From assembly GCF_021531055.1 (NCBI RefSeq), contig NZ_JADYTL010000002.1:248001-312000 (forward strand): 64,000 nucleotides of DNA, written 5' to 3'. The translations under genes and the position numbers were made by a program. Shown one piece after another: positions 1-64,000 of the stretch; the first letter of the stretch is position 1, and each line of letters begins with the position of its first letter. Source of the stretch: Collinsella tanakaei (lineage in GTDB: Bacteria; Actinomycetota; Coriobacteriia; Coriobacteriales; Coriobacteriaceae). The notes beneath the pieces were generated by a model. It was not told the origin of the DNA. It was given only the letters and a program-made list of their open reading frames with translations, and did not search any database.

Positions 1-261
1 CAGCACGAGGTTGTTGGCGCGCGACACGTCGATGACGAGCTCGGAGACCATGCGCTGCAGATGCAGATCCTCGGCGAGCACGTAAACGCCCTCGGGCAGC
101 TTACGCAGGCCCATGTCGGCGATATCGCGTGAGACCGTCGCCTGCGTGCAGTCGAACCCGCTCGCCTTGAGCTCCTCGACCAGCATGCGCTGCGTGCGTA
201 CATCCTTGTTGCGAACGATCTCGCGAATCGCCTCCTGACGTCCGTTGCGCTTTTTCGCCAT
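1..261 (-). CDS. argR: Arginine repressor ArgR (partial, N-terminal 87 residues)
   Basis: Only the N-terminal DNA-binding part lies in the window; the gene runs off the left edge. The visible residues form the winged-helix ArgR domain, with the typical QEAIREIV start and a recognition segment containing CTQATVSRDIADMGLRK at about residues 37-53. ArgR senses arginine and controls arginine synthesis and catabolism genes as a hexamer; the arginine-binding C-terminal domain is not visible. The ATG at 261 begins MAKKRNGRQ. A 10-bp palindrome lies just upstream and may be an autoregulatory site. Family assignment is firm; regulon is inference. Confidence 0.9.
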   Translation of the reverse strand, partial: MAKKRNGRQEAIREIVRNKDVRTQRMLVEELKASGFDCTQATVSRDIADMGLRKLPEGVYVLAEDLHLQRMVSELVIDVSRANNLVL

Positions 262-281
262 AGGCGACCAACCCCCTGTCG

Positions 282-291
282 TATTCGAATA
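282..291. promoter_or_regulatory. Palindrome upstream of argR, possible operator
   Basis: TATTCGAATA is a perfect 10-bp palindrome about 20 bp upstream of the argR start. ArgR boxes are AT-rich palindromes, so autoregulation is plausible, but the match to known ARG boxes is partial and only one half-site pair is present. Confidence 0.3.
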
Positions 292-467
292 AGTCCGCCC
301 TACTTTAGCGTTCTGGAGTGCGCGCGTCCAACGAGACGTCACGATTTAACAAATATGACTCAATACACCGTAAAACAGGCGATTTACTCTTGGCTGTTGC
401 ATAGATTGCGCGATTTGCCCGAAATACCGAATACCGCGACAGCGCGTTCGCGATGCGAGATGCCCGC

Positions 468-1529
468 CTAGAGCAACTGCCCGAGCGGCAGATGCGAGAT
501 GCGTGCCAGCTCGCGCAGGCGGGCGCCGAAACAACACCCCTGCGCGTTGCCCTGCGCCATGGGCTTGTACATGATGCCGAACTCGCGCGAATCGGATGCG
601 ACCGCTGCGAGCGAATCGCGCGTATCCGCGGCGTCGAGCATGTGCTGCACGCGGGCCAGGCGCTCTTGGGACGAAGACGAACTCGTCCCGACGCTCGCGT
701 TATCGATGCACTCGATCAGGCGGCGGACATGGCGCCGATGGATGGGGGCGGCGACTTCGGGGTCGGTATCCATCCCCCACTGCGCGACGAGCGACATCAT
801 CTGCGCGTGCTCGTACGAGCACCGCTCGGCAAGATCGGGATCGAAAGGCTCGCGGCCGTCCGTCTCGAAGACGACGGCGTGATAGAGAGGGCCGTCGACG
901 GTCCCCATGCGCACCGCATCGCGCAGGCACGCAAGGACGAACGCGAAGCCCTGGTCCACGGTCGACGGCACCTCGGGGCGCTGGCGGGCGAGCTCGCGCT
1001 CGACCACGACGCCCGCCGCGGTGTCGAACAGCCCGCGCTCGTAGAGGGTCCCGACCGCATGGCGGATGTCATCGTCGCTTGTCCACACATGGCGATCGAG
1101 ATCGAGCAGACGCGCGCGACAGGACTCGCGGCGACGGTCCCACACGTCTTCCGAGCGGGACGCGAAGACCATCTGCAGCTCGTCCGCCTCGGCCGAATCC
1201 ACAAGCGCGGACAGCGCGTCCGGGGCGAGCCAGTCGGCCTGGCGCATGAACATGACATAGGAGCCGCGCGCCTCATGCAGACCGCGACGGAATCCCGCCA
1301 GCACATCATCGGTATCGAGGGTCACGGATTCCACGCGGATATCGCGGTCGCGATAGCTTTCGAGCATCGAGGGGGTCCGGTCCCGCGACGCGCAATCGAC
1401 CACGACGAGCTCGACGCCGGAGCACGATTGGTTTAGCACGCTGTCGGCCGCGCGCGCAAACGTAGACGCGCCATCATGAATTGCCATGATGACGCTCACG
1501 CGCGGTCGCTTTGGTGCTCGATGGGCCAC
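468..1529 (-). CDS. Family 2 glycosyltransferase
   Basis: Likely transfers a sugar from an activated nucleotide sugar to a cell-surface glycan acceptor. The N-terminus has the GT2 (GT-A fold) signature RVSVIMAIHDG followed by SVLNQS and ELVVVDCASRDRT. The usual DxD metal site is not textbook: an RQADWLAPDAL segment sits where GT2 enzymes bind metal and nucleotide. The C-terminal half is unrecognised. The reading frame opens upstream at 1601, but a GTG at 1529 follows AGGAGG by 4-5 bases and is the likelier start, giving about 353 residues. It lies alone between truA and argR. Acceptor and sugar cannot be predicted. Confidence 0.75.
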   Translation of the reverse strand: MAHRAPKRPRVSVIMAIHDGASTFARAADSVLNQSCSGVELVVVDCASRDRTPSMLESYRDRDIRVESVTLDTDDVLAGFRRGLHEARGSYVMFMRQADWLAPDALSALVDSAEADELQMVFASRSEDVWDRRRESCRARLLDLDRHVWTSDDDIRHAVGTLYERGLFDTAAGVVVERELARQRPEVPSTVDQGFAFVLACLRDAVRMGTVDGPLYHAVVFETDGREPFDPDLAERCSYEHAQMMSLVAQWGMDTDPEVAAPIHRRHVRRLIECIDNASVGTSSSSSQERLARVQHMLDAADTRDSLAAVASDSREFGIMYKPMAQGNAQGCCFGARLRELARISHLPLGQLL

Positions 1530-1687
1530 GTCAGCCTCCTGGGGACACGGTCTATACGGCCATAGTAGCACCAGCGGACCGCACGTCCGCGCACGCGGCA
1601 TCGCGCAGGCGACGGCATCAAATGAATCACATCACGCCGCCACAGCTTCATCATCTTCGGCTGCCACGCAGCAGGCGCGCCCATGCG

Positions 1688-1713
1688 AAAAACCGAGCCG
1701 GCACCTTCCCGGC
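1688..1713 (-). terminator. Weak candidate terminator after truA
   Basis: On the minus strand a short GCCGG/CCGGC stem is followed within a few bases by five T residues (A tract at 1688-1692 on the plus strand). It would end the ecf-truA transcript before the glycosyltransferase gene. The stem is short, so efficiency is uncertain. Confidence 0.4.
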
Positions 1714-1726
1714 AGTGCCCGCCCGC

Positions 1727-2572
1727 TTACGGGCAAACGGTGAGCGCACCGTTGTCGTAGGCGACGTCCATGAAGCACAGGCCGCGCGCGGGTGCGGTCG
1801 GACCGGCGGCGGCGCGGTCGCAGGCCGCGAGCACCTCGTCGACCCAGACGGGATCACGACGATGGCACCCGACCTCCACGAGCGTCCCCACGATCGTGCG
1901 GACCATGGAGTGCAGGAAGGCGTTACCGCGGATCGTGAACGCAAGGCATTCCTCGCCGAGCGCCTGCTCGCGGGCGAACGTCGCCTCCATCACGCAGCGA
2001 TGCGTCGGCTTGCCGACCGCCGAGGCGGTCTTGCAGAAGCTCTTGAAATCCCGCTCGCCCAGTAGGCGATCCGCGGCGTCCTGCATGGCGTCGACGTCGA
2101 GCGGCAGACGATGCCACCACGTCACCGACCGGGTGAGCAGCGGCGGGGCGTCGCCGGTGACGATGCGGTACGTGTAGGTCCGCGAGCGGGCATCGAAGCG
2201 CGCCGAGAACCCGGGGGCGGCGTGATAGACCCCGCTCACCGCGATGTCGTGCGGCAGCAGCGCCGCGAGCGCCCGCATCCAGCGGCTCCGCGTCACCTCG
2301 AGCTCGGATTCGTGGACGGGCAGGCTGACGTACTGGCCGACCGCATGGACGCCGGCGTCGGTCCTGCCGGCGCAGGTGAGCTCGATCTCGCGACGCAGGA
2401 ACGTCTCGAGCGCACGGCGGATCTCGCCGGCGACGGTCGTCTGCCCGGGCTGCTCGGCAAAGCCCGAGTAGACAGCGCCGTCATAGCCCAGTCGGAACAC
2501 GAGCGTGCCGTCGAGCTCCTCGGGCGTACCGTGGTCGACGGATGCGATCGGGCGCGTCTCCTCCTGCGTCAT
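1727..2572 (-). CDS. truA: tRNA pseudouridine synthase A
   Basis: Isomerises uridines at positions 38-40 of the tRNA anticodon stem-loop. The catalytic aspartate motif AGRTDAGVHA is at about residues 68-77 (Asp72), and the conserved C-terminal block FLHSMVRTIVGTL is present. The 281-residue length is slightly above the family norm because of a polar N-terminal extension of about 20 residues. It follows ecfT by about 24 bp, an order (rplQ-ecfA-ecfT-truA) common in Gram-positive bacteria, suggesting co-transcription with the transporter genes. Confidence 0.95.
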   Translation of the reverse strand: MTQEETRPIASVDHGTPEELDGTLVFRLGYDGAVYSGFAEQPGQTTVAGEIRRALETFLRREIELTCAGRTDAGVHAVGQYVSLPVHESELEVTRSRWMRALAALLPHDIAVSGVYHAAPGFSARFDARSRTYTYRIVTGDAPPLLTRSVTWWHRLPLDVDAMQDAADRLLGERDFKSFCKTASAVGKPTHRCVMEATFAREQALGEECLAFTIRGNAFLHSMVRTIVGTLVEVGCHRRDPVWVDEVLAACDRAAAGPTAPARGLCFMDVAYDNGALTVCP

Positions 2573-2596
2573 GGGACCTTCCCTTCCGTATCGTAT

Positions 2597-3397
2597 CTAC
2601 ACGAGCCACGCCGCGAGCGGGATGGCCGCGGCGACCAGCACGCCGACGACCAGAACGACCCGGTCACGGCACGTAAGCGGCGGTAGCGTGATGAGCGCGC
2701 CGTCGCCACCAGCATAGCATCGGGCCTCCATCGATTCGCCCAGACGCTCGGCGCGGCGGAACAGGCTCACCACGAGCGGCGTGAGGACGGATGCCCACGA
2801 CGAGACGCGCGCGACGATCCCGCCGCGCTCGAAGTCCACCCCGCGGGAGCGCTGCGCGAGCTGGATGCGCGAGAACTCCTCCGAGACGATGGGGATGAAC
2901 CGCAGCGCAAGCGACAGCATGAGGCCGATATCGGCGACGGGCACCTTGAAGCGGGCGAGCGGCGACAGCAGGCTCACGCAGGCATCGGCGAGCTGCGGAG
3001 GCGTGGTCGAGGCGGACACGCTCAGCGCCAGCCCGAGCAGCACCACGATGCGCGCCACCGCCACCACGCCGCGAAGGCCGCCCGCCGTATCGATCCCGAC
3101 CGGTCCGACAAGGGCGATATCGCCATGGCCGTCGAGCGCGAGCGCGTTGGCGGCGAGCGTGAACGCGAGGATGAACGCGACGGGCAGCAGCGAGCGCGCA
3201 TGCGATGCGACATCGAGCCGCGCCGTGCGGCACACCAGCACGAGCACGACGATCCAGGCGAGAAACGCCCAGGAGATGCCGGTCGCGAACACCGCGATCG
3301 CGGCGGCGAGCAGCAGCGCGATCTTCACGCGCGCATCGATACGGGCAAGCGGGGTGTCGCGGGCGACGAAGGCGCCGAGCGGATTGGCGAGCCTCAC
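2597..3397 (-). CDS. ecfT: ECF transporter transmembrane subunit EcfT
   Basis: Scaffold membrane protein of a group II energy-coupling-factor transporter, linking the ATPases to exchangeable vitamin- or metal-binding S components. About 266 residues with several hydrophobic helices; the C-terminal cytoplasmic region carries the two Ala-Arg-type coupling motifs (AQRSRGVDF and RAERLGESMEARCY) that bind EcfA grooves. The start is GTG and overlaps the ecfA stop in a GTGA junction, implying translational coupling. No S component is encoded nearby, so this module probably serves S proteins encoded elsewhere. Confidence 0.92.
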   Translation of the reverse strand: MRLANPLGAFVARDTPLARIDARVKIALLLAAAIAVFATGISWAFLAWIVVLVLVCRTARLDVASHARSLLPVAFILAFTLAANALALDGHGDIALVGPVGIDTAGGLRGVVAVARIVVLLGLALSVSASTTPPQLADACVSLLSPLARFKVPVADIGLMLSLALRFIPIVSEEFSRIQLAQRSRGVDFERGGIVARVSSWASVLTPLVVSLFRRAERLGESMEARCYAGGDGALITLPPLTCRDRVVLVVGVLVAAAIPLAAWLV

Positions 3398-5067
3398 GGG
3401 CGATCACCGTCCAAGGCTTCCCGCAGGGCGCGCGCGAGCTCGAACGAAAGCGGCGCATCCAGCCCGGCGGCAGCGAACGCACCGGCATCTTCGTGAAGCG
3501 AGCCGGCCGAGCCGATCCAGACGATACGACCATCGCGCACGAAGACGACACGATCGACCACGTCCAGCCATTCCTCGAGGTCGTGGCTGATGATGGCGAC
3601 CGCACGCCCGGCGTCGGCGAGATTGCGGGCGAGCGCATGCATATGGTCGCGACCGGCTGCGTCGAGGCCCGCCGTCGGCTCATCCAGGATATAGGCGACG
3701 GCTTCGAGGGACAGCACCGAGCCGACCGCGACCCGACGCGCCTGCCCGCCGGACAACTCGAACGGATAGCGGCCCATGAGCGCGTCGTCGAGCCCGACGA
3801 AACCCGCCGCACGCCGCACGCGGGCGGCGACCTCATCCTCATCGCAGCCGAGATTGCGCGGCGCGAAGGCGAGCTCGTCGGCGACCGACTCGCAGAACAG
3901 CTGGTCCTCGGGACGCTGGAAGGCCATCCCCACGTCCCCCGGACGCGGCGCGGCGCCACAGACCGCCACCGTGCCGGCATCGGACGCGATCAGGCCGGCG
4001 GCGATGCACGCGAGCGTCGACTTGCCCGATCCCGACGTACCGGCGATCAGTGCGACCTCACCGGCGCGCAGGTCCAGGGAGACATCGCGCAGCACCTGCT
4101 CGCGGCCGTCATAGGAATACGAGACGCCGTCGATCGCGATGACGGGATTCGCGTTCTCGGGACACGCGTCGCGACGTACGCTGTCCGCCACGCGACCCTC
4201 GCAGCATGTGAGCGCATGCGCGAGATCCGCCCGATCGATGCATGAAGCCCTGTAACCCTCGAGAAGCCACGAGACGGCCGCCTGCGGTGTCGGCGTACCC
4301 GACGGGTGGAATCCCCGCCCACAGGCGTATCTGAGCGCCTCTACCGCAGGATGGGACACGATGGTCCCATCCCACAGATCGGCATGGTCGAGCAGCAGGT
4401 CGAGCGGAGCACCCTCGAACGCCACACGGCCCGCATCGAGCACGACGACGCGCCGCGACGAGAGGATCTCGAGCGGATCGTGGGTGATCTGCACGATGCC
4501 GATATCCGAGGCGGCGAGCTCGGCCACGAGCGCGCGGTAGCGCGGGCGCGCCGACGCGTCGAGCATCGAGGACGCCTCGTCGAGTACGATGTAGGACGGC
4601 TCCATGGCGAGCACGCCGGCCAAGGCGAGCCGCTGCTGCTCGCCGCCGGACAGCGCCGTCGTGTCGCGACGCTCCAAGCCGTCGAGGCCCACGCGCGCAA
4701 GCGCCCGGTCGACGCGTGCGCGGACGGCATCGTGATCGAGCCCGAGATTGCGCGGGCCGAACGCCACCTCATCGAAGACGACGGTCGACACGAGCTGGTC
4801 GAAGGGATGCTGGCGCACGAGCCCCACGCGGCGGCGCATCTCGCGGCGGTCGGCTGCCGAGCGCGCCGGGTCGGCCCCATCGACCGTAACCGAACCGGTG
4901 TCGGGCAGGCGCATGGCGCACAGGAGGGCACCGAGCGTCGACTTGCCCGAGCCGTTGGCGCCCACGAGCGAGACGATCTCGCCGGCGTCGACGCGAAGCG
5001 AAACGCCGTCGAGCGCCGCGGCGTCCCCGCCGCGGTAGAGCACCGAAACCTTGGATGCCTCGAGCAT
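3394..5067 (-). CDS. ecfA: Fused double-domain ECF transporter ATPase (EcfA1-EcfA2)
   Basis: Energizing ATPase of the ECF transporter. Two complete ABC domains lie in one polypeptide: the first has Walker A GANGSGKST near residues 37-45 and signature LSGGEQQR, the second has Walker A GTSGSGKST near 330-340 and signature LSGGQARR, each followed by a Walker B with catalytic Glu. Most relatives encode these as separate EcfA1 and EcfA2 proteins. The frame opens upstream at 5124, but the ATG at 5067 after GGAGG gives an EcfA-like start, MLEASKV, and about 557 residues. A linker of roughly 60 residues with HPAVEALRYACG separates the halves. Confidence 0.9.
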   Translation of the reverse strand: MLEASKVSVLYRGGDAAALDGVSLRVDAGEIVSLVGANGSGKSTLGALLCAMRLPDTGSVTVDGADPARSAADRREMRRRVGLVRQHPFDQLVSTVVFDEVAFGPRNLGLDHDAVRARVDRALARVGLDGLERRDTTALSGGEQQRLALAGVLAMEPSYIVLDEASSMLDASARPRYRALVAELAASDIGIVQITHDPLEILSSRRVVVLDAGRVAFEGAPLDLLLDHADLWDGTIVSHPAVEALRYACGRGFHPSGTPTPQAAVSWLLEGYRASCIDRADLAHALTCCEGRVADSVRRDACPENANPVIAIDGVSYSYDGREQVLRDVSLDLRAGEVALIAGTSGSGKSTLACIAAGLIASDAGTVAVCGAAPRPGDVGMAFQRPEDQLFCESVADELAFAPRNLGCDEDEVAARVRRAAGFVGLDDALMGRYPFELSGGQARRVAVGSVLSLEAVAYILDEPTAGLDAAGRDHMHALARNLADAGRAVAIISHDLEEWLDVVDRVVFVRDGRIVWIGSAGSLHEDAGAFAAAGLDAPLSFELARALREALDGDRP

Positions 5068-5107
5068 GAACGCCTCCCCTCCTATGTGCCCGATTATGCC
5101 TTCAATG

Positions 5108-5137
5108 AAAAAAGGGCACGTCATGCGACGTGCCCTT
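5108..5137 (-). terminator. Intrinsic terminator of the ribosomal/rpoA operon
   Basis: On the minus strand an 11-bp perfect stem (AAGGGCACGTC/GACGTGCCCTT) with a 4-nt loop is followed by a run of T residues. It sits directly after rplQ and before ecfA, so it should separate the ribosomal operon from the transporter genes. Confidence 0.85.
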
Positions 5138-5165
5138 GAACAGTGCGAACCTGAGCAGCGCAGCG

Positions 5166-5660
5166 CTACTCGGCAGCGGTCTCCTCGGTGGCCTCGGCCT
5201 CGGCGGTCTCCTCGGCGGGAGCCTCCTCGACAGCCTCGACCTTCTTAGGGGCCTTCTTGGGCTCGGTGGCCTTGGCCGGCGCGGCCTTCTTGACGACCGG
5301 CTCGGAAACGATCTCGATGATGACCATCTCGGCGTTGTCGCCCTTACGGTGACCGAGCTTCATGATGCGGGTGTAACCGCCGTTGCGGTCGGCCCACATG
5401 CCCTGAGCGGCCTTCTCGAAGATCTCCTTGACGAGATCCTTATCGCCGAGCTTGGCGATGGCCAGACGACGGGAGTGCAGGTCGCCCTTCTTGGCCCAGG
5501 TGATGATGGGCTCGGCGAAACCGCGGAGCGCCTTGGCGCGGGTCTCGGTCGTCTTGATGCGATCGTTGGCGAAGAGCGCCTGGGCGAGGCTCTTCTTCAT
5601 GGCCTTGGTGTGGCTCGCGTCGGTACCGAGCTTCAGGCCCTTCTTCCTGTTGTGACGCAT
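5166..5660 (-). CDS. rplQ: 50S ribosomal protein L17
   Basis: Large-subunit protein near the exit tunnel. The first ~115 residues match the L17 core (MRHNRKKGLKLG start, then RIKTTETRAKALRGFAEPIITWAKKG). A further ~50 residues rich in Ala, Glu, Lys and Pro form an acidic tail beyond the usual bacterial length; similar tails occur in actinobacterial L17. It is the last gene of the run after rpoA and is followed by a strong terminator. Confidence 0.97.
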   Translation of the reverse strand: MRHNRKKGLKLGTDASHTKAMKKSLAQALFANDRIKTTETRAKALRGFAEPIITWAKKGDLHSRRLAIAKLGDKDLVKEIFEKAAQGMWADRNGGYTRIMKLGHRKGDNAEMVIIEIVSEPVVKKAAPAKATEPKKAPKKVEAVEEAPAEETAEAEATEETAAE

Positions 5661-5691
5661 AGGTGTGGTCTCCTCTATTACAGATAGGGCA

Positions 5692-6633
5692 TTAAGCCTT
5701 GAGGCTCAGGCCCATGGACTCGAGCTTGTCCTTGACTTCCTCAATGGACTTCACGCCGAAGTTGCGGATATTCAGCAGGTCGTTCTCGGAGAACTCGACG
5801 AGCTGACGCACGGAGTGGATGCTGGCGCGCTTCAGGCAGTTGTAGGAACGGACGGACAGGTCCAGATCCTCGATCTGCTTGTCGAGCTCAGCATTGTCGC
5901 TGGTGGTCTCGGGGGCGAAGATCGAGACCTCCTCCTCCGCCTCGGGGGCGTCGGCGAGGTTCATGAACGCAGCCATATGCTGGTTGATGATGTTCGCAGC
6001 CTGCACCACGGCCTCACGCGGGGTGATGGCACCGTTGGTCTCGATTTCCAAGACCAGGCGGTCGTAGTCGGTGTGCTGGCCGACGCGGCACGCCTCGACG
6101 AGCTTGGCGCAGCGGCGGACCGGCGAGTACAGCGAGTCGACGTGGATCACACCGATCGGGTCGTTGTCGCGCTTGTTGCCCTCGTAGGACACGTAGCCGC
6201 GACCGTGACCGATGCGCATGCTCATGGTGAGGTGGCCACCCTCGTTAAGCGTGGCGATGTGCTGCTCGGGGTTGACGAGCTCGAACTCCGCAGGGATGAA
6301 GAAGTCAGCACCGGTGACCTCGCACGGACCGTCGACCGAGATGGTCGCGGTGCCCTCGACGTTGGTGCCGAGCGAATGGAACACCAGACCCTTGACGTTC
6401 AGGACGATGTCGGTGACATCCTCGACCATGTTCGGGATGGTCATGAACTCGTGCTGGGCACCATCGATCTGGATGGCCTCGACCGCAGCGCCCTCGAGCG
6501 AGGAGAGCAGGACGCGGCGAAGCGAGTTACCGAGCGTATCGCCGTAGCCGCGCTCAAGCGGCTCGACCGACACGCGGGCGGACGTCTCGTTGATCTCTTC
6601 GACCTGAACCTGGGGCCTAATGAATTCTGACAT
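5692..6633 (-). CDS. rpoA: DNA-directed RNA polymerase alpha subunit
   Basis: Scaffold for RNA polymerase assembly and, through its C-terminal domain, contact with UP elements and activators. The N-terminal dimerisation domain includes RGYGDTLGNSLRRVLLSSL, and the C-terminal domain has SIHSVRQLVEFSENDLLNI followed by the helix-hairpin-helix FGVKSIEEVKDKL. Length 313 is normal. It lies between rpsD and rplQ as usual. Confidence 0.98.
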   Translation of the reverse strand: MSEFIRPQVQVEEINETSARVSVEPLERGYGDTLGNSLRRVLLSSLEGAAVEAIQIDGAQHEFMTIPNMVEDVTDIVLNVKGLVFHSLGTNVEGTATISVDGPCEVTGADFFIPAEFELVNPEQHIATLNEGGHLTMSMRIGHGRGYVSYEGNKRDNDPIGVIHVDSLYSPVRRCAKLVEACRVGQHTDYDRLVLEIETNGAITPREAVVQAANIINQHMAAFMNLADAPEAEEEVSIFAPETTSDNAELDKQIEDLDLSVRSYNCLKRASIHSVRQLVEFSENDLLNIRNFGVKSIEEVKDKLESMGLSLKA

Positions 6634-6665
6634 GTAATACCTCCAGCCTCAGCAGCCCAAACGGA

Positions 6666-7259
6666 CTACTTAGAGTAGAGCTCGACGATGAGCTGCTCGT
6701 TGATGTCGCCGCTGATCTGCTCACGGCTCGGGTTGGCGAGCACGTTGCCGGACAGCTTCTCGATATCAACTTCGAGCCAGCCGGGAACCTCGAAACGCTC
6801 GGACTGGATGAGAGCCTCCTTGATGGGGAGAAGATCGCGGTACTTCTCGCCCACGGCGACGACGTCGCCGGGCTTGACGAGGTAGGAGGGGATGTCGACG
6901 CGACGGCCGTTCACGGTGAAGTGACCGTGGCGGACGGACTGGCGAGCCTCCTTGCGGGTGCGGGCGAAGCCCAGGCGGAACACGACGTTGTCGAGACGGG
7001 TCTCGAGCAGCATCATGAGGTTCTCGCCGGTGATGCCGGGCATCTTGCGGGCGCGGACGAAGTAGCTGTGGAACTGCTTCTCGAGCACGCCGTAGATGAA
7101 CTTGACCTTCTGCTTCTCGCGCAGCTGCATGCCGTACTCGGATTCCTTACGGCGACGCTTGGGCTGACGCTTGGATTCCTTGCCGCTGTAGCCGAGCTCA
7201 GCGGGATCGATCCCGAGCTGACGGCAGCGCTTGAGAACCGGAGTCCTATCGATTGCCAT
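6666..7259 (-). CDS. rpsD: 30S ribosomal protein S4
   Basis: Primary 16S rRNA-binding protein that nucleates small-subunit assembly. It has the S4 RNA-binding domain (RLDNVVFRLGFARTRKEARQ, about residues 90-110) and the expected C-terminal ELYSK. The N-terminus lacks the zinc-binding cysteines of some S4 proteins (a Cys-minus form). At 197 residues it is of normal size. Confidence 0.97.
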   Translation of the reverse strand: MAIDRTPVLKRCRQLGIDPAELGYSGKESKRQPKRRRKESEYGMQLREKQKVKFIYGVLEKQFHSYFVRARKMPGITGENLMMLLETRLDNVVFRLGFARTRKEARQSVRHGHFTVNGRRVDIPSYLVKPGDVVAVGEKYRDLLPIKEALIQSERFEVPGWLEVDIEKLSGNVLANPSREQISGDINEQLIVELYSK

Positions 7260-7282
7260 AGTTTATCGATCCTTTCGATGAG

Positions 7283-7693
7283 TTACACGCGGCGACGCTT
7301 CTTGGGGCGGCAGCCGTTGTGCGGGATGGGGGTCTTGTCCTGGATGCTCGAGACCTCGAGGCCGGCGGCCTGAAGCGAGCGGATCGCGGTCTCGCGACCC
7401 GAGCCGGGGCCCTTCACGAAGACGGCGACCTTGTGCATGCCGTGCTCCATGGCGATCTTGGCGCAGGCCTCGGCGGCCATCTGGGCGGCAAACGGGGTGG
7501 ACTTACGGGAACCCTTGAAACCGACGGTACCGGCGGACTTCCAGGCGATGACGTTGCCCTGGGAGTCCGTGATGGACACGATCGTGTTGTTGAAGGTCGA
7601 ACGGATGTGGGCCTGACCCACGGAGATGTTCTTGCGATCGGAACGCTTGATGCGCGCGTCACGCGCGTTGCGCTTGTTCTTAGCAGTAGCCAT
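7283..7693 (-). CDS. rpsK: 30S ribosomal protein S11
   Basis: Platform protein of the small subunit. Typical S11 segments are present: [45 protein letters not shown] and the basic C-terminal [12 protein letters not shown]. Its 136 residues match the family. Genes on both sides are in the canonical alpha-operon order. Confidence 0.98.
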
Positions 7694-7709
7694 AGGTAGT
7701 CAGTCTCCC

Positions 7710-8084
7710 TTATTTCTTCTTCTTGGCACCGATCTGGCGCTTCGGACCCTTGCGGGTACGAGCGTTGGTGTGGGTGCGCTGGCCACGGACAGGGAGGCCC
7801 TTGCGGTGACGGAGGCCGCGGTTGCAGCCGATGTCCATCAGACGCTTGACGTTCTGGTTGCGCTCACGGCGGAGGTCACCCTCGACCATGATGTGGTTCT
7901 GGTCGATGTACTTACGGATCTTGTCGACTTCCTCGTCGGTGAGGTCACGGACGCGGGTATCGACGTTGATGCCACAGTCGTTGCAGATCTTGGTGGCGGT
8001 GGTGCGGCCGATGCCGTAGATGTAGGTCAGACCGATCTCAACGCGCTTCTCGCGCGGAAGGTCGACACCATTGATACGGGCCAA
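7710..8084 (-). CDS. rpsM: 30S ribosomal protein S13
   Basis: Head protein of the small subunit that contacts tRNA and L5 at the inter-subunit bridge. Shows [13 protein letters not shown] at the start, the helix-two-turn-helix [10 protein letters not shown], and the basic C-terminal tail with [18 protein letters not shown]. 124 residues, normal. Confidence 0.98.
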
Positions 8085-8099
8085 CGTTGGTCTCCTCTC

Positions 8100-8213
8100 T
8101 TAGCCCTGACGCTGCTTGTGGCGAGGATTCTCGCAGATGACGAGAACCTTGCCGTGGCGCCGGATGATCTTGCACTTATCGCACATCTTCTTGACCGAAG
8201 GACGTACCTTCAT
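8100..8213 (-). CDS. rpmJ: 50S ribosomal protein L36
   Basis: A 37-residue zinc-ribbon ribosomal protein: it starts [11 protein letters not shown] and has CDKCK...[11 protein letters not shown], with the C-x2-C and C-x4-H zinc ligands, so it is the zinc-containing (C+) form. It sits between infA and rpsM as in most bacteria. The gene is short and easily missed. Confidence 0.96.
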
Positions 8214-8366
8214 CGTTCTTCCTTTCGGTAGTGCTCAAACTACAAATGGAATGTATCTACTCGCCCAGCCGCAGGCGTGAATAACTGATGGCTGGATGGA
8301 CATGCAAACGCGATCGTACGGTTGAGCAGGCCTTACGATCGCAGAGATGCACGTGTGGTGCGGTCG

Positions 8367-8594
8367 CTACTTGTAGCGATAGGTGATGCGTCCGCGCGTC
8401 AGATCGTAGGGGGAAAGCTCCACGACGACCTTGTCGCCCGGCAGAATGCGGATGTAGTTCATACGGATCTTGCCCGAGATGGAGCAGAGAACCGAATGAC
8501 CGTTCTCGAGCTCAACACGGAACATCGCGTTGGGCAGGGGCTCGGTTACCGTGCCCTCGAGTTCGATAGCATCTTCCTTCTTCAAAGCAATCAT
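8367..8594 (-). CDS. infA: Translation initiation factor IF-1
   Basis: Binds the ribosomal A site during initiation. The 75 residues form one S1/OB domain: [21 protein letters not shown], then [18 protein letters not shown]. It is separated from map by more than 550 bp that hold two palindromic elements, so it probably has its own promoter in 8595-8690. Confidence 0.97.
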
Positions 8595-8690
8595 CTTTCT
8601 CTAGAAAACGACAGCAACTGAGAATGATAACAAAAAGCATGCTGAGGATGGCAGATTCGTAATCGCTCCACAATTGATCGAGGGGTGTGG

Positions 8691-8781
8691 GCGCGGGGCC
8701 CTGATATACCCGTCGTGCTCAGACAGTCCTCGGCCTTCGGCCTGCGGAACTGCGCGCGGCGGGTATATCAGGGCCCCGCGC
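8691..8781. repeat. Palindromic element, family G copy 1 (22-bp perfect arms, conserved core)
   Basis: Perfect 22-bp arms (8691-8712 and 8760-8781, reading GCGCGGGGCCCTGATATACC and two more bases on the left) enclose a 47-nt core beginning TCGTGCTCAGACAGTCCTCG and ending in CTGCGGAACTGCGCGCGG. The core, but not the arms, recurs at 9063-9108 (inverted) and 27125-27167. The core contains its own imperfect CAGT...ACTG hairpin, so the whole could fold into a branched structure. The 263 bp between copies 1 and 2 hold no recognisable gene. Confidence 0.85.
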
Positions 8782-9044
8782 CATAGCTCAACCATTGTAG
8801 GGCGTTCTAAATGAGGGTCTCCCCAGCTTGCGAAATCATTCTCAGTCGTCGGAAGTCGTTTTGGCACGTGGGCGGAAAGCGGGGTCGCAACCCGGACCCC
8901 TCCCCTATGCGACCTCAGTTGCCGCTTGGAATGGAGGAGCGCATGCCGCGCATGCGCCGGCGGCGGGAAGTGGCGCTGGTAAGCGCCCGACCCGCCGCCG
9001 CGATCCGCCCCTCTTTGATGTGCGAACTATCCCCGTTACAGGAA

Positions 9045-9126
9045 GGGCCCCGGGATATCCTTACGGCGCAGTTCCGCAGCGCGAAGCGCGAGGACTGTTT
9101 GAGCACGGAAGGATATCCCGGGGCCC
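9045..9126. repeat. Palindromic element, family G copy 2 (18-bp perfect arms)
   Basis: Arms 9045-9062 (GGGCCCCGGGATATCCTT) and 9109-9126 are perfectly complementary over 18 bp. The core is the family G core in reverse orientation. It begins 26 bp past the map stop codon and could end the spc-type transcript, although no T tract follows. Confidence 0.85.
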
Positions 9127-9151
9127 TCAGGAGTCGTTTGGGATCGGACCG

Positions 9152-9940
9152 CTAGAGCTGGCCGCCCTGCATGGAGCACCAGGGGCCGCGCTCGTCGACG
9201 GTCAGGATAACCGGACCGTCGTCGGTGATGGCGATGGTGTTCTCGTAGTGCGCGGCGGCCAGGTGGTCGTTGGTCGCGACGACCCAACCGTCGGCACCGG
9301 TGGTCACATGGTTGGTGCCGAGCGTGATCATCGGCTCGATGGCGATGACCATACCGGCCTGCAGACGGACGCCGCGTCCCTTCTTACCGTAGTTGGGGAC
9401 GTTGGGGTCCTCGTGCATGTTGCGGCCGACGCCGTGACCGACGTAATCGCGCAGCACGCCGTAGCCGTGGGCCTCGGCGAGCGTCTGGACGGCATGTCCG
9501 ATGTCGCCGATGTGGTTGCCCGGCACGGCCTGCTCGATGCCGGCCTTGAGACAGTCGCGCGTGACCTCGCACAGGGCCTGCACCTCGGGCGAGGGCGTGC
9601 CGCAGTAGAAGGTCCACGCGTTGTCGCCCACCCAGCCGTCGACGATCGCACCGGTATCGACCGAGATGATGTCGCCGTCGCGCAGGATGACATCCGGGTT
9701 GGGGATGCCGTGGACGACCTGATCGTTCACGCTCGCGCAGATCGTGCCCGGAAAACCGCCGTAGCCCTTGAACGCGGGCACGCCGCCGTGCATGCGGATG
9801 ATCTGCTCGGCGAGCTGATCGAGCTCGAAGGTCGATACGCCGGGGCGCACCATGGCCCCAACGCGGCGGAGCGCCATCTTAGACAGCGCTCCAGCCTTCT
9901 TCATCTGCTCGATCTCTTGTGCAGACTTGATCTTGATCAT
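9152..9940 (-). CDS. map: Methionine aminopeptidase, type I
   Basis: Removes initiator methionine from new proteins. The 262 residues have the pita-bread fold signature: SVDTGAIVDGWVGDNAW supplies two metal-binding Asp residues, then GHGVGRNMHEDP, IEPMIT and the ENTIAI segment supply the His and two Glu ligands. The start MIKIKSAQEIEQM at 9940 overlaps the adk stop in ATGA, so translation is coupled. A longer upstream frame lies inside adk and was discounted. Confidence 0.97.
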   Translation of the reverse strand: MIKIKSAQEIEQMKKAGALSKMALRRVGAMVRPGVSTFELDQLAEQIIRMHGGVPAFKGYGGFPGTICASVNDQVVHGIPNPDVILRDGDIISVDTGAIVDGWVGDNAWTFYCGTPSPEVQALCEVTRDCLKAGIEQAVPGNHIGDIGHAVQTLAEAHGYGVLRDYVGHGVGRNMHEDPNVPNYGKKGRGVRLQAGMVIAIEPMITLGTNHVTTGADGWVVATNDHLAAAHYENTIAITDDGPVILTVDERGPWCSMQGGQL

Positions 9941-10563
9941 AGACCGAGGACTTCCTTCGCAGCGGCGTAGACCGCGTCGATCTTGCCCTGGCCATCGACG
10001 ATCTTGAGCTTGCCCTGGCCGCGGTAGTACTCCACGAGCGGGGCGGTGTTCTTCTCGTAGACGTCCAGACGGTTGGCGATCGTCTCGGGCTTGTCGTCGT
10101 CGCGCTGGTACATCTCGCCTGCGCACTTGGGGCAGACCTCATCGGCGGCGGTGCCGGTGTAGCCGCAGTCGCGGCAGGCACGACGGCTGGAGAGACGGTC
10201 GATGATGACGTTCGAGGCGACGTCGACCAGCAGCGCGCAGTCGAGCTCGCGATGCAGCCCGGACAGCTCGGAGTCGAGCGTCACGGCCTGGACCGTGTTG
10301 CGCGGGAACCCGTCGAGGATGAAGCCCTTCTGGGCGTCGTCGGCGGCCAGGCGCTCCTTGACCAGGTCGATCACGAGCTGGTCGGGGACGAGCTCGCCGG
10401 CATCCATGTACTTCTTGGCCTGGATGCCGAGGGCGGTACCGCCCTTGACGGCGGCGCGAAGAAGGTCGCCGGTGGAGATGTGCGCGACGCCGTACTCGGC
10501 GACGAGCTGCTGGGCCAGGGTGCCCTTACCGGCACCGGGCGCTCCCAAAAGCACGAGATTCAT
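9937..10563 (-). CDS. adk: Adenylate kinase
   Basis: Interconverts ATP + AMP and 2 ADP. P-loop GAPGAGKGT at about residues 7-15; the lid carries the zinc-binding quartet CRDC...CPKC near residues 130-150, so this is the long, structural-zinc form. LDGFPRN is intact. 208 residues. It lies between secY and map and overlaps map. Confidence 0.97.
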   Translation of the reverse strand: MNLVLLGAPGAGKGTLAQQLVAEYGVAHISTGDLLRAAVKGGTALGIQAKKYMDAGELVPDQLVIDLVKERLAADDAQKGFILDGFPRNTVQAVTLDSELSGLHRELDCALLVDVASNVIIDRLSSRRACRDCGYTGTAADEVCPKCAGEMYQRDDDKPETIANRLDVYEKNTAPLVEYYRGQGKLKIVDGQGKIDAVYAAAKEVLGL

Positions 10564-10586
10564 CGGTACTCCTTACCTTCGTGAAC

Positions 10587-11876
10587 CTACTTGAAGAACC
10601 CGTCGTAATCGTACATCTTGAGCTGGCTCTCCAGCTTGGCGATGGTGTCGAGCACCACGCCGACCATGATGAGCACCGAGGTGCCGCCGAAGGCCTGGAT
10701 GAGCTGGTTGCCGGTGAACGAGAACACGATGGACGGCACGATGGCGATGAGCGCCAGGAAGATGGCCGACGGCAGCGTGATCTTGTTCAGGGCGTTCTTG
10801 ATGTAGGCCGCGGTGGCGCGACCGGGGCGAACGCCGGGGATGAAGCCGCCCTGCTTCTTGAGGTTCTCGGCCGTGTCCTCGGGATTGAACACCATGGAGG
10901 TGTAGAAGTACGCGAAGAACACGATGAGGGCCACGTTGAGGATCCAGTTGATCCAGCCGGACGACAGCGCACCCGCGACCGCCTGGATCCAGCCGATGCC
11001 GGGGAAGAACACGGCGAGCTGGGCGGGCAGGTACAGGATGGCGCTCGCGAAGATGATGGGGATGACGCCGGCGGTGTTGACCTTGATCGGCAGATAGGTG
11101 GACTGGCCACCCATGATGCGACGGCCCACGACGCGCTTGGCGTACTGCACCGGGATGCGGCGCTGGCCGCGCTCCAGGTACACGATCAGCGGGATGACGA
11201 GCAGGATGACCACCACGATGACCGCGGTGAGGATCAGGCTCGCCGAGGTGCCGTCGGACACGGACGAGAAGATCGCCTGGGGCAGGCCCGCCATGATGTT
11301 GGCGAAGATGATCAGGCTCATGCCGTTGCCGATACCGCGCTGGGTGATGAGCTCGCCGATCCACATGATCAGCATGGCGCCGGCGACAAGGGTGCCGACC
11401 ACCATGATGTCGAGGATGACCTCGGGAGCGCCGGCACCCGTGAACGAGATGCCGAAGCTCTTGAAGAGGAACAGGTAGCCCACCGCGTTGAGCAGCGCGA
11501 GCGCAAGCGTCAGATAACGGGAGTACTGGGTGATCTTGGTCTGACCGACCTCGCCCTCGCGAGCCAGCTCATGCAGGGACGGAACCACGCTCTGGAGCAT
11601 CTGCATGATGATGGAGCTCGTGATGTAGGGCATGATACCCAGCGAGAACACCGAGACGTAGGAGAGCGCGCCACCTGAGAACAGGTTCAGCAGCGCCATT
11701 GCGCCCGAGGCGACCGTGTTGCCGGTCGCCTCGAAAAGGCCCAGCATCGCCTGGAAGGGGATGCCGGGCACAGGGACGTGGGCACCGACGCGGTACACCA
11801 CGAGCATAGCAATGGTGAAGATGATCTTGTCGCGCAGCTCCTTGATACGGAATGCGTTTTTAAGACCAGTTAGCAC
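10587..11876 (-). CDS. secY: Protein translocase subunit SecY
   Basis: Central pore of the Sec translocon. 429 residues with about ten membrane helices and the characteristic segments FSLGIMPYITSSIIMQ (plug and helix 2 region), GIGNGMSLIIFANI, and an ERGQRRIPVQYAKRVVG cytoplasmic loop. The start overlaps the end of rplO by 7 bp. Confidence 0.97.
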   Translation of the reverse strand: MLTGLKNAFRIKELRDKIIFTIAMLVVYRVGAHVPVPGIPFQAMLGLFEATGNTVASGAMALLNLFSGGALSYVSVFSLGIMPYITSSIIMQMLQSVVPSLHELAREGEVGQTKITQYSRYLTLALALLNAVGYLFLFKSFGISFTGAGAPEVILDIMVVGTLVAGAMLIMWIGELITQRGIGNGMSLIIFANIMAGLPQAIFSSVSDGTSASLILTAVIVVVILLVIPLIVYLERGQRRIPVQYAKRVVGRRIMGGQSTYLPIKVNTAGVIPIIFASAILYLPAQLAVFFPGIGWIQAVAGALSSGWINWILNVALIVFFAYFYTSMVFNPEDTAENLKKQGGFIPGVRPGRATAAYIKNALNKITLPSAIFLALIAIVPSIVFSFTGNQLIQAFGGTSVLIMVGVVLDTIAKLESQLKMYDYDGFFK

Positions 11877-12319
11877 GGGAGCTCGACCTTTCCGCCGGCG
11901 GCCTCGATCTTGGCCTGGGCGGAAGCCGAGACCTTGTCGACCTTGACCGTGAGCTTCTTCGTGATTTCACCGTTGCCGAGCACCTTGACGGGCTCGAATT
12001 CGTTCTTGATGATGCCGGCGGCCTTGAGCGCGGCACCGTCGACGACAGCGCCGTCCTCGAACTTCTCCTCAAGACGGGAGACGTTCACGGGCGCGAACTC
12101 GATGCGACGGGGGTTCTTGAAGCCGGGGAGCTTGGGCAGACGCATCGCGAGCGGGGTCTGGCCGCCCTCGAAGCCGGCACCCTTGGTGCCGCCGGAACGC
12201 GAACCCTGGCCGTTCTGACCACGGCCGGCGTAGGTGCCCTGGCCGGAAGAGTTGCCGCGACCGATGCGCTTGCGCTTGTGAGTAGAGCCCGCGTTGGGCT
12301 TAAGGTCATGAAGCTGCAT
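11870..12319 (-). CDS. rplO: 50S ribosomal protein L15
   Basis: Large-subunit assembly protein. It starts MQLHDLKPNAGS, has the Gly/Arg-rich RIGRGNSSGQGTYAGRGQ region and the FEGGQTPLAMRLPKLPGF block. 149 residues, normal. Overlaps secY. Confidence 0.97.
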   Translation of the reverse strand: MQLHDLKPNAGSTHKRKRIGRGNSSGQGTYAGRGQNGQGSRSGGTKGAGFEGGQTPLAMRLPKLPGFKNPRRIEFAPVNVSRLEEKFEDGAVVDGAALKAAGIIKNEFEPVKVLGNGEITKKLTVKVDKVSASAQAKIEAAGGKVELPC

Positions 12320-12321
12320 TG

Positions 12322-12504
12322 CTACTCCTCTACAATCTCGACAAGGTGCTTGACCTTGAAGATCATGCCGCGAACGCTCTCGTTGTCGGCGATCTCGCGC
12401 ACCTCACGGATGCGGTGCAGGCCGAGCGCGCGCACGGTCCTCTTCTGGTCCTCCTTGCAGCCGTTGATGCTGCGGACCTGCTGAATCTTGATGGTCTTAG
12501 CCAT
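12322..12504 (-). CDS. rpmD: 50S ribosomal protein L30
   Basis: A 60-residue L30 with IQQVRSINGCKEDQKRTVRA followed by LGLHRIREVREI and a C-terminal KVKHLVEIVEE. It is packed 2 bp from rplO and 2 bp from rpsE. Confidence 0.96.
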   Translation of the reverse strand: MAKTIKIQQVRSINGCKEDQKRTVRALGLHRIREVREIADNESVRGMIFKVKHLVEIVEE

Positions 12505-12506
12505 GC

Positions 12507-13031
<525 letters not shown>

Positions 13032-13045
13032 TTGCTACATACCTC

Positions 13046-13408
13046 CTAGAACTTCAGGCCGGCGGCGCGGGCGCCATCGGCGAGGGCCTTGACACGGCCG
13101 TGATAGATGCGGCCGCCGCGGTCGAAGGTGACGGCCTCGATGCCGGCGTCGAGGGCGCGCTTGCCCACGAGCTCGCCGACCTTCTCGGCAGCCTCCTTGT
13201 TCGAGGTGGTCATGCCCTCGAACTCCTTCTCGAGCGTCGAGGCGGACACGAGGGTGTGGCCCTTGGTGTCGTCGACGATCTGAGCGTAGATGTTGGCGTT
13301 GGTGCGGGTGACGCGCAGGCGCGGACGCTCGGGGGTACCGAAGATCTTGCCGCGGACACGACGCTGACGGCGCTTGAGGCCTTCCCTCTTCGCCTTGTTC
13401 TTATCCAT
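13046..13408 (-). CDS. rplR: 50S ribosomal protein L18
   Basis: 5S rRNA-binding protein. The 120 residues include [40 protein letters not shown] and the C-terminal [20 protein letters not shown]. Confidence 0.97.
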
Positions 13409-13432
13409 GCGAAACTCCTTAGAAGTACTGTG

Positions 13433-13454
13433 CCGGCACCTGACGGGGTGCCGG
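13433..13454. other. Hairpin between rplF and rplR
   Basis: An 8-bp perfect stem (CCGGCACC/GGTGCCGG) with a 6-nt loop lies in the 69-bp gap between two ribosomal genes. No T tract follows, so it may be a processing or regulatory hairpin rather than a terminator. Confidence 0.4.
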
Positions 13455-13477
13455 TCTTACCGGCGTGGGAACGCCTA

Positions 13478-14014
13478 CTACTTAGCGGCCTTACCGAGCT
13501 TGCGGCGGATGTGCTCGCCGACATAGTGGATACCCTTGCCCTTGTAAGGCTCAGGCGGACGCTTGGAGCGGATCTCGGCCGCAACCTGGCCGACCTGCTG
13601 CTTGTCGATGCCCTTGACATGGATGTGGGTGTTGTCGGGCACCTCGAAGGTGATGCCTTCGGGAGCGGGGTAGGTCACGGGGTGCGAATAGCCGAGCGAG
13701 AGCTCGAGGGTCGTGCCCTTGAGCTGGACACGGTAGCCGACGCCGGCGAGCTCAAGGGACTTGGTGAAGCCCTCGGAGACGCCCTCGACCATGTTGGCGA
13801 TGAGGGCACGGGTCAGGCCATGGCGAGCGCGGGTCTCGCGCTCATCGTCGGGACGGGAGACGGTCAGGACGCCATCCTCGACGTTGATGGCGAGCTTGTT
13901 GTAGAAATCCATCTCGAGGGTGCCCTTGGAACCCTTGACGGCGATGTGGTTGCCGTCGACTGCCACTTCGACTCCGGCGGGAATCTGGACAGGCTTATTA
14001 CCGATACGAGACAC
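13478..14014 (-). CDS. rplF: 50S ribosomal protein L6
   Basis: Two-domain protein near the factor-binding site. It starts MSRIGNKPVQIPAGV, has GVGYRVQLKGTTLELSLGYS, and ends in the conserved KGKGIHYVGEHIRRKLGKAAK region. 178 residues. Confidence 0.97.
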   Translation of the reverse strand: MSRIGNKPVQIPAGVEVAVDGNHIAVKGSKGTLEMDFYNKLAINVEDGVLTVSRPDDERETRARHGLTRALIANMVEGVSEGFTKSLELAGVGYRVQLKGTTLELSLGYSHPVTYPAPEGITFEVPDNTHIHVKGIDKQQVGQVAAEIRSKRPPEPYKGKGIHYVGEHIRRKLGKAAK

Positions 14015-14047
14015 GGGTGTATCCTTTCCTTCTACGCGCCGAAACGA

Positions 14048-14446
14048 CTACCAGACGAATGCGATGATCTCGCCGCCGACACCCGTCGCGCGGGCATCGC
14101 GGTCGGTCATGACGCCGCGGCTGGTGGAGATGATGGCGGTACCGAGGCCACCGCGGACGCGGGGCAGGTCGGCGACGCCGGCGTACTTGCGCAGACCGGG
14201 CTTGGAAATGCGCTTGATGCCCTGGATGACCTTGGTCTTCTTGGGGCCGTACTTGAGGGTGATGTGGAGGGTCTTCTGGGGGACGGTATCCTCGACCGTG
14301 TAGCCCTCGATGTAGCCCTCCTCGTAGATGACGCGTGCGATCTCCACGAGCTTCTTGCTGCTCGGCATGGAGACCTCGGCCTTGTTCGCAGAATTCGCGT
14401 TGCGAATGCGCGTCAGCATATCTGCGATCGGGTCTGTGACGTTCAT
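14048..14446 (-). CDS. rpsH: 30S ribosomal protein S8
   Basis: Primary 16S rRNA binder and, in many bacteria, repressor of its own operon. It starts [18 protein letters not shown] and ends with [20 protein letters not shown]. The ATG at 14446 was chosen; an upstream in-frame ATG at 14482 adds non-homologous residues. 132 residues. Confidence 0.96.
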
Positions 14447-14573
14447 GCAGATTCTCCTTCGTTCTTGATGAACCTGTGCCACCGGTTCTCATCCACCCGT
14501 AGCGGACGAGCCTTGAGAATGGCACGATCTTCCGTGCAGCGCGCCTGTTTGGGCGCGGTGCGCTGGCAGTGAC

Positions 14574-14759
14574 TTACCAGCTGGCCTTCTTGATGCCGGG
14601 AAGTTCGCCCTTGAGCGCGAGCTCGCGGAAGCAGACACGGCACAGACCGAACTTACGGTAGACCGAGTGCGGACGGCCGCAACGCTGGCAACGCGTGTAC
14701 TCACGCGTCGAGAACTTCTGCTTGCGCTGCTGCTTGACGATCATCGATGTCTTAGCCAC
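14574..14759 (-). CDS. rpsN: 30S ribosomal protein S14, type Z
   Basis: The 61-residue zinc form: [17 protein letters not shown] followed by RVCFRELA provides the C-x2-C...C-x2-C zinc site. Lies between rplE and rpsH; the 127-bp gap to rpsH has no gene. Confidence 0.96.
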
Positions 14760-14843
14760 TTATTTCCTCCTCACTGATGTGTATCAAAGCGCCGGACGGG
14801 CAGCACGCCGGTTGCGCGCCGCCCGGAGCCGGGGCAGATGAAC

Positions 14844-15401
14844 CTATTTCTTGAACGGGAACCCGAAGGCGTCCAGAAGGGCCTTGGCCTCTTCGTCGGT
14901 CTTCGCGGTCGTCACGATGGTGATGTCCATACCGCGGGTGCGATCGATCGAGTCGAAGTCGATCTCGGGGAAGATCAGCTGCTCGGTGACACCCATGGAG
15001 AAGTTGCCGCGGCCGTCGAAGCTCTTGGGCGAGATGCCGCGGAAGTCGCGGATACGGGGGATGGCCACGGAGGTCAGACGGTCGAAGAACTCCCACATGC
15101 GGTCGCCGCGCAGGGTGACCTTGGCGCCGATCGGCATGCCGGCACGCAGGTGGAACGATGCGATGGACTTGCGGGCGCGGGTGACCATCGGCTGCTGGCC
15201 GGTGATGGCGCGCAGGTCGCGGACGGCACCCTCGATCGCCTTGGAATCGGTGGCGGCCTCGCCGACGCCCATGTTCACGACGATCTTCTCGAACTTCGGG
15301 ATCATCATGACGTTCTTGTACTGGAACTTGTCATGCAGCTGCTGCTTGACCTCGTTGTCGTACTTGGCCTTGAGGCGCGGGACGTACTTCTCTTCTGCCA
15401 T
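14844..15401 (-). CDS. rplE: 50S ribosomal protein L5
   Basis: 5S rRNA-binding protein. Shows [36 protein letters not shown] and the C-terminal [20 protein letters not shown]. The ATG at 15401 was chosen because the upstream in-frame GTG overlaps the AAGGAG ribosome-binding site. It is the first gene of this ribosomal run: rplX and rplN, normally directly upstream, are absent. Confidence 0.96.
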
Positions 15402-15566
15402 GTTCACTCCTTCGGGGTTTTAAGCACGGGGCAAGTGGCTCGGCGGTCGGCGGCCGGTATGCACGGCCTGGTGCCTCGCTGTCCTCGTGCCTCCTGTCGC
15501 GTTCACGCCGGGTATGGCGGACCGGCATGACGATTGACCGACAGGAGCCGGGCAATACGAGTCGGT

Positions 15567-15595
15567 ATGATACGCGTATGCGGCGCCGATTGCCA
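15567..15595 (-). promoter_or_regulatory. Candidate promoter of the rplE-led operon
   Basis: On the minus strand TGGCAA, 17 bp, TATCAT. The -10 box is good and the -35 poor. It lies about 165 bp upstream of rplE in gene-free DNA, where a promoter is needed because the operon begins at rplE. Confidence 0.35.
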
Positions 15596-15655
15596 GAAAA
15601 ACCTTGCATGCTGTGGAAATCCACATTTTCCCGCGGAAACGGGCAGGTGCATGTG

Positions 15656-15762
15656 GTGCCGCGGGGATGTAAAAGCACCCCAGGGGTTTTCTTACACCGG
15701 CGCGGGATATTCCCGCGCCGGTGTAAGAAAACCCCTGGGGTGCTTTTACATCCCCGCGGCAC
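15656..15762. repeat. Family E long perfect hairpin, copy 1 (52-bp arms, 3-nt loop)
   Basis: Arms 15656-15707 and 15711-15762 are perfectly complementary over 52 bp with only TAT between them. The inner part carries ACCCCAGGGGTTTT then TTACAC, shared with copies at 16978 and 59322; the outer and innermost bases are unique to this locus. It lies between the zinc-ribbon gene (stop at 15811) and rplE. The rest of the 409-bp gap holds only a candidate promoter. Confidence 0.9.
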
Positions 15763-15810
15763 GCCGCAACCGGGTGCATTTACATCTGCCCGCAGGAAGG
15801 CCGGACGCCG

Positions 15811-16926
15811 TCAGTTCATCCGATAGAGCGTGAACGCGATCTCGCCGTCATCGTAGCGGGCCTCCACCACGGCGGTGCCGCTGTAGATGGGCGTGGAGCT
15901 CGCCCCCACCGCATCGAGCATGTCGGAGAGCGGCAGCCCGTAGGTGTCCATGGAGATGTCCTCCGGCAGCAGCGAGCTCGACGGCTGGTAGACGTCGAAG
16001 GTCACCTGGTAGAGGTTATCGCCCAAATCCGTGGCCGAGGTCACGGCCGAGACACCCTGGCTCGGCCAGGCGACGCCCGTCTCGTAGACGTAGTAGAACC
16101 AGCCGTCGTGCACGGTGCCGCGATCGGCGTTCGGCGCGTGCGTCTCGCCGGGGTTCTTGTCGTAGACCAGATCGCTTTCGGTGAAGGCGAGCCCGAAGTA
16201 ACGGTCCATCAGATCGATGAAGTAATCGGCGGGGATGCGCATGGCGTAGCCCTCGTCGCCCATCGCGTCGCCGCTCGACACGCCCTCCAGGTGCGGGTTG
16301 TTGTTGTAGGCCATGTGGTACTGCATGAAACGGATGAGCTCGAAGCGCATGTCGTCGGTGAGCGGCTCGTCGCGATCGAAGTGGTCACGCGTCGTCAGGC
16401 CGGCCGCCAGCTCGGAGAAGTTCGAGATGAAGACGTTGATCGCCTCGTAATCGTCTCGATCGGACAGGTCGAGCTGGATGGAGCTGGGCACGAACTCGCG
16501 GGTGGGCTGGGATTCGACCCGCTGGGTGCGCCCGACGGCGCCCGTGCCATCCGCATCGGCGCCATCGTCCGCATCAGCCTCGCCGGCGGCGGACTCCCCC
16601 GTCGCGTCGCCCTCGTTCATGACCACGCTGATCGAGGTGCCGGAGGTCACCGGCTCCTCCTCGTGCTCCCACGGCGCCGTGATGACGCCCGTGGCGAACA
16701 GGACGGCCGGGACGCCGATGAAGATCGCGATGAGGACCACGGCGATGACGGCGACCGTCGGCGCCTTGGAGGCGCGCTGGGGCGCGGGAGTCTGTTGCTG
16801 GGACGTGGGCTGAACTGCGGTGTCGCCCGCAGGGGCCTGGGAGGCCGCCGTGTCGAGCGGAGCCCCGCACTCCGTGCAGAAACGCGAACCCTCCGCCATG
16901 ATGGTTCCACAGCGCTGACAGATCAT
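15811..16926 (-). CDS. Zinc-ribbon membrane protein of unknown function
   Basis: 371 residues. An N-terminal zinc ribbon (CQRC at 3-6 and CTEC at 17-20) and a Pro/Gln-rich linker are followed by one membrane helix (about 55-80, rich in Val, Ile and Ala), an acidic low-complexity linker and a ~220-residue outer domain with no motif I recognise. The ribbon should be cytoplasmic and the C-terminal domain extracellular. This layout is common in actinobacterial proteins of unknown role. It lies between two family E hairpins and is probably monocistronic. Confidence 0.7.
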   Translation of the reverse strand: MICQRCGTIMAEGSRFCTECGAPLDTAASQAPAGDTAVQPTSQQQTPAPQRASKAPTVAVIAVVLIAIFIGVPAVLFATGVITAPWEHEEEPVTSGTSISVVMNEGDATGESAAGEADADDGADADGTGAVGRTQRVESQPTREFVPSSIQLDLSDRDDYEAINVFISNFSELAAGLTTRDHFDRDEPLTDDMRFELIRFMQYHMAYNNNPHLEGVSSGDAMGDEGYAMRIPADYFIDLMDRYFGLAFTESDLVYDKNPGETHAPNADRGTVHDGWFYYVYETGVAWPSQGVSAVTSATDLGDNLYQVTFDVYQPSSSLLPEDISMDTYGLPLSDMLDAVGASSTPIYSGTAVVEARYDDGEIAFTLYRMN

Positions 16927-16977
16927 CGCAATCCCCCGTCATCCGATCGAATATCCCTCGGCATCCCATTGTAACCC

Positions 16978-17067
16978 CCATGCAAAATAACCCCAGGGGT
17001 TTTATTACACGAAGGGCATCTCCCGATGCCCTTCGTGTAATAAAACCCCTGGGGTTATTTTGCATGG
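16978..17067. repeat. Family E long perfect hairpin, copy 2 (43-bp arms, 4-nt loop)
   Basis: Arms 16978-17020 and 17025-17067 are perfectly complementary with loop TCCC. The AACCCCAGGGGTTTT and TTACAC blocks match copy 1, while the loop-proximal GAAGGGCATC is locus-specific. It starts 17 bp after the stop of the next gene and probably acts as its terminator. Confidence 0.9.
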
Positions 17068-17083
17068 TGTGTCGAAGTGGGAA

Positions 17084-17692
17084 CTAGTCGTTGCGCTTCT
17101 GCACGATGGCGCCGACGACGGTGAGCACGATGACGCCCACGAGGATCGGCGTGGCATAGGCGGCGGAGAAGTCGCCGCCGATATAGGAGGACAGGGCGTC
17201 GAAGGTCGCGGCGGCATCGCCCGGGACGGCGAGCTCGGCGAGCTTGCCGAACGACAGGACGGCCGCGAGCAGGTTGGACGAGACGAACGTCGCGCCGGCG
17301 TACGCCGTGCCCAGGCGCACGAACAGGTCGCACCAGCGCAGGGCGGCAAGGCCGATCAGCAGCGCGGCGACCGCCATGATGATGCCGAGGTAATCGCCGG
17401 CTTCGGCGGGAAGCAGCATCGTCACGATGAAGCCGAGGGCCGCACCCGACAGCGCGCCGATCGAAAACACGCCGGCCTTGTACATGTACTTGGACAGCAA
17501 CGCGGCCACGAAACCGACCACGACCGCTACCACGATCGAGGTCGCGGAGCCCTCGGAGGCGGACAGGCCGATGTTGAGCACGCCGAGGAACACGAGCGCG
17601 CCGAGCATGATGTAGAACAGCTTCTTGCCGACAAAGCAGGCGATGGCGCCCGCGGCGATGTTGACGAGCAGGTACAGGATCACGAATGCCAT
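17084..17692 (-). CDS. Polytopic membrane protein of unknown function
   Basis: About 202 residues with around seven hydrophobic helices and few charged loops; ends in VQKRND. It resembles DUF4203/TMEM198-like small membrane proteins in hydropathy (weak inference). The ATG at 17692 follows AAAGGA; a longer frame at 17755 has no good ribosome-binding site. A family E hairpin follows its stop codon. Confidence 0.65.
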   Translation of the reverse strand: MAFVILYLLVNIAAGAIACFVGKKLFYIMLGALVFLGVLNIGLSASEGSATSIVVAVVVGFVAALLSKYMYKAGVFSIGALSGAALGFIVTMLLPAEAGDYLGIIMAVAALLIGLAALRWCDLFVRLGTAYAGATFVSSNLLAAVLSFGKLAELAVPGDAAATFDALSSYIGGDFSAAYATPILVGVIVLTVVGAIVQKRND

Positions 17693-17825
17693 GACGATCC
17701 TTTCGCACGATCGATATGACCCGGCCATGACAGCGAAACCGCCCTGCGCTGGCAAAGGAATATCCGACGATACGCCGACTCCCCTGCTATCGACCCCCTT
17801 CGCACGCGGCTCGTGAACCGATCGT

Positions 17826-18851
17826 TCAGTGCGGGCGCGGCAACAGGGCGGTGCGGCGATGCTCGATCATCTGGGCCGCGATGCTCACGGCGATCTCGGC
17901 GGGCGTCTCCGCATGGATGGGAAGGCCGATGGGCATGTGCAGCCGCTCGGCGTCCTGCGCGGAGAAGCCGTCCGCGATCAGGCGGTCGCGCACGAAGCCC
18001 GTCTTGCGCTTGCTGCCCAAGCAGCCCACATACGACGGATGCGCCGCAAGCGCCTGGGAGATGACCTCGTAGTCGCTACCATGCCCCGAGGTGGCGCTCA
18101 CCACGAGGTCGCGCCCGCCGATGGAGCACGTCGCGGCGAGGTCGTCGTAATCCACGAGCCTGCGCTCGAGCGCACCCGGCAGCAGCTCCTCGGTCAGCAT
18201 CTCGGGACGGTCGTCGCAGGCGATCACGGCAAAGCCGGCGGCGGAAAGCGCCGCCGTCAGCGCGCGCCCCACATGTCCGCAGCCGAAGATATAGGTGAAG
18301 CCCTCCGGACAGATGGGCTCGAGGTAGCGTCCCTCGGCCACACCGGCGACGATCGCATGCCGGTCGGCCGGATGCTCCACGGCCACAGGCAGCGTGCCCG
18401 CCACCGTGCGAGCCGAGTCCCGCCCGTGCGCCGCGCCGTCGGGCGCCTCGCCGAACGGAGCCAGATCGAGGGCGAACACGCCCTCCCCATGCGCGGCGAG
18501 CACGTCGCGCACGCAGGCGAACACGTTGCGCTGCGAGGCGTCGACATACAGGTAGCATAAGGTGATCAGCCCGCCGCAGATCATGCCGGTATCGCTCTTC
18601 TTACCGCCCATGGTGTAGCTCACGGTACGGGACGCCCCCGCAGCGAGCAGCTCGGACGCCTCGGTGAGGGCGATATCCTCCACCTTGCCGCCGCCGACGG
18701 TGCCCGCCGGGGCGCGATCGGCGAACACGGCCATCCACGCGCCCGCGGAACGCGGCGAGGACCCTTGCGTCCCCATCACCATGACGAGCTCGGCGGTCTC
18801 GCCCGCATCCAACGCGGCGAGCAGTCGGTCGACGATCTCGATTTTCTCCAT
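17826..18851 (-). CDS. xdhC: XdhC/CoxI-family molybdenum hydroxylase maturation protein
   Basis: XdhC-type proteins bind molybdenum cofactor and help insert the sulfurated (here probably selenium-modified) cofactor into xanthine dehydrogenase-type enzymes. The N-terminal XdhC/CoxI domain has VMGTQGSSPRSAG and GTVGGGKVE; the C-terminal Rossmann-like domain has YIFGCGHVGRAL near residues 197-208 and SATSGHGSDYE. About 341 residues from an ATG at 18851 after AGAAGG. The gene lies downstream of yqeB in the same direction with a ~100-bp gap, and its client is probably the XdhD-like enzyme at 50-52.7 kb. Confidence 0.85.
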   Translation of the reverse strand: MEKIEIVDRLLAALDAGETAELVMVMGTQGSSPRSAGAWMAVFADRAPAGTVGGGKVEDIALTEASELLAAGASRTVSYTMGGKKSDTGMICGGLITLCYLYVDASQRNVFACVRDVLAAHGEGVFALDLAPFGEAPDGAAHGRDSARTVAGTLPVAVEHPADRHAIVAGVAEGRYLEPICPEGFTYIFGCGHVGRALTAALSAAGFAVIACDDRPEMLTEELLPGALERRLVDYDDLAATCSIGGRDLVVSATSGHGSDYEVISQALAAHPSYVGCLGSKRKTGFVRDRLIADGFSAQDAERLHMPIGLPIHAETPAEIAVSIAAQMIEHRRTALLPRPH

Positions 18852-18955
18852 GAAGGGCCTTCTCTCTCGTGTATCGGATCCCGCGCACATGCCGGGATGA
18901 CGAGGCGCGTGGATGCGCCCGGACCGCGACGCTCCGGGACGGAACGTGTCGCGCG

Positions 18956-19735
18956 CTAGGCGAAGTGGCAGATCGCCTCGAGCACGCCGCCTCCCACCGC
19001 GCTCGCCTTGTCGGACACCGTCGTGCAGAACGACGCGTCGCCGCGCGGGTCGATGTCCCCCGCCTTCATGCCCGCATGCGCCATCACGCCGGGCGCGAGC
19101 AGACCGCGCAGCACGCCGTCGATGGTCGCGAGCACGGGCTCGCCCGCCACACGGCCCACGACCTCGCCCGCGCGCACGGCGTCGCCGATCCGACGGACGC
19201 ACTCGAACGGCCCGTCCGCCGGCGTGCGCAGCACGCGGTCGGCACCCACGCCGGCGATGATGCCCGGCACGCCCGTGTTGGCGATGGGCGAGCCCGTGTA
19301 GAGCACGCGCCCCAGGTAATGGCCGCGCTTGGTCTCCACCGCCGCATGGCAGTCCTCGCCCGCGGTGAAGCCGGGGCCCACGCCGATCACGATCGGCGCC
19401 ATATCCATCGTCGTACCCAGGTTGCGCTTTGCCAAGATGGCGTCGACCACGGCGTCGGGAGCGAGCTCGGTGACGCGCTCCGCCTCGGGATCCACCATGA
19501 CGGCGATCTCCCCGCGCGCCGCGATCGCGCGCGCCTCGGCGACCGTGGACGCCAGCTTGCCGAAGACGTCCTCGACCTGCGCGTGGCCGCAGCGGATGGC
19601 CTCGCTCATCGCCACCGTGCGCCGGATGCACGTGGGCTCGGCGATATCGGCCATCACCACCTGCATGCCCGCGCGATGCAGCCTCAGCGCGATACCCGTC
19701 GCCAGATCGCCCGCCCCGCGGATATATGCCAACAT
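18956..19735 (-). CDS. yqeB: Selenium-dependent molybdenum hydroxylase system protein YqeB
   Basis: Member of the YqeB/EF2563 family, found with selenium-dependent molybdenum hydroxylases. It opens with the Rossmann-type IRGAGDLATGIALRLHRAG and has VIGVGPGFTAGEDCHAAVET and TGVPGIIAGVG. About 259 residues from the ATG at 19735, preceded by AAAGGA; the longer frame to 19819 lacks support. Divergent from yqeC across ~97 bp, which probably holds promoters for both. The precise reaction is not established. Confidence 0.85.
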   Translation of the reverse strand: MLAYIRGAGDLATGIALRLHRAGMQVVMADIAEPTCIRRTVAMSEAIRCGHAQVEDVFGKLASTVAEARAIAARGEIAVMVDPEAERVTELAPDAVVDAILAKRNLGTTMDMAPIVIGVGPGFTAGEDCHAAVETKRGHYLGRVLYTGSPIANTGVPGIIAGVGADRVLRTPADGPFECVRRIGDAVRAGEVVGRVAGEPVLATIDGVLRGLLAPGVMAHAGMKAGDIDPRGDASFCTTVSDKASAVGGGVLEAICHFA

Positions 19736-19832
19736 GCCCGTTTCGTCCTTTCGTGTCGGGGAGCCGGTCGGCTCCACCCCATCATGGTACCGTGTCAGGT
19801 AAGCGCATACGACGCTCATGGAGGCGAGGCAT

Positions 19833-20567
19833 ATGAACTCTCACCGCACCCACGCCCTCACCGATCTTTTGCAGCAGGTACGCGGCATCACGGCCGTGAT
19901 CGGCGGCGGCGGAAAGTCGACCCTGCTCGCCTGCGGCGGCCGCGGACTGGCCGCACGCGGGGCGCGCACGATCCTGGCCACATCGACCCACATGCTCCCG
20001 GTTCCGGACGTCCCCCTCGTCGAGCGGGGCGCACGGCCGTCCGCCGGATGCGGCGCAGGCGCGCCCACCGGCAGCGAGGCGACCCTCTATCAGGTAGGCG
20101 AGCTGGAATCGGCGACCGGTAAGCTGACCGCGCCCACCGCGGCCTGGAACGAGCTCGCCGAGGCAGCCGACCACGTCCTCGTGGAGGCCGACGGCTCGCG
20201 CGGCCTGCCCTTCAAAGCCCATAACGAGTACGAACCCGTGATCCCCGAAGGCTGCGCCCGCGTCATCTACGTGGTCGGCGCCTCGGGGTTCGGACGGCCG
20301 GTATACGACGTCGTCCATCGTCCGCAGGTGTTCCGGCGCCTGACGGCGTGCGCCCCCTACGAGCCGGCGACGCCCGAGCTCGTCGCCCGCGGCATCGCCG
20401 CCGAGGGGCTGGTGGGCATGCCCGACGACATGATCGTCGTGAACCAAGTTGAGGACGAGGCGGCGCTGGCGGCGGCATGCGCCCTTACCGCCGCGCTCGC
20501 CGACGTCGTCACCTGCCCCGTCTACGCCGGAAGCCTCCGCGCCGGCCAGCTCATCCGCCTCGCCTGA
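19833..20567 (+). CDS. yqeC: Putative selenium cofactor biosynthesis protein YqeC
   Basis: YqeC-family nucleotide-binding protein that co-occurs with YqeB and selenium-dependent molybdenum hydroxylases. P-loop VIGGGGKST at residues 23-30, then LVEADGSRGLPFK, a typical family motif. About 244 residues from the ATG at 19833; an ATG at 19818 is in frame, but GGAGG fits the later start. It is the only plus-strand gene of this arm and is divergent from yqeB. A family A inverted repeat follows its stop. Confidence 0.85.
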   Translation: MNSHRTHALTDLLQQVRGITAVIGGGGKSTLLACGGRGLAARGARTILATSTHMLPVPDVPLVERGARPSAGCGAGAPTGSEATLYQVGELESATGKLTAPTAAWNELAEAADHVLVEADGSRGLPFKAHNEYEPVIPEGCARVIYVVGASGFGRPVYDVVHRPQVFRRLTACAPYEPATPELVARGIAAEGLVGMPDDMIVVNQVEDEAALAAACALTAALADVVTCPVYAGSLRAGQLIRLA

Positions 20568-20586
20568 CAGCCCAAGTAGATCAGTT

Positions 20587-20643
20587 GGGGACGTGTTCCA
20601 TCCAACCCATCTCATCCGGATGGGTTGAGATGAACACGTCCCC
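20587..20643. repeat. Family A inverted pair
   Basis: GGGGACGTGTTC (20587-20598) is mirrored by GAACACGTCCCC (20632-20643), with inner CCAACCCATC/GATGGGTTG also paired. It lies between the convergent ends of yqeC and the hydantoinase gene and may be a bidirectional terminator. Confidence 0.75.
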
Positions 20644-20666
20644 GTTCGACCCGTCCGTGTGCTTGT

Positions 20667-22037
20667 CTAGCGGCGCACGTAGGTGCCCGGATGCTCACCC
20701 GTCGGCGCACCGTCGCGGGCGGCGAGCACGCCGTTCACGTACACCAGATGCGCGCGGCCGTGGGCTTCCATGCCCTCGTAGGGGGTGTAGTCCACCGCCT
20801 GCTGCTGGGTCTCAGCCGAGATCGTCCACCGCGCGGCGGGATCCCACACGCACACGTCGGCGTCGGCGCCCACGGCGAGCCGGCCCTTGCGTGGCCACAT
20901 GCCGAACACCCGCGCCGGCCCCTCGCTCATGAGATGCATGAGCTCCATGGGTCCGAGCTGCCCCTCGAAGGTCGTCGCCATCACCGCGGGACGGTGCTCG
21001 ATGCCCGGACCGCCGTTGGGGATCCGGGTAAAGTCGCCGATACCGCGGTCCTTCTGGCCGTGCAGGTTGAACGAGCAGTGGTCGGTGGCGATAGAATCGA
21101 CCTCACCTGCGAGCACGGCGCCGCGCAGGGCGGCGATGTCGGCGGGCTTGCGCAGCGGCGGGCTCATCACGTACTTGGCGCCCGCGAAGCCGTCATCCCC
21201 CGCCTCGAGATAACGCGTGTCGTCGAGCGTGAGGTACTGCGGACAGGTCTCGACGAAGATGCCCCGCTGTCCGCGGGCACGCGCCGCACGGACGGCGTCC
21301 AGGCCGAGCGAGGTCGACAGGTGCACGACGTTCACCTTGGCGCCGGTGATGCGGGCCAGATAGAGCAGGCGCGAGACGGCGTCGGCCTCGGCCTCGGCGG
21401 GACGCGACAGCGGATGGCCCTCGGGGCCGGTGATCCCGGCGGCGAGCACCTCGCGCTGGAGCTCGTTCACCACGTCGCCGTTCTCGCAGTGCACGCACAG
21501 CACCGCGTCCAGATCGCGCACGACCTCGAGGCAGCGCAGCGTCTCGGCGTCGGTGAGTTTGAGGTGGTCGTAGGCCAGGTAGGTTTTGAACGAGCTCACG
21601 CCCGCCTCGCGCATGCGGCGCATCTGGGCGGGGCTGTCCTCGCCCCACTCGGCGATCGCCATATGGAAGCCGTAGTTCGCGGTGCACCCCTCCCCGCTCG
21701 CTGCGCGCTTGTGCCACTCGGCGAGCGCATCGTCCATGGTCACGCCGCGATCGGCGGTGGCGTAGTCGACGATCGTGGTGGTACCTCCGCAGGCGGCCGC
21801 GCGGGTGCCCGTCTCGAAGCTGTCCGCGGTCCAATCCATGCCCGTCCAGCACTGCAGATGGGTGTGGGCGTCGATGAACCCCGGGAAGACCCAGCAGCCG
21901 GCGGCGTCCTCCACCGTATCGCCCGCCGCAGGCTCGATATGCGCCTCGATGGCCGCGATCTTGCCGCCGTCGAGCGCGATGTCGCCGCGCCGCAGGCCCT
22001 CGGGCGTCACGAGCGCGCCGTTTTTGATGATGATCAT
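20667..22037 (-). CDS. hyuA: Dihydropyrimidinase/D-hydantoinase-type amidohydrolase
   Basis: Cyclic-amide hydrolase with a binuclear metal centre. Metal ligands are visible: DAHTH (His58, His60), the carbamylated lysine in SSFKTYLAYD (Lys151), VHCENG (His183), VVHLST (about 239) and ATDHCSF (about 317). 456 residues from the ATG at 22037, normal length. In E. coli the equivalent hyuA lies beside ygeWXY and yqeA. Here it is the last gene of the ygeX-led run, so its substrate is probably a ring-opened or reduced purine intermediate rather than a pyrimidine; this is inference. Confidence 0.9.
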   Translation of the reverse strand: MIIIKNGALVTPEGLRRGDIALDGGKIAAIEAHIEPAAGDTVEDAAGCWVFPGFIDAHTHLQCWTGMDWTADSFETGTRAAACGGTTTIVDYATADRGVTMDDALAEWHKRAASGEGCTANYGFHMAIAEWGEDSPAQMRRMREAGVSSFKTYLAYDHLKLTDAETLRCLEVVRDLDAVLCVHCENGDVVNELQREVLAAGITGPEGHPLSRPAEAEADAVSRLLYLARITGAKVNVVHLSTSLGLDAVRAARARGQRGIFVETCPQYLTLDDTRYLEAGDDGFAGAKYVMSPPLRKPADIAALRGAVLAGEVDSIATDHCSFNLHGQKDRGIGDFTRIPNGGPGIEHRPAVMATTFEGQLGPMELMHLMSEGPARVFGMWPRKGRLAVGADADVCVWDPAARWTISAETQQQAVDYTPYEGMEAHGRAHLVYVNGVLAARDGAPTGEHPGTYVRR

Positions 22038-22083
22038 GCTCGAATCCCCTTTCTGAACGATTCGAAAACCCCGGTGGTGCGAC

Positions 22084-22722
22084 TCACCGAGGCAGAGTAC
22101 GGCCGTTTTGGTCGTCATCACACCCCATATGACATGCGATCCGCTCCAGATCGGCCGGCGCGTCCGCGTCGAGCAGCTCCTCAGGTGCTCGCGCCTCGAC
22201 GCAGGCGACCGCCGTGCCCGTCGCGCGCAGCACCGCACGGCCCCCGTCATCGCCGGGCACCGTCCAGAACGCCTCGAAGCACGAGGCCGGGAACAGCACC
22301 GGGCTCGCCGGCTCCCCCGCCCAGGCCAGACGGTACGCACGAACCGGATCGGCAGCGAAGGCGTCGGCCAGCGCGAAAAAACTCGCCGCGGACACGAGCG
22401 GCTGGTCGCCCGGCAAAAACAGGCAACCGTCCCAACGCGCCATACCGGCGGCAAGACCGGCGCATGCCGACGCACGCCGGGTCGCCCGCCCCCTTTCCGG
22501 ACAGACGACCTGCGCATCGGGGCGCGCACGCCGAACCGCGGCGACGACCTCGGGCCAGCGGGTCGAAACCACGACCTCGAAGCGCTCGGCGGGCACGGAG
22601 GCGATTGTGCGCACGATGAGCGGCTCGCCCGCAAGCGACGCGAGCAGCTTGTTGCCCGCACCGCTCGCCGCGGCGAAGCGCGTGCCCTCGCCGCAGGCCA
22701 TGACCACGCACCCGAGCCTCAT
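22084..22722 (-). CDS. ygfJ: MocA/YgfJ-like molybdenum cofactor nucleotidyltransferase
   Basis: NTP-transferase fold protein related to MobA/MocA, which adds CMP or GMP to molybdopterin. It starts LGCVVMACGEGTRFAA, a variant of the LAAGxSxRFG nucleotide-binding loop, then NKLLASLAGEPLIVRT and the metal motif LPGDQPLV. 212 residues from the ATG at 22722 after GGAGGTG. The family is standard beside selenium-dependent hydroxylase genes. In this copy the usual small residues of the loop are replaced by Cys-Gly-Glu, as in YgfJ. It probably makes the cytidylylated cofactor for XdhD. Confidence 0.82.
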   Translation of the reverse strand: MRLGCVVMACGEGTRFAAASGAGNKLLASLAGEPLIVRTIASVPAERFEVVVSTRWPEVVAAVRRARPDAQVVCPERGRATRRASACAGLAAGMARWDGCLFLPGDQPLVSAASFFALADAFAADPVRAYRLAWAGEPASPVLFPASCFEAFWTVPGDDGGRAVLRATGTAVACVEARAPEELLDADAPADLERIACHMGCDDDQNGRTLPR

Positions 22723-22869
22723 CCGCTCACCTCCCGCTATCGACCCGGCAAAGCGCTGCGCCTTGCCGGACGCGTCCCGTCGCCGGACGTCTCGTCGTAT
22801 CCAATCCCAACAGTAGCAAAACGGGGTGCCCCGCGCCCGGGACACCCCCATTGGAAAGGAGAGACGGAT

Positions 22870-23814
22870 CTATGCGCGGGCGATCGTTGTGCCCGTCTTG
22901 CCCGCCAAGCCGTCGGCGGCCTTCTCGAGCAGGGTGATGAGCGACGTGCGCCCCTCCTTGCTCTCCACGAAGGCGGCAGCGGCCTGCACCTTGGGCAGCA
23001 TCGAGCCGGTGCCGAACTCGCCGGCCTCACCCAGCTCCGCGGCGCGCTCGGGCGTGAGGGTATCGAGCCACTCCTCGTGGTCGGTGCCAAAGCCCACGGC
23101 GACCTTCTCGACGGCGGTGAGGATCACGAGCGAGTCGGCATCGAGCTGCTCGGCGAGTTTCTCGGCGGCGAAGTCCTTGTCGATGACGGCGGCCGCGCCC
23201 TTGAGGTGGTGTCCCTCGGTCTGGATCACGGGGATGCCACCACCACCGCAGCACACGACCACGTGATCCGCCGCGACGAGCGACGAGATCGTGTCGAGCT
23301 CCACGATGGAGACGGGCTTGGGGCTCGCCACCACGCGACGATAGCCCTTCTTCTCGTCATGCATGAACTCGTAGCCGCGGTCGCGCGCAAGGTCGTCGGC
23401 CTCCGCCTCGCTCATGAACGGGCCGATGGGCTTGGTGGGATTGGCGAACGCCGGGTCGTTCGGATCGACCTGGATCTGGGTGAGCACCGTGGCCACGCCC
23501 TTGTCCATGCCACGGTCGAGCATCTCCTCACGCAGGGCGTTCTGCAGGTCGTAGCCGATGTAGCCCTGGCTCATGGCGCCGCACACCGACAGCGGGCAGG
23601 GAATGTACTTCTCGGGGTCGGAACGCGTGAGCTCGGCCATGGCGTTGGCGATCATGCCGACCTGCGGGCCGTTGCCGTGCACGATGATGACCTCGTTGCC
23701 CTCCTCGATGAGGTCGACGATGGCGCGGGCCGTGATCTTGACGGCGGCCATCTGCTCGGGAAGGTTGGAGCCGAGGGCGTTACCACCCAGGGCGACGACG
23801 ATGCGACGGGACAT
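22870..23814 (-). CDS. arcC: Carbamate kinase
   Basis: Converts carbamoyl phosphate + ADP to ATP, CO2 and ammonia. VVALGGNALGSN at the N-terminus, VIVHGNGPQVGM and VCCGGGGIPV are diagnostic of the amino-acid kinase fold of ArcC. 314 residues from the ATG at 23814, after AAAGGTGG. There is no arginine deiminase nearby; it pairs with YgeW, as YqeA does in E. coli, so it provides the ATP-yielding step of ureido-compound catabolism. Confidence 0.95.
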   Translation of the reverse strand: MSRRIVVALGGNALGSNLPEQMAAVKITARAIVDLIEEGNEVIIVHGNGPQVGMIANAMAELTRSDPEKYIPCPLSVCGAMSQGYIGYDLQNALREEMLDRGMDKGVATVLTQIQVDPNDPAFANPTKPIGPFMSEAEADDLARDRGYEFMHDEKKGYRRVVASPKPVSIVELDTISSLVAADHVVVCCGGGGIPVIQTEGHHLKGAAAVIDKDFAAEKLAEQLDADSLVILTAVEKVAVGFGTDHEEWLDTLTPERAAELGEAGEFGTGSMLPKVQAAAAFVESKEGRTSLITLLEKAADGLAGKTGTTIARA

Positions 23815-23867
23815 GCGAAACCACCTTTCGTGGAAATCTGGCGTATGGGAAAGCGATCGAGAAATGC

Positions 23868-23907
23868 GGCAGCGCCCGGGGCCATCCGACGCCGTCCGGG
23901 CGCTGCC
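23868..23907. other. Hairpin upstream of arcC
   Basis: GGCAGCGCCCGG (23868-23879) pairs perfectly with CCGGGCGCTGCC (23896-23907). No T tract follows on either strand. It could attenuate transcription between ygeW and arcC or stabilise mRNA ends. Confidence 0.5.
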
Positions 23908-23980
23908 GTCATGAGAGAGGACTATTTGGGCTCCGCTGCTCGACAAAACCGCGGAGAAGAACCGACGCCGCACTGAAAGC

Positions 23981-24070
23981 ACTCAGTCAACGAACAAGGT
24001 AGCCTTGCAGGTAGAATACTCGGCCGACCAACGCAAGATAGCCTTGTAGGTAGAGTACTCAGTCAGCGAG
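23981..24070. repeat. Direct repeats of 37-39 bp between arcC and ygeW
   Basis: Two imperfect tandem units and part of a third, each starting ACTC(A/G)G and containing AGCCTTG(C/T)AGGTAGA. Units start at 23981, 24018 and 24057. The surrounding 396-bp gap contains hairpins at 23868-23907 and 24181-24208 but no gene. Confidence 0.65.
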
Positions 24071-24180
24071 CGGCTGACTGGCGAGGCGAATCGCCTTGAA
24101 AGAGGAGGGCATAGGGCTTTTGCCCATGCCCGACGATTGAAAGGCGAGGTGCCCGCCAGGCAGCCGCGCAGCGTCGAGCG

Positions 24181-24208
24181 GTTCCGCGGTTCGGTAGAAC
24201 CGCGGAAC
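24181..24208 (-). terminator. Hairpin directly after the ygeW stop
   Basis: GTTCCGCGGTTC and GAACCGCGGAAC form a perfect 12-bp stem with a 4-nt loop, 2 bp beyond the ygeW stop codon. There is no T tract, so termination may be partial, and arcC could still be read through. Confidence 0.5.
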
Positions 24209-24210
24209 GA

Positions 24211-25413
24211 TTACTGCTGATTCCAGCGCGGGGTCGCGGCGGCCTCGAGGGCGCGCAGGGTCTCGACCGGGTTCTTGCACTTCTGCAGGAAGATCATCGC
24301 GGCGATGGCGTACGGCTTGTAGCTGGCCTCCTTGTACATGCCCACGCGGTGCATGTCGAAGACGTCGGCCATGACCTCGCCGTGCTCGCAGGAGACGCCG
24401 GAGATGTCGGCGGGCAGCGGGTGCATGAAGATGGTGTCGTCGCCGTGAGCGGTCTTGGCCATGAGCTCGCGCGTGGAGCACCAATCCATGTGGGTGGCGT
24501 TCTGGGCGAGCAGCTCCTTCTCGAGCGCGGCGATGCCCGCGTCGTCACCGGCGGCGTACAGCTTCGTGCGCTGCTCCATGGCGGCATAGGGAGCCCAGCT
24601 CTTGGGGATCACGATGTCGGCGCCCTCGAAGGCCTCGGCCATGGTGCCGACCTGCTTGAAGGTGGAGCCGGACTCGGCGGCGTAACCCTTGGCCTTCTCG
24701 ACCAGGTCGGGCATGAGGTCGTAGCCCTCGGGATGGGCCAGCGTCACGTCCATGCCGAAGCGCGGAAGCAGGGTGATCAGCGACTGCGGGCAGGACAGCG
24801 GCTTGCCGTAGGAGGGCGAGTAGGCCCAGGTCACGGCGACCTTCTTGCCGCGCAGGTTCTCCAGACCGCCGAACTCCTCGATGAGGTAGAGCATGTCGGC
24901 GGAGGACTGGGTCGGGTGATCGGAGTCGGACTGCAGGGAGATCAGCGTCGGACGATGGTCGAGCACGCCGTCCTTGTAGGCCTCGTCGACGGACTCGGCG
25001 ACCTCGGCCATGTAGGCGTCGCCGGCACCGATGTACATGTCGTCGCGGATGCCGATGACGTCGGCCATGAACGAGATCATCGTGGCGGTCTCGCGGACGG
25101 TCTCGCCGTGGGCGATCTGGGACTTCTTCTCATCGAGGTCCTGCAGCTCGAGACCGAGCAGGTTGGTGGCCTTGGAGAAGGAGAAGCGGGTGCGGGTGGA
25201 GTTGTCGCGGAACAGCGACACGGCGAGGCCGGAGTCGAACACGCGGGACGAGATGTTGCGCTCACGCAGGTCGCGCAGGGCGGCGGCGACGGCGTAGAGG
25301 GCCTTCAGCTCGTCGGTGGACTTGTCCCAGGTGTGCAGGAAGTCGGCGTCGTACATGCCGGCGAAGTCGAGACCGGACAGCTCCTCGAGCAGCTCGTTGA
25401 AGGACTTGGCCAT
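24211..25413 (-). CDS. ygeW: YgeW-type knotted carbamoyltransferase
   Basis: Member of the aspartate/ornithine carbamoyltransferase fold with the deep-trefoil-knot YgeW subgroup. The carbamoyl-phosphate loop STRTR is at 72-76, HPTQ follows, and the C-terminal HPLPADISGVSCEHGEVM replaces the ornithine-type HCLP motif. 400 residues from the ATG at 25413. Family members are usually thought to run toward carbamoyl phosphate from a ureido-type substrate; the substrate in vivo is not settled. It is transcribed between ygeY and arcC, consistent with feeding carbamoyl phosphate to ArcC. Confidence 0.92.
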   Translation of the reverse strand: MAKSFNELLEELSGLDFAGMYDADFLHTWDKSTDELKALYAVAAALRDLRERNISSRVFDSGLAVSLFRDNSTRTRFSFSKATNLLGLELQDLDEKKSQIAHGETVRETATMISFMADVIGIRDDMYIGAGDAYMAEVAESVDEAYKDGVLDHRPTLISLQSDSDHPTQSSADMLYLIEEFGGLENLRGKKVAVTWAYSPSYGKPLSCPQSLITLLPRFGMDVTLAHPEGYDLMPDLVEKAKGYAAESGSTFKQVGTMAEAFEGADIVIPKSWAPYAAMEQRTKLYAAGDDAGIAALEKELLAQNATHMDWCSTRELMAKTAHGDDTIFMHPLPADISGVSCEHGEVMADVFDMHRVGMYKEASYKPYAIAAMIFLQKCKNPVETLRALEAAATPRWNQQ

Positions 25414-25474
25414 GGTGAGATCCTCTCTCTTGAGCCCTGCCTCACAGGGCACTTGCAAACGGGTTCATCCCCTG

Positions 25475-25571
25475 TCCCATGTCCCAAAAGGGGCCAGGAG
25501 AAAAATGGGACACGGCGTGGCGCCCATCCCGGATGTCCCAATTTTCTCCTGGCCCCTTTTGGGACATGGGA
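25475..25571. repeat. Family C inverted pair between ygeY and ygeW
   Basis: Two copies of a ~33-bp unit (TGTCCCAAAAGGGGCCAGGA..., ending in TGGGACA) face each other. The 38-nt arms differ at one base. Each unit also has 7-bp terminal inverted repeats TGTCCCA/TGGGACA. Confidence 0.85.
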
Positions 25572-25650
25572 GGACTGGGACGGTGACCGGCGGGCCCGCG
25601 CGGCAAAGCATGGGGAAAACGCGCGGGCACCGGTCGGGCAAAAGGAGCGG

Positions 25651-27057
25651 CTACTTGATGTCGTTATCCGTGGCGCCGGCGCGGAACACGGTCACGTCGC
25701 CGGTCTTCTTGGACGGATCGTAGAGGTTGAGCGCGGCGGTGTAGAGCGCGGCGCAGGTCACGAGGTCCTGCTTGTAGGTGACCTCGTTGGGGGCGTGCGC
25801 CTGGCTCTCGGCGCCGGGGCCGAAGCCCACGCAGGGGATGCCGTAGCGGCCCTGGATGGAGACGCAGTTGGTGGAGAAGGTCCACTTGTCGGTCAGCGGA
25901 CGGCCGGCGCGCTTGTCCATGGACTGCTCCACACCGATGCGCTCGGTGCCGTACAGCTCGTGGTGGGCGTCGACGAGCGCCTGGACATGCGCGGCGTTCT
26001 CGGCGTTGATCCAGGTCGGGAAGTAGGCCTCGGTCTCGTAGACGGTGCCCTTCCAGCTGGGACGGTCGTACATGTACATGGAGACCTCGACGTCCTCACC
26101 GTACTTCTTGACGGACGGAAGGTCGCGGATCTCCTGCAGGCAGGAGTCCCAGGTCTCGCCGGCGGTCATGCGGCGGTCGATGGAGATCGCGCAGGAGTCG
26201 GCCACGGCGCAGCGGGAGGGCGAGGTGTAGAAGATCTGGGAGACGGTGCAGGTGCCGCGGCCCAGGAAGCGGGCGTCCATGTAGTGCTCGGGGTTGTACT
26301 TGGGGTCGAGCATCTTGACAAGGCCCTTGATGTCGGTGGACTCGTCGCAACCGTTGTTGTTGAGGGCGCGGACGTCGGCGATGATGTCGGCCATCTTGTA
26401 GATGGCGTTGTCGCCGCGGTCGGGCGCGGAGCCGTGGCAGGAGATGCCGTGGACGTCGACGCGGATCTCCATGCGGCCGCGGTGACCACGGTAGATGCCG
26501 CCGTCGGTGGGCTCGGTGGAGATCACGAACTCGATCTTCTCACGCGCGTCCTCGGGGCCGTCGAAGTACTTGTTGACGATGTACTGCCAGCACATGCCGT
26601 CGCAGTCCTCTTCCTGGACGGAGCCGACGACCATGATCTTGTAGCCCTCGGGGATGAGGCCCATGTCCTTCATCATCTTGGCGGCGTAGGTGGCCGACGC
26701 CATGCCGCCCTCCTGGTCGGAGCCACCGCGGCCGTAGATGACCTCGTCGTCCTCGTAGCCCTCGTAGGGGTCGTGGGTCCAGTTGTCTCGGTTGCCGATG
26801 CCGACGGTGTCGATGTGGGAGTCGATGGCGATGATCTTGTCGCCCTCGCCCATCCAACCGATCACGTTGCCGAGGCCGTCGACCTCGACCTTGTCGTAGC
26901 CGAGCTTCTCCATCTCGGCCTTGATGCAGGCGACGACCTCGCCCTCCTCGCAGGACTCGGACGGGTGGCTGATCATGGCGCGCAGGAAGGCGGTCATGTC
27001 GGGGCCGTAGTTGGCGGCTGCCTGCTTGATGGCGTCGAAGTCGAGTTCCTTGGTCAT
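25651..27057 (-). CDS. ygeY: YgeY family M20 metallopeptidase/amidohydrolase
   Basis: Zinc-dependent M20 family hydrolase. Metal and catalytic motifs: DSHIDTVG (His81, Asp83), [10 protein letters not shown] (near 108-117), QEEDCDGM with the catalytic Glu pair near 148-152, and a C-terminal AHAPNE supplying the last His. A dimerisation lid domain with [13 protein letters not shown] lies in the middle. 468 residues from the ATG at 27057. It was annotated as a peptidase or deacetylase in older databases, but its place between ygeX and ygeW suggests that it hydrolyses a ureido or amide bond in purine catabolism (inference). Confidence 0.9.
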
Positions 27058-27104
27058 GGGGCTCAAATCCTCTCTTTGGATGATGATGGACGTATCGGGC
27101 GGGC

Positions 27105-27187
27105 GGGAGGCCCCATATGCCTCCGTGCTCAAACAGTCCTCGCGCTTCGCGCTGCGGAACTGCGCGCGGAGGCATATGGGGCCTCCC
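27105..27187. repeat. Palindromic element, family G copy 3 (20-bp perfect arms)
   Basis: Arms GGGAGGCCCCATATGCCTCC (27105-27124) and its exact complement (27168-27187) enclose the family G core starting GTGCTCAAACAGTCCTCG. Core sequence nearly matches copies at 8.7 and 9.1 kb, 18 kb away, while the arms are unrelated. It lies between ygeX and ygeY inside a presumed operon. Confidence 0.88.
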
Positions 27188-27304
27188 TCGCACAGCCGGT
27201 TCCTCCTCAGCGTCCGACGCGGCGGACAGTCGGACTGCAACTCAATCGATCTGCCACCCTCTCTCGTTGCGGAAGGGAAGATGGCGCGTCGCTTCGCGAC
27301 GCCT

Positions 27305-28519
27305 TTAGCAGGAGGGGTAGGCGCCGTCCCAGACGACCTTGCGGTAGTTGACCGGGTCGGTGTCGCCCTCGGTGGAGAACAGCAGCACCGAGCTCTCGGC
27401 GGTCAGGCCGATGGTCTCGCGCAGGTCGGCGTACTCGTCGGACTCCATGAGGGTCGTGATGAGGCCCGTGCCCACGGCACCGGACTCGCCGGAGATCACG
27501 CGGGGGTCGCCCGTCAGCGGGGCGCCGAGCACGCGCATGCCCTTGGCGGCCACCCAGTTGGGGCAGGCCACGAAGACCGATACGTGGTTGCGCAGGATGT
27601 CCCAGCCGAGCGTGTTGGGCTCACCGCAGGCCAGACCGGCCATGATCGTGGGCATGTCGCCGTCCACGATGCGGGGCTCACCGTCGCCGGCCACCGCGCC
27701 CTTGTACAGGCACGCGGCCTCGTCGGCCTCCATGACCACGAAGGTCGGCGGGTTGTCGGGGAAGCGGTTCACGAAGTAGCCCACCACGGCGCCCGCGAGG
27801 CTGCCCACGCCGGCCTGCACGAACACGTGCGTCGGGCGCTCCACGCCGGCCTCGGCGTACTGCTCGGCGGCCTCGGAAGCCATGGTGCCGTAGCCCTCCA
27901 TGATCCAGCTCGGGATCTCCTCGTAGCCGTCCCAGGCGGTGTCCTGGACGATGACGCCGTTCTCGCAGGCGTCGGCCTCGGCGGCGGCCATGCGGACGCA
28001 CTCGTCGTAGTTGACGTCCTCGATGGTGACCTGGGCGCCCTCGGCGGCGATGTTGTCGAAGCGGCTCTTCACGGAACCCTTGGGCATGTGCACGACGGCC
28101 TTCTGGCCGAGCTTGTTGGCAGCCCACGCCACGCCGCGGCCGTGGTTGCCGTCGGTGGCGGTGAAGAAGGTGGCCTGGCCGAAGTCACGGGCGAGCTCGT
28201 CGCTCGTGAGGTAGTCGTAGGTCATCTCGGACACGGGCTTGCCGGTCTTCTCGGCGATATAGCTCGCCATGGCAAACGACCCGCCCAGCACCTTGAAGGC
28301 GTTCAGGCCGAAGCGATAGCTCTCGTCCTTGACCGCCAGGTTGGCGAGTCCCAGGTCGGCGGCGAGCGCATCGAGCTTCGCCAGCGGCGTCACGCTGTAC
28401 TGCGGGAAGCTCTGGTGGAAGGCGCGCGCCTCGCCCACGTGCTCGAGCGACATGATGCCCAGGTGAGCGTCATCGCTCTTGGGCATGGTGTTCGCTACCC
28501 ATTTGATTGTCTCGGCCAT
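27305..28519 (-). CDS. ygeX: Diaminopropionate ammonia-lyase
   Basis: PLP enzyme that cleaves 2,3-diaminopropionate to pyruvate and two ammonia through a 2-aminoacrylate intermediate. Fold-type II: the PLP lysine is in [13 protein letters not shown] (Lys76), followed by [13 protein letters not shown] and the phosphate-binding loop QAGVGSLAG. 404 residues. First gene of the minus-strand catabolic run and divergent from a YheO/DauR-type regulator, with a shared operator-like motif in its promoter. The presence of ridA at 60.7-61.1 kb matches the need to hydrolyse 2-aminoacrylate. Confidence 0.95.
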
Positions 28520-28621
28520 GCTTTACATTCTCCTTTGCCGATCCTTTGTAAGGCCCCGCAGATACGCGCATCGCCGGTTCGGACCGCTCCGTCCGGTGGC
28601 TCAACTTTTATCAGGCGGCCA

Positions 28622-28682
28622 AACAAAAAGTTTTGCTGAGAAAGTTTTATCACATGTGAGAGAAAATTGTCCAGACTCTTTG
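28622..28682 (-). promoter_or_regulatory. ygeX promoter with operator TCTCACATGTGATAA
   Basis: On the minus strand TGGACA, 18 bp, TAAAAC makes a plausible promoter, with the palindrome TCACATGTGA (28650-28659) in the spacer. The extended motif TCTCACATGTGATAA is repeated with one change in the ridA promoter region in the same orientation. An AACAAAAAGTTT block nearby recurs at 28772-28783 before the regulator gene. The 281-bp ygeX-regulator gap holds no gene. Confidence 0.6.
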
Positions 28683-28800
28683 TAAGGTTATGCGACCGGT
28701 AGAAAAGCGCCGCTAAACGGTATTTTTGCGGGTGGATTGTACGATGTGTCCATTTCTGTCAGGATAAACCTAACAAAAAGTTTGGAAGGAGCTTACCGGG

Positions 28801-29442
28801 ATGACTCCTGCGCAGATCGAATTCTACAAGCGCCTCGCCCATGGGCTCGCTTTGCAGTTTGGCCCCAACTGCGAGATCGTGGTGCATGATCTGGAGGCCG
28901 ACGACCTTGACCATTCCATCGTGGCGATCGAGAACGGCCATATCAGCGGACGGCGCCTGGGCGACGGTCCCAGCCACGTGGTGCTCGAGGCTTTGAACGA
29001 CGACGCCGACAAGCTGCACGACCGTCCCCCCTACCTCACCAAGACCGAGGACGGCAAGCTGCTCAAGTCGAGCACGATCTTCATCCGCGACGATGCGGGC
29101 TGGCCCCGCGGGATCCTGGCGATCAACTTCGACATCACGCTCATGACGGCGTTCTCGAACACGCTCGGGTCGCTCATCGGCACCGACGGCAGCGTCGCCG
29201 AGCCCGAGCCCATCACCAAGAACATCGGCGATTTGCTCGACGACCTGTTCCGCGAGTGCGAGCAGATGGTCGGCAAGCCGGCGGCGCTCATGACCAAGGA
29301 GGAGCGTGTGCGGGCGATCGGCTACCTGGACGAGCGCGGCGCGTTTTTGATCCGCGAGTCGAGCCAGAAGGCCTGCGAGTTCTTCGGCATCTCCAAGTAC
29401 AGCTTCTACAGCTACCTCGACGAAGCCAAAGCCTCCGACTAA
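28801..29442 (+). CDS. YheO/DauR-type PAS and HTH transcriptional regulator (1)
   Basis: 213 residues. The N-terminal ~120 residues form the YheO-like PAS domain (FGPNCEIVVHDLE, then STIFIRDDAGWPRGILAINFD); the C-terminal ~60 residues form the DauR-type HTH with RAIGYLDERGAFLIRESSQK and CEFFGISKYSFYSYL. DauR-type proteins sense small amino-acid-like ligands. It is divergent from ygeX and probably controls the ygeX run. The ATG at 28801 follows GGAAGGAG. A second family member lies at 59603. Whether it activates or represses cannot be read from sequence. Confidence 0.88.
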   Translation: MTPAQIEFYKRLAHGLALQFGPNCEIVVHDLEADDLDHSIVAIENGHISGRRLGDGPSHVVLEALNDDADKLHDRPPYLTKTEDGKLLKSSTIFIRDDAGWPRGILAINFDITLMTAFSNTLGSLIGTDGSVAEPEPITKNIGDLLDDLFRECEQMVGKPAALMTKEERVRAIGYLDERGAFLIRESSQKACEFFGISKYSFYSYLDEAKASD

Positions 29443-29459
29443 GTTTGGTGCGGGGGTGG

Positions 29460-29517
29460 CAAGATGGTGCCGGGTGCAAACTTGTCTCCTGACAAGTTTG
29501 CACCCGGCACCATCTTG
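29460..29517. repeat. Family F hairpin (27-bp arms)
   Basis: Arms 29460-29486 and 29491-29517 pair perfectly, reading CAAGATGGTGCCGGGTGC then AAACTTGTC. It lies 18 bp after the regulator gene and probably terminates it. Further half-copies of the same GACAAG...CTTGTC unit are at 29700-29728 and 29774-29802. Confidence 0.85.
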
Positions 29518-29546
29518 TCGCGTATCACGGCGATTTTCGATACCCC

Positions 29547-29673
29547 CGTCTACGGTTCGGTTTTGAGGGCATCTACCGAGTAGGACCGTCTTTCGGCTCG
29601 AAGGGCCCGCAGGTACAGAGCTTGCCGATTCTTTTGCTACTCGACAAACCCCTCAAAAACCGAACCGTAAACG
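29547..29673. repeat. Family D inverted pair, copy 1
   Basis: CGTCTACGGTTCGGTTTT (from 29547) is mirrored by AAAACCGAACCGTAAACG (to 29673) around an ~85-bp interior with a further GAGTAG/CTACTC pairing. The same arrangement occurs at 60399-60525. No gene inside. Confidence 0.75.
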
Positions 29674-29699
29674 AGCCTGCCGGTTTTCCGTCAACGAGC

Positions 29700-29728
29700 G
29701 ACAAGTTTGCACCTGGCACCATCTTGTC
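29700..29728. repeat. Family F single unit
   Basis: A 29-bp unit that starts GACAAGTTTGCACC and ends CACCATCTTGTC, with GACAAG/CTTGTC terminal inverted repeats. It differs from the 29460 hairpin units at about one base. Confidence 0.75.
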
Positions 29729-29773
29729 AACGGCGCGTTTACCGGACGGTGGAGGCCTTTCCCTATCATGGGC

Positions 29774-29802
29774 GACAAGATTGAACCTGGCACCATCTTG
29801 TC
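29774..29802. repeat. Family F unit in the leader of the ADP-ribosylglycohydrolase gene
   Basis: A 29-bp unit GACAAGATTGAACC...CACCATCTTGTC ends 1-2 bp before the GGAAGGAA ribosome-binding site of the gene at 29816. Its GACAAGA/TCTTGTC ends could fold next to the site and influence translation. Confidence 0.7.
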
Positions 29803-29815
29803 GGAAGGAACTTAC

Positions 29816-30634
29816 ATGCTGAAGGATGCGATCATGGGATTGGCAGTCGGCGATGCGCTGGGCGTGCCGTACGAGTTCCGCGCGCGCGACACGTACCAAG
29901 CCTCCGAGGATATGGTCGGCGGCGGTTTTCACAGACAGCCGGCGGGCACGTTCTCGGACGATACGTCCATGACGCTCGCCACCTGCGACAGCCTGCGCGC
30001 AACCGGAGGCGCGGTGGATGTCGACGACATGCGCCGTCGCTTTATCGCTTGGATGGAGCAGGGCGCATACGCCATCGACGGCCGCGTGTTCGACATCGGC
30101 GGCACCACGGCAGCCGCCCTGCGCGCGGGCGTCGGTGCTGCCGGCGAGCACGACAACGGCAACGGCTCGCTCATGCGCATCCTGCCGCTCGCCTTCACCG
30201 ACGCCACCGACGACCAGATCGCGCAGGTCTCCGCCATCACGCATGCGCATAGCACGTCGCGCCGCGCGTGCGTGACCTACGTGCACCTGGCGCGCGACCT
30301 TGCCGCGGGCATGTCGGTTGCCGATGCGATCGCGCGCATCGAGGACACCACGGCACCGTTTACCCGCCTGCACGACATCGCTCAGCTCCCCCGTCACGAG
30401 ATCCACTCGAGCGGCTACGTGGTCGACACGCTCGAGGCAGCCCTGTGGTGCCTTGCCACCACGACGAGCTATGCCGACTGCGTACTCGCCGCCGTGAATC
30501 TCGGCGAGGACACCGACACCGTCGCCGCAGTGGCAGGCGGCCTGGCGGGCATCGTCTACGGTGCGGCCGGCATCCCCGGGCGATGGCTCGACGCCCTCCG
30601 TGGCCGCGACATCATCGACCGCTGTCTGTTCTGA
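29816..30634 (+). CDS. ADP-ribosylglycohydrolase family protein
   Basis: Removes ADP-ribose from modified substrates or hydrolyses related compounds. It has the DraG/ARH metal site: GDALGVPYEF at the N-terminus, FSDDTSMT (Asp48, Asp49, Thr50), GNGSLMRILPL, and NLGEDTDTVAAVAGG at the C-terminus. 272 residues. The frame opens at 29768 inside a repeat unit, but the ATG at 29816 after GGAAGGAA is the better start. It stands alone in an accessory stretch near a DUF3990 ADP-ribosyltransferase-like gene at 34.6-35.2 kb. Substrate is unknown. Confidence 0.9.
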   Translation: MLKDAIMGLAVGDALGVPYEFRARDTYQASEDMVGGGFHRQPAGTFSDDTSMTLATCDSLRATGGAVDVDDMRRRFIAWMEQGAYAIDGRVFDIGGTTAAALRAGVGAAGEHDNGNGSLMRILPLAFTDATDDQIAQVSAITHAHSTSRRACVTYVHLARDLAAGMSVADAIARIEDTTAPFTRLHDIAQLPRHEIHSSGYVVDTLEAALWCLATTTSYADCVLAAVNLGEDTDTVAAVAGGLAGIVYGAAGIPGRWLDALRGRDIIDRCLF

Positions 30635-30718
30635 GCGAATAACGAAGAACGACCTCGGAACCGCCGCATGACGCACAACGAGCGGACCCCAAATCAACCG
30701 GTTCCGACCCGTGGCGAT

Positions 30719-30798
30719 GGGTTAGAACGAACACGTCCCCAAACGACCCATCAGGTGTGGGTTGGAACGAACACGTCCCCAAACGACCCATCAGGTGT
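30719..30798 (+). repeat. Family A tandem direct repeat (two 40-bp units)
   Basis: Two units, 30719-30758 and 30759-30798, differ at one base and contain GAACGAACACGTCCCC followed by AAACGACCCATCAGG. Each has GGGTT...ACCC ends. They lie between the ADP-ribosylglycohydrolase gene and a small membrane-protein gene. Confidence 0.85.
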
Positions 30799-30886
30799 GG
30801 CACAGGGACCATGGTATGGCGAACACGGCTACCGCTATAATGACTCGACACGATACCGTTTCGTCACGAGCCATCGAGGTAGCGAT

Positions 30887-31324
30887 ATGAAGAAGTCCAC
30901 CTTCCTTGCGAATTTCGCCGTCTGGGTCGCCATCGCGGCGGTCTGCTGCGCCTTTCTGGTCTGGTACAACACGGGCGACACGGAGGCCGCGCGCACGGCC
31001 GCGCTCGCGACCGTCCCGGGCACCGTGGGCATCGTGCTCGCCGCACCCGTACTGCTCTACGCCATCGGCGCCGTGGGCGGCCTGCTGTTCGTCTACCTCA
31101 AGAAGGTCCATGTGACGAGCACCATCAAGTCCGGCTGCTTCATCCCCGCGACGCTCGCGCTCGCGCTGTTCGTCGCCGCGGTCGTGCCGGTCATCTCGCT
31201 CGGCGTGGACGAGGGACTCGCCCTGCCCACGGTCATCGTGGTCTACAGCGCCAGCATGGCGCCGCTGCTGATCGTCGCGCTCGGCGTCCTCTACGCCGTC
31301 GGCATCGCCCCGCTCAAGGAGTAG
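30887..31324 (+). CDS. Small polytopic membrane protein of unknown function
   Basis: About 145 residues with four hydrophobic helices and short loops; it starts MKKSTFLANF and ends in APLKE. The ATG at 30887 follows GAGGT; the frame opens farther upstream within family A repeats, which would not be translated. No motif recognised. Convergent with the HAD phosphatase gene. Confidence 0.65.
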   Translation: MKKSTFLANFAVWVAIAAVCCAFLVWYNTGDTEAARTAALATVPGTVGIVLAAPVLLYAIGAVGGLLFVYLKKVHVTSTIKSGCFIPATLALALFVAAVVPVISLGVDEGLALPTVIVVYSASMAPLLIVALGVLYAVGIAPLKE

Positions 31325-31408
31325 CGGGCACGCCAGCCACCGGACGCCACCGATCGCAATCGGCTTTCGGCCGCCTGCAACCCGCAAGCGCAAACCACCC
31401 GCACGGCC

Positions 31409-32242
31409 CTACGCCGTAAACGGCCACTCCCCTGCCGCCAGGGCCTCGATCGCCGCCGCGACGGCGTCGTCCTCGCAGCGGCCGATATGCCAACGCGCCC
31501 GCTCGGCGGCATCCTGCGAGGCGTTTTCCACCGCAACGGCATGCCCCGCGACCTCGAACATCGTCACATCGTTGCCCGCGTCGCCGAACACCACGACCTC
31601 GTCGGCGGTCACCCCGAGGTGCTTGCAGAGCACGCGCAAGGCGCTGCCCTTGTTCCAACCCGTCGGCATGATGTTGGAGAACCCCGCCATGGGCACGTCG
31701 AAATCCAGGCCGTCGATCGCGTCGTTCAGCTGCTCGACGAACGCCTCGGTGCCGGCGCGGTCCTCGTCGACGAAGACGTTCGCCTTGAGCACCGGCGTAT
31801 CGGGTAGCGTGTCGAGAGGCACGCAGGCGCGGGCATACGGCTCGGAAACGCGCGCCAAGATCTCGCGCTCGCCCGCCACGAGCCGCGGCGTCACGCCCTC
31901 GAACACGAGCAGGCCCGCACCCGGCGCCTCGCGGACGAACTCGAGCGTGTCGCGCAGGGCGTCCGCCGGCAGCAGCTCCTCGCGGATCTTCTCGCCGGCG
32001 CAGTAGACCTCAAGGCCGTTCGTGGCGATCGCCGTGGCACAGCACGCCTCGTCGCCGCGGAAGAACGGCGCGATCTGCACGCGCCCGCGCCCGCTCGCGG
32101 GCCCCACGACCATCCCCGCATCGAGCGCCGCGTGGAACGCCGCCACCGTGCGCTCGGACACCGAGGAAGCACCTTTGGGCATGACGGTACCGTCGATGTC
32201 GGTCATGATGAGCTTGATGCGGGACGCGGATGGGGCGGGCAT
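31409..32242 (-). CDS. Cof-type HAD superfamily phosphatase
   Basis: Haloacid dehalogenase family IIB hydrolase, normally acting on sugar phosphates or other small phosphorylated metabolites. Motif I is MTDIDGTVM near residues 13-21, the C2 cap lies in the middle, and motif III/IV is the KGSALRVL lysine followed by VVFGDAGNDVTMFE. 277 residues, typical. Stands alone. Substrate cannot be predicted. Confidence 0.88.
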   Translation of the reverse strand: MPAPSASRIKLIMTDIDGTVMPKGASSVSERTVAAFHAALDAGMVVGPASGRGRVQIAPFFRGDEACCATAIATNGLEVYCAGEKIREELLPADALRDTLEFVREAPGAGLLVFEGVTPRLVAGEREILARVSEPYARACVPLDTLPDTPVLKANVFVDEDRAGTEAFVEQLNDAIDGLDFDVPMAGFSNIMPTGWNKGSALRVLCKHLGVTADEVVVFGDAGNDVTMFEVAGHAVAVENASQDAAERARWHIGRCEDDAVAAAIEALAAGEWPFTA

Positions 32243-32374
32243 GGTGCGGCTTCCTTTCGGATGGCAACTATGAGGCTATGTGTCGTTGCATCACATTGTA
32301 GTCGTGCGCACGGTAGCATATACGGACAATCAGGTGGCCGCCGATTCGCGCCCTGCGCTCAGTCGCTTCCGCGC

Positions 32375-33553
32375 TCAATCACTCATCTGTTCGCGATACC
32401 ACTCATCGCGCCTGCCGTAGATCCTCGCGATCACGCCGCAACGCGTGGTCTTGCCGCCCACGATGCCGAAACGACGCCGATACGAGGCGAGCTCTTTCGA
32501 GGATAGGCCGATCCCGTCCGCCTCGCTATTGAACAGCGGCTCGGATACAAGGCGCCGAAGCGAAGCCGATCCGGACGCGTCGGCAAGTCGAGCGAGTTCC
32601 TGAGCACGCAGGCCCACCACCACGGCATATTCGATCAGCTCGGCCGCCGAAACCCCGGCATCGCCGATGCGCTCACCGGAATCGGCAGCTGCCCGTAGGC
32701 GCGTCGCAAGCGTCTCGAGCCGCTCGACCACCAAAACACCCGCCGGCGTGAGGGCACGGGTGCGGATTAAGCGTTGGGACAGGGCGAGCAGCACCGACGA
32801 GGCGATGAAGACGACAATGGTCACGGGCGACGGCACGGCGCTCGAGAACCAGATAGCGCCGACCAAGCCCATGAGCACGAACGCCACCGAAAAGCGGTTA
32901 TGGCGCTCGCTAGCATGACCGTCGTCCGGATCGATTAATCCGGCTTTGGCGCATGACGACTCCGCCAATCCGGCAAACCGGTAGATCTGGTCTCCCACAA
33001 CCTCGGTGGTCCACACGCTCTCGTCCATCACCTCGCGCAGATAAACACGTCGAGATCCCTCGGGAAAAATGAGATCCGTCGCCGCGCGCCCCAACTCGTC
33101 GGCGCAGTCGGGGTCGCCGCGTAGCACGAACTCCATAAGGCCGTCTTCAAGCGATGCGTGCCGGATCTCCATCACGCCAGCGCGCAACAGGCGGAGCACC
33201 GTCGCCACGAACACGCGGACCACGCCCTGATCGTTCACGACCCACGCGCACAGATCGGCCTCGAATCCGTTCGGAACAAGCTTGTGCCACGGTGCATCCA
33301 CCGACACGGCGCGGTGAGACCCTGCCGCGGCGCGGTCGAGCGCCTCCTCGGCATGCGCGCGACGGTACATGCCCCATGCGACGATCCCAACGACGCCGAA
33401 ATAGATAGCCGCTACGACAAGGGAGAAAACGACCGTCGACACCGTGTCGGCGACCTCATAGGACATGAGCTCACCGCGCACCAGCGCCTCCGCCAACGCC
33501 TCGCGCAGATACTCCGGTAGATAGAACAAATCGAGCAACGACGGGGAATCCAT
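32375..33553 (-). CDS. Membrane protein with repeated helices, DUF2207-like C-terminal part
   Basis: 392 residues. One N-terminal helix (about 42-63), a ~150-residue cytoplasmic domain (HKLVPNGFEADLCAWVVND and following), then two helices (about 225-262) and a soluble C-terminal tail with RIYGRRDEWY. The order resembles the C-terminal half of DUF2207 membrane proteins without their extracellular domain; this is a weak inference. No neighbours suggest a role. Confidence 0.6.
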   Translation of the reverse strand: MDSPSLLDLFYLPEYLREALAEALVRGELMSYEVADTVSTVVFSLVVAAIYFGVVGIVAWGMYRRAHAEEALDRAAAGSHRAVSVDAPWHKLVPNGFEADLCAWVVNDQGVVRVFVATVLRLLRAGVMEIRHASLEDGLMEFVLRGDPDCADELGRAATDLIFPEGSRRVYLREVMDESVWTTEVVGDQIYRFAGLAESSCAKAGLIDPDDGHASERHNRFSVAFVLMGLVGAIWFSSAVPSPVTIVVFIASSVLLALSQRLIRTRALTPAGVLVVERLETLATRLRAAADSGERIGDAGVSAAELIEYAVVVGLRAQELARLADASGSASLRRLVSEPLFNSEADGIGLSSKELASYRRRFGIVGGKTTRCGVIARIYGRRDEWYREQMSD

Positions 33554-33722
33554 GGGCTTCCAATCCTACACGCGCCGCGCGGCAACGACGGCCACACGGC
33601 GCGAGGTGCAAAAGGGTAAAACCAGCGTAGCGTGCGAAAACCACGGAACGTGTAAGGGGCGGGTAAGTACTGAGGCAGCTGCGCGACAAGCGGCACTGCG
33701 GCGTTCTCCCGGCAGTCTTCAG

Positions 33723-33764
33723 AAAAACGCCCCACAGGGCTCGGCAAACGAGCACCTGCGGGGC
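33723..33764 (-). terminator. Intrinsic terminator after the HTH/antitoxin-like gene
   Basis: On the minus strand an interrupted GC-rich stem (GCCCC, CAGG and CTCG paired with their complements, loop about 6 nt) is followed by CGTTTTTC. It lies ~140 bp beyond the stop of the gene at 33903. The rest of the 349-bp gap shows no gene. Confidence 0.7.
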
Positions 33765-33902
33765 ATTGGATGCCATGGCGTGCCCGCCCTTTAGGACGGA
33801 CACGATCGAACGCGCGATGGGTGCGCGGCAGGGCGCGTTATGCTCAACGAGCGGGTGAACATCGACAGGCTCCAAGCGGCCGCATCGCAAGCGCTCTTAC
33901 GC

Positions 33903-34589
33903 CTATGCGACGGCAACGACCGGCTCGAGCAGATCCTCCACGCGGCAGCGCAGCACGCGCGCGAGGCGCTCCATCGACGCCGCCTGGGCACGATTGATGT
34001 CCTTGTTACGCTGCTCGTACATCTGGATCGACCTTAGCGACACGCTGGAGAGCTCCGCCAGCTCGCGCTGCGTATAGCCACACGCACAGCGAAGCCGCGC
34101 GAGGTTCGTCGGGACCCGGCGATCGGCCATGCGCTCGGCGAACAGCCGCGCCATGCGCTCCTCGGACGCCTCGTGCCACGGATGGTACAGCCCGACCAGC
34201 ACGTCGAACGGCAACACGTCGAACAATTGCGTGAATGTCAACGCAAACCGCCACTGGATATAGGCGGCGACCCACCCTGCCCAGTACTCAGGCGTCCGAC
34301 CCGTACGCACCGCAGGTTCGGGTGCGGCACGCCCGTCATCATATCCGAGCTCGAGGCTCATATCCCAAAACAACTCGATACCTGAGCGCCCAGATACCAC
34401 CCACGGCGCGCCCGTCTCAAATTGGCGCGCAAGGGAGCTGGCGGCGAACAGCGCGGCAACCTCGCGTCCCTCGGCGCCGTAATCGTTGATCGCGTACTCG
34501 AAGAAGCATCCCAGGCATGCCATGGCATCCTCGAGGTAGAGCACGTCATAAGCACGGACGGGCGCGTGCTCAGAAGAGCCGCGGGTCAT
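33903..34589 (-). CDS. Putative antitoxin with C-terminal XRE-type HTH
   Basis: About 228 residues. The N-terminal ~165 residues are an alpha-helical domain of the sort found beside DUF3990 genes (YWAGWVAAYIQWRFALTFTQ is a visible block). The C-terminal ~65 residues form a Cro/C1-type HTH: LRCACGYTQRELAELSSVS then RSIQMYEQRNKDINRAQA. The ATG at 34589, after GGAGGT, overlaps the upstream gene by 20 bp, so the two are co-translated. Probable autoregulator acting at the palindrome upstream of the toxin-like gene. Function inferred from layout. Confidence 0.7.
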   Translation of the reverse strand: MTRGSSEHAPVRAYDVLYLEDAMACLGCFFEYAINDYGAEGREVAALFAASSLARQFETGAPWVVSGRSGIELFWDMSLELGYDDGRAAPEPAVRTGRTPEYWAGWVAAYIQWRFALTFTQLFDVLPFDVLVGLYHPWHEASEERMARLFAERMADRRVPTNLARLRCACGYTQRELAELSSVSLRSIQMYEQRNKDINRAQAASMERLARVLRCRVEDLLEPVVAVA

Positions 34590-35244
34590 GAGCGTCCACC
34601 TCCCCGAGCAAGAGGTCGCGAACATATATGCCATCACGGTCGAACAGTGCCGTAAGGGCCTGATACCGTCGCCGCGCCTGCATGTCGCGCGAGGCGCGAC
34701 GCGGGCCGTACACCTCGTAGGGTGCCACTTCGAACCCCGCGAATCGAATTCGATCGAATGCCTTAGCGCTCACGAGCACAACCTGTTCCCCAAGATTCCC
34801 CAAGCGCAGAGCTTCGGAAAGCTGCCCAACCGAAATCGTGTTGTTGAGAAATGCCCGAGCGAACGCGAAATACGAATCGTCCGCGCTGTAACCGCGAATC
34901 ACATCGAACCCCGACGTGTCGAGCAAAAAGATCTCGAGTAGACAGCCTCGGGCCTCGCGGGCAATCGCGTTGGAAAGATCGACACGCCGGTTGACCAACA
35001 GCAACGCGAGCCACGCGAGAACCGAGACACCCGGGGAAGACAGATCGAGCACAGACAAGGCATCCAGCGAGAAGTCATACCGATTCGCAAAACCGTCCGC
35101 ATCGCTGGGACAGGCCCATTCCTTAGCAAGATCCACATCTTCGGTGCAGTAAAACCCCGGCCCGTAGTCGTTGAACGGGCGACACAGCTCAAGGCGAGGA
35201 GTTCGTACGATATGAGGCGATCCGTGCCACAACAGCATACGCAC
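34570..35244 (-). CDS. DUF3990 family, ADP-ribosyltransferase-like putative toxin
   Basis: 224 residues. The N-terminus has LLWHGSPH (4-11) followed by DYGPGFYCTED (about 26-36) and AKEWA, the DUF3990 signature that resembles the NAD-binding His and Tyr elements of ADP-ribosyltransferase folds. The rest contains LEIFLLDTSGFDVIRGYSAD and a C-terminal helical part. First gene of an operon with an overlapping HTH gene and a 16-bp operator-like palindrome 17 bp upstream, a toxin-antitoxin layout. ADP-ribosyltransferase activity is a family-level suspicion, not shown here. Confidence 0.75.
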   Translation of the reverse strand: MRMLLWHGSPHIVRTPRLELCRPFNDYGPGFYCTEDVDLAKEWACPSDADGFANRYDFSLDALSVLDLSSPGVSVLAWLALLLVNRRVDLSNAIAREARGCLLEIFLLDTSGFDVIRGYSADDSYFAFARAFLNNTISVGQLSEALRLGNLGEQVVLVSAKAFDRIRFAGFEVAPYEVYGPRRASRDMQARRRYQALTALFDRDGIYVRDLLLGEVDAHDPRLF

Positions 35245-35257
35245 CTCCTAGAACTTA

Positions 35258-35287
35258 GAGTATCACTATAGTGATAGTATCACAGAG
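35258..35287 (-). promoter_or_regulatory. Operator palindrome of the DUF3990/HTH pair
   Basis: TATCACTATAGTGATA (35261-35276) is a perfect 16-bp palindrome. A third half-site gives GTGATACT twice on the minus strand. It overlaps the expected core promoter just upstream of the toxin-like gene, typical of autoregulated toxin-antitoxin operons. Confidence 0.75.
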
Positions 35288-35417
35288 TTCGATGCGGCGG
35301 GCGGTCATTTTACCGACAGCCCAACGACGGCGGATTGCATCGGGCAACACATGAATGGCGGGCTGCTTGCATGCGCTACAATGCCGGCATCGAACGAAAC
35401 GTCTTGAGGAGCGCACC

Positions 35418-35816
35418 ATGAGCGACGGGGCCATGATTCTATTGATCTTCGGGCTGATCGCGCTGCTCGGAGGCGGCACGACCGCCATCGTGCTGCTGGT
35501 TTCCAAGCGCGTCCGCGCGCACAAGGAGCGCACCTATACCGGCCAGACGGTGGGAACCATCGTCCGCGTGCGTCCCGGGAGCGTGGACCGCCCGACCACC
35601 GTGTACGTGCGCTACGAGGTCGACGGCGCGACGTACGAGCATCACGAGACCGTCAAGCTGACCAGCGAGGCGATCAAGCTCGGCCCCATCCCCATCGGTC
35701 AGCGCAAGCACGGCAAGATCCCCTCGCGCGTGGGCTGCACCGTACCCGTGGCGTATCTGCCCGAGGATCCGTCGAAGGCGATCTTGGTGGGGAACAGCGG
35801 GTTGATGAATGTGTAG
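35418..35816 (+). CDS. Small membrane-anchored protein, DUF3592-like
   Basis: About 132 residues: one N-terminal helix (MILLIFGLIALLGGGTTAIV) and a small beta-rich domain with GTIVRVRPGSVDRPTTVYVR and GCTVPVAYLPEDPSKAI. The latter resembles DUF3592 domains. The ATG at 35418 follows GAGGAG. Function unknown. Confidence 0.65.
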   Translation: MSDGAMILLIFGLIALLGGGTTAIVLLVSKRVRAHKERTYTGQTVGTIVRVRPGSVDRPTTVYVRYEVDGATYEHHETVKLTSEAIKLGPIPIGQRKHGKIPSRVGCTVPVAYLPEDPSKAILVGNSGLMNV

Positions 35817-35984
35817 GGTGAGCGTGCAAGCGGGCGCCTGCTGCAGCTTTGGCTGACATATCGGTCAGCTGCCCTGCCGCGTCCTGCAGGACGGATGACG
35901 GCGGGAGCGCCCCTTACGCCCCACCCCCGCCGCCTGCGCGATAATGGGATTCCGGACACGCTGCGAGCGACAGGGAGGCGGCCT

Positions 35985-36944
35985 ATGCTGTACACGCCCG
36001 CAACCAAGCGCGCGCTGCGCTATTGCCTGGCTTGCCACGAGGGACAGCTCGACAAGACGGGCCTACCCTACGCCTTGCACCCCATCCATCTGGCGGAGCA
36101 GATGTACCGCGAGGACGAAACGTGCGCCGCGCTGCTGCACGACGTCATGGAGGACTGCGGCAAAACGCCCGACGACCTGCAGGACATCGGGATGAGCGAG
36201 CGCGTCGTGGAGGCGCTGACCCTACTCACGCACGACCCGGCACTCCCCTACCTGGACTACGTGCGGCGCCTGCGGGACAACCCCGTGGCGCGCGCCGTGA
36301 AGATCGCCGATTTGCGGCACAACTCCCAGCTTGCGCGCCTAGACGAAGTGCGCCCGCGCGACGTGGAGCGGCTGCGCAAGTACATGGAAGCGCGCGTGGT
36401 TCTTGGCGATATGGCTTACGAGCTCGTAACGCCGGCGGGATCCGTACGGGTGCTGGTGAACGGCAAGCCGTATCCGTTCGTTCTGGTTGACGAGACGTGC
36501 GAGGAGTTCACGTGTTGCCCTTCGTATGGCAAGGATTCTGGCACGGACGGCGTGCGCGTCGTCGGCGCGCCAGACGGAGCGTATCGAATGGAGATCGAGA
36601 CGCTGCCGCTTGCCGTGGACGACGTCATCGAGGTCGCGCATGAATTCGGCACGGATATCGTCGACTACGGAAGTGACGAGTGGGTGGACTACGCGGTTTA
36701 TGCGACGTGCGGGCATGTCATCGGCGTGGGATGCTATGTGGACGAGAAGGGCGGCGATCGGGCTCCGGGAAGCCGTTCCTTTGCCGAGGATGGCCGCGAG
36801 CGGTACGTCATCGCGCGCGACCCGGTGTCCCATCGGTTTTGCGAGCGCGAGCACGTCATTCCCATCAGGGTGGCGTGGAGGCGAGGTACGGACGCCGTGG
36901 CGGTGGAGGTCGTCGGATGGGCTGCTGGCTGGGGTGGGTGGTAG
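35985..36944 (+). CDS. HD-domain phosphohydrolase-like protein
   Basis: 319 residues. The first ~130 residues form a RelA/SpoT-like HD domain: YALHPIHLAEQM supplies His residues, ALLHDVMEDCG the His-Asp pair, and VKIADLRHNS the distal Asp. No synthetase domain follows; the C-terminal ~170 residues are unrecognised. The ATG at 35985 follows GGGAGG. It could hydrolyse (p)ppGpp or another nucleotide (inference). The 393 bp after it hold no convincing gene. Confidence 0.75.
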   Translation: MLYTPATKRALRYCLACHEGQLDKTGLPYALHPIHLAEQMYREDETCAALLHDVMEDCGKTPDDLQDIGMSERVVEALTLLTHDPALPYLDYVRRLRDNPVARAVKIADLRHNSQLARLDEVRPRDVERLRKYMEARVVLGDMAYELVTPAGSVRVLVNGKPYPFVLVDETCEEFTCCPSYGKDSGTDGVRVVGAPDGAYRMEIETLPLAVDDVIEVAHEFGTDIVDYGSDEWVDYAVYATCGHVIGVGCYVDEKGGDRAPGSRSFAEDGRERYVIARDPVSHRFCEREHVIPIRVAWRRGTDAVAVEVVGWAAGWGGW

Positions 36945-37337
36945 CGGACAACGAATCCTCATCCAGAGCCGTATCTCATAGCGCTATCCGTGATCGCTGC
37001 GAGACTCGCTTTGAATCTGGGGGCGCTCGTAAGCCGTCGAGCGATTTGTCCGACACCTCAATTATTGTTCCGTCTGCGCTCATAAGGTCCTCCTGCATAT
37101 CCGGGTAGATGCAGCCCATGGATACAGGGCGCCTGCTCGTGTGGACACTGTTTTGAGAACTCGGCAAACACGACACCCCTTATTGTGAAGTGGAGTGAGC
37201 GTCGCACGCCTTAAATACAACCAAAGCCGCTCCCGGCTACCCTTCAGCTGATCCGCCACTGCTTGCGGAGCAAACCAGAAGGCCTTTACTTTACAATCGT
37301 AAGAGCGCTAAAGCCTTTGAATACCCTGAGGAATGAT

Positions 37338-38228
37338 ATGAAACTCGAACGAGATCTCTCTCACGACCTGCCCGAAATAGAAACAACAGGCGCCTCGACC
37401 ATGCAGCAGCATGACGAGTCGCTTTCGCACGGTGAAATCAGGTCCGGCAAGCTTGCCTCTGATGTCGATGAATCGGAAATCAAACGTCTAAACGCAAAGC
37501 GCGAGGCCCTTGAAGCCGAATTCAAGCTCGAACAACAAAAGTTGGAAAGCATTAAAAGGCAGAATAAAATACAGAGGCGCAACGAGCGTAGGGATTTTCT
37601 TGCAGCAAACCTCACTCCAAAGCGAGCAATCACGATACTTGGTGCAATCGTCGTCGTTGTTCTCGTTGGCGCGTTCGCCGTATCCCAACTTTTCAAAGAA
37701 GAAACGAAACCCGTGACGATCACCTCATCACAGCTCGAGGAGATTGTCACGATCAGCAAGCTCTCGACCGCGGAATACGTCTACAACGGCATAGCTGAAG
37801 TAAAGAACGAAGACGGAGAGGTCACCCAACGAATCTACTACGGTTCGACGGTTCGAGCCGGCGTCGATATGAGCAAGATCAAGTTCGATATCGACGATGA
37901 GGCAAAGCTCGTCTACCCCATCCTCCCGGAAATCACGCTCGACGATCCGAGCGTGGACGAATCGTCCTTTGAATACATGCCCACGAATCCCGATATGAAA
38001 CTCAATGACATCATCTCGGTGTGCAAGAAGGACGCACGCACGGAAATCGAGAAGAAGGGACAGATTTACGATACCGCCGAAGAGGGGCTGCGCACGGCTG
38101 TAGAAGCGCTCACGTTACCTGTACTCGAAAACGCGGACTACCGCATTTCTTGGGATGAGCCTCCGGCAGACAACGATCGGCAACCCGACAAAGCAGATGG
38201 TCAAGAGGTGACTACCAATGAGCAGTAA
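37338..38228 (+). CDS. DUF4230 membrane protein with coiled coil
   Basis: About 296 residues. A charged N-terminus and a predicted coiled coil (about 60-105: KRLNAKREALEAEFKLEQQK) are followed by one membrane helix (about 122-142) and an outer DUF4230 domain with VTISKLSTAEYVYNGIAEV. Base composition is visibly less GC-rich than flanking genes. Overlaps the next gene by 11 bp. The ATG at 37338 follows GAGG. Function of the family is unknown. Confidence 0.75.
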   Translation: MKLERDLSHDLPEIETTGASTMQQHDESLSHGEIRSGKLASDVDESEIKRLNAKREALEAEFKLEQQKLESIKRQNKIQRRNERRDFLAANLTPKRAITILGAIVVVVLVGAFAVSQLFKEETKPVTITSSQLEEIVTISKLSTAEYVYNGIAEVKNEDGEVTQRIYYGSTVRAGVDMSKIKFDIDDEAKLVYPILPEITLDDPSVDESSFEYMPTNPDMKLNDIISVCKKDARTEIEKKGQIYDTAEEGLRTAVEALTLPVLENADYRISWDEPPADNDRQPDKADGQEVTTNEQ

Positions 38229-38823
38229 ACACTTGCGCAAAAACCTCGTTCTCGTGTTCAGCGCGATTCTGGTTGCTGCAACCCTCCTCTGCGGCTGCCA
38301 AAACACAGAGGAACCCGAGGCCGAGAATCCCGATCTGTCCTCGAACGCCGGATATATATGCGATCTTGCCACGCTCGAGGTCTACTATCACAACGTTGCT
38401 CGGTACAATCAGGAAAGCGATTTTCCGCTCAAACTTGGCAACATCGGTTATAAGCGCATGTGGTTTGAATACAGTGGTATCGTCGAAATTGGTGTCACCG
38501 CTAGCAAAGTCACCATTTCTGAACCCGATGAGAACGGCGTCGTAACGATATATGTTCCTCAGGCAGAAATCCTAAATGTCAACTTGGACGAGAACTCAAT
38601 CACCGATCCCGTCGTAGAAACCGGATGGTTCACGACCTTATCCACCGAAGAGAAAACCGAAGCTTTGAGTAATGCCCAAACCGGCATGGAAGAGGAAGCG
38701 GACAAAGACGATACGTTGAAATATCAGGCGCGCAAGCGGGCGAAGGATCTTCTGGAGTCCTATGTGCAGAACACGGGAGACCTTATCGGCAAGCGGTATA
38801 CGGTTGAGTGGATAGAAGGATAG
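38218..38823 (+). CDS. DUF4230-like lipoprotein
   Basis: 201 residues. Signal peptide with lipobox LLCGC (Cys near residue 26), then a domain like that of the preceding protein (LATLEVYYHNVARYN, AEILNVNLDE). Overlaps the upstream gene, so the pair is co-expressed and probably forms a surface complex. Lower GC than neighbours. Confidence 0.75.
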   Translation: MSSKHLRKNLVLVFSAILVAATLLCGCQNTEEPEAENPDLSSNAGYICDLATLEVYYHNVARYNQESDFPLKLGNIGYKRMWFEYSGIVEIGVTASKVTISEPDENGVVTIYVPQAEILNVNLDENSITDPVVETGWFTTLSTEEKTEALSNAQTGMEEEADKDDTLKYQARKRAKDLLESYVQNTGDLIGKRYTVEWIEG

Positions 38824-38874
38824 CATCCATAGTCAACTAACCTCTCTCCTCTCCACCATGAAAGGGTAAGTCGT

Positions 38875-40980
38875 ATGAAGGCGGTTGAAGCTCAGTTTCT
38901 CTCATTGCTTGGGTCAGATCTGACGCAATTCGTTATTCCGGTATACCAGCGCGTCTATTCCTGGGACGAACGTGAGTGCCAAGACCTTTGGAATGACGTC
39001 ATGCGTTCCGGAAAAAACGGCAAGCAGCACTTCATTGGCTCGTTCTTATACACGCCGCAGAGTGCCGCAACCGCAACGTCCCTGAAAAAGAAATTGCTCA
39101 TCGATGGCCAGCAGCGCATGACTACGTTGTCCCTCCTTCTCGCCGCATTCTTCGAGTGGCTAGAAGAGGACGTCACTCGAGGCGGTTTTCTCGAAGACAT
39201 CAAGGTAACCGCCCTGCGCAAACGTTATCTCTACAACGAGGACGACTACATCGGCGATTCGCGCTATCGCCTCGTTCTCTCTCAGGATGACCGTCCAACG
39301 CTTTTCGCCATCGTGGGAAAGACTCCCCTTCCTGACAATCCGTCCCAGCGTATCGTATCCAGCTACGAATTCTTCAGGCGCAAAATCCAAGCCAAGCACT
39401 TCGATGCCAAATCGCTTTGGAGCGGCGTAAAAAACCTTCTTATCATCGACACCGAATTGAGCGCAGAAACGGATAATGCACAGCTCATCTTTGAGTCGAT
39501 GAACTCTAAAGGAAAGCCTCTCACTCCAATCGACCTCATCCGAAATTACATTCTCATGCGGCTCGATATGAACACCCAAACCACCCTTTACGAAAGCTAC
39601 TGGCGTCCCATAGAGCTCATGTTTGGCCAGCAGCGGGAAGATGAGTTCAATGCGTTTATCTGGTACTGGCTTTGGCTCAAGATTCCCAAGAGAGCACCCA
39701 AGGAAAACGAGGCATATCAGGAGTTCAAGGGATACTGCGAGGATAACAAACTCGAAGATGACCCCAAAGCGCTCCTCGAAGAGTTGCGCCAGTATGCAAC
39801 GCGCTATGTTCGCATGTTCATGGATAAGGAGTCGGATTCCGATCTTGCGCCAGTCTTTAGACGAATCGCGAGCTTGTGGGTCAAGCCCGTGCGGCCGCTC
39901 ATGCTCTCGCTCTACGCGCTTTATGAATCTAATCGCCTGAGCAAGTCAGATTTCATTGAACTGTGTACATATCTTGAGTCGTTCCTCTTCAGACGTGCCG
40001 TGATTGGTCGTTTTACTACCGGCCTGAACAACTTCTTCGCGGGAATGTATCAAGACCTCGAAAAGGCGGAGAATCCCAAAGAATATGTTCTCGCCATGCT
40101 CCTTTCTCATACCGAAAACATGACGGCGTACTTCCCCACCGACGAAGTGTTTGCCGAAAGCCTCAAAACACGTGACCTGTATCATCGATTCTCGAAGGGA
40201 CGGTACTGCCTCGAGCGCTATGAGTCGTTCTTTAATCCAAAAGAGCCCGTCCCGAGCAATTTGCAGATTGAACACGTTATGCCGCAAAACATCGAGACCT
40301 CTGCAGCTTGGCAGATAATGATCGGTAACGATTGGGCAGAAACTCACGAGGAGCTATGCAATACACTTGGCAATCTCACGCTCACCGGATATAACCAGGA
40401 ATACTCAAACCGCCCCTTCGAAGAAAAGCTCAATCTTCCCAACGAAGGATTCAAATCGAGCAGCCTTCATTTGAATAAGTTCGTCGCGCAGCAAACAACC
40501 TGGAATAGGGAGACAATCGAGAAGCGAGGTGAGCTGCTCGCCAAAGAAGCCCTGCACATTTGGCCATATCCCGAGCTCGACGAATCAATCGTTGATCTCC
40601 ATCGCCCCAAGAGTAAGCAGGAAAAGGGATCAAACTGGACACTCGAAGATGATCATCCGCTCCTCGCGAAAGGTGGCATTTGCGCCGGTTTCTTTGAGGA
40701 GCTTGTAGACGCAATAAGCAATGAATTCCCGGACTGGGAGATGTACGTCACAAAATACTATGTTGGATTCAAAGATAGGAAAAAGCTTCACCTATGTGTC
40801 AAGGGGCATTCGACCAAGGGAGGCTGGCTCGCGCTCGGGTTATCGCGACAAGCAGATGAATACCTAGATCCTCATGCACTTTGCCAAGACAAATCGATTG
40901 GCCCCAATATGCCTACGCGTGTCGACCTCGTGGATGATGGGCAGATTCCAGCGCTGGTGGAGCTGCTGAAACAAGAATAG
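38875..40980 (+). CDS. GmrSD-like DUF262/DUF1524 defence nuclease with DUF5655 tail
   Basis: 701 residues. N-terminal DUF262 has IPVYQRVYSWDE and the nucleotide-binding LLIDGQQRMTTL (about 80-91); C-terminal DUF1524 has the HNH-type IEHVMPQN (about 463) and LGNLTLTGYNQ. The last ~110 residues match the DUF5655 pattern, with GFKDRKKLHLCVKGH. Single-chain GmrSD enzymes are type IV restriction systems that cut modified phage DNA; that role is inferred from family. It has no modification partner and sits in a low-GC patch with the DUF4230 pair and a phage-like remnant. The start at 38875 follows AAAGGG. Confidence 0.88.
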   Translation: MKAVEAQFLSLLGSDLTQFVIPVYQRVYSWDERECQDLWNDVMRSGKNGKQHFIGSFLYTPQSAATATSLKKKLLIDGQQRMTTLSLLLAAFFEWLEEDVTRGGFLEDIKVTALRKRYLYNEDDYIGDSRYRLVLSQDDRPTLFAIVGKTPLPDNPSQRIVSSYEFFRRKIQAKHFDAKSLWSGVKNLLIIDTELSAETDNAQLIFESMNSKGKPLTPIDLIRNYILMRLDMNTQTTLYESYWRPIELMFGQQREDEFNAFIWYWLWLKIPKRAPKENEAYQEFKGYCEDNKLEDDPKALLEELRQYATRYVRMFMDKESDSDLAPVFRRIASLWVKPVRPLMLSLYALYESNRLSKSDFIELCTYLESFLFRRAVIGRFTTGLNNFFAGMYQDLEKAENPKEYVLAMLLSHTENMTAYFPTDEVFAESLKTRDLYHRFSKGRYCLERYESFFNPKEPVPSNLQIEHVMPQNIETSAAWQIMIGNDWAETHEELCNTLGNLTLTGYNQEYSNRPFEEKLNLPNEGFKSSSLHLNKFVAQQTTWNRETIEKRGELLAKEALHIWPYPELDESIVDLHRPKSKQEKGSNWTLEDDHPLLAKGGICAGFFEELVDAISNEFPDWEMYVTKYYVGFKDRKKLHLCVKGHSTKGGWLALGLSRQADEYLDPHALCQDKSIGPNMPTRVDLVDDGQIPALVELLKQE

Positions 40981-41039
40981 GGATCAGGCGGGCAGCACGC
41001 GTTCATCCCCGGCACCGCAACCCTCACCGAGGGGCGTAA

Positions 41040-41225
41040 CGGCTTATTCGATGCGAGCATCCCTGCCTCCTCCACGTCCATTACGTCGGCTAGCGGCTTG
41101 ATGTCACGGTCGTAGTTGAACGTCTTGATCTCGAAGCCGTAAGCGACCGACCCCGTCTTGTAGCCGACTTTGCGCGTGTAGCCATCGAGGCCCGTGACCC
41201 ATACAGGGCAAACGCCAGCCTCGTC
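41040..41225 (-). pseudogene. Capsid-like gene remnant
   Basis: A minus-strand open stretch reads VTGLDGYTRKVGYKTGSVAY, then GFEIKTFNYDRD and IKPLADVMDVEEAG, which resembles the N-terminal region of phage major capsid proteins (the pattern of a Tyr-Asp-Arg then a Val-Met/Asp-Glu-Glu block). It has no start or ribosome-binding site, is preceded by two stops at 41226-41231 and runs into unrelated sequence. The rest of the 40981-41409 gap shows no gene. Confidence 0.45.
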
Positions 41226-41409
41226 TCATCATATGTCCAGCTGGCACGACCCGCCATGGCGCCCATCTCCTCGGCTCAAAGCGGCGCGATTGTTGCGCCG
41301 CTATCTCATTGCTCCCAGGATAGCGCATGGGGCTAATCCATTCCGAAATACGATGAGGCGAATCGGGGTACGAGGCGATCTGAACTACCAATTCCCGTCC
41401 AAAACCGCC

Positions 41410-42954
41410 CTACTCCTCATCGAGCGCTGCCATCGCATCCCTAACGGTGCGGTAGGGCCCGAACAGATTCTCACCCGTCGCGACATCGTCCATCGCGGCA
41501 AGCGTCTCGGAGCTGAACCCATGAGGACTCGAAGGCCCAACCGGACGATCATGCTCCCCGTCATCCACCAGCAGCACGTCATCCCGTTCCGCTGCCAGCT
41601 CGCGCAACGCGTCCGTAAACCCACTCACGCTGAAGAGCGCAAAAACGTCTTGCCTCTCGCCTTTCTTCCATGGCACGCGTGCCACCTTGTCTTCAAGATC
41701 ACGCAGCACGTTGATACCAACCGGATCCTTCCAGAACTTGCACTCACCCCACACGGCACGTCCCTCGCCCACACTGAGGCCCGCAACGTCGATCTCGGTA
41801 TCACCCGACCACCAACGCCCGATGCGCTCCGGAATAAAACCCAGCATGCCCGAGTCGGCCATATCCCATAACCGGTCTCGACAGACGTCCTCGTATACAA
41901 ATGCTACGTGACCGTCGACAAAATGCTCACGGATACGCTTTTCGACCGCAGCCGTACGACCCGTCTCCAGATAGCTCAGATTGGGCAGCAGGAACCTGAA
42001 CCAAAACTGGAGGAAGTTGTCCTTTATGAAATAGAGGCTCTTCTTGCTCTTATCGGGGTCGCTCTCCGTAACCGGCACCTGACGCTCCAGGACATCCAAC
42101 TCGATGAGCGTCTTGAGATACTTATTCAGGCTCGTCTGCTTCATGCCGAACGCACGCGATATCTCGTTCGGCCGATGCGCGCCGCCCGCAATCGCGCGGA
42201 TAAGCGCGAAATACGTACCCACGTCGGGTACCTCGCGCTGGAGCAGGAAATTCGGCTCATCGTAGAGAAACCCGTTGCGATCGAGTATGTTCGCGGAAAT
42301 CGCAGCGAAGATATCGTCCTGGTCTTCGAACAGCTCGATGTACTTGGGAACACCACCGGTCACGGCATAGCGCTCCACCAGCTCGCGCGTCGAACGCCCC
42401 GGCAGGAACTCGCGGTAATGCGAAAATGGAATCTGCCCCATCCTGATTTGCGCCGTCCTGCGTCCATACAGGGGGCTTTCCTCAGACAGCACCTGATCTT
42501 TCATGAGCGAGATGAGCGACCCGCACAAGACGAGCATGACATTTGCGTCTTTGAGCATCGTGTCCCAGATGCGCTGAAAAACCGAGGGATACGCCGGGTT
42601 CGCCTTGCCGAGGTATTGGAATTCGTCGATGACGATCACCGCGCGCTCATGCGTCGAATCGCACGATTGCGCGAGTTCGCGGAAGATGTCCTCCCAGCGC
42701 GTGATGCGCGCGGAGCGCAGCAGGTCGCTCTGCAGGAAGTCCGCCGCGACCGCTTGGAAGCTTTCGAGGTTCTGGAGCTCGGGCTCCTCTGTCGCGAGGT
42801 AATACAACGCGCGTTTGTCCCGAATGAAACGCGAGATGAGCTCGGTCTTGCCCACCCGACGTCTGCCGTAGACAACAACGAAGGAGGATTCCTCTCGCGC
42901 ATATTCGCGCTCAAGGGCCTGCAACTCCCGCTCTCGATCAACAAAGGTGCGCAC
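41410..42954 (-). CDS. ATPase_2/DUF234 family AAA+ protein
   Basis: About 514 residues. STAND/AAA-like ATPase_2 domain: Walker A VYGRRRVGKTE near residues 28-38 and Walker B VIVIDEFQYLG near 112-122. A winged-helix segment near 260-320 (RPNEISRAFGMKQTSLNKYL) leads into the DUF234 domain with a restriction-nuclease-like core (VWGECKFWKDP). A frame opens at 42978, but the GTG at 42954, 6-7 bp after GGGAGG, is better placed. Function of the family is unclear; defence or a stress role has been suggested. It is monocistronic, with a palindrome upstream. Confidence 0.82.
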   Translation of the reverse strand: MRTFVDRERELQALEREYAREESSFVVVYGRRRVGKTELISRFIRDKRALYYLATEEPELQNLESFQAVAADFLQSDLLRSARITRWEDIFRELAQSCDSTHERAVIVIDEFQYLGKANPAYPSVFQRIWDTMLKDANVMLVLCGSLISLMKDQVLSEESPLYGRRTAQIRMGQIPFSHYREFLPGRSTRELVERYAVTGGVPKYIELFEDQDDIFAAISANILDRNGFLYDEPNFLLQREVPDVGTYFALIRAIAGGAHRPNEISRAFGMKQTSLNKYLKTLIELDVLERQVPVTESDPDKSKKSLYFIKDNFLQFWFRFLLPNLSYLETGRTAAVEKRIREHFVDGHVAFVYEDVCRDRLWDMADSGMLGFIPERIGRWWSGDTEIDVAGLSVGEGRAVWGECKFWKDPVGINVLRDLEDKVARVPWKKGERQDVFALFSVSGFTDALRELAAERDDVLLVDDGEHDRPVGPSSPHGFSSETLAAMDDVATGENLFGPYRTVRDAMAALDEE

Positions 42955-42986
42955 TGCAACCTCCCTTGCGGTAGGCATTTTGCAAA

Positions 42987-43023
42987 GATTATTCTGTACA
43001 GAATTATTCTATTTGGAATAATC
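42987..43023 (-). promoter_or_regulatory. Operator-like palindromes upstream of the ATPase gene
   Basis: ATTCTGTACAGAAT (42991-43004) is a perfect 14-bp palindrome, and GATTATTC (42987-42994) is mirrored by GAATAATC (43016-43023). The AT-rich block overlaps the expected promoter of the ATPase gene. Confidence 0.55.
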
Positions 43024-43097
43024 TTCAGCTTCAAGTGTCTATCGTCGGAGTATGATGCATCGGGCAGCGAGCGGGGAGGCACTCCCTACGACCAAAG

Positions 43098-43128
43098 GGG
43101 TTGAACGGAACACGTCCCCGATCAACCC
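43098..43128 (+). repeat. Family A single unit
   Basis: A 31-bp unit GGGTTGAACGGAACACGTCC...TCAACCC with 7-bp terminal inverted repeats, just before a family B array. Confidence 0.75.
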
Positions 43129-43132
43129 AGTG

Positions 43133-43290
43133 GAACTTTCTACTGACAGCTGGAACTCTGTACTGACACGGAAAACTCCCAGCTGACACAACTCGGCAGA
43201 AACACCTCGTTTGTGTCAGCTGGGAGTTTTAACTGTCAATAGTGAGTCTCGGCTGTCAATAGTGAGCCCCGGCTGTCAGCACTGAGCCGA
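43133..43290. repeat. Family B 20-bp-period inverted array, array 1 (3+4 units)
   Basis: Three left units ending in CTGACA(G/C) at 43149, 43169 and 43189 face four right units starting (C/G)TGTCA at 43213, 43233, 43253 and 43273. The period is exactly 20 bp. The 23-nt centre (43190-43212) is the inverted form of the centre found in arrays 2 and 3. The core motif is CTGTCAGTACGGAGTCC with variations. Confidence 0.85.
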
Positions 43291-43309
43291 AGCGCCCCGG
43301 CAGCCCAAA

Positions 43310-43342
43310 CGGGTTGAAACGAACACGTCCCCAACCAACCCG
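43310..43342 (+). repeat. Family A single unit at the end of the AGCS gene
   Basis: CGGGTTG and CAACCCG ends enclose AAACGAACACGTCCCC. It abuts the stop codon of the symporter gene and could act as its terminator. Confidence 0.75.
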
Positions 43343-44776
43343 TTACTTGTCGCGGAACGCCAACATCTCGCTGTAGTCCGTGTCGCGCGGGCGACGACGG
43401 TCGGGGTCGCGGAAGAAGTCCGCAGCAAGTCGGCGGATCACGGGCGAGAGGGCGATCAGCGCGATGAGGTTCGGGATCGCCATGAGGCCGTTGAAGCAGT
43501 CTGCGAACTCCCACACCACGTCGAGATTCGCCACGCAGCCCGCGAACACCATGGCAACATAGGCGACCTGGTAGAGGCGCACGGCCACGCGACCCGCCTT
43601 AGGCACGCGGCGGAACAGGTACTCGACGCACTTTTCGCCGTAGTAGTACCAGGCGATGAGCGTCGCGAACGCGAACAGCATGAGGCCCACCGTCACGATG
43701 TACTCGCCGAAGGGAATGCTCTGCCCAAAGGCCTCCGAGCTCATGGCACCCTCGGACATCATGGGGTCGGCGCACCACAGCCCCGAGGTGATGATCACGA
43801 GGCCCGTGACCGTGCACATGACGATGCTGTCGAAGAACACCTCGAACGTACCCCACAGGCCCTGACGCGCAGGGTGGTCGGTGTCGGCGGAGGCGTGCGC
43901 GATGGGCGCCGAACCCATGCCCGCCTCGTGCGTGAACACGCCGCGCGACATGCCCACGCGGCACGCGTACATGACCGTGGCGCCCAAAAAGCCGCCCGTG
44001 GCCGCCGTGCCCGTGAAGGCGTCGCGGAAGATATGGGCGATCGCCGCGGGAATCTCGGCGGCATTGACGACGAGCACCGCCGCGGCGCCGACGAGGTAGA
44101 AGATGGCGGCAAACGGCACGAGCTTCTCGGTGATCTGCGCGATGCGGGTGATGCCGCCGATGAGCACCAGGCCCGCGAGCAGCGCCACCACGGCGCCGAT
44201 GACGGGCAGCGGCACGCCGAAGGTCGCGTTCACGCTGCCGGCGAGCGAGTTGGCCTGCACGCTCGCGCCGATACCGAACGACGCGAGGAAGCCGAAGATG
44301 GCGAACAGCACCGCAAGCCAGGTGACGCCCAGGCCGCGCGAGATGTAGTACATGGGACCGCCCACGATTTCGCCCCGCTCGTTACGCGTGCGGTAGGCGA
44401 CCGACAGCGTGACCTCGCAGAACTTGATGACCATGCCTGCCAGCGCGGAGAGCCACAGCCAAAAGATCGCGCCTGGGCCGCCCGTGGCCACCGCGAGCGC
44501 CACGCCCACGATGTTGCCGGTGCCGAGCGTCGCGGCAAGCGCGGTGCACACCGCTTGGAACGGCGAGATGGTGCCCTCCCCTGCCTCAGATGGGTCGGCG
44601 CGCTGGAAGAGCGTCTTGGTGGTGTAGCGCATCACCACGTTGAAGCGCGTGAACACGACGCCCTTGGTGATGAAGAGCAAAAACATGCCGGTGCCGAGCA
44701 TCAGCACGACCATGGGAACGCCCCACAGCACGTTGGTGTTCAATGCAGCGATAGCGGACATGAAGTAATCGAACAT
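43343..44776 (-). CDS. AGCS family sodium:alanine/glycine symporter
   Basis: 477 residues with about ten to eleven membrane helices. Family blocks: FQAVCTALAATLGTGNIVGV at about 74-93, GGPMYYISRGLG, MSRGVFTHEAGMGSAPIAHA and the WYYYGEKCVEYLF segment. Imports alanine, glycine or related small amino acids with sodium. The position between the two catabolic arms does not prove a link, but glycine or alanine-like products could be substrates. Family C direct repeats lie upstream. Confidence 0.92.
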   Translation of the reverse strand: MFDYFMSAIAALNTNVLWGVPMVVLMLGTGMFLLFITKGVVFTRFNVVMRYTTKTLFQRADPSEAGEGTISPFQAVCTALAATLGTGNIVGVALAVATGGPGAIFWLWLSALAGMVIKFCEVTLSVAYRTRNERGEIVGGPMYYISRGLGVTWLAVLFAIFGFLASFGIGASVQANSLAGSVNATFGVPLPVIGAVVALLAGLVLIGGITRIAQITEKLVPFAAIFYLVGAAAVLVVNAAEIPAAIAHIFRDAFTGTAATGGFLGATVMYACRVGMSRGVFTHEAGMGSAPIAHASADTDHPARQGLWGTFEVFFDSIVMCTVTGLVIITSGLWCADPMMSEGAMSSEAFGQSIPFGEYIVTVGLMLFAFATLIAWYYYGEKCVEYLFRRVPKAGRVAVRLYQVAYVAMVFAGCVANLDVVWEFADCFNGLMAIPNLIALIALSPVIRRLAADFFRDPDRRRPRDTDYSEMLAFRDK

Positions 44777-44886
44777 ACGGTATCCCCCCGACGGTGGCGC
44801 ACGTCGGCGCCGCTGTTTGGGGGCTTACTTTACACCCCCTGTGTTTCCAACACATGTCGGGAGCAGCTTGGAAATCTGGCTGCAAA

Positions 44887-44974
44887 TGTCCCAAAAGGGG
44901 CCAGGGGAAAATTGGGACAGGGCGACCAAAGACGCGGGCCATGTCCCAAAAGGGGCCAGGAGAAAAATGGGACA
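44887..44974 (+). repeat. Family C direct pair (two 33-bp units, 55-bp spacing)
   Basis: Units 44887-44919 and 44942-44974 read TGTCCCAAAAGGGGCCAGG and end TGGGACA. Here they are in direct orientation, unlike the inverted pair at 25475-25571. They lie in the divergent gap between the symporter and SDR genes. Confidence 0.85.
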
Positions 44975-45070
44975 TCCCTCCCCGCGAAGGCGCCCCTCGC
45001 GTGCGACCGCGCACCGTCCGTCCCCTCCCCGCGCGCGGTCACCGGCAAGCGCCTCACGCGGTCTCAATTT

Positions 45071-45088
45071 AGTCATACTATTATGACT
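45071..45088 (+). promoter_or_regulatory. Operator-like inverted repeat upstream of the SDR gene
   Basis: AGTCATA, 4 bp, TATGACT is a perfect inverted repeat 31 bp before the SDR start codon. Size and AT-rich dyad suit a MarR-type repressor, and a MarR gene follows in the same operon. Confidence 0.6.
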
Positions 45089-45118
45089 ATCTATCAGCAC
45101 ACCGAAAGGAGCTCACCT

Positions 45119-45919
45119 ATGGGACGTCTTGCAGGAAAGGTCGCCATCGTCACCGGCTCTACCAGCGGCATCGGCATCGGCATCGCGCGTCTGTTCGTGC
45201 GCGAGGGCGCCACGGTCGTGGTCTGCGGCCGTCGCAAGGAGCGCGGCGAGCAGGTCGTGGCCGAGATCACGGCCGACGGCGGCACCGCGAGCTACCACTA
45301 CCTGGACCTCACGGACCTCGATACCGTCAAGACCCTCATCGACGACACCGCGGAAACCTACGGCCACCTCGACATCCTGGTCAACAACGCCGCCAACGTC
45401 GGCTTGGCCGACGGCTCGGTCGAGGAGCTCACCCTCGAGATGTGGGACGCCATCTTCGCGAGCGACCTGCGCGGCACGTTCTACGCCATCAAGTGCGCCC
45501 TGCCGCACCTCAAGGCGGCCGGCGGCGGCTCCATCGTCAACATCGGCTCCATGGCGTCGTGCGGCGGCGACCTGGGCGCCACCGCGTACGCGTGCGCCAA
45601 GGCCGGCGTCGACATGCTCACCTCGAGCGTGGCCCTGCAGTACGGCAAGGACAACATCCGCTGCAACTGCGTGCGCCCCGGCCTGATCGTCACCCCGCAG
45701 AACGAGGACGTCGTGCCCCAGATGCTGCGTGACATCTTCCTGTCGAACATCGAGGTCAACCGCTACGGCAACCCCGAGGACATCGGACACGCCTGCGTGT
45801 ACCTCGCCTCCGACGAGGCCGAGTTCGTGACCGGCCAGGTCTTCAACGTCGACGGCGGCATGAATTCGCACGCCCCCACCGTCGCCCAGTTCCGCGCCGC
45901 GGGCTCCCGCACGTGGTAG
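45119..45919 (+). CDS. Short-chain dehydrogenase/reductase
   Basis: 266 residues, classical SDR: cofactor loop VTGSTSGIGIGIAR (11-24), NNAAN near 89, and the catalytic triad Ser144, Tyr157, Lys161 (NIGS, YACAK). The G-R-R-K after strand 2 (CGRRKER) favours NADP(H). The ATG at 45119 follows AAAGGAG. It is followed after ~40 bp by a MarR-type regulator, and an inverted repeat lies upstream. It is not the known Collinsella 7-beta-HSDH type by its N-terminus. Substrate unknown. Confidence 0.88.
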   Translation: MGRLAGKVAIVTGSTSGIGIGIARLFVREGATVVVCGRRKERGEQVVAEITADGGTASYHYLDLTDLDTVKTLIDDTAETYGHLDILVNNAANVGLADGSVEELTLEMWDAIFASDLRGTFYAIKCALPHLKAAGGGSIVNIGSMASCGGDLGATAYACAKAGVDMLTSSVALQYGKDNIRCNCVRPGLIVTPQNEDVVPQMLRDIFLSNIEVNRYGNPEDIGHACVYLASDEAEFVTGQVFNVDGGMNSHAPTVAQFRAAGSRTW

Positions 45920-45960
45920 TAGCATAGGAACACCCGACCTATCGCGAACCCGGAGAGCCC

Positions 45961-46413
45961 ATGTCCCAACAGCGCGCCGACCACGAACACGACTACGCCC
46001 GACTTGCCTACCGGCTGCAGGTCCTCTTTGACGACCTCGTGATATCGGGCTATCGGGACTCGTTTCGCGGCGAGCTGGGGCGCACGCAGGCCGAGTTGCT
46101 CGCACGCCTCTGCGAGCACGGACCTGCGTGCGCCCAGGACCTGAGCCGGGCGCTCCACATCCCCAAACAGCACGTCTCACGCATCGTCGACGCCTTTGCG
46201 CGCGCCGGGATGGTGAGCATGACGCCTTCGACGACCGACCGTCGCTCCAAGGTCATCGACGTTACCGACGAGGGCCGCTCCCTCATCGACCGCCACGTGC
46301 AGGAGAGCGGCGAGCGCTACCTTACCCTCATCGAACGGCTCTCCGACGACGAGCGGACAGAACTCGCCGACGCCATGACCCGCCTGATCCGCCTGTTCGA
46401 AAAGCTCAGCTGA
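45961..46413 (+). CDS. MarR family transcriptional regulator
   Basis: 150 residues with the MarR winged helix: LGRTQAELLARLCEHGPA, HIPKQHVSRIVDAFARAGMV, then TTDRRSKVIDVTDEGRSLI. It is 41 bp downstream of the SDR gene and probably controls it through the dyad at 45071-45088. Ligand unknown. Confidence 0.88.
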   Translation: MSQQRADHEHDYARLAYRLQVLFDDLVISGYRDSFRGELGRTQAELLARLCEHGPACAQDLSRALHIPKQHVSRIVDAFARAGMVSMTPSTTDRRSKVIDVTDEGRSLIDRHVQESGERYLTLIERLSDDERTELADAMTRLIRLFEKLS

Positions 46414-46447
46414 CGGGCACCGCTGCGCCTCATGCCCAGCGGGACCC

Positions 46448-46479
46448 TGTCCAAAAGGAGCCAGGAGAAAACTGGGGCA
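46448..46479 (+). repeat. Family C degenerate unit
   Basis: A 32-bp unit TGTCCAAAAGGAGCCAGGAG ending TGGGGCA, a degraded member of family C, next to array 2 of family B. Confidence 0.65.
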
Positions 46480-46510
46480 TCGCCAACAGGCGGAGCTCCG
46501 TGCCGATACG

Positions 46511-46747
46511 GGACTCCGCGCTGACAGCCGGTGCCCTGTACTGACAGTCGGGACTCCGTACTGACAGGTAGAACTCACTACTGACAGTGAGAACTCACTA
46601 CTGACAGCCGGAACTCCGTACTGACACAAACGGGGCGTTTTAACCAAGTTCTGTCAGTACGGAGTTTCCGCTGTCAGTACGGAGCCCCAATTGTCAGTAC
46701 GGAGTCCCCCATGTCAGCACAGAGTCCCAGCTGTCAGTACGGAGCCC
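46511..46747. repeat. Family B 20-bp-period inverted array, array 2 (6+5 units)
   Basis: Six left units ending (G/C) at 46527, 46547, 46567, 46587, 46607 and 46627 face five right units starting at 46651, 46671, 46691, 46711 and 46731. Every step is exactly 20 bp. The centre 46628-46650 is 23 nt, starting AAACGGGGCGTTTT and ending CCAAGTT. Units vary but keep CTGTCAGTACGGAGTCC or its complement. It fills most of the gap between the MarR and YccF genes. Confidence 0.9.
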
Positions 46748-46781
46748 GGCAAGCCGCCGAGCACCTATCCGCCCGCAAATC

Positions 46782-47144
46782 TCACCCGAGCACGGACGCG
46801 CCGAACGGCAGCAGCGAGAGTTTCGCCATCTTGAAGCTCTGCAGCCCGAATGGGATCCCGATGATCGTGATGCAGTTCAGCACGCCGGCGATCAGATAGG
46901 CGATGCACATCGGGATGCCGGCGAAGATCACCCAGAACACGTTCGCCACAAACGACGGCGCACCGCCACCGTACTCGATCGTCTTGCCGAACGGTGCGAG
47001 GGTGAGCGTCGCCATCTTGAAGCACTGCAACCCCAGGGGGATTCCCACGACGGTGATGCAGAAGACGATTCCCAGCAGCAGCCAGCCGATCGCCGTCCAG
47101 ATGCCGCCGAGCAGAATCCAGATGATGTTGCCGAGAAGGCTCAT
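46782..47144 (-). CDS. yccF: YccF domain-containing membrane protein
   Basis: About 120 residues with two YccF (DUF307) repeats: NIIWILLGGIWTAIGWLLLG, GIPLGLQCFKMATLTLAPFG, then the same layout again with GIPFGLQSFKMAKLSLLPFG. Two or three membrane helices per repeat. The ATG at 47144 follows AAAGGAGG. Function unknown. Confidence 0.85.
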   Translation of the reverse strand: MSLLGNIIWILLGGIWTAIGWLLLGIVFCITVVGIPLGLQCFKMATLTLAPFGKTIEYGGGAPSFVANVFWVIFAGIPMCIAYLIAGVLNCITIIGIPFGLQSFKMAKLSLLPFGASVLG

Positions 47145-47378
47145 CGCCCACCCCTCCTTTGCCGCGCGCGGACGGCACCGTCGCCGCCCGCGCGCCTGTG
47201 TTCCATACGCCACGATTATCTCAAACGACCCCCGGACGTCGGTGAACGCCTCGTGCAGCGGACCTTGCATTTCCCTTAAGGGAAGCTCGGCGGCACTCGG
47301 CAGAACTCGCCCGTGCTCGGCGCGCGCCCGGGCAGGCCCACACCCGTCCACACTCGTCCACGCTCGCCCGCGCTCGAA

Positions 47379-48131
47379 CTACGACCGCCCGCCACGTGTG
47401 CGCATGTCCTCGTCCAACCCGAAGCGCCACGCTTCCGACAGCGGCGCCGAGGGCTCCGCCGCACGAGCCAACCCGATCGCCGTCGACATCGCCTGGTAGA
47501 CGACCCCGGTCCCCTGTTCGTCGGCCAGGTAGTCAGCCGCGTACTCGCGCGCGATGCCCAGCCGCTCGGCCTCCGCCGCCGCATCGATGTTCGCGCCGAT
47601 GAACAGGAACTCCCAGCCGCGCTCGCGATGCTCCTCGATCATGTGCTTGACGCGCGGGTAGGTGAAGGTTCGGCTCGCGTTTTCCATGCCGTCCGTCGTG
47701 ATCGCGAACAGCACGCGGTCGGCGCGGTACTCGTCCGGCAGAATGCTCTGCACAAGGTCGACGTGTTTGATGGCGCCGCCCACCGCGTCCAGCAGCGCCG
47801 TGCAGCCGTAGCAGCGATATTGCTTACGCGTAAGGCGCGGCACCTTGCGGATGTCCACGCGGTCGTGCAGCACGCGGCTCTTCTCGTTGAACAGGATGGT
47901 CGAAACGGTCGCCTCGCCGGGCTCCTCGCGGTTCTCGGCGATCATGGCGTTGAAGCCGCCGACCGTATCGGGCTCCAGCCCGCTCATCGACCCACTCGCG
48001 TCCAGGATGAAGACGATCTCGGTTCGGTTGGGGCGCTTTTTGTCGTGGCGATCGCGGCTCTCGTTCTCCTCACCCGAACGCTCGATGCGCTCCGCGCGCG
48101 TCTCCCGCTCGTCATGCTCGTGCTTGCTCAT
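47379..48131 (-). CDS. VWA domain protein
   Basis: 250 residues. A highly charged N-terminal ~35 residues is followed by a von Willebrand factor A domain with a complete MIDAS: DASGSMSG (Asp44-Ser-x-Ser), CTALLDAVG (the Thr), and ITTDGMEN (the Asp). The ATG at 48131 follows GGAGG. It lies downstream of the macrodomain gene in the same direction, with a ~280-bp gap. Such VWA proteins are often paired with macrodomain or phage-stress genes; role unknown. Confidence 0.85.
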   Translation of the reverse strand: MSKHEHDERETRAERIERSGEENESRDRHDKKRPNRTEIVFILDASGSMSGLEPDTVGGFNAMIAENREEPGEATVSTILFNEKSRVLHDRVDIRKVPRLTRKQYRCYGCTALLDAVGGAIKHVDLVQSILPDEYRADRVLFAITTDGMENASRTFTYPRVKHMIEEHRERGWEFLFIGANIDAAAEAERLGIAREYAADYLADEQGTGVVYQAMSTAIGLARAAEPSAPLSEAWRFGLDEDMRTRGGRS

Positions 48132-48353
48132 GGTTGCCTCCTCGGTGTCGGGGTTTCCTTTTGACACTTTGGAGATTACCGAGCGGACACGCATGGCAGG
48201 TAAACCGCCAGGCGACAAATCACGCGCGGGCTACTTCGCGAGCGAATGCCCAGCCCAGAGCCGGCAAGCGGAGCGGAAGGCGCGAGCACGCGCCCCCGAC
48301 GACGGCACCGGCAAGAACCGAGCCCCTGCCTTGATCCAGGTGGCATCCGAGCC

Positions 48354-48422
48354 CCTACATCGACACCGACAGCACCAGCGCTCCTACATCGACGCCAACA
48401 GCGCGCAAACCCCCTACATCGA
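48354..48422 (-). repeat. Three short direct repeats at the end of the macrodomain gene
   Basis: CCTACATCGA recurs at 48354, 48383 and 48413, spaced 29-30 bp. The last copy includes the stop codon of the macrodomain gene. It suggests local duplication of the gene's 3' end. Confidence 0.5.
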
Positions 48423-49505
48423 TCCCAGCAACGGCTGGTCGTAGGCGAACAGTGCCTCGTTGACGCGGAAGATGTCGTAGACGCCGCGGTCGATGAAAAA
48501 CTCGATGATCACGTCGAACTTGCTGCTGCGCGACAGCGTGAGGCCCGCGCGCGACAGCAGGTCCTGCGTCTGGTCGTAATCGAGCTCGAGTGCGAGTGCG
48601 AGCGCCACCGCCGTGGGCTTGGTGGGCCGATAGCCCGCGTTCGCGCGAATCTTGGCGAACAGTTGCCGACTGATGTTGGCGCGCTTGTATACCTGCGCGT
48701 CCGTCATGCCGCGCGCATCGATGAGGGCGAGCAGGGTGGTCGAGAACGGCTCGTCCAGATGGTCGAGGAGATCGGCCAGATCGGCGGGTTGCGACTGGGG
48801 CTCGGATCCAAACGACATGTACTCGAGTGCAGCCGCGGTATATGGGGACGAGGGCGCGGACATCTGGGCGGACGGAGCAGGAGCCGTCGGGGCCAGCGCC
48901 TCGTCTTCGAGCACCCAATCCGGCAGGCTCTCCCGCTCCTCCATACGACGACGGATATGGGGGCTCGCCTCAACATAGGCGTCGTCGATATACTCCTGCA
49001 GATCGGCGAACAGGCTGCCGCCGGCGCTGATCACATCGCGGCTGAACACCACGAGCGTCACCCGGACGTCATCATCAACGCGGTCGAGGAAGGCCGCCGT
49101 CTCCTCGCGCGCGATGCGCAACGCCTCGGCCTGCGGGTACCCGTAGATACCCGCCGAGATGAGCGGATAGGCGACCGAGCTCGCCCCCAGGCGCTCGACC
49201 TCGGCGAAGATGCTTTGGTAGCACGACCTGAGCTGCTGCTCCTCGCCGTGCGCGCCACCGCGCCATACCGGCCCGACCGCGTGCACGACCCACCGGCACG
49301 GCAGGTTGAAACCGGGCGTTGCAACCGCGCTTCCCGTGGGACACTGGCCGATCGCGCGGCACGCCGCGTCCATGCGATCGAAGCCCGCCACGGAAAACAG
49401 CGCGCCGCACACGCCCCCGCCCGGCGCCAGCTGCTCGTTAGCGGCATTGACCAGCACGTCGGCGCGGACGCGCGCGATATCGTTGCGCTCGATGGAAAAC
49501 GGCAC
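48414..49505 (-). CDS. Macrodomain protein with C-terminal HTH-like domain
   Basis: 363 residues. Residues 1-175 form a macro (ADP-ribose-binding/hydrolase) domain: VLVNAANEQLAPGGGVCGA (about 17-36), YPLISAGIYGYP and the EEQQLRSCY segment. A Pro/Ser-rich linker of about 60 residues leads to a ~100-residue helical domain (VYKRANISRQLFAKIRANAG, then KPTAVALALALELDYDQT) resembling an HTH and seen fused or adjacent to macrodomain and VWA proteins in Gram-positives. It may reverse ADP-ribosylation in a regulated way (inference). Confidence 0.85.
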   Translation of the reverse strand: MPFSIERNDIARVRADVLVNAANEQLAPGGGVCGALFSVAGFDRMDAACRAIGQCPTGSAVATPGFNLPCRWVVHAVGPVWRGGAHGEEQQLRSCYQSIFAEVERLGASSVAYPLISAGIYGYPQAEALRIAREETAAFLDRVDDDVRVTLVVFSRDVISAGGSLFADLQEYIDDAYVEASPHIRRRMEERESLPDWVLEDEALAPTAPAPSAQMSAPSSPYTAAALEYMSFGSEPQSQPADLADLLDHLDEPFSTTLLALIDARGMTDAQVYKRANISRQLFAKIRANAGYRPTKPTAVALALALELDYDQTQDLLSRAGLTLSRSSKFDVIIEFFIDRGVYDIFRVNEALFAYDQPLLGSM

Positions 49506-49560
49506 GGCAGGCTCCCCTCACTCGCTACGCACGATTGTACCCGCGCCCGAGTCCTCGCGA

Positions 49561-49594
49561 TGTCCCCGAAAAGGGCCAGGAGTGTTTTGGGACA
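49561..49594 (+). repeat. Family C variant unit
   Basis: TGTCCCCGAAAAGGGCCAGG...TTTGGGACA, a diverged family C unit beside array 3 of family B. Confidence 0.6.
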
Positions 49595-49605
49595 TCCTTG
49601 CATCC

Positions 49606-49800
49606 GGAACTCAGTATTGACAGTGCGGACTCTCTATTGACAGTTGGAACTCCGTATTGACACAAACGGGGCGTTTTAGCCAAGTTCTGTCAGTACAGAG
49701 TTTCTGCTGTCAGTACTGAGTCCCCCGTGTCAGTACGGAGTCCCGGCTGTCAGTAGTGAGTCTCAGCTGTCAGTACGGAGCCCCGACGTCAGTACGGAGT
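49606..49800. repeat. Family B 20-bp-period inverted array, array 3 (3+6 units)
   Basis: Left units end at 49623, 49643 and 49663; right units start at 49687, 49707, 49727, 49747, 49767 and 49787, again exactly 20 bp apart, the last lacking one base. The 23-nt centre 49664-49686 differs from that of array 2 at one position. Confidence 0.9.
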
Positions 49801-49832
49801 TCCCAGTCGCGAGCTTCGACCGCCAGAAAGAC

Positions 49833-49868
49833 GGCGCCCCGCCCGGCACGAAAGCCGAACGGGGCGCC
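49833..49868 (-). terminator. GC-rich hairpin between xdhD and the macrodomain gene
   Basis: GGCGCCCCG pairs perfectly with CGGGGCGCC, with an inner GGC/GCC extension. On the minus strand it follows the xdhD-ended operon and is succeeded by GTCTTTCT. Probable terminator of the second catabolic arm, about 130 bp past the xdhD stop. Confidence 0.55.
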
Positions 49869-49872
49869 GCGA

Positions 49873-49992
49873 GATGGGTTGGACGGAACACGTCCCCGAT
49901 CATCCGATGGGTTGGACGGAACACGTCCCCGATCATCAAAGATGGGTTGGACGGAACACGTCCCCGATCATCGAACACGTCCCCGATCATCC
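49873..49992 (+). repeat. Family A tandem cluster (three units plus a partial one)
   Basis: Three units GATGGGTTGGACGGAACACG...CGATCATC start at 49873, 49906 and 49941; a fourth truncated copy runs to 49992, 3 bp before the xdhD stop codon. Units are nearly identical, so the amplification looks recent. With arrays B and C this fills the whole 489-bp gap. Confidence 0.85.
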
Positions 49993-49994
49993 AC

Positions 49995-52748
49995 CTAGCG
50001 CGTGTAGTACGTGTCCTCCAGCGGCAGCTTGGTGCGGTAGACGCCGTCGAGCGCGTAGTAGGCGCCCGCCACGGCCTGGGCCGTGGGGATCGTGGCGATC
50101 TCGCCGATGCCCTTGGCACCGTAGCCCACGGGCAGTAGCTCGTCTTTCTCCACGTAGATGGCGTTGATGAACGGGATGTCCGTGGAGCGGAAGAGCCCCA
50201 GCGTACCGAACTTGGCCTGCGGGACGCCATCGACGAGCGGGAAGTCCTCGGTCAGCGCGTAACCCATGCCCATGAGCACACCGCCCTCGATCTGACCCTG
50301 GATGGCGATGGGGTTCACCACCTTGCCGGAGTCGTGCGCGGCGTGGACCTCGGTCACGCGGCCGTCGTCGTCCAGGATCACGACGTGCGTCGCGTAGCCG
50401 TAGGCCACGTGGCTCTTGGGGTTGGGCACATCGGCACCCAGCTTGTCGGTCTTCTCCAGGTACTCGTAGGAGAACTCGCGGCCCTCGAGCGCCGCCAGCG
50501 AGGTGGTCGGGTCGGCGGGGTGTATCGCGGAGCCCGGACCCGCATACGGCGTGCCGTCGGCGTACTCCACGACGAAGCCGTCACCGTGGGCAACGACGGG
50601 CTCGCACGAAACCTCGTCGCCCGCCTCGACCGCCAGCATGGCGTCGCGCAGCAGGAAGGCGGCGCCGCGCACGGCCTCACCGGTGATGAGGGTCTGGCGC
50701 GAGCCGGAGGTGGTGCCGGAGTCCGGCGCGTTCTCGGTGGAGCACTCGCCGTTGACGATGTGCGACAGCGGCAGGCGCGTGGCCTCGGCCACGTCCTGCA
50801 AAAAGACGGTGTTGCAGCCCTGGCCGATGTCGGAGGTCGCCGAGTACACCACGGCGCGGCCGTCCTCCACGCGGATCTTGCAGCGGCCCGCGTCGGGCAG
50901 GCCCACGCCCACGCCGGCGTTCTTCATGGCGCAGGCGATGCCGGCATGACCCGGATGCGCGTCAAAGACGTCCTTCACGGCGAGCAAGGTCTCCTTGAGC
51001 GCCGTCGAGCAGTCGGCGATCTGGCCGTTGGGCAGCACCTTACCGGGCTCGATGGCATTGCGGTAGCGGATCTCCCACGGGCTGATGCCGACCTCCTCGG
51101 CCAGCAGGTTGATGAGCATCTCGAGGGCAAACTCGCTCTGGCACACGCCGAAGCCGCGGAAGGCGCCCGCCGGCGGGTTGTTGGTGTACCAGCCAAAGCC
51201 GCGGATGTCGGTGTTCTGGTAGCAGTACGGACCGACCGAGTGTGTGCAGGCGCGCTCGAGCACCGGGCCGCACAGCGACGCATAGGCGCCCGTGTCGAAG
51301 TTGATCTCGCAGTCCAGGCCCGTGAAGATGCCGTTCTCGTCGCAACCGAGCGTGAATGTGCCCTCCATGGCGTGGCGCTTGGGATGGAACTTGATGGACT
51401 CCTCGCGCGTGAGACGGCACTTGACCGGGCGATTCACCGCGAGCGCGGCGAGCGCCGCCAGGTGCTGGACGGACACGTCCTCCTTGCCGCCGAAGCCGCC
51501 GCCCACGAGCATGGTCTCCACGACCACGCGCTCCGGGGTGGCATCCCAGCCGAGCATGTGGGCGATCTCCTTGCGGGAGTCGTAGGCACCCTGGTCGGAC
51601 GAGCACACCTTGACGCCGTCCTTGTAGGGGAAGGCCACGGCGCACTCGGGCTCCAAGAAGGCGTGCTCGGTGAAGGGTGTGGTGAAGGTGCGTGTCACCT
51701 TGTGCGCGGAGTTCGCGAGCGCCGTCGCCGCGTCGCCGCGGACCACGTGGCGCTGCTGGCAGATGTTGTTCTCGAGTTCGACCCAGTTACCGAAGGCCAG
51801 GAACTTATCGTGGAGCACCGGGGCGTCGTCGGCGCGGGCCTCGGCGATGCTCCGCACGGGCTCGAGCTCCTCGTAGGTGATCTTGACGAGCTTCTTGGCG
51901 CGCTCGAGCGTGGCGGCATCCTCGGCCACCACAAGGGCGATGGCGTCGCCCACGCAGCGGGTGACGTCGCCCTCGGCGATCATGACGTCCCAGTCGTAGA
52001 TGAGGTGGCCCACCGCGTTCACCGGCACGTCGGCCGCGGTCAGGACGGCGAGCACGCCGGGCAGGGCGCGGGCACGGTCCGCATCGATCTTGACCACGCG
52101 GGCGCGCGGGTACTTGGAGCGCACGGCGGAGGCGTACGTGAGGTCGGGGAAGTCCGTCTCGTCGATGTCGTCGGGGTACTTGCCGTAGCCGAGCACCTTT
52201 CGGCGCACGTCCACGCGGAAGGCTCGCTCGCCCACGCCGTAGCGCTCGCCGCGCTCGAGCTCGGAATCGATCTGGGCCTCGCCGCGCAGGATGGCGGCGG
52301 CGAGTGCTATGCCCTCGATGATCTTCTTGTATCCCGTGCAGCGGCAGACGTTGCCCTTGATGGCTTCCTTGATCTGGTCCTCGGTGGGGTCGGCGACCTT
52401 GTGGATGAGGCCCGCACCCGCCATCACCATGCCGGGGATGCAAAAGCCGCACTGCACGGCGCCCACCGCGCCGAAGGCGTAGACGAAGGCCTCCTGCTCG
52501 GCTGTGGGCAGGCCCTCGACGGTCACGATGTCGCGGCCGGCGGCGAGCTCGGTGGTGAGCACGCAGGCCTTGACGGCGTGATCGTCGACGAGGATCGTGC
52601 AGGTGCCGCACGCGCCCTCCGAGCAGCCGTCCTTGGCGGAATGGATGTGCAGGTCGTCACGCAGGTAGCGCAGAAGCGGCTTCTTCTCGGTGACCGTGCG
52701 CTCGACGCCGTTGACGGTGAAGGTATAGCTCACCGGCTGTTTTGCCAT
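49995..52748 (-). CDS. xdhD: XdhD-like selenium-dependent molybdenum hydroxylase (Fe-S + molybdopterin fusion)
   Basis: 917 residues. N-terminal [2Fe-2S] domain: CSEGACGTC (42-50) and Cys62, then a second cluster site QCGFC and CRCTG near 99-135. The molybdopterin domains follow: GGGFGGKED (about 400), GAFRGFG (about 530) and the catalytic GIGEIATIPTA Glu near 887. There is no FAD domain between the parts, so electrons must leave through partner proteins. Relatives hydroxylate purines and need a labile selenium and the YqeB/YqeC/XdhC/YgfJ set found at 18-23 kb. Last gene of the second arm, 14 bp after the ferredoxin. Substrate is likely xanthine, hypoxanthine or a related purine. Confidence 0.92.
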   Translation of the reverse strand: MAKQPVSYTFTVNGVERTVTEKKPLLRYLRDDLHIHSAKDGCSEGACGTCTILVDDHAVKACVLTTELAAGRDIVTVEGLPTAEQEAFVYAFGAVGAVQCGFCIPGMVMAGAGLIHKVADPTEDQIKEAIKGNVCRCTGYKKIIEGIALAAAILRGEAQIDSELERGERYGVGERAFRVDVRRKVLGYGKYPDDIDETDFPDLTYASAVRSKYPRARVVKIDADRARALPGVLAVLTAADVPVNAVGHLIYDWDVMIAEGDVTRCVGDAIALVVAEDAATLERAKKLVKITYEELEPVRSIAEARADDAPVLHDKFLAFGNWVELENNICQQRHVVRGDAATALANSAHKVTRTFTTPFTEHAFLEPECAVAFPYKDGVKVCSSDQGAYDSRKEIAHMLGWDATPERVVVETMLVGGGFGGKEDVSVQHLAALAALAVNRPVKCRLTREESIKFHPKRHAMEGTFTLGCDENGIFTGLDCEINFDTGAYASLCGPVLERACTHSVGPYCYQNTDIRGFGWYTNNPPAGAFRGFGVCQSEFALEMLINLLAEEVGISPWEIRYRNAIEPGKVLPNGQIADCSTALKETLLAVKDVFDAHPGHAGIACAMKNAGVGVGLPDAGRCKIRVEDGRAVVYSATSDIGQGCNTVFLQDVAEATRLPLSHIVNGECSTENAPDSGTTSGSRQTLITGEAVRGAAFLLRDAMLAVEAGDEVSCEPVVAHGDGFVVEYADGTPYAGPGSAIHPADPTTSLAALEGREFSYEYLEKTDKLGADVPNPKSHVAYGYATHVVILDDDGRVTEVHAAHDSGKVVNPIAIQGQIEGGVLMGMGYALTEDFPLVDGVPQAKFGTLGLFRSTDIPFINAIYVEKDELLPVGYGAKGIGEIATIPTAQAVAGAYYALDGVYRTKLPLEDTYYTR

Positions 52749-52762
52749 GGCGATACCCCTCT

Positions 52763-52975
52763 CTATTCAGCTGCGGCGAAGATGCCGAGCGTATCGTGGA
52801 TGACGTGCTTGGGGCACTTGGTCGCGCACATGCCGCAGCTGATGCAGCGGGCGTAGTCGATGGCGGCCTGCTTGTCGACGACGTGCATGGCGCCGCAGGG
52901 GCACACGCGCTCGCACATGCCGCAGCCGATGCAGCCCTCATCGGCGACCCAGATCTGATGGGTGGTCTCGGTCAT
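52763..52975 (-). CDS. 2[4Fe-4S] ferredoxin-like protein
   Basis: 70 residues with two complete cluster motifs: CIGCGMCERVCP (Cys15, 18, 21, 25) and CISCGMCATKCP (Cys44, 47, 50, 54). The ATG at 52975 follows GGAGGGG; a longer frame to 53059 includes a family C repeat. It lies between ygfK and xdhD and probably carries electrons between XdhD and YgfK. E. coli has a similar ferredoxin (YgfS) in the matching locus. Confidence 0.9.
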   Translation of the reverse strand: MTETTHQIWVADEGCIGCGMCERVCPCGAMHVVDKQAAIDYARCISCGMCATKCPKHVIHDTLGIFAAAE

Positions 52976-53010
52976 GATTCCCCTCCATTGGGACGGTACC
53001 GGACACCGGG

Positions 53011-53045
53011 GATGTCCCGAAACGCCCCGGCCCTTTTGGGACATC
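53011..53045. repeat. Family C-like palindrome between ygfK and the ferredoxin
   Basis: GATGTCCCGAAA is mirrored by TTTTGGGACATC, the family C ends with a different interior. It sits in the ~100-bp gap inside the operon. Confidence 0.6.
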
Positions 53046-53079
53046 GGGCGCGGGAACATCCCCGAATACGTGGCGGACG

Positions 53080-56079
53080 TTACTCGCAGAACAGGTAGCC
53101 GTAGGAGTCGCGCACCGCGGCGATGGTGCGGCGCACGGCGTCGGGCACGCCGCAGCCGGCGTCGTCCACGTCCACGACGCGGATCTCGCCGCCCAGACGC
53201 ACGGAGAACTTCCCGTCGGCGAGCTTCATGAAGCCGTCGTTCTCGGAGGCGAGCATGTCGTCGCCGCTCCAGAACAGCGTGAGTTTATCCTTGTAGGGAC
53301 GGCCGGTCTCATACGGGCAGAACACGGCGCAGTTGCCGCACTCGTTGCACATGCCGTCAACATGGACGACCTGCTGCTTGTCGAGGCCGGGCACCTCGAT
53401 CGCCACGTTGGCGCGGTTGGGGCACACGTCGCAGCAGACCTCGCACACCGCGGCGCAGCCGAGGCAGCGGGTGTGGGTGCAGGTTGCCTTGTCGCGGCAG
53501 AGGTTGCCCTTCTTGGCGATGGAGGCCGCGACATCCAGCTGCTCGTTGGCGTCCGCGTAGTGGTTGAAGTCGACGTTCGCGATCGCGCGGGCGACCTCGG
53601 CGGCGTCGGCGATGGCCTCGACGACGGTCGCCGGACCGCGACGGCAGTCGCCTGCGGCCCACACGCCGGCCACACCGGTGGCCACGCCGGCCGGACGGCC
53701 GCGGCGGTCGACCTCGACGCCGGCGCCCTCGTAGAGCGACGCGTCGATGCGCTCGCCCACCGCGCAGATCACGGTGGTGGCGGGCACGGTCACGGTCTCA
53801 CCGGTCGGCTCGGGCGCACGGCGGCCGGAGGCGTCCGGCTCGCCGAGGCGCATGACGTTGCAGGTGAGCTCGCCGTCGGCCAGCGACACCGGGGCGAGCA
53901 GCTCCATGAACTCCACGCCGTCTTCGAGCGCGAAGTCCAGCTCCTCCTCGTCGGCGGGCATCTGGGCCTTGGTGCGGCGGTAGACCAGGCGGACGTTCTC
54001 CACGCCGGCGGCGCGCTTGGCCACGCGGGCGGCGTCCATGGCGGTGTTGCCGGCGCCGATGACCACGACGTCGGTGCCGAGCGACAGCGTCTCGGGCGCC
54101 TTCTTGGCGGCCTCGAGGAACTCGAGGACGTCGAGCTCGGCACCCTCGCCCAGGCCCGCGGAGCCGGGCAACCAGGCGCCGGTCGCCACGACGACGTCGG
54201 TGTAGCCCTCGGCACGCAGGGCGTCGATGGACTCGACGCGGGCGTTCAGCTTGACCTCGACGCCGAAGGCGCGGCAGAGCTCGACGTCGGCGTCGATGTC
54301 GGCGCTCGCGATGCGGAACTCGGGGATCACGTGGCGCACGATGCCGCCGAGTGTGTCCTTGGCCTCGAAGATCGTGACGGGCACGCCCGCGCGCGACAGG
54401 AAGAACGCCACGGCGAGGCCGGCCGGGCCGCCACCGATGACGGCGACGTTCTTATCGGAGACCTTCTCGGAGGCCCCGGCCTTGAGGCGCGGCAGCACGC
54501 TGTTGAACGCCTCGTGCGCGGCGCGCAGCTTGCTCGCGCGGATCTGGGCGCCCTCGGGCTCGTAGAAGGCGCGCTCGCAGCTCTTGCCGCAGGGGTGCGG
54601 GCAGATGGTGCCGGTGATGTGCGGCAGCGCGTTGCGCTCGATGATGATGGAGAACGCGTCCTCGAAGCGGCCCTCCTCCACGGCGGCCAGGTAGGCCGGG
54701 ATGTCCTGCGAGATGGGGCAGCCGGTGCGGCAGGGCGCGGTGAAGCAGTCCATGAGCGGCGTGCCGCCGGGCACCTTGGCCGAGGGCAGCTTGCGCAGCG
54801 GGTTGCGGTAGAGCGGGCTCACGAGCGAATCCTCCTGGATCGCCACGACGGCGTCGAGCGAGATGCCCTCGAACGCGCGACCGTCCAGATCCTCGAACTC
54901 GCCGGCGATCTGACTCATGCGCTCATAGCCGCCGGGCTTGAGCACGTCGGTCGCCATGGTGATCGGCCAGATGCCCGCGTCGTACAGCGAGCGGATGTTG
55001 TAGACCGTCGCACCGCCGGAGTAGGAGATGCGCAGCTTGCCACAGAACTGCTCGGTGATACGGCGCGCCACCTCGATGGTGAGCGAGAACAGCGTGCGAC
55101 CGGACATGTACATCTCGTCGCTCGGCAGCTCGCCGCGGGTCACGTCGACCGGGAAGGTGTTGGTGAGCTTGACGCCGAAGTCCAAACCGCGCTCGGCGCA
55201 CAGGGCCATCAGGCGCTCGAACATAGGCACGGCATCTTCCCATTGCAGGTCCTCGACGAAATGGCGGTCGTCGAAGGCGATGTAGTCGAAGCCGAGCTCG
55301 TTCAGGCGCGCACGGGCGAAGTCGTAGCCCAGAAGCGTCGGGTTGCACTTGATGTAGGTGTTGAGGTTCTTCTCGGTGATGAGGTAGGTGGCGATGCGCT
55401 CGATCTCGGCGGGCGGGCAGCCGTGCAGCGTGGACTCGGTGATGGAGTTGGACACGCGCGCCGGGATGGAGTCGACAAACGCGGCGTCGACGTTCTGGAA
55501 GCGGTCGAGGTTGGCCAGCGCCCACTCACGGCACTCGGCCCACACCTCGGAGCCGGAGGCGTCCTTCATGCCCTCGATGTAGGCGTCGACCTTCGGCGAC
55601 TTGATGCCCTCCAGATCGTATCCCACGCTCATGTTGAACACGAAACCGTCGGGTTCGCCCAGGCCGTACTCGCGGGCGATCAGGTGGCAGGCGAACCAGG
55701 CCTTGACGTACTCGGCATAGGCCTGCGGCACCTCGAGCTCGGTGGACCACTCGCAGTTGTAGCACTCGTCAGCGGCGGTGATGCAGGGCTTGTTCACGCA
55801 GGCCGACAGCTCCTCACCGTCCATGACCTGGACGGTCTTGAGCTCGAAGAAGCGCGAGCCGGCCACGTAGGCGGCGATGATGTTCTGCGCGAGCTGCGTG
55901 TTGGGGCCGGCGGCCGGGCCGAAGGGCGTCTCGATCTTCTCGTCGAAGATCGGCAGGGCGCCGGCGGCGTTGGCGCGCACGATCTTGCGCACGCCGAAGA
56001 TCGAGCCGGACTCGTCGTGCTCGGTCATCACCCAGTTCATCAGATTCGAAAACGGAATGGGCCTCATGATGTCGCTCAT
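53080..56079 (-). CDS. ygfK: YgfK-type iron-sulfur flavoprotein (putative selenate reductase subunit)
   Basis: About 999 residues. N-terminal dihydroorotate dehydrogenase-like TIM barrel (GPNTQLAQN, FELKTVQVMDGEE), a linker Fe-S segment (CFTAPCRTGCP), then a GltD-like FAD/NAD(P) part: VIGGGPAGLAVAFFLSRAG and VVIGAGNTAMDAARVAKRA. The C-terminus has cysteine-rich CLGCAAVCEVCCDVCP and CNECGNCAVFCPYE. The ATG at 56079 was chosen over 56085 because GAGGGG is then 8 bp away; the frame opens farther up within family A repeats. It is a likely electron hub between NAD(P)H and XdhD, or reduces a purine ring (inference). Confidence 0.9.
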   Translation of the reverse strand: MSDIMRPIPFSNLMNWVMTEHDESGSIFGVRKIVRANAAGALPIFDEKIETPFGPAAGPNTQLAQNIIAAYVAGSRFFELKTVQVMDGEELSACVNKPCITAADECYNCEWSTELEVPQAYAEYVKAWFACHLIAREYGLGEPDGFVFNMSVGYDLEGIKSPKVDAYIEGMKDASGSEVWAECREWALANLDRFQNVDAAFVDSIPARVSNSITESTLHGCPPAEIERIATYLITEKNLNTYIKCNPTLLGYDFARARLNELGFDYIAFDDRHFVEDLQWEDAVPMFERLMALCAERGLDFGVKLTNTFPVDVTRGELPSDEMYMSGRTLFSLTIEVARRITEQFCGKLRISYSGGATVYNIRSLYDAGIWPITMATDVLKPGGYERMSQIAGEFEDLDGRAFEGISLDAVVAIQEDSLVSPLYRNPLRKLPSAKVPGGTPLMDCFTAPCRTGCPISQDIPAYLAAVEEGRFEDAFSIIIERNALPHITGTICPHPCGKSCERAFYEPEGAQIRASKLRAAHEAFNSVLPRLKAGASEKVSDKNVAVIGGGPAGLAVAFFLSRAGVPVTIFEAKDTLGGIVRHVIPEFRIASADIDADVELCRAFGVEVKLNARVESIDALRAEGYTDVVVATGAWLPGSAGLGEGAELDVLEFLEAAKKAPETLSLGTDVVVIGAGNTAMDAARVAKRAAGVENVRLVYRRTKAQMPADEEELDFALEDGVEFMELLAPVSLADGELTCNVMRLGEPDASGRRAPEPTGETVTVPATTVICAVGERIDASLYEGAGVEVDRRGRPAGVATGVAGVWAAGDCRRGPATVVEAIADAAEVARAIANVDFNHYADANEQLDVAASIAKKGNLCRDKATCTHTRCLGCAAVCEVCCDVCPNRANVAIEVPGLDKQQVVHVDGMCNECGNCAVFCPYETGRPYKDKLTLFWSGDDMLASENDGFMKLADGKFSVRLGGEIRVVDVDDAGCGVPDAVRRTIAAVRDSYGYLFCE

Positions 56080-56101
56080 TGTCATATCCCCTCTTATCGA
56101 T

Positions 56102-56181
56102 GGGTTGGTTGGGGACGTGTTCCATCCAACCCCTTCAATCCCTCTTGATGGGTTGGAGGGAACACGTCCCCCAACCAACCC
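56102..56181. repeat. Family A inverted pair between ssnA and ygfK
   Basis: Units 56102-56133 and 56150-56181 face each other, carrying GGTTGGGGACGTGTTCC and GGAACACGTCC. One pair of outer bases differs. It lies inside a same-direction gene run, so it cannot be a strict operon end if the run is one transcript. Confidence 0.8.
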
Positions 56182-56191
56182 GTTCACGTCT

Positions 56192-57544
56192 TTAGTAGGT
56201 GCGACCGTTCAGCTCGCCCCAAAGCTTCTTGCTCTGCTCCATGGTCCAGGCGTTGATGCGCTCCTCGTCGAAGGCCACGAACTCGCGGTCGCGGTAGAGC
56301 ACCTTGCCGTTGACGATCGTGGTGCGGCAGTTCTTGCCCATCATGCCGAACAGCATATGGCCGTCGACGTTCTCCTCGGAAAACGGCGTGAACTTGTTGT
56401 AGTCCATCACGATCACGTCGGCGGCGGCACCGGGCGCCAGCACGCCGATCTTGCGACCGAAGTATTCGCTCGCCATGGCGGGGTTGTTCTGGAAGAGCAT
56501 CGTCATGGCCTCGCCCCAGCCCACGTTGGGCATGGCGGCGTTGTGACGCTGGATGACGAGGAAGACCTTCAGGCTCTCGAGCATGTCGTGCGTGTAGGCG
56601 TCGGTGCCCATGTGCACCGGGATGCCGCGACGGAAGAACTCGAGCACCGGCGCGCAGCCCACGGCGTTGCCCATGTTGGACTCGGGGTTGTTGACGATAT
56701 GGGTACCGGTCTCCTTGATGATGTCCATCTCGGCGGGCGTGACGTGGATGCAGTGACCGAGCATCGTGCGCGGGCCGAGCAGGTCGTGCTGCAGCAGGCG
56801 CTCGATCGGCGAGATGCCGCCGCGGTTCTTCCGGCTGTCCCATACGTCGTTCATGCCCTCGCACACGTGGATGTGGAAGCCGGTGAGGCCGCCATTGGCC
56901 TCGGCCATCTTGTCCATCGTCTCGTCGGACAGCGTGAAGGTGGCGTGTCCGCCGAACATCGCGGCGATCATGGAGTTGCCCTCGGCCTGGGCCTTCGCGG
57001 CCCACTGCGCGAACTCGGCGTTCTCGGCGATCGACTGGTCGCGCTTGGCATCGCCGCGGCGGTCGGAGGTCTCGTAGCACAGGCACGCGCGGATGCCCGT
57101 CTCCTCGCAGACGTCCTTGATGGCAAAGAGGGACCCCGGGATCTCGCAGAAGCTCGCGTGGTGGTCGAAGATCGTGGTCACGCCGTCGCGCAGGCTGTCG
57201 AGCACCGTGGCGTAGGCGCTCGCGCGGGTGCCATCCAGTGTGAGGTTGTCATCGATCTTCCACCACTGCTGCTCGAGGTTCTCGAGGAAGTTGGTGGGGT
57301 TGCAGCCCTTGATGGCAAGGCCGCGAGCCAGGCCGGAATAGATGTGGGTATGGCAGTTCACGAGACCCGGCATGATGATGCCGCCGTGCGCGTCGACGTA
57401 CTCGGCGCCGGGGTTGGCGGCGGTCAGCTCGCCTTCATCCCCCACCGCAACGATGGAATCTCCGTCGATCAGGACCGCGCCGCGCTCCAGATACGGCATC
57501 TCCTCGTCGCGAGTGACGACCGACCCGTTACCTACGATAAGCAT
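56192..57544 (-). CDS. ssnA: SsnA family amidohydrolase
   Basis: Metal-dependent deaminase/hydrolase of the chlorohydrolase-guanine deaminase group. HxH is at 65-67 (NCHTHIYSG), then FHIHVCEG, LGHCIHV and MGTDAYTHD supply the remaining ligands. 450 residues from the ATG at 57544 after GAAGGGAG. SsnA is a standard member of the gut purine-degradation gene set beside ygfK and xdhD. Its exact step is not settled; deamination or ring opening of a purine derivative fits the fold. Confidence 0.9.
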   Translation of the reverse strand: MLIVGNGSVVTRDEEMPYLERGAVLIDGDSIVAVGDEGELTAANPGAEYVDAHGGIIMPGLVNCHTHIYSGLARGLAIKGCNPTNFLENLEQQWWKIDDNLTLDGTRASAYATVLDSLRDGVTTIFDHHASFCEIPGSLFAIKDVCEETGIRACLCYETSDRRGDAKRDQSIAENAEFAQWAAKAQAEGNSMIAAMFGGHATFTLSDETMDKMAEANGGLTGFHIHVCEGMNDVWDSRKNRGGISPIERLLQHDLLGPRTMLGHCIHVTPAEMDIIKETGTHIVNNPESNMGNAVGCAPVLEFFRRGIPVHMGTDAYTHDMLESLKVFLVIQRHNAAMPNVGWGEAMTMLFQNNPAMASEYFGRKIGVLAPGAAADVIVMDYNKFTPFSEENVDGHMLFGMMGKNCRTTIVNGKVLYRDREFVAFDEERINAWTMEQSKKLWGELNGRTY

Positions 57545-57764
57545 GGGTTCTCCCTTCGTCGTCAAGGCGGGGTTTAACACCTCGGACATATGTTGTTGCG
57601 ACGCGTCTCGGCCCGAGCCGGCGGGCGGGCACCTCCCCCGTCCTACGCGCACGCCCGGCGCGGTGTGCCGGGCGGATTATCCCTCGTCGCGCACGGTGCG
57701 GCGGATGGGACGCCGGACCGCGCGAGAGGGCGCCCTGCCGCACGGGACCGGGCGCCTGAGTCGC

Positions 57765-59156
57765 CTACTTCTTGTGATCGGGCAGCACGGCGCCGACCGC
57801 GGCCTCCTTGGCGGCGTCGACATGGCGGTCGACCGGAGGCGTCGGGGGAAGGATGAGGTTCAGGATGATGGCCATGATGGCGCAGGGAGTGATGGCGTTG
57901 GAGCCGACGACCGTCGAGATCCACGTGGGCATGCCCTCGCCGGCAAGGCAGCCGGAGGCCATCCAGATGCCGAGGCCGAACACGACGGACGTGCCGACGA
58001 TGGTGGCGACGCGCTGGGTCAGGCCCTCCTTGGTGAACATGCGGATGCCGTTCATGGTGATGGTGCCGAACACGCCGACGGTCGCGCCGCCGATGACCGG
58101 CTGCGGGATGGCGGTCAGCAGGGCGGACAGCTGCGGGAAGAGGCCGGCGAGCGCGAAGACCGCCGCCACGATGGCGAACACCCACTTGTTGATGACCTTG
58201 TTGGAGGCGATGATGCCGACGTTCTGGCCGAGCGCGCTGGTGGGCAGGCCGCCGATGAAGGCGGAGATGATGCTCGTCACGCCCTGCGACACGATGGCGC
58301 CGGACAGCTCGCGCTCCTCAGGCATGCGGTCGATGGAACCCAGGCAGGCGGCGGAGACGTCGCCGATGACCTGGATGGCGACCATCGGGTAGACCACGGC
58401 GAGCGTGATGCAGACCTCGGGATGGAACTCGAGGGCATAGGGCATGAGCTTGGGCAGGGCGAAGACGCCGGCGCTGCCCACGCTCGAGAAGTCGAGCATA
58501 CCGAAGGGCGCGGACACGATAATGCCCACGATCATGCCGAAGAACACGCTGCCGAGCTTGAGGGTGCCCTTGGTGAAGTTGGACAGGAAGAACACGACCG
58601 CGAACGTGATGAGCGCCACGATCCAGCTCTGCGGGGTGCCCCAGATGGGCGTGCCCTCGCCGCCGGCCATGTACTTGACGGCCGTCGGGTACAGCGACAC
58701 GCCGATCGTGAAGATGACCGTGCCGGTCACGACGGGCGGGAACAGGTTCTTGAGCTTGCTGTAGAACAGACCGAACAGGATCGCCGCGATACCGCCGACG
58801 ATCTCGCCGCCGAGCAGGGAGCCGAACGAGAAGTCGGCACCCATGGCCTGCAGCGCCGGCAGGAAGGCGAACGAGACGCCCATGACGATGGGCAGGCCGC
58901 CGCCGATGCGGCGGAACGGGGCGAACGCTTGGAGCGCTGTGTCGATCGCCGACAGGATCAGCGCCACCTGGATGATGTCGGTGCGCGCCTGGGCGTCCCA
59001 GTTGTACACCGACGCGATGATGATCGCCGGGGTGATGATGCCCGCGAACGAGGCCAGCACGTGCTGGAGCGCGCAGGGCACCATATCCTTGATGGGGGGC
59101 ATTCCCTCGCGCGTGAACAGCGCATCATGCGAGGAGGCCGTGATGCCGTTTGCCAT
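57765..59156 (-). CDS. NCS2 family purine (xanthine/urate) permease
   Basis: 463 residues with about 14 membrane segments. NCS2 motifs: QVIGDVSAA for the helix-8 substrate region and GGLPTSALGQNVGIIASN for the family QNxG motif (about 308-325). Imports xanthine, uric acid or uracil with protons. First gene of the second arm and divergent from the second YheO/DauR-type regulator, so purine import is likely the induced step. Substrate choice is inferred from the neighbourhood. Confidence 0.9.
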   Translation of the reverse strand: MANGITASSHDALFTREGMPPIKDMVPCALQHVLASFAGIITPAIIIASVYNWDAQARTDIIQVALILSAIDTALQAFAPFRRIGGGLPIVMGVSFAFLPALQAMGADFSFGSLLGGEIVGGIAAILFGLFYSKLKNLFPPVVTGTVIFTIGVSLYPTAVKYMAGGEGTPIWGTPQSWIVALITFAVVFFLSNFTKGTLKLGSVFFGMIVGIIVSAPFGMLDFSSVGSAGVFALPKLMPYALEFHPEVCITLAVVYPMVAIQVIGDVSAACLGSIDRMPEERELSGAIVSQGVTSIISAFIGGLPTSALGQNVGIIASNKVINKWVFAIVAAVFALAGLFPQLSALLTAIPQPVIGGATVGVFGTITMNGIRMFTKEGLTQRVATIVGTSVVFGLGIWMASGCLAGEGMPTWISTVVGSNAITPCAIMAIILNLILPPTPPVDRHVDAAKEAAVGAVLPDHKK

Positions 59157-59218
59157 ATCAGACCACTACTTTCTTCCAGGCCGCGGGGTGCCGTACCCGC
59201 AGCATTCCAGTTGCACCA

Positions 59219-59247
59219 ATCGTAAGATAGGAAATTCTCATGTTCAA
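59219..59247 (-). promoter_or_regulatory. Candidate promoter of the permease-led operon
   Basis: On the minus strand TTGAAC, 17 bp, TACGAT, about 63 bp upstream of the permease start, in an AT-rich stretch. No copy of the ygeX/ridA operator motif was found here. Confidence 0.5.
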
Positions 59248-59321
59248 TAATAATTTTTTACCACTCGCCAAACGGTAGGTTGAAGCCCGTAAGTGCGACC
59301 GATACGGAATGTGCCCGCAGA

Positions 59322-59405
59322 GCGTGAAAACACCCCGGCGACTTTTTTACATTGGCCTATGTCCGCATAGGCCAATGTAAAAAAGTCGCCGGGGTGTTTT
59401 CACGC
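59322..59405. repeat. Family E long perfect hairpin, copy 3 (40-bp arms, 4-nt loop)
   Basis: Arms 59322-59361 and 59366-59405 pair perfectly with loop TCCG. ACACCCCGGCGACTTTTTTACA aligns position by position with copies 1 and 2 while the loop-proximal ATTGGCCTATG is unique. It lies between the divergent permease and regulator genes, so it is not downstream of either. The rest of the 446-bp gap holds the permease promoter. Confidence 0.85.
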
Positions 59406-59602
59406 GCAGGGCCTCCGCGCGACCGCTCGCCGACCATAAGCAACCGCTCACGTGGGTTGAAGCGCTCGGCATGGGTCCTGCCGGTGTCCTTTCCACCTTC
59501 GCTTCTTCTCATTACCCTCGCGTGCGTATAATAAAACCTAACCGATGAAAAATTGTTATCGCAGTAGCATATATTCGGTTCTGCGCCGTCGAATGGAGCA
59601 TC

Positions 59603-60310
59603 ATGAACGCGACCGTCAAGAGTTTCGTACCCCTCGTCGACTTCCTCGAGGCCGTCTTGGGCGCAAACAGCGAGATCGTCCTGCACGACTTCACCGATCC
59701 CGACCACTCCATCGTCGACATCCGCAACGCGCACGTCTCCGGCCGCACCATCGGCGCGCCCGCGACCGACCTCGCCGTCAAGATCATGAACGGCGCCTAT
59801 GCCGACCGCGATTTCGTCGCCGGCTACACCACCCGCAGCGCGGGCAACAAGGCGCTGCGCTCCGCATCATTCATCATCCGCGAAGACGGCCGCTGCGTGG
59901 GCATGATGTGCATCAACACCGACGTCTCGCTGCTCAACCGACTCGACGCCCTCGTGCAGCAGATCGTGACGGCCTACGGCGGCGTCCCGACATCCGAGTC
60001 CGCCGCCGGCACCGAGGCGCCCACCGCACCCGTCCTGCCGATCCACACCGCCGCCTCGGGCGCCCACGAGGTCGAGAGCCTCACCGACTCGACGCAGGAC
60101 CTCATCGCCCGCAACATCGAGGACCTCGTCGCCGAGCGTGGCCTTTCCATCGACAAGCTCGGGCAGGCCGAGCGCGTCGACATCATCCGCACGCTCAACG
60201 CCAACGGCATGTTCCTGCTCAAAGGTGCTGTCGCCAGCTGTGCGGAGACCATGGGGATCTCGGAGCCGAGCGTCTATCGCTACCTGCAGAAGGTTCGCAA
60301 AGAGGGCTGA
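59603..60310 (+). CDS. YheO/DauR-type PAS and HTH transcriptional regulator (2)
   Basis: 235 residues, same layout as the protein at 28801: PAS-like region (GANSEIVLHDFTDPDHSIVD, SASFIIREDGRCVGMMCIN), a Pro/Ala-rich linker near 135-155, and a C-terminal HTH (RVDIIRTLNANGMFLLKGAV, then MGISEPSVYRYL). It is divergent from the permease operon and probably regulates it. The ATG at 59603 follows GGAGC. Two paralogues, one per arm, suggest two ligands or a division of targets. Confidence 0.88.
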   Translation: MNATVKSFVPLVDFLEAVLGANSEIVLHDFTDPDHSIVDIRNAHVSGRTIGAPATDLAVKIMNGAYADRDFVAGYTTRSAGNKALRSASFIIREDGRCVGMMCINTDVSLLNRLDALVQQIVTAYGGVPTSESAAGTEAPTAPVLPIHTAASGAHEVESLTDSTQDLIARNIEDLVAERGLSIDKLGQAERVDIIRTLNANGMFLLKGAVASCAETMGISEPSVYRYLQKVRKEG

Positions 60311-60398
60311 TCACACGGAGCTGGCAGGACGCCGCAACGCGTTGTGCTGCGTTTTCGCCCGATTCGTCGTCCTTTCTTCCCACGTTTCGGCGCTACTC

Positions 60399-60525
60399 CG
60401 TTTACGGTTCGGTTTTGCGGGCGCCTCTCGAGTACACGCGCGTTCCGCGTTCACGTTTGCGCAGGTCACGGCCTTGTCCGTTGTTCGTCTATATTACGAG
60501 ATCGCTCAAAACCGAACCCTAAACG
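60399..60525. repeat. Family D inverted pair, copy 2
   Basis: CGTTTACGGTTCGGTTTT is mirrored by AAAACCGAACCCTAAACG around ~90 bp, the same layout as 29547-29673. Both copies lie 90-105 bp downstream of a YheO/DauR-type regulator gene. The rest of the 375-bp gap has no gene other than the hairpin at 60623. Confidence 0.75.
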
Positions 60526-60622
60526 TCATCACGGCTCCTGGCACCCTGCGTGCGACACGTATCCGCCGTTTTCCCACCTTCGTTTCCTGCGATTTCGGCG
60601 CAGCGTGACCTTCCAAACCAGA

Positions 60623-60654
60623 ACAAGGGGCCGTGCACATGCACGACCCCTTGT
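60623..60654 (-). terminator. Hairpin after ridA
   Basis: ACAAGGGG(C/T)CGTGCA and its complement form a long stem with one bulge, 32 bp past the ridA stop on the minus strand. A T-rich tract is lacking, so it is a possible rather than a clear terminator. Confidence 0.5.
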
Positions 60655-60685
60655 ACCGTTTGCCTGTTTGCGGGGAAATCCGCGA

Positions 60686-61063
60686 CTACAGCGCGGCGAT
60701 GACCTCGATCTCGACCAGGCCACCGGCGGGAAGCGCGCCCACCTGCACGGCGCTGCGCGCCGGGAACGGCTGGGAGAACTTGGAGGCGTAGATCTCGTTC
60801 ACCTTGGCGAAATCGGCGATATCGGCCAGGAAGACCGTCGTCTTGACCACGTTGTCGAAAGTGGCGCCGGCGGCGGCGAGCAGGGCCTCGACGTTGGCGA
60901 GCGACTGGGTCGCCTGCGCCTCGACGCCCTCGGGCATCTTGCCGGTCGCAGGGTCGATGCCGAGCTGGCCGGACAAAAAGACCATGTTGCCCGTCTTGAT
61001 GCCGGCGGAATAGGGGCCGAGCGCCGCGGGGGCCTTGTCGGATGCGATGACGTTCTTGTCCAT
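60686..61063 (-). CDS. ridA: RidA (YjgF/UK114) family enamine/imine deaminase
   Basis: Hydrolyses 2-aminoacrylate and other reactive enamines to keto acids and ammonia, protecting PLP enzymes. 125 residues: ALGPYSAGIKTGNMVFLSGQ, the conserved catalytic Arg in PARSAVQVGALPAGGLVEIE, and a C-terminal EVIAAL. The ATG at 61063 follows AAGGAG. It has its own promoter region with the same operator-like motif as ygeX, whose product passes through 2-aminoacrylate. Confidence 0.95.
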   Translation of the reverse strand: MDKNVIASDKAPAALGPYSAGIKTGNMVFLSGQLGIDPATGKMPEGVEAQATQSLANVEALLAAAGATFDNVVKTTVFLADIADFAKVNEIYASKFSQPFPARSAVQVGALPAGGLVEIEVIAAL

Positions 61064-61228
61064 GATCTGCTCCTTCGTTGCAGGTTGCCTACGTGCATCC
61101 ACAACGGACGCCGGAATCCGGAGGCTATGGTGGACTTCGGCATCCGTTGCGTATCGGGCCTAAAGCACGAACGGCCCGGCGCTTTCGCGCTGCTTCCGAT
61201 GCTAGCTCACGCTCTCACCGGTTGCAAG

Positions 61229-61258
61229 AAAATTATCACGTGTGAGAAAGTTTTATCC
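61229..61258 (-). promoter_or_regulatory. ridA promoter region with operator TCTCACACGTGATAA
   Basis: On the minus strand TCTCACACGTGATAAT includes the palindrome TCACGTGTGA (61236-61245 on the plus strand) and a GATAAT -10-like box. The motif matches the ygeX operator with one base change and is in the same orientation relative to transcription. It lies ~170 bp upstream of ridA. Confidence 0.6.
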
Positions 61259-61490
61259 GTAGGCGGCGGCGTGCGACGGTTGAATGGGAAAAGCGCCGAC
61301 CCCCCTCGCTCCCCAGGGCTGTCCGGCATGCGTCCGGACAGCGCTGCGCATCCCGTTGCGTGCTCGTCGGTGAACATACCGCTCGACCCGTGGCGAAATG
61401 GTACGGCCCTGCGCACCACACGGCTCTTGCGCGGGGCGCACGGTATACTCAGGGGCTGGAAAACCCGAACGATCAGCTGGAAAGAAGCGT

Positions 61491-64000
61491 ATGAGCACAT
61501 CTTCTGCCGAACGGCTCACGTCCGCACGCCATCCCGAACTGCTCTCCCCCGCCGGCGGGCCCGAGGCCTTCGCCGCCGCCGTCGCCGCGGGAGCCGATGC
61601 CATCTACTGCGGCATGGGCGCGTTCAACGCCCGGCGCAAGGCGACGAACTTCACCGACGAGGCCTTCGAGGCGGCCTGCCGCATGGCGCACCTCGCCGGC
61701 ACGCGCGTCTACGTGACCGTGAACATCGTCATCAAGGACGCCGAGATGGCCGATGCGCTCGAACTCGTCCGCCGCTGCGCGCAGCTGGGCGCCGACGCCT
61801 TCATCATCCAGGACTGGGGCCTGTTCTTTGAGATCGGTCGCCTCATGCCCGACCTCGAGCTGCACGTATCCACGCAGGCGAACATCCACGACCTGCGCGC
61901 GACCCGCTGGTGCCGCGACGCGGGCGCCGACCGCGTGACGCTGTCGCGCGAGCTGTCGATCCCCGAGATCGCCAAGATCTCGCAGGCGGGCGTGGACCTC
62001 GAGGTGTTCGCCCACGGCTCGATCTGCTTCTCGTACTCGGGCGTGTGCCTGCTGTCGAGCTTCGCTTGCGCGGGCCGCTCGGCGAACCGCGGCATGTGCG
62101 CGCAGCCCTGCCGCCTACCCTACGAGCTGCTCGACGAGAACGGCGCACCCATCCCCACACCCGGCCGCGAGCGCGCCCTGTGCCCACGCGACAACTGCAC
62201 CGCCGAGCTGCTGCCCGAACTGATCGAGGCCGGCGCCGGCGCCCTCAAGCTCGAGGGTCGCATGAAGGCATCCGACTACGTCCACTCGGTGACCCGCGCC
62301 TACCGCGAGGCCCTCGACGACGCGCTGGGACGCACCACGTCCGCCCCCGATGACCTGCGCGACCGTGCGCGCCGCCTCAAGCGCTGCTTCAATCGCGACT
62401 TCACGAGCGCCTACCAGCACGGCACCTCGGGCGACGAGATGATGAGCTACGAGCGCTCCAACAACCGCGGCCAGACCGTGGGCGAGGTGCTGGACAGCCG
62501 TCGCGCCAACAACCCCGCCGGCCTGCACCCGGACGACCGGCGCGTGCGCGCGGCCATCGTGCGCATCCGTCTCGACGAGCCGGTCGGCAAGGGAGACCTG
62601 CTCGAGCTGCGCCACGATGACGAGTTCGACCGGTTTTTGACCGTCACCGTCCGCGAGGACGCGCCGGCGGGTTCCGTCATCGAGTGCCGCGCCGCCCGTG
62701 CCATGCCGCGCGGCGCCATCGTGCGCCTCATCCGCAGCCAGGCCGCGCTCGACGAGGCCGCCGCTGCGCTCCATCGCGACGTCCCGCGCAAGCGCGCCGT
62801 CGACGTGCGCATCCGCGCCCGTATCGGCGAGGCCTTCTCGGTCGAGCTCGCCTGCAGCGACGATCCGGCCTTCACCGCGGCGGCAAGCGGCTTTACCGTC
62901 GAGCCGGCGCGCACCCGCCCCGTCACCGCCGACGATCTGATCGAGCATGTGGGACGTATGGGGTCGTCGCCCTTCGAGGCGGCATCCTTTACGGTCGAGC
63001 TGGACGAGGGCTGCGGCATGGGCTTTTCCGCCGTGCACAAGGTGCGCGCCGCCGCATGCGAGGCGCTCGAGCGGGTCATGCTCGACGGCTGCCGCATGCG
63101 CGCCGAGCGCCTGAGCGAGCTGCCCGCGTTCGAGCGGACCGCCCTCACCGCAGCCACCGATGAGGCCTGCGGGCAAAGTGATTCCGTAGGTGCCGTCATC
63201 TGCGCCATCGCGCCGACGCTCGACGCCGCCGACGCCGCCCGCGCGGCGGGTGCCGAGCGCATCTACATGACCGCCGACGCGCTCGCCGAAGCCGGCCTGA
63301 CGCCTGACGAGGCGCGTGAGCGCGACATCATCCCGATCCTCGACGAGATCTGCCGCGAGGCCGACCACACCCACGTGGATCCCTGGCTGCAGTCGGGTGC
63401 ACCCGCCGCGATCGGCAACATCTCCGAGCTCGCCCTCGCCGTCGAACGCGGTGCCGCGCCCGAAGTGCGCAGCTGCGTCCCCGTGCACAACGTCGCGTGC
63501 ATCCATGCGCTCGAATCGCACGGGGCGGCGGGCCTGTGGCTTTCGCCGGAGCTCACCTTGGACGAGATCGTACGCATCGCCCCGCACGCCGCGGTGCCCG
63601 TCGGCATCGTGGTCTCGGGCAAGCCGCGCGTCATGACGAGTGAGCACTGTATCCTGCAGGTCGCCGGCGGCTGCATCCACGACTGCGCGCACTGCCGCCT
63701 GCGGGCCCGCGACCTTTCCCTGCGCAACATCGACGGCAAGGTGCTACCGATCCGCACCGACATCCACGGCCGGTCGCGCCTGTACGACGGTATCCCGCTC
63801 GACATCACGCCGCAGCTTCCCCGGCTGCTCTCCGCAGGCCTCACGCGCTTCGCCGTGGATGGCACGCTGATCGACGCCGACGAGCTCGCCCAGCTGGTCT
63901 CCCGCGCGCGCCGCGCCCTCGATGCGGCGCAGGCCGGTCGCAAGCCGGCCAAGCGCCTGCCCGGCACCTCGGCCGGTTGCCTGTTCGTGGGGGTCGAGTA
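61491..64000 (+). CDS. U32 family peptidase / RlhA-like protein (partial, 3' end missing)
   Basis: Runs off the right edge; 836 codons are visible. N-terminal U32 domain: PELLSPAGGPEAFAAAVAAG (about 15-34), DAIYCGMGAFNAR, then CFSYSGVCLLSSFACAGRS and RGMCAQPCR, which supply the iron-sulfur cysteines near 180-210. The long middle and C-terminal parts match YhbU/RlhA-type proteins with a DUF3656-like region. RlhA hydroxylates a 23S rRNA cytidine; other U32 proteins act in tRNA or ubiquinone modification. The ATG at 61491 follows AAAGAAG. A TATACT at 61443-61448 may be its -10 box. Confidence 0.88.
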   Translation, partial: MSTSSAERLTSARHPELLSPAGGPEAFAAAVAAGADAIYCGMGAFNARRKATNFTDEAFEAACRMAHLAGTRVYVTVNIVIKDAEMADALELVRRCAQLGADAFIIQDWGLFFEIGRLMPDLELHVSTQANIHDLRATRWCRDAGADRVTLSRELSIPEIAKISQAGVDLEVFAHGSICFSYSGVCLLSSFACAGRSANRGMCAQPCRLPYELLDENGAPIPTPGRERALCPRDNCTAELLPELIEAGAGALKLEGRMKASDYVHSVTRAYREALDDALGRTTSAPDDLRDRARRLKRCFNRDFTSAYQHGTSGDEMMSYERSNNRGQTVGEVLDSRRANNPAGLHPDDRRVRAAIVRIRLDEPVGKGDLLELRHDDEFDRFLTVTVREDAPAGSVIECRAARAMPRGAIVRLIRSQAALDEAAAALHRDVPRKRAVDVRIRARIGEAFSVELACSDDPAFTAAASGFTVEPARTRPVTADDLIEHVGRMGSSPFEAASFTVELDEGCGMGFSAVHKVRAAACEALERVMLDGCRMRAERLSELPAFERTALTAATDEACGQSDSVGAVICAIAPTLDAADAARAAGAERIYMTADALAEAGLTPDEARERDIIPILDEICREADHTHVDPWLQSGAPAAIGNISELALAVERGAAPEVRSCVPVHNVACIHALESHGAAGLWLSPELTLDEIVRIAPHAAVPVGIVVSGKPRVMTSEHCILQVAGGCIHDCAHCRLRARDLSLRNIDGKVLPIRTDIHGRSRLYDGIPLDITPQLPRLLSAGLTRFAVDGTLIDADELAQLVSRARRALDAAQAGRKPAKRLPGTSAGCLFVGVE

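Follow-up and report, generated by a model that had tools for sequence, protein, structure and literature searches.

The closest described counterparts of the locus reported here are the anti-phage hotspots of P2 and P4 (Rousset et al. 2022, PMC9122126), the restriction enzyme Eco94GmrSD (PMC4437046), and phage satellites. In the parts of the hotspot report drawn on here, the P2/P4 slot lies between gpA and the portal gene gpQ, measures about 1-5 kb, and is without large systems such as type I restriction-modification (RM); in the corresponding parts of the Eco94GmrSD paper, the (D/E/H)HxxP catalytic motif is assigned to DUF1524. We analyzed 64,000 nucleotides of Collinsella tanakaei (contig NZ_JADYTL010000002.1, positions 248,001 to 312,000; hereafter, the window). 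It likely contains an eroded, prophage-linked defence island that occupies an exchange site between an HD-domain gene and a symporter gene and that has kept a modification-dependent restriction enzyme. The preliminary description had already proposed a worn-down transferred island with a kept defence gene, and this holds: the site is variable, its base and codon use are atypical, it contains a capsid scrap, and the domains and motifs of its GmrSD-type gene are intact. The source is one particular family of prophages. These have a defence slot, and stumps of their capsid gene are repeatedly found next to GmrSD genes; this pattern is the new part, the preliminary description being otherwise right. 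In the titles and abstract openings of the openly licensed PMC papers listed by our searches, we found neither capsid stumps beside defence genes nor a portal-scaffold slot in Coriobacteriia, and the portions of PMC8778435 and PMC13060105 drawn on describe no such stumps or slot.

The island (Table 1) has a GC content of 0.53, against 0.65 in its flanks. In 1-kb windows, GC is 0.49-0.52 across 37-41 kb, and outside the patch it averages 0.659 (sd 0.034, minimum 0.578). An A/T-rich patch had been placed at 36.9-41 kb; its low GC stands, but its right limit does not, since it reaches about 43.13 kb and takes in an ATPase gene. Codon use was expressed as distance B from the 35 core genes of the window, which themselves give a mean of 0.302 (sd 0.081, maximum 0.536): DUF4230a (0.58) and DUF4230b (0.63) both lie outside the core maximum, the GmrSD-type gene is just inside it (0.51), and the ATPase gene is intermediate (0.388). 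The proposed GC and codon-use profile therefore supports the patch as atypical, and the contrary picture, a region conserved with its flanks in all relatives and with normal codon use, was looked for and is absent. The open frames of the island are the single-chain GmrSD-type gene, the overlapping DUF4230 pair, and the ATPase gene. As had been stated, no integrase is seen: the integrase, terminase, and portal of the prophage family with the defence slot all lack a significant match at 30-50 kb, the integrase search covering that family's enzyme. No scaffold of this family occurs at the locus, and no tRNA was found in the window. Lacking integrase, terminase, and portal, the window was classed as an island with a prophage scrap and not as a prophage; the absence of these genes of the family and of a tRNA also led us to reject the island as a live mobile element by itself.

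Table 1. Positions of the island, its genes and its flanks within the window
Feature	Position	Strand	Basis
HD-domain gene, left flank	35895..36944	+	87% protein identity in G041; HD_4 match just below cut-off
Variable insert (island)	36947..43131		blastn homology with G041 stops at 36,947, resumes at 43,132
DUF4230a, 296 aa from ATG (321 aa from upstream TTG)	37338..38228	+	PF14014, 57 bits
DUF4230b, 201-aa putative lipoprotein	38218..38823	+	PF14014, 94 bits
GmrSD-type gene, 701 aa, DUF262 + DUF1524	38875..40980	+	Pfam PF03235, PF07510; PADLOC
Capsid gene scrap, residues 43-98 of PHROG 422 type major head protein	41055..41222	-	PHROG, E 3.7e-8
First 22 codons of a further gene, adjoining the capsid scrap, out of frame with it	41201..41266	-	sequence
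ATPase with DUF234, PADLOC candidate PDC-S27	41410..42978	-	Pfam/PADLOC
Palindromic repeat, 37-nt direct repeats at its ends	43092..43341		sequence; shared right edge inside repeat
Na:alanine symporter, right flank	43343..44776	-	Pfam PF01235

The GmrSD-type protein joins DUF262 and DUF1524 in one chain, as had been read, with both domains above their cut-offs (GmrSD_N, 117 bits against 33.2; GmrSD_C, 96 bits against 23) and with the motifs DGQQR at residue 77 and EHVMP at residue 466, the latter fitting (D/E/H)HxxP. The DUF5655 label given to its tail is not secure, because the match scores 18.1 bits against a cut-off of 24; this sub-threshold match is all that Pfam returns there. The best PADLOC matches, Orf5 (8e-150) and HEC-06 (2.5e-62), stop near residue 565, leaving about 130 C-terminal residues outside. 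Judged from its sequence, the enzyme probably cuts chemically modified virus DNA: hydrolyzing nucleotides, the DUF262 part would recognize incoming DNA that carries modifications, which the HNH-like DUF1524 part with its EHxxP motif would cleave. From this we infer restriction of modified phage DNA.

The two overlapping DUF4230 genes named in the preliminary description are confirmed: both pass the PF14014 cut-off of 27 bits, and their frames share 11 bases. Inspection by eye gives DUF4230a a single membrane helix and a probable coiled coil, and DUF4230b a lipobox-like LCGC. The AlphaFold2 model of DUF4230b (mean pLDDT 82.8) has no confident structural match in the PDB (Foldseek best E 3.6e-3; VIA best Z 5.9, rmsd 2.6, 66 residues), and TULIP-like proteins come up repeatedly among its weak matches. 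The DUF4230 literature, as far as it is drawn on here, offers a Streptococcus mutans transposon hit and a clean deletion without significant defect. The pair is adjacent to and co-directional with the GmrSD-type gene, so that the three could form a single defence operon, with infection sensed by the envelope pair; DUF262 genes also lie near 4 of 26 tandem-pair loci, as opposed to 0 of 18 single DUF4230 loci, and one pair (L028) sits beside type I RM genes (named by eye). We consider such an operon quite unlikely, given that a DUF262 gene is absent from the fetched span of 22/26 pair loci, that several of those listed sit amid ordinary genes, that the DUF262 types beside pairs differ, and that no PADLOC model matches DUF4230 at E 0.01. 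The tandem pair is conserved in other genomes, and a locus of another genus (L118) has scaffold, capsid stump, DUF4230 pair, and DUF262 gene in a row. We favor the pair as a separate envelope-protein passenger, which it may well be, and assign it no role.

A fragment had been said to resemble a capsid N-terminus. Its capsid origin is borne out by the proposed search against capsid families, and it is 68% identical over 56 residues to the capsid of a prophage in the same genome (E 3e-18, search of 30-50 kb); it is not the N-terminus, covering instead residues 43-98 on the minus strand, convergent with the GmrSD-type gene. This fragment is all that the window holds of the family's capsid. The abutting 22-codon start presumably resembles the beginnings of HNH-type restriction genes, and no convincing homologue was found for it among the fetched loci. 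A 467-aa gene located 1.5 kb from a DUF4230 pair (L026) shares 82% identity with ATPase residues 9-475, and residues 479-522 match another locus (L221) at 73%. These last 44 residues (41,413-41,544), which resemble a fused antitoxin tail, match the C-terminal end of a 94-aa protein that in another genus lies near the same kind of symporter (named by eye). Wear is visible in the island, both in the capsid scrap and in an ATPase that carries the C-terminal end of the 94-aa protein.

Comparison with relatives defines the exchange site. Genome G041 has both flanks at high identity, with homology restarting inside the palindromic repeat, and between them an unrelated 15.2 kb block with Gabija (GajAB), a type III RM system, and an OLD-like gene; genome G020 has next to nothing between a shorter HD gene and the symporter. 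The same flanks with different defence content mark a hotspot, for which these two are the informative relatives. Of the 43 genomes of the genus, 6 (source genome counted) have the symporter at full length and 37 have no full match to it, so the site itself is rare. Copies of the type III RM system of G041 lie upstream of the scaffold gene in prophages and viral contigs (L215, L229, L230, L193, and L194) with 81-85% DNA identity, suggesting that the HD/symporter site and the phage slots draw on the same cargo; one stump locus (L153) carries it at the same identity.

The family to which the capsid scrap belongs is a prophage family, complete on contig C15 of the source genome, where it runs from integrase to portal and then from scaffold to lysin. 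Between portal and scaffold lies a variable, restriction-rich, low-GC slot whose contents include type I and type III RM families. Of the 8 viral contigs with the portal visible, 7 have a slot of about 7-9 kb and one has a slot of about 2 kb. In all 23 viral contigs, GC 0.7-9 kb upstream of the capsid gene is lower than in scaffold-capsid and the following genes, which would explain the low-GC patch of the window. Pfam/PADLOC counts cover 99 of 115 slot proteins (length and composition filter) from 19 of the 23 viral contigs, L229, L236, and L244 being left out for size and L249 having none; elsewhere they take in 104 of the 106 proteins encoded after stumps and, at 39 loci, 105 encoded upstream. 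Gene calls in complete phages are approximate, and we do not claim that tail genes are missing there. The capsid block was also considered as a reduced element without packaging genes and rejected, since integrase, terminase, and portal lie further upstream in G179, G122, and the source genome. With a local GmrSD HMM (eight seeds, six from stump loci, window included), no DUF262 gene was found near 21 complete-capsid loci and only two near the 23 viral contigs; GmrSD is therefore not usual slot cargo.

We surveyed 396 genomes, many of them drafts, of one class, which we infer to be Coriobacteriia; the other named matches are Atopobiaceae, which we place in this class. Truncated capsid copies among the matches listed are strongly asymmetric (39 N-terminal only, 2 C-terminal only, 14 internal), whereas truncated portal copies, taken as a control in 41 of the genomes, are not (10, 8, and 6, respectively). 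In 41 genomes picked for having stumps, 20 of the 62 GmrSD_N matches have a stump no more than 10 kb away, against 0.51 expected, a PF03235 count that is independent of the local HMM. GmrSD genes lie within 10 kb at 19 of the 44 listed stump loci, three of the 19 being discovery cases. The 44 omit most internal and all C-terminal pieces among the matches listed (G307 and G345 are among those omitted) and include two loci at contig ends (G262:C6 and G339:C7) and a few others within 1.5 kb of one. They are not independent, five having one junction and seven another downstream block. In 15 of the 44, a portal, often broken, lies 5-18 kb upstream on the same strand, and GmrSD follows the stump on the same strand at the C8 locus of the source genome, L160, L163, L166, and L180, which speaks against a common route for the window, where the gene is convergent with the scrap.

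Chance juxtaposition of a GmrSD gene and an unrelated prophage scrap in a busy exchange site, with the class-wide association arising because both occupy plastic regions, would agree with the unrelated cargo of G041 and the rarity of GmrSD near complete capsids. Within the genus, the fetched regions of the six nearest GmrSD relatives (53-57%) likewise contain no capsid piece, and two of the five with neighbours listed adjoin type I RM genes (by eye). General plasticity does not, however, predict the 39:2 bias toward the capsid 5' end or its absence for the portal; moreover, both GmrSD_N genes found in the source genome lie less than 100 bases from a capsid piece of one family, and one stump-GmrSD arrangement is common to five genomes. 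We thus regard coincidence as unlikely. These five genomes, together with the open frames that scaffold and stump often keep, could also indicate a stump retained as a decoy whose product blocks head assembly of infecting relatives. Yet among the five, the L180 stump is frameshifted with a stop, the L166 scaffold is frameshifted, and the L160 scaffold has a large in-frame deletion; GmrSD starts about 70-100 bases past the stump in this arrangement, and a start codon is lacking 5' of the window scrap. A decoy function is extremely unlikely.

At stump loci the left edge is sharp and falls at a TTGTGAC motif, some 600 bases ahead of the start of the capsid gene (up to 4 mismatches, 12 of 43 stump loci and 9 of 21 complete loci). 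Its candidacy as a recombination site is weakened by coincidence with an apparent scaffold promoter and by its absence from the window, and a site-specific right junction was rejected because stump ends scatter from residue 59 to 273.

We favor prophage decay as the source of the juxtaposition. The capsid scrap is that of a temperate phage family with a portal-scaffold cargo slot; time and again, prophages of this family probably lose most of the DNA that follows the opening part of the capsid gene, and slot genes and GmrSD genes, the latter now joined to a capsid stump, remain. The window probably represents a late stage of such loss around a stump, an order of events that is our reconstruction. 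As the window keeps only 56 capsid residues, without scaffold, portal, or integrase of the family, it is by analogy that its scrap would have arrived by the same route as the other stumps.

The source genome contains a second stump directly followed by another GmrSD gene. The left arm and type I RM slot of this second prophage end at the start of contig C9, and contig C8 starts with its apparent continuation (scaffold, capsid residues 1-86, and GmrSD), giving the order terS, terL, portal, RM slot, interrupted scaffold, capsid stump, GmrSD, and right-end marker gene. This order, alongside a complete relative (C15) in one genome, would fit a satellite whose capsid-to-lysis genes were swapped for a restriction gene and which uses the virions of its relative; left-arm genes also share a contig with the stump in G087:C13 and G197:C7. 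That stump-bearing prophages with a left arm are satellites is nonetheless very unlikely: the left arms are mostly broken pieces, TerL has an internal stop in both G087:C13 and G197:C7, the scaffold gene of the second prophage is interrupted, its integrase was not recognized in the 19 kb read, and the argument for the C9/C8 element is one of gene architecture. We give a small chance to the broader idea that restriction-carrying satellites arise when a GmrSD gene replaces the capsid-to-lysis block of a temperate phage, scaffold and capsid 5' end serving as a homology handle for exchanging cargo with complete relatives. If true, every stage would be present in one genome, from the complete phage (C15) through the gutted element (C9/C8) to the scrap (window).

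The window alone is ordinary, and the class-wide pattern reached from it is not obvious. The capsid 5' stump of one phage family is a sequence mark that leads to defence genes, most of all GmrSD, in many genera of a single bacterial class. It bears on why defence islands form where they do, and it makes testable both prophage decay that keeps defence cargo and gutted relatives living on as satellites. Compared with described systems, as far as the cited texts are drawn on here, the window gene resembles type IV Eco94GmrSD in the fusion of DUF262 to DUF1524 and in the catalytic motif; it differs in that its predicted enzyme exceeds the 604-aa close homologue named in that paper by about 100 aa and has a weak DUF5655-like tail, and in adjoining a capsid scrap and a DUF4230 pair (PMC4437046). 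The second prophage is similar to phage satellites (P4, PICI; PMC9122126) in keeping packaging genes without most capsid, tail, and lysis genes, in carrying defence genes, and in co-residing with a complete relative, but it is a candidate by gene content, and left arms elsewhere are mostly broken. The prophage family, finally, parallels the P2/P4 hotspots as a temperate element with a variable anti-phage slot among conserved genes next to the portal, but its slot lies between portal and scaffold, is mostly about 7-9 kb, and holds type I and III RM systems (PMC9122126).

GC content in the window (G000:C9:248,001-312,000 of the 2.23-Mb draft host genome) drops from ~0.65 to about 0.50-0.52 at 37-41 kb, with means of 0.515 for 36,945-41,225 and 0.534 for 36,945-43,131, compared with 0.650 on the left (30,000-36,944) and 0.649 on the right (43,132-50,000). 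The codon use of the two DUF4230 genes lies beyond the range of the window's core genes, that of the GmrSD-type gene falling just within it. Together with the capsid fragment ("scrap") that follows the GmrSD-type gene, low GC and atypical DUF4230 codons uphold the preliminary description of this segment as a transferred, worn-down island that kept a predicted defence gene.

Genes and gene fragments of the low-GC island (window coordinates)
Feature	Position	Strand
DUF4230a	37,338-38,228	+
DUF4230b	38,218-38,823	+
GmrSD-type gene, 701 aa	38,875-40,980	+
Capsid scrap	41,055-41,222	-
ATPase	41,410-42,978	-

Comparison by blastn with relatives carrying the same Na:alanine symporter shows that homology stops at the end of the HD-domain gene (36,947) and resumes from 43,132. 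Because the full symporter is present in just 6/43 genomes of the genus, and three other symporter-bearing genomes have different surroundings, only G041 and G020 are informative as neighbours. Neither conserves the region with its flanks: the same gap in G041 holds 15.2 kb with GajA, GajB, a type III RM pair, an OLD-like gene, and candidate PDC-S11 (PADLOC names), and G020 has a shorter HD gene (52% identity) right next to the symporter. The G041 type III RM genes share 81-85% DNA identity with copies upstream of the scaffold gene in prophage and viral loci. Beyond the preliminary description, the analysis adds a likely source of the island, a cargo pool common to a phage slot and this chromosomal site, and an association of capsid stumps with GmrSD genes. 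Left of the island, an overlapping HTH gene and DUF3990 gene (33903-35244, minus strand) match the PADLOC candidate pair PDC-M42B/PDC-M42A and are therefore possible defence genes too. A palindromic repeat at 43092-43341 (DNA fold z -5.2) has 37-nt direct repeats at both ends, and repeats of the G041 locus match the window at 46.6-46.9 and 49.6-49.8 kb as well. A symporter of this kind, as judged by eye, also occurs in another genus (G208:C1; L221 and L178), where genes named type I RM by eye separate it from a capsid stump ~20 kb further on.

The scrap, which the preliminary description had likened to a capsid N terminus, matches PHROG 422 and residues 43-98 of a 338-aa capsid encoded on contig C15 of the same genome. 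A search with the 86 N-terminal capsid residues matches 20 phage records; Eggerthella phage PMBT5 is among the best (49%). Complete members of this temperate family occur in G179 (L215 + L195) and G122 (L218 + L196), in the order integrase, XRE, a gene that we take to be excisionase-like, primase, TerS, TerL, portal, and a variable slot, followed by scaffold, capsid, Dit, Tal, receptor-binding proteins, holins, GH25 lysin, and a small minus-strand gene; Pfam confirms integrase, TerL, and GH25, with portal just below cut-off. C15 carries a further complete member (integrase to portal 73.9-85.1 kb, capsid 94.0 kb).

Between portal and scaffold, this temperate family (L228-L250, L193-L212, L215, L218) has a large slot rich in restriction genes. 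Among 23 IMG/VR contigs carrying the family capsid, 22 have several non-structural genes immediately upstream of scaffold (the exception is L249), and portal lies within the fetched flank in 8. In 23/23 contigs, the stretch 0.7-9 kb upstream of the capsid has a lower GC content than the sequence from scaffold onward (averages 0.582 vs. 0.676). Pfam hits among the 99 slot proteins scanned include N6_Mtase 8, Eco57I 8, ResIII 8, C5 methylase 7, HSDR_N 5, McrBC 2, and Abi_2 2, with some proteins counted in more than one family, and the most frequent PADLOC models are methyltransferases (up to 8/99); by eye, not all slot genes are defence-like (e.g., L243, L238). At the right end of the slot in several phages, a minus-strand gene for SRAP (SOS response associated peptidase) seems by eye to precede scaffold (e.g., L230:8722-9336).

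A second, gutted prophage may span two contigs of the host genome. C9:1-18 kb holds TerS, TerL, and portal, and up to the contig end a slot with type I RM genes, named as such by eye. The last part of this stretch matches viral contig L234 at 97-99% identity; the match extends across the last slot gene and, by eye, reaches the first scaffold codons. C8 starts with foreign bases, then continues scaffold as in L234. We infer that an insertion in the scaffold gene split the assembly and that both ends form one element, which would run left arm, RM slot, interrupted scaffold, capsid stump, GmrSD, right-end marker. The phage family thus seems to be represented in the host genome by a complete member, a gutted member, and the scrap in the window. 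The GmrSD gene at the start of C8 begins 73 bases past scaffold and capsid residues 1-86. The two GmrSD_N genes detected in the host genome therefore both border on capsid pieces from a single phage family.

The capsid is present in 90/396 genomes of the class. Truncated copies among the matches listed comprise 39 with the N-terminal side only, 2 C-terminal only, and 14 internal (the window being one); these counts exclude 4 copies that are near-complete or interrupted. Among portal fragments from the 41 stump genomes there is no such bias (10 N-terminal, 8 C-terminal, 6 internal). In 37/43 stump loci examined, the capsid match extends no further than residue 134, and in 34/43 homology to complete copies begins 330-730 bases before the capsid, at about the scaffold start. 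Within ~12 kb downstream, other genes for the tail or lysis functions of this family are present in 6/43 (L161, L164, L169, L172, L179, and L189), and the right-end marker in L054 and L169. In 15/44, the strand that carries the stump also has a portal gene 5-18 kb upstream, in many cases a broken one. Only two contigs, G087:C13 and G197:C7, combine a stump with a nearby TerL that is mostly complete or cut by the contig edge, with one internal stop each; C9/C8 would be a third case. Genes upstream of stumps again include RM and Abi families (HSDR_N 5/105, ResIII 5, AIPR 2), and SRAP matches 5/105. In L153, L155, L156, and others, the homology shared by the loci has a sharp edge ~600 bases ahead of the capsid start, at a TTGTGAC motif that precedes a hairpin-like stretch; sequence left of the motif differs in many of 21 loci compared. 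L185 (G276:C54, 661-1236 and 2827-2985) has a broken capsid gene, one 3' piece directly after the stump and another ~1.6 kb further.

Downstream of stumps, GmrSD_N is the commonest family (8/104 proteins), alongside RAMA, Abi_2, ApeA, AbiEi, and ordinary metabolic genes. The 41 stump genomes have 62 PF03235 matches, and the distance to one of the 44 stumps is at most 10 kb for 20 of them (0.51 expected) and at most 2 kb for 10 (0.11 expected). Without the discovery cases (window, C8, and G293:C20), 16/41 loci remain GmrSD-positive in this count. A local HMM finds DUF262 genes in 15/43 stump loci, 0/21 complete-capsid loci, and 2/23 viral contigs. The stump loci are not independent: L054, L160, L163, L166, and L180 have one scaffold-stump-GmrSD arrangement at 73-88% DNA identity, and another downstream block is common to seven. 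Three of the five loci with the first arrangement (L160, L166, and L180) have a damaged stump or scaffold, which argues against a function of the stump as a protein.

DUF4230 occurs in 116/396 genomes of the class; a count by eye gives about two dozen loci with tandem pairs. Within the fetched span, 4/26 pair loci (the window, L118, L108, and L117) have a DUF262 gene vs. 0/18 single loci, and L118 repeats the window trio of capsid stump, DUF4230 pair, and DUF262 gene. The other 22 pairs have no DUF262 neighbour in the fetched span, which is why the pair is regarded here as a passenger. For DUF4230b, the AlphaFold2 model (mean pLDDT 82.8) has no confident match in the PDB. In several genomes (L104, L105, L106), DUF4230a has an HTH gene of 71-97 aa on the other strand, at most ~100 bases away; at G016:C1:582769-585177 (L055/L072) a transposase-like 413-aa gene (named by eye), with a second copy close by, splits the pair.

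In the 701-aa protein, labelled DUF262/DUF1524/DUF5655 in the preliminary description, GmrSD_N and GmrSD_C score well over cut-off, and DUF5655 falls under it. Homologues occur in 14/43 genus genomes, six at 53-57% identity, and the second GmrSD protein of the host genome is 40% identical. Its sequence relatives with a solved structure are a DUF262 protein (9jfl, E 4.5e-10) and SspE. The 701-aa protein contains DGQQR, a DUF262 motif, at 77. Its EHVMP at 466 fits the (D/E/H)HxxP rule that PMC4437046 gives for GmrSD-type enzymes.
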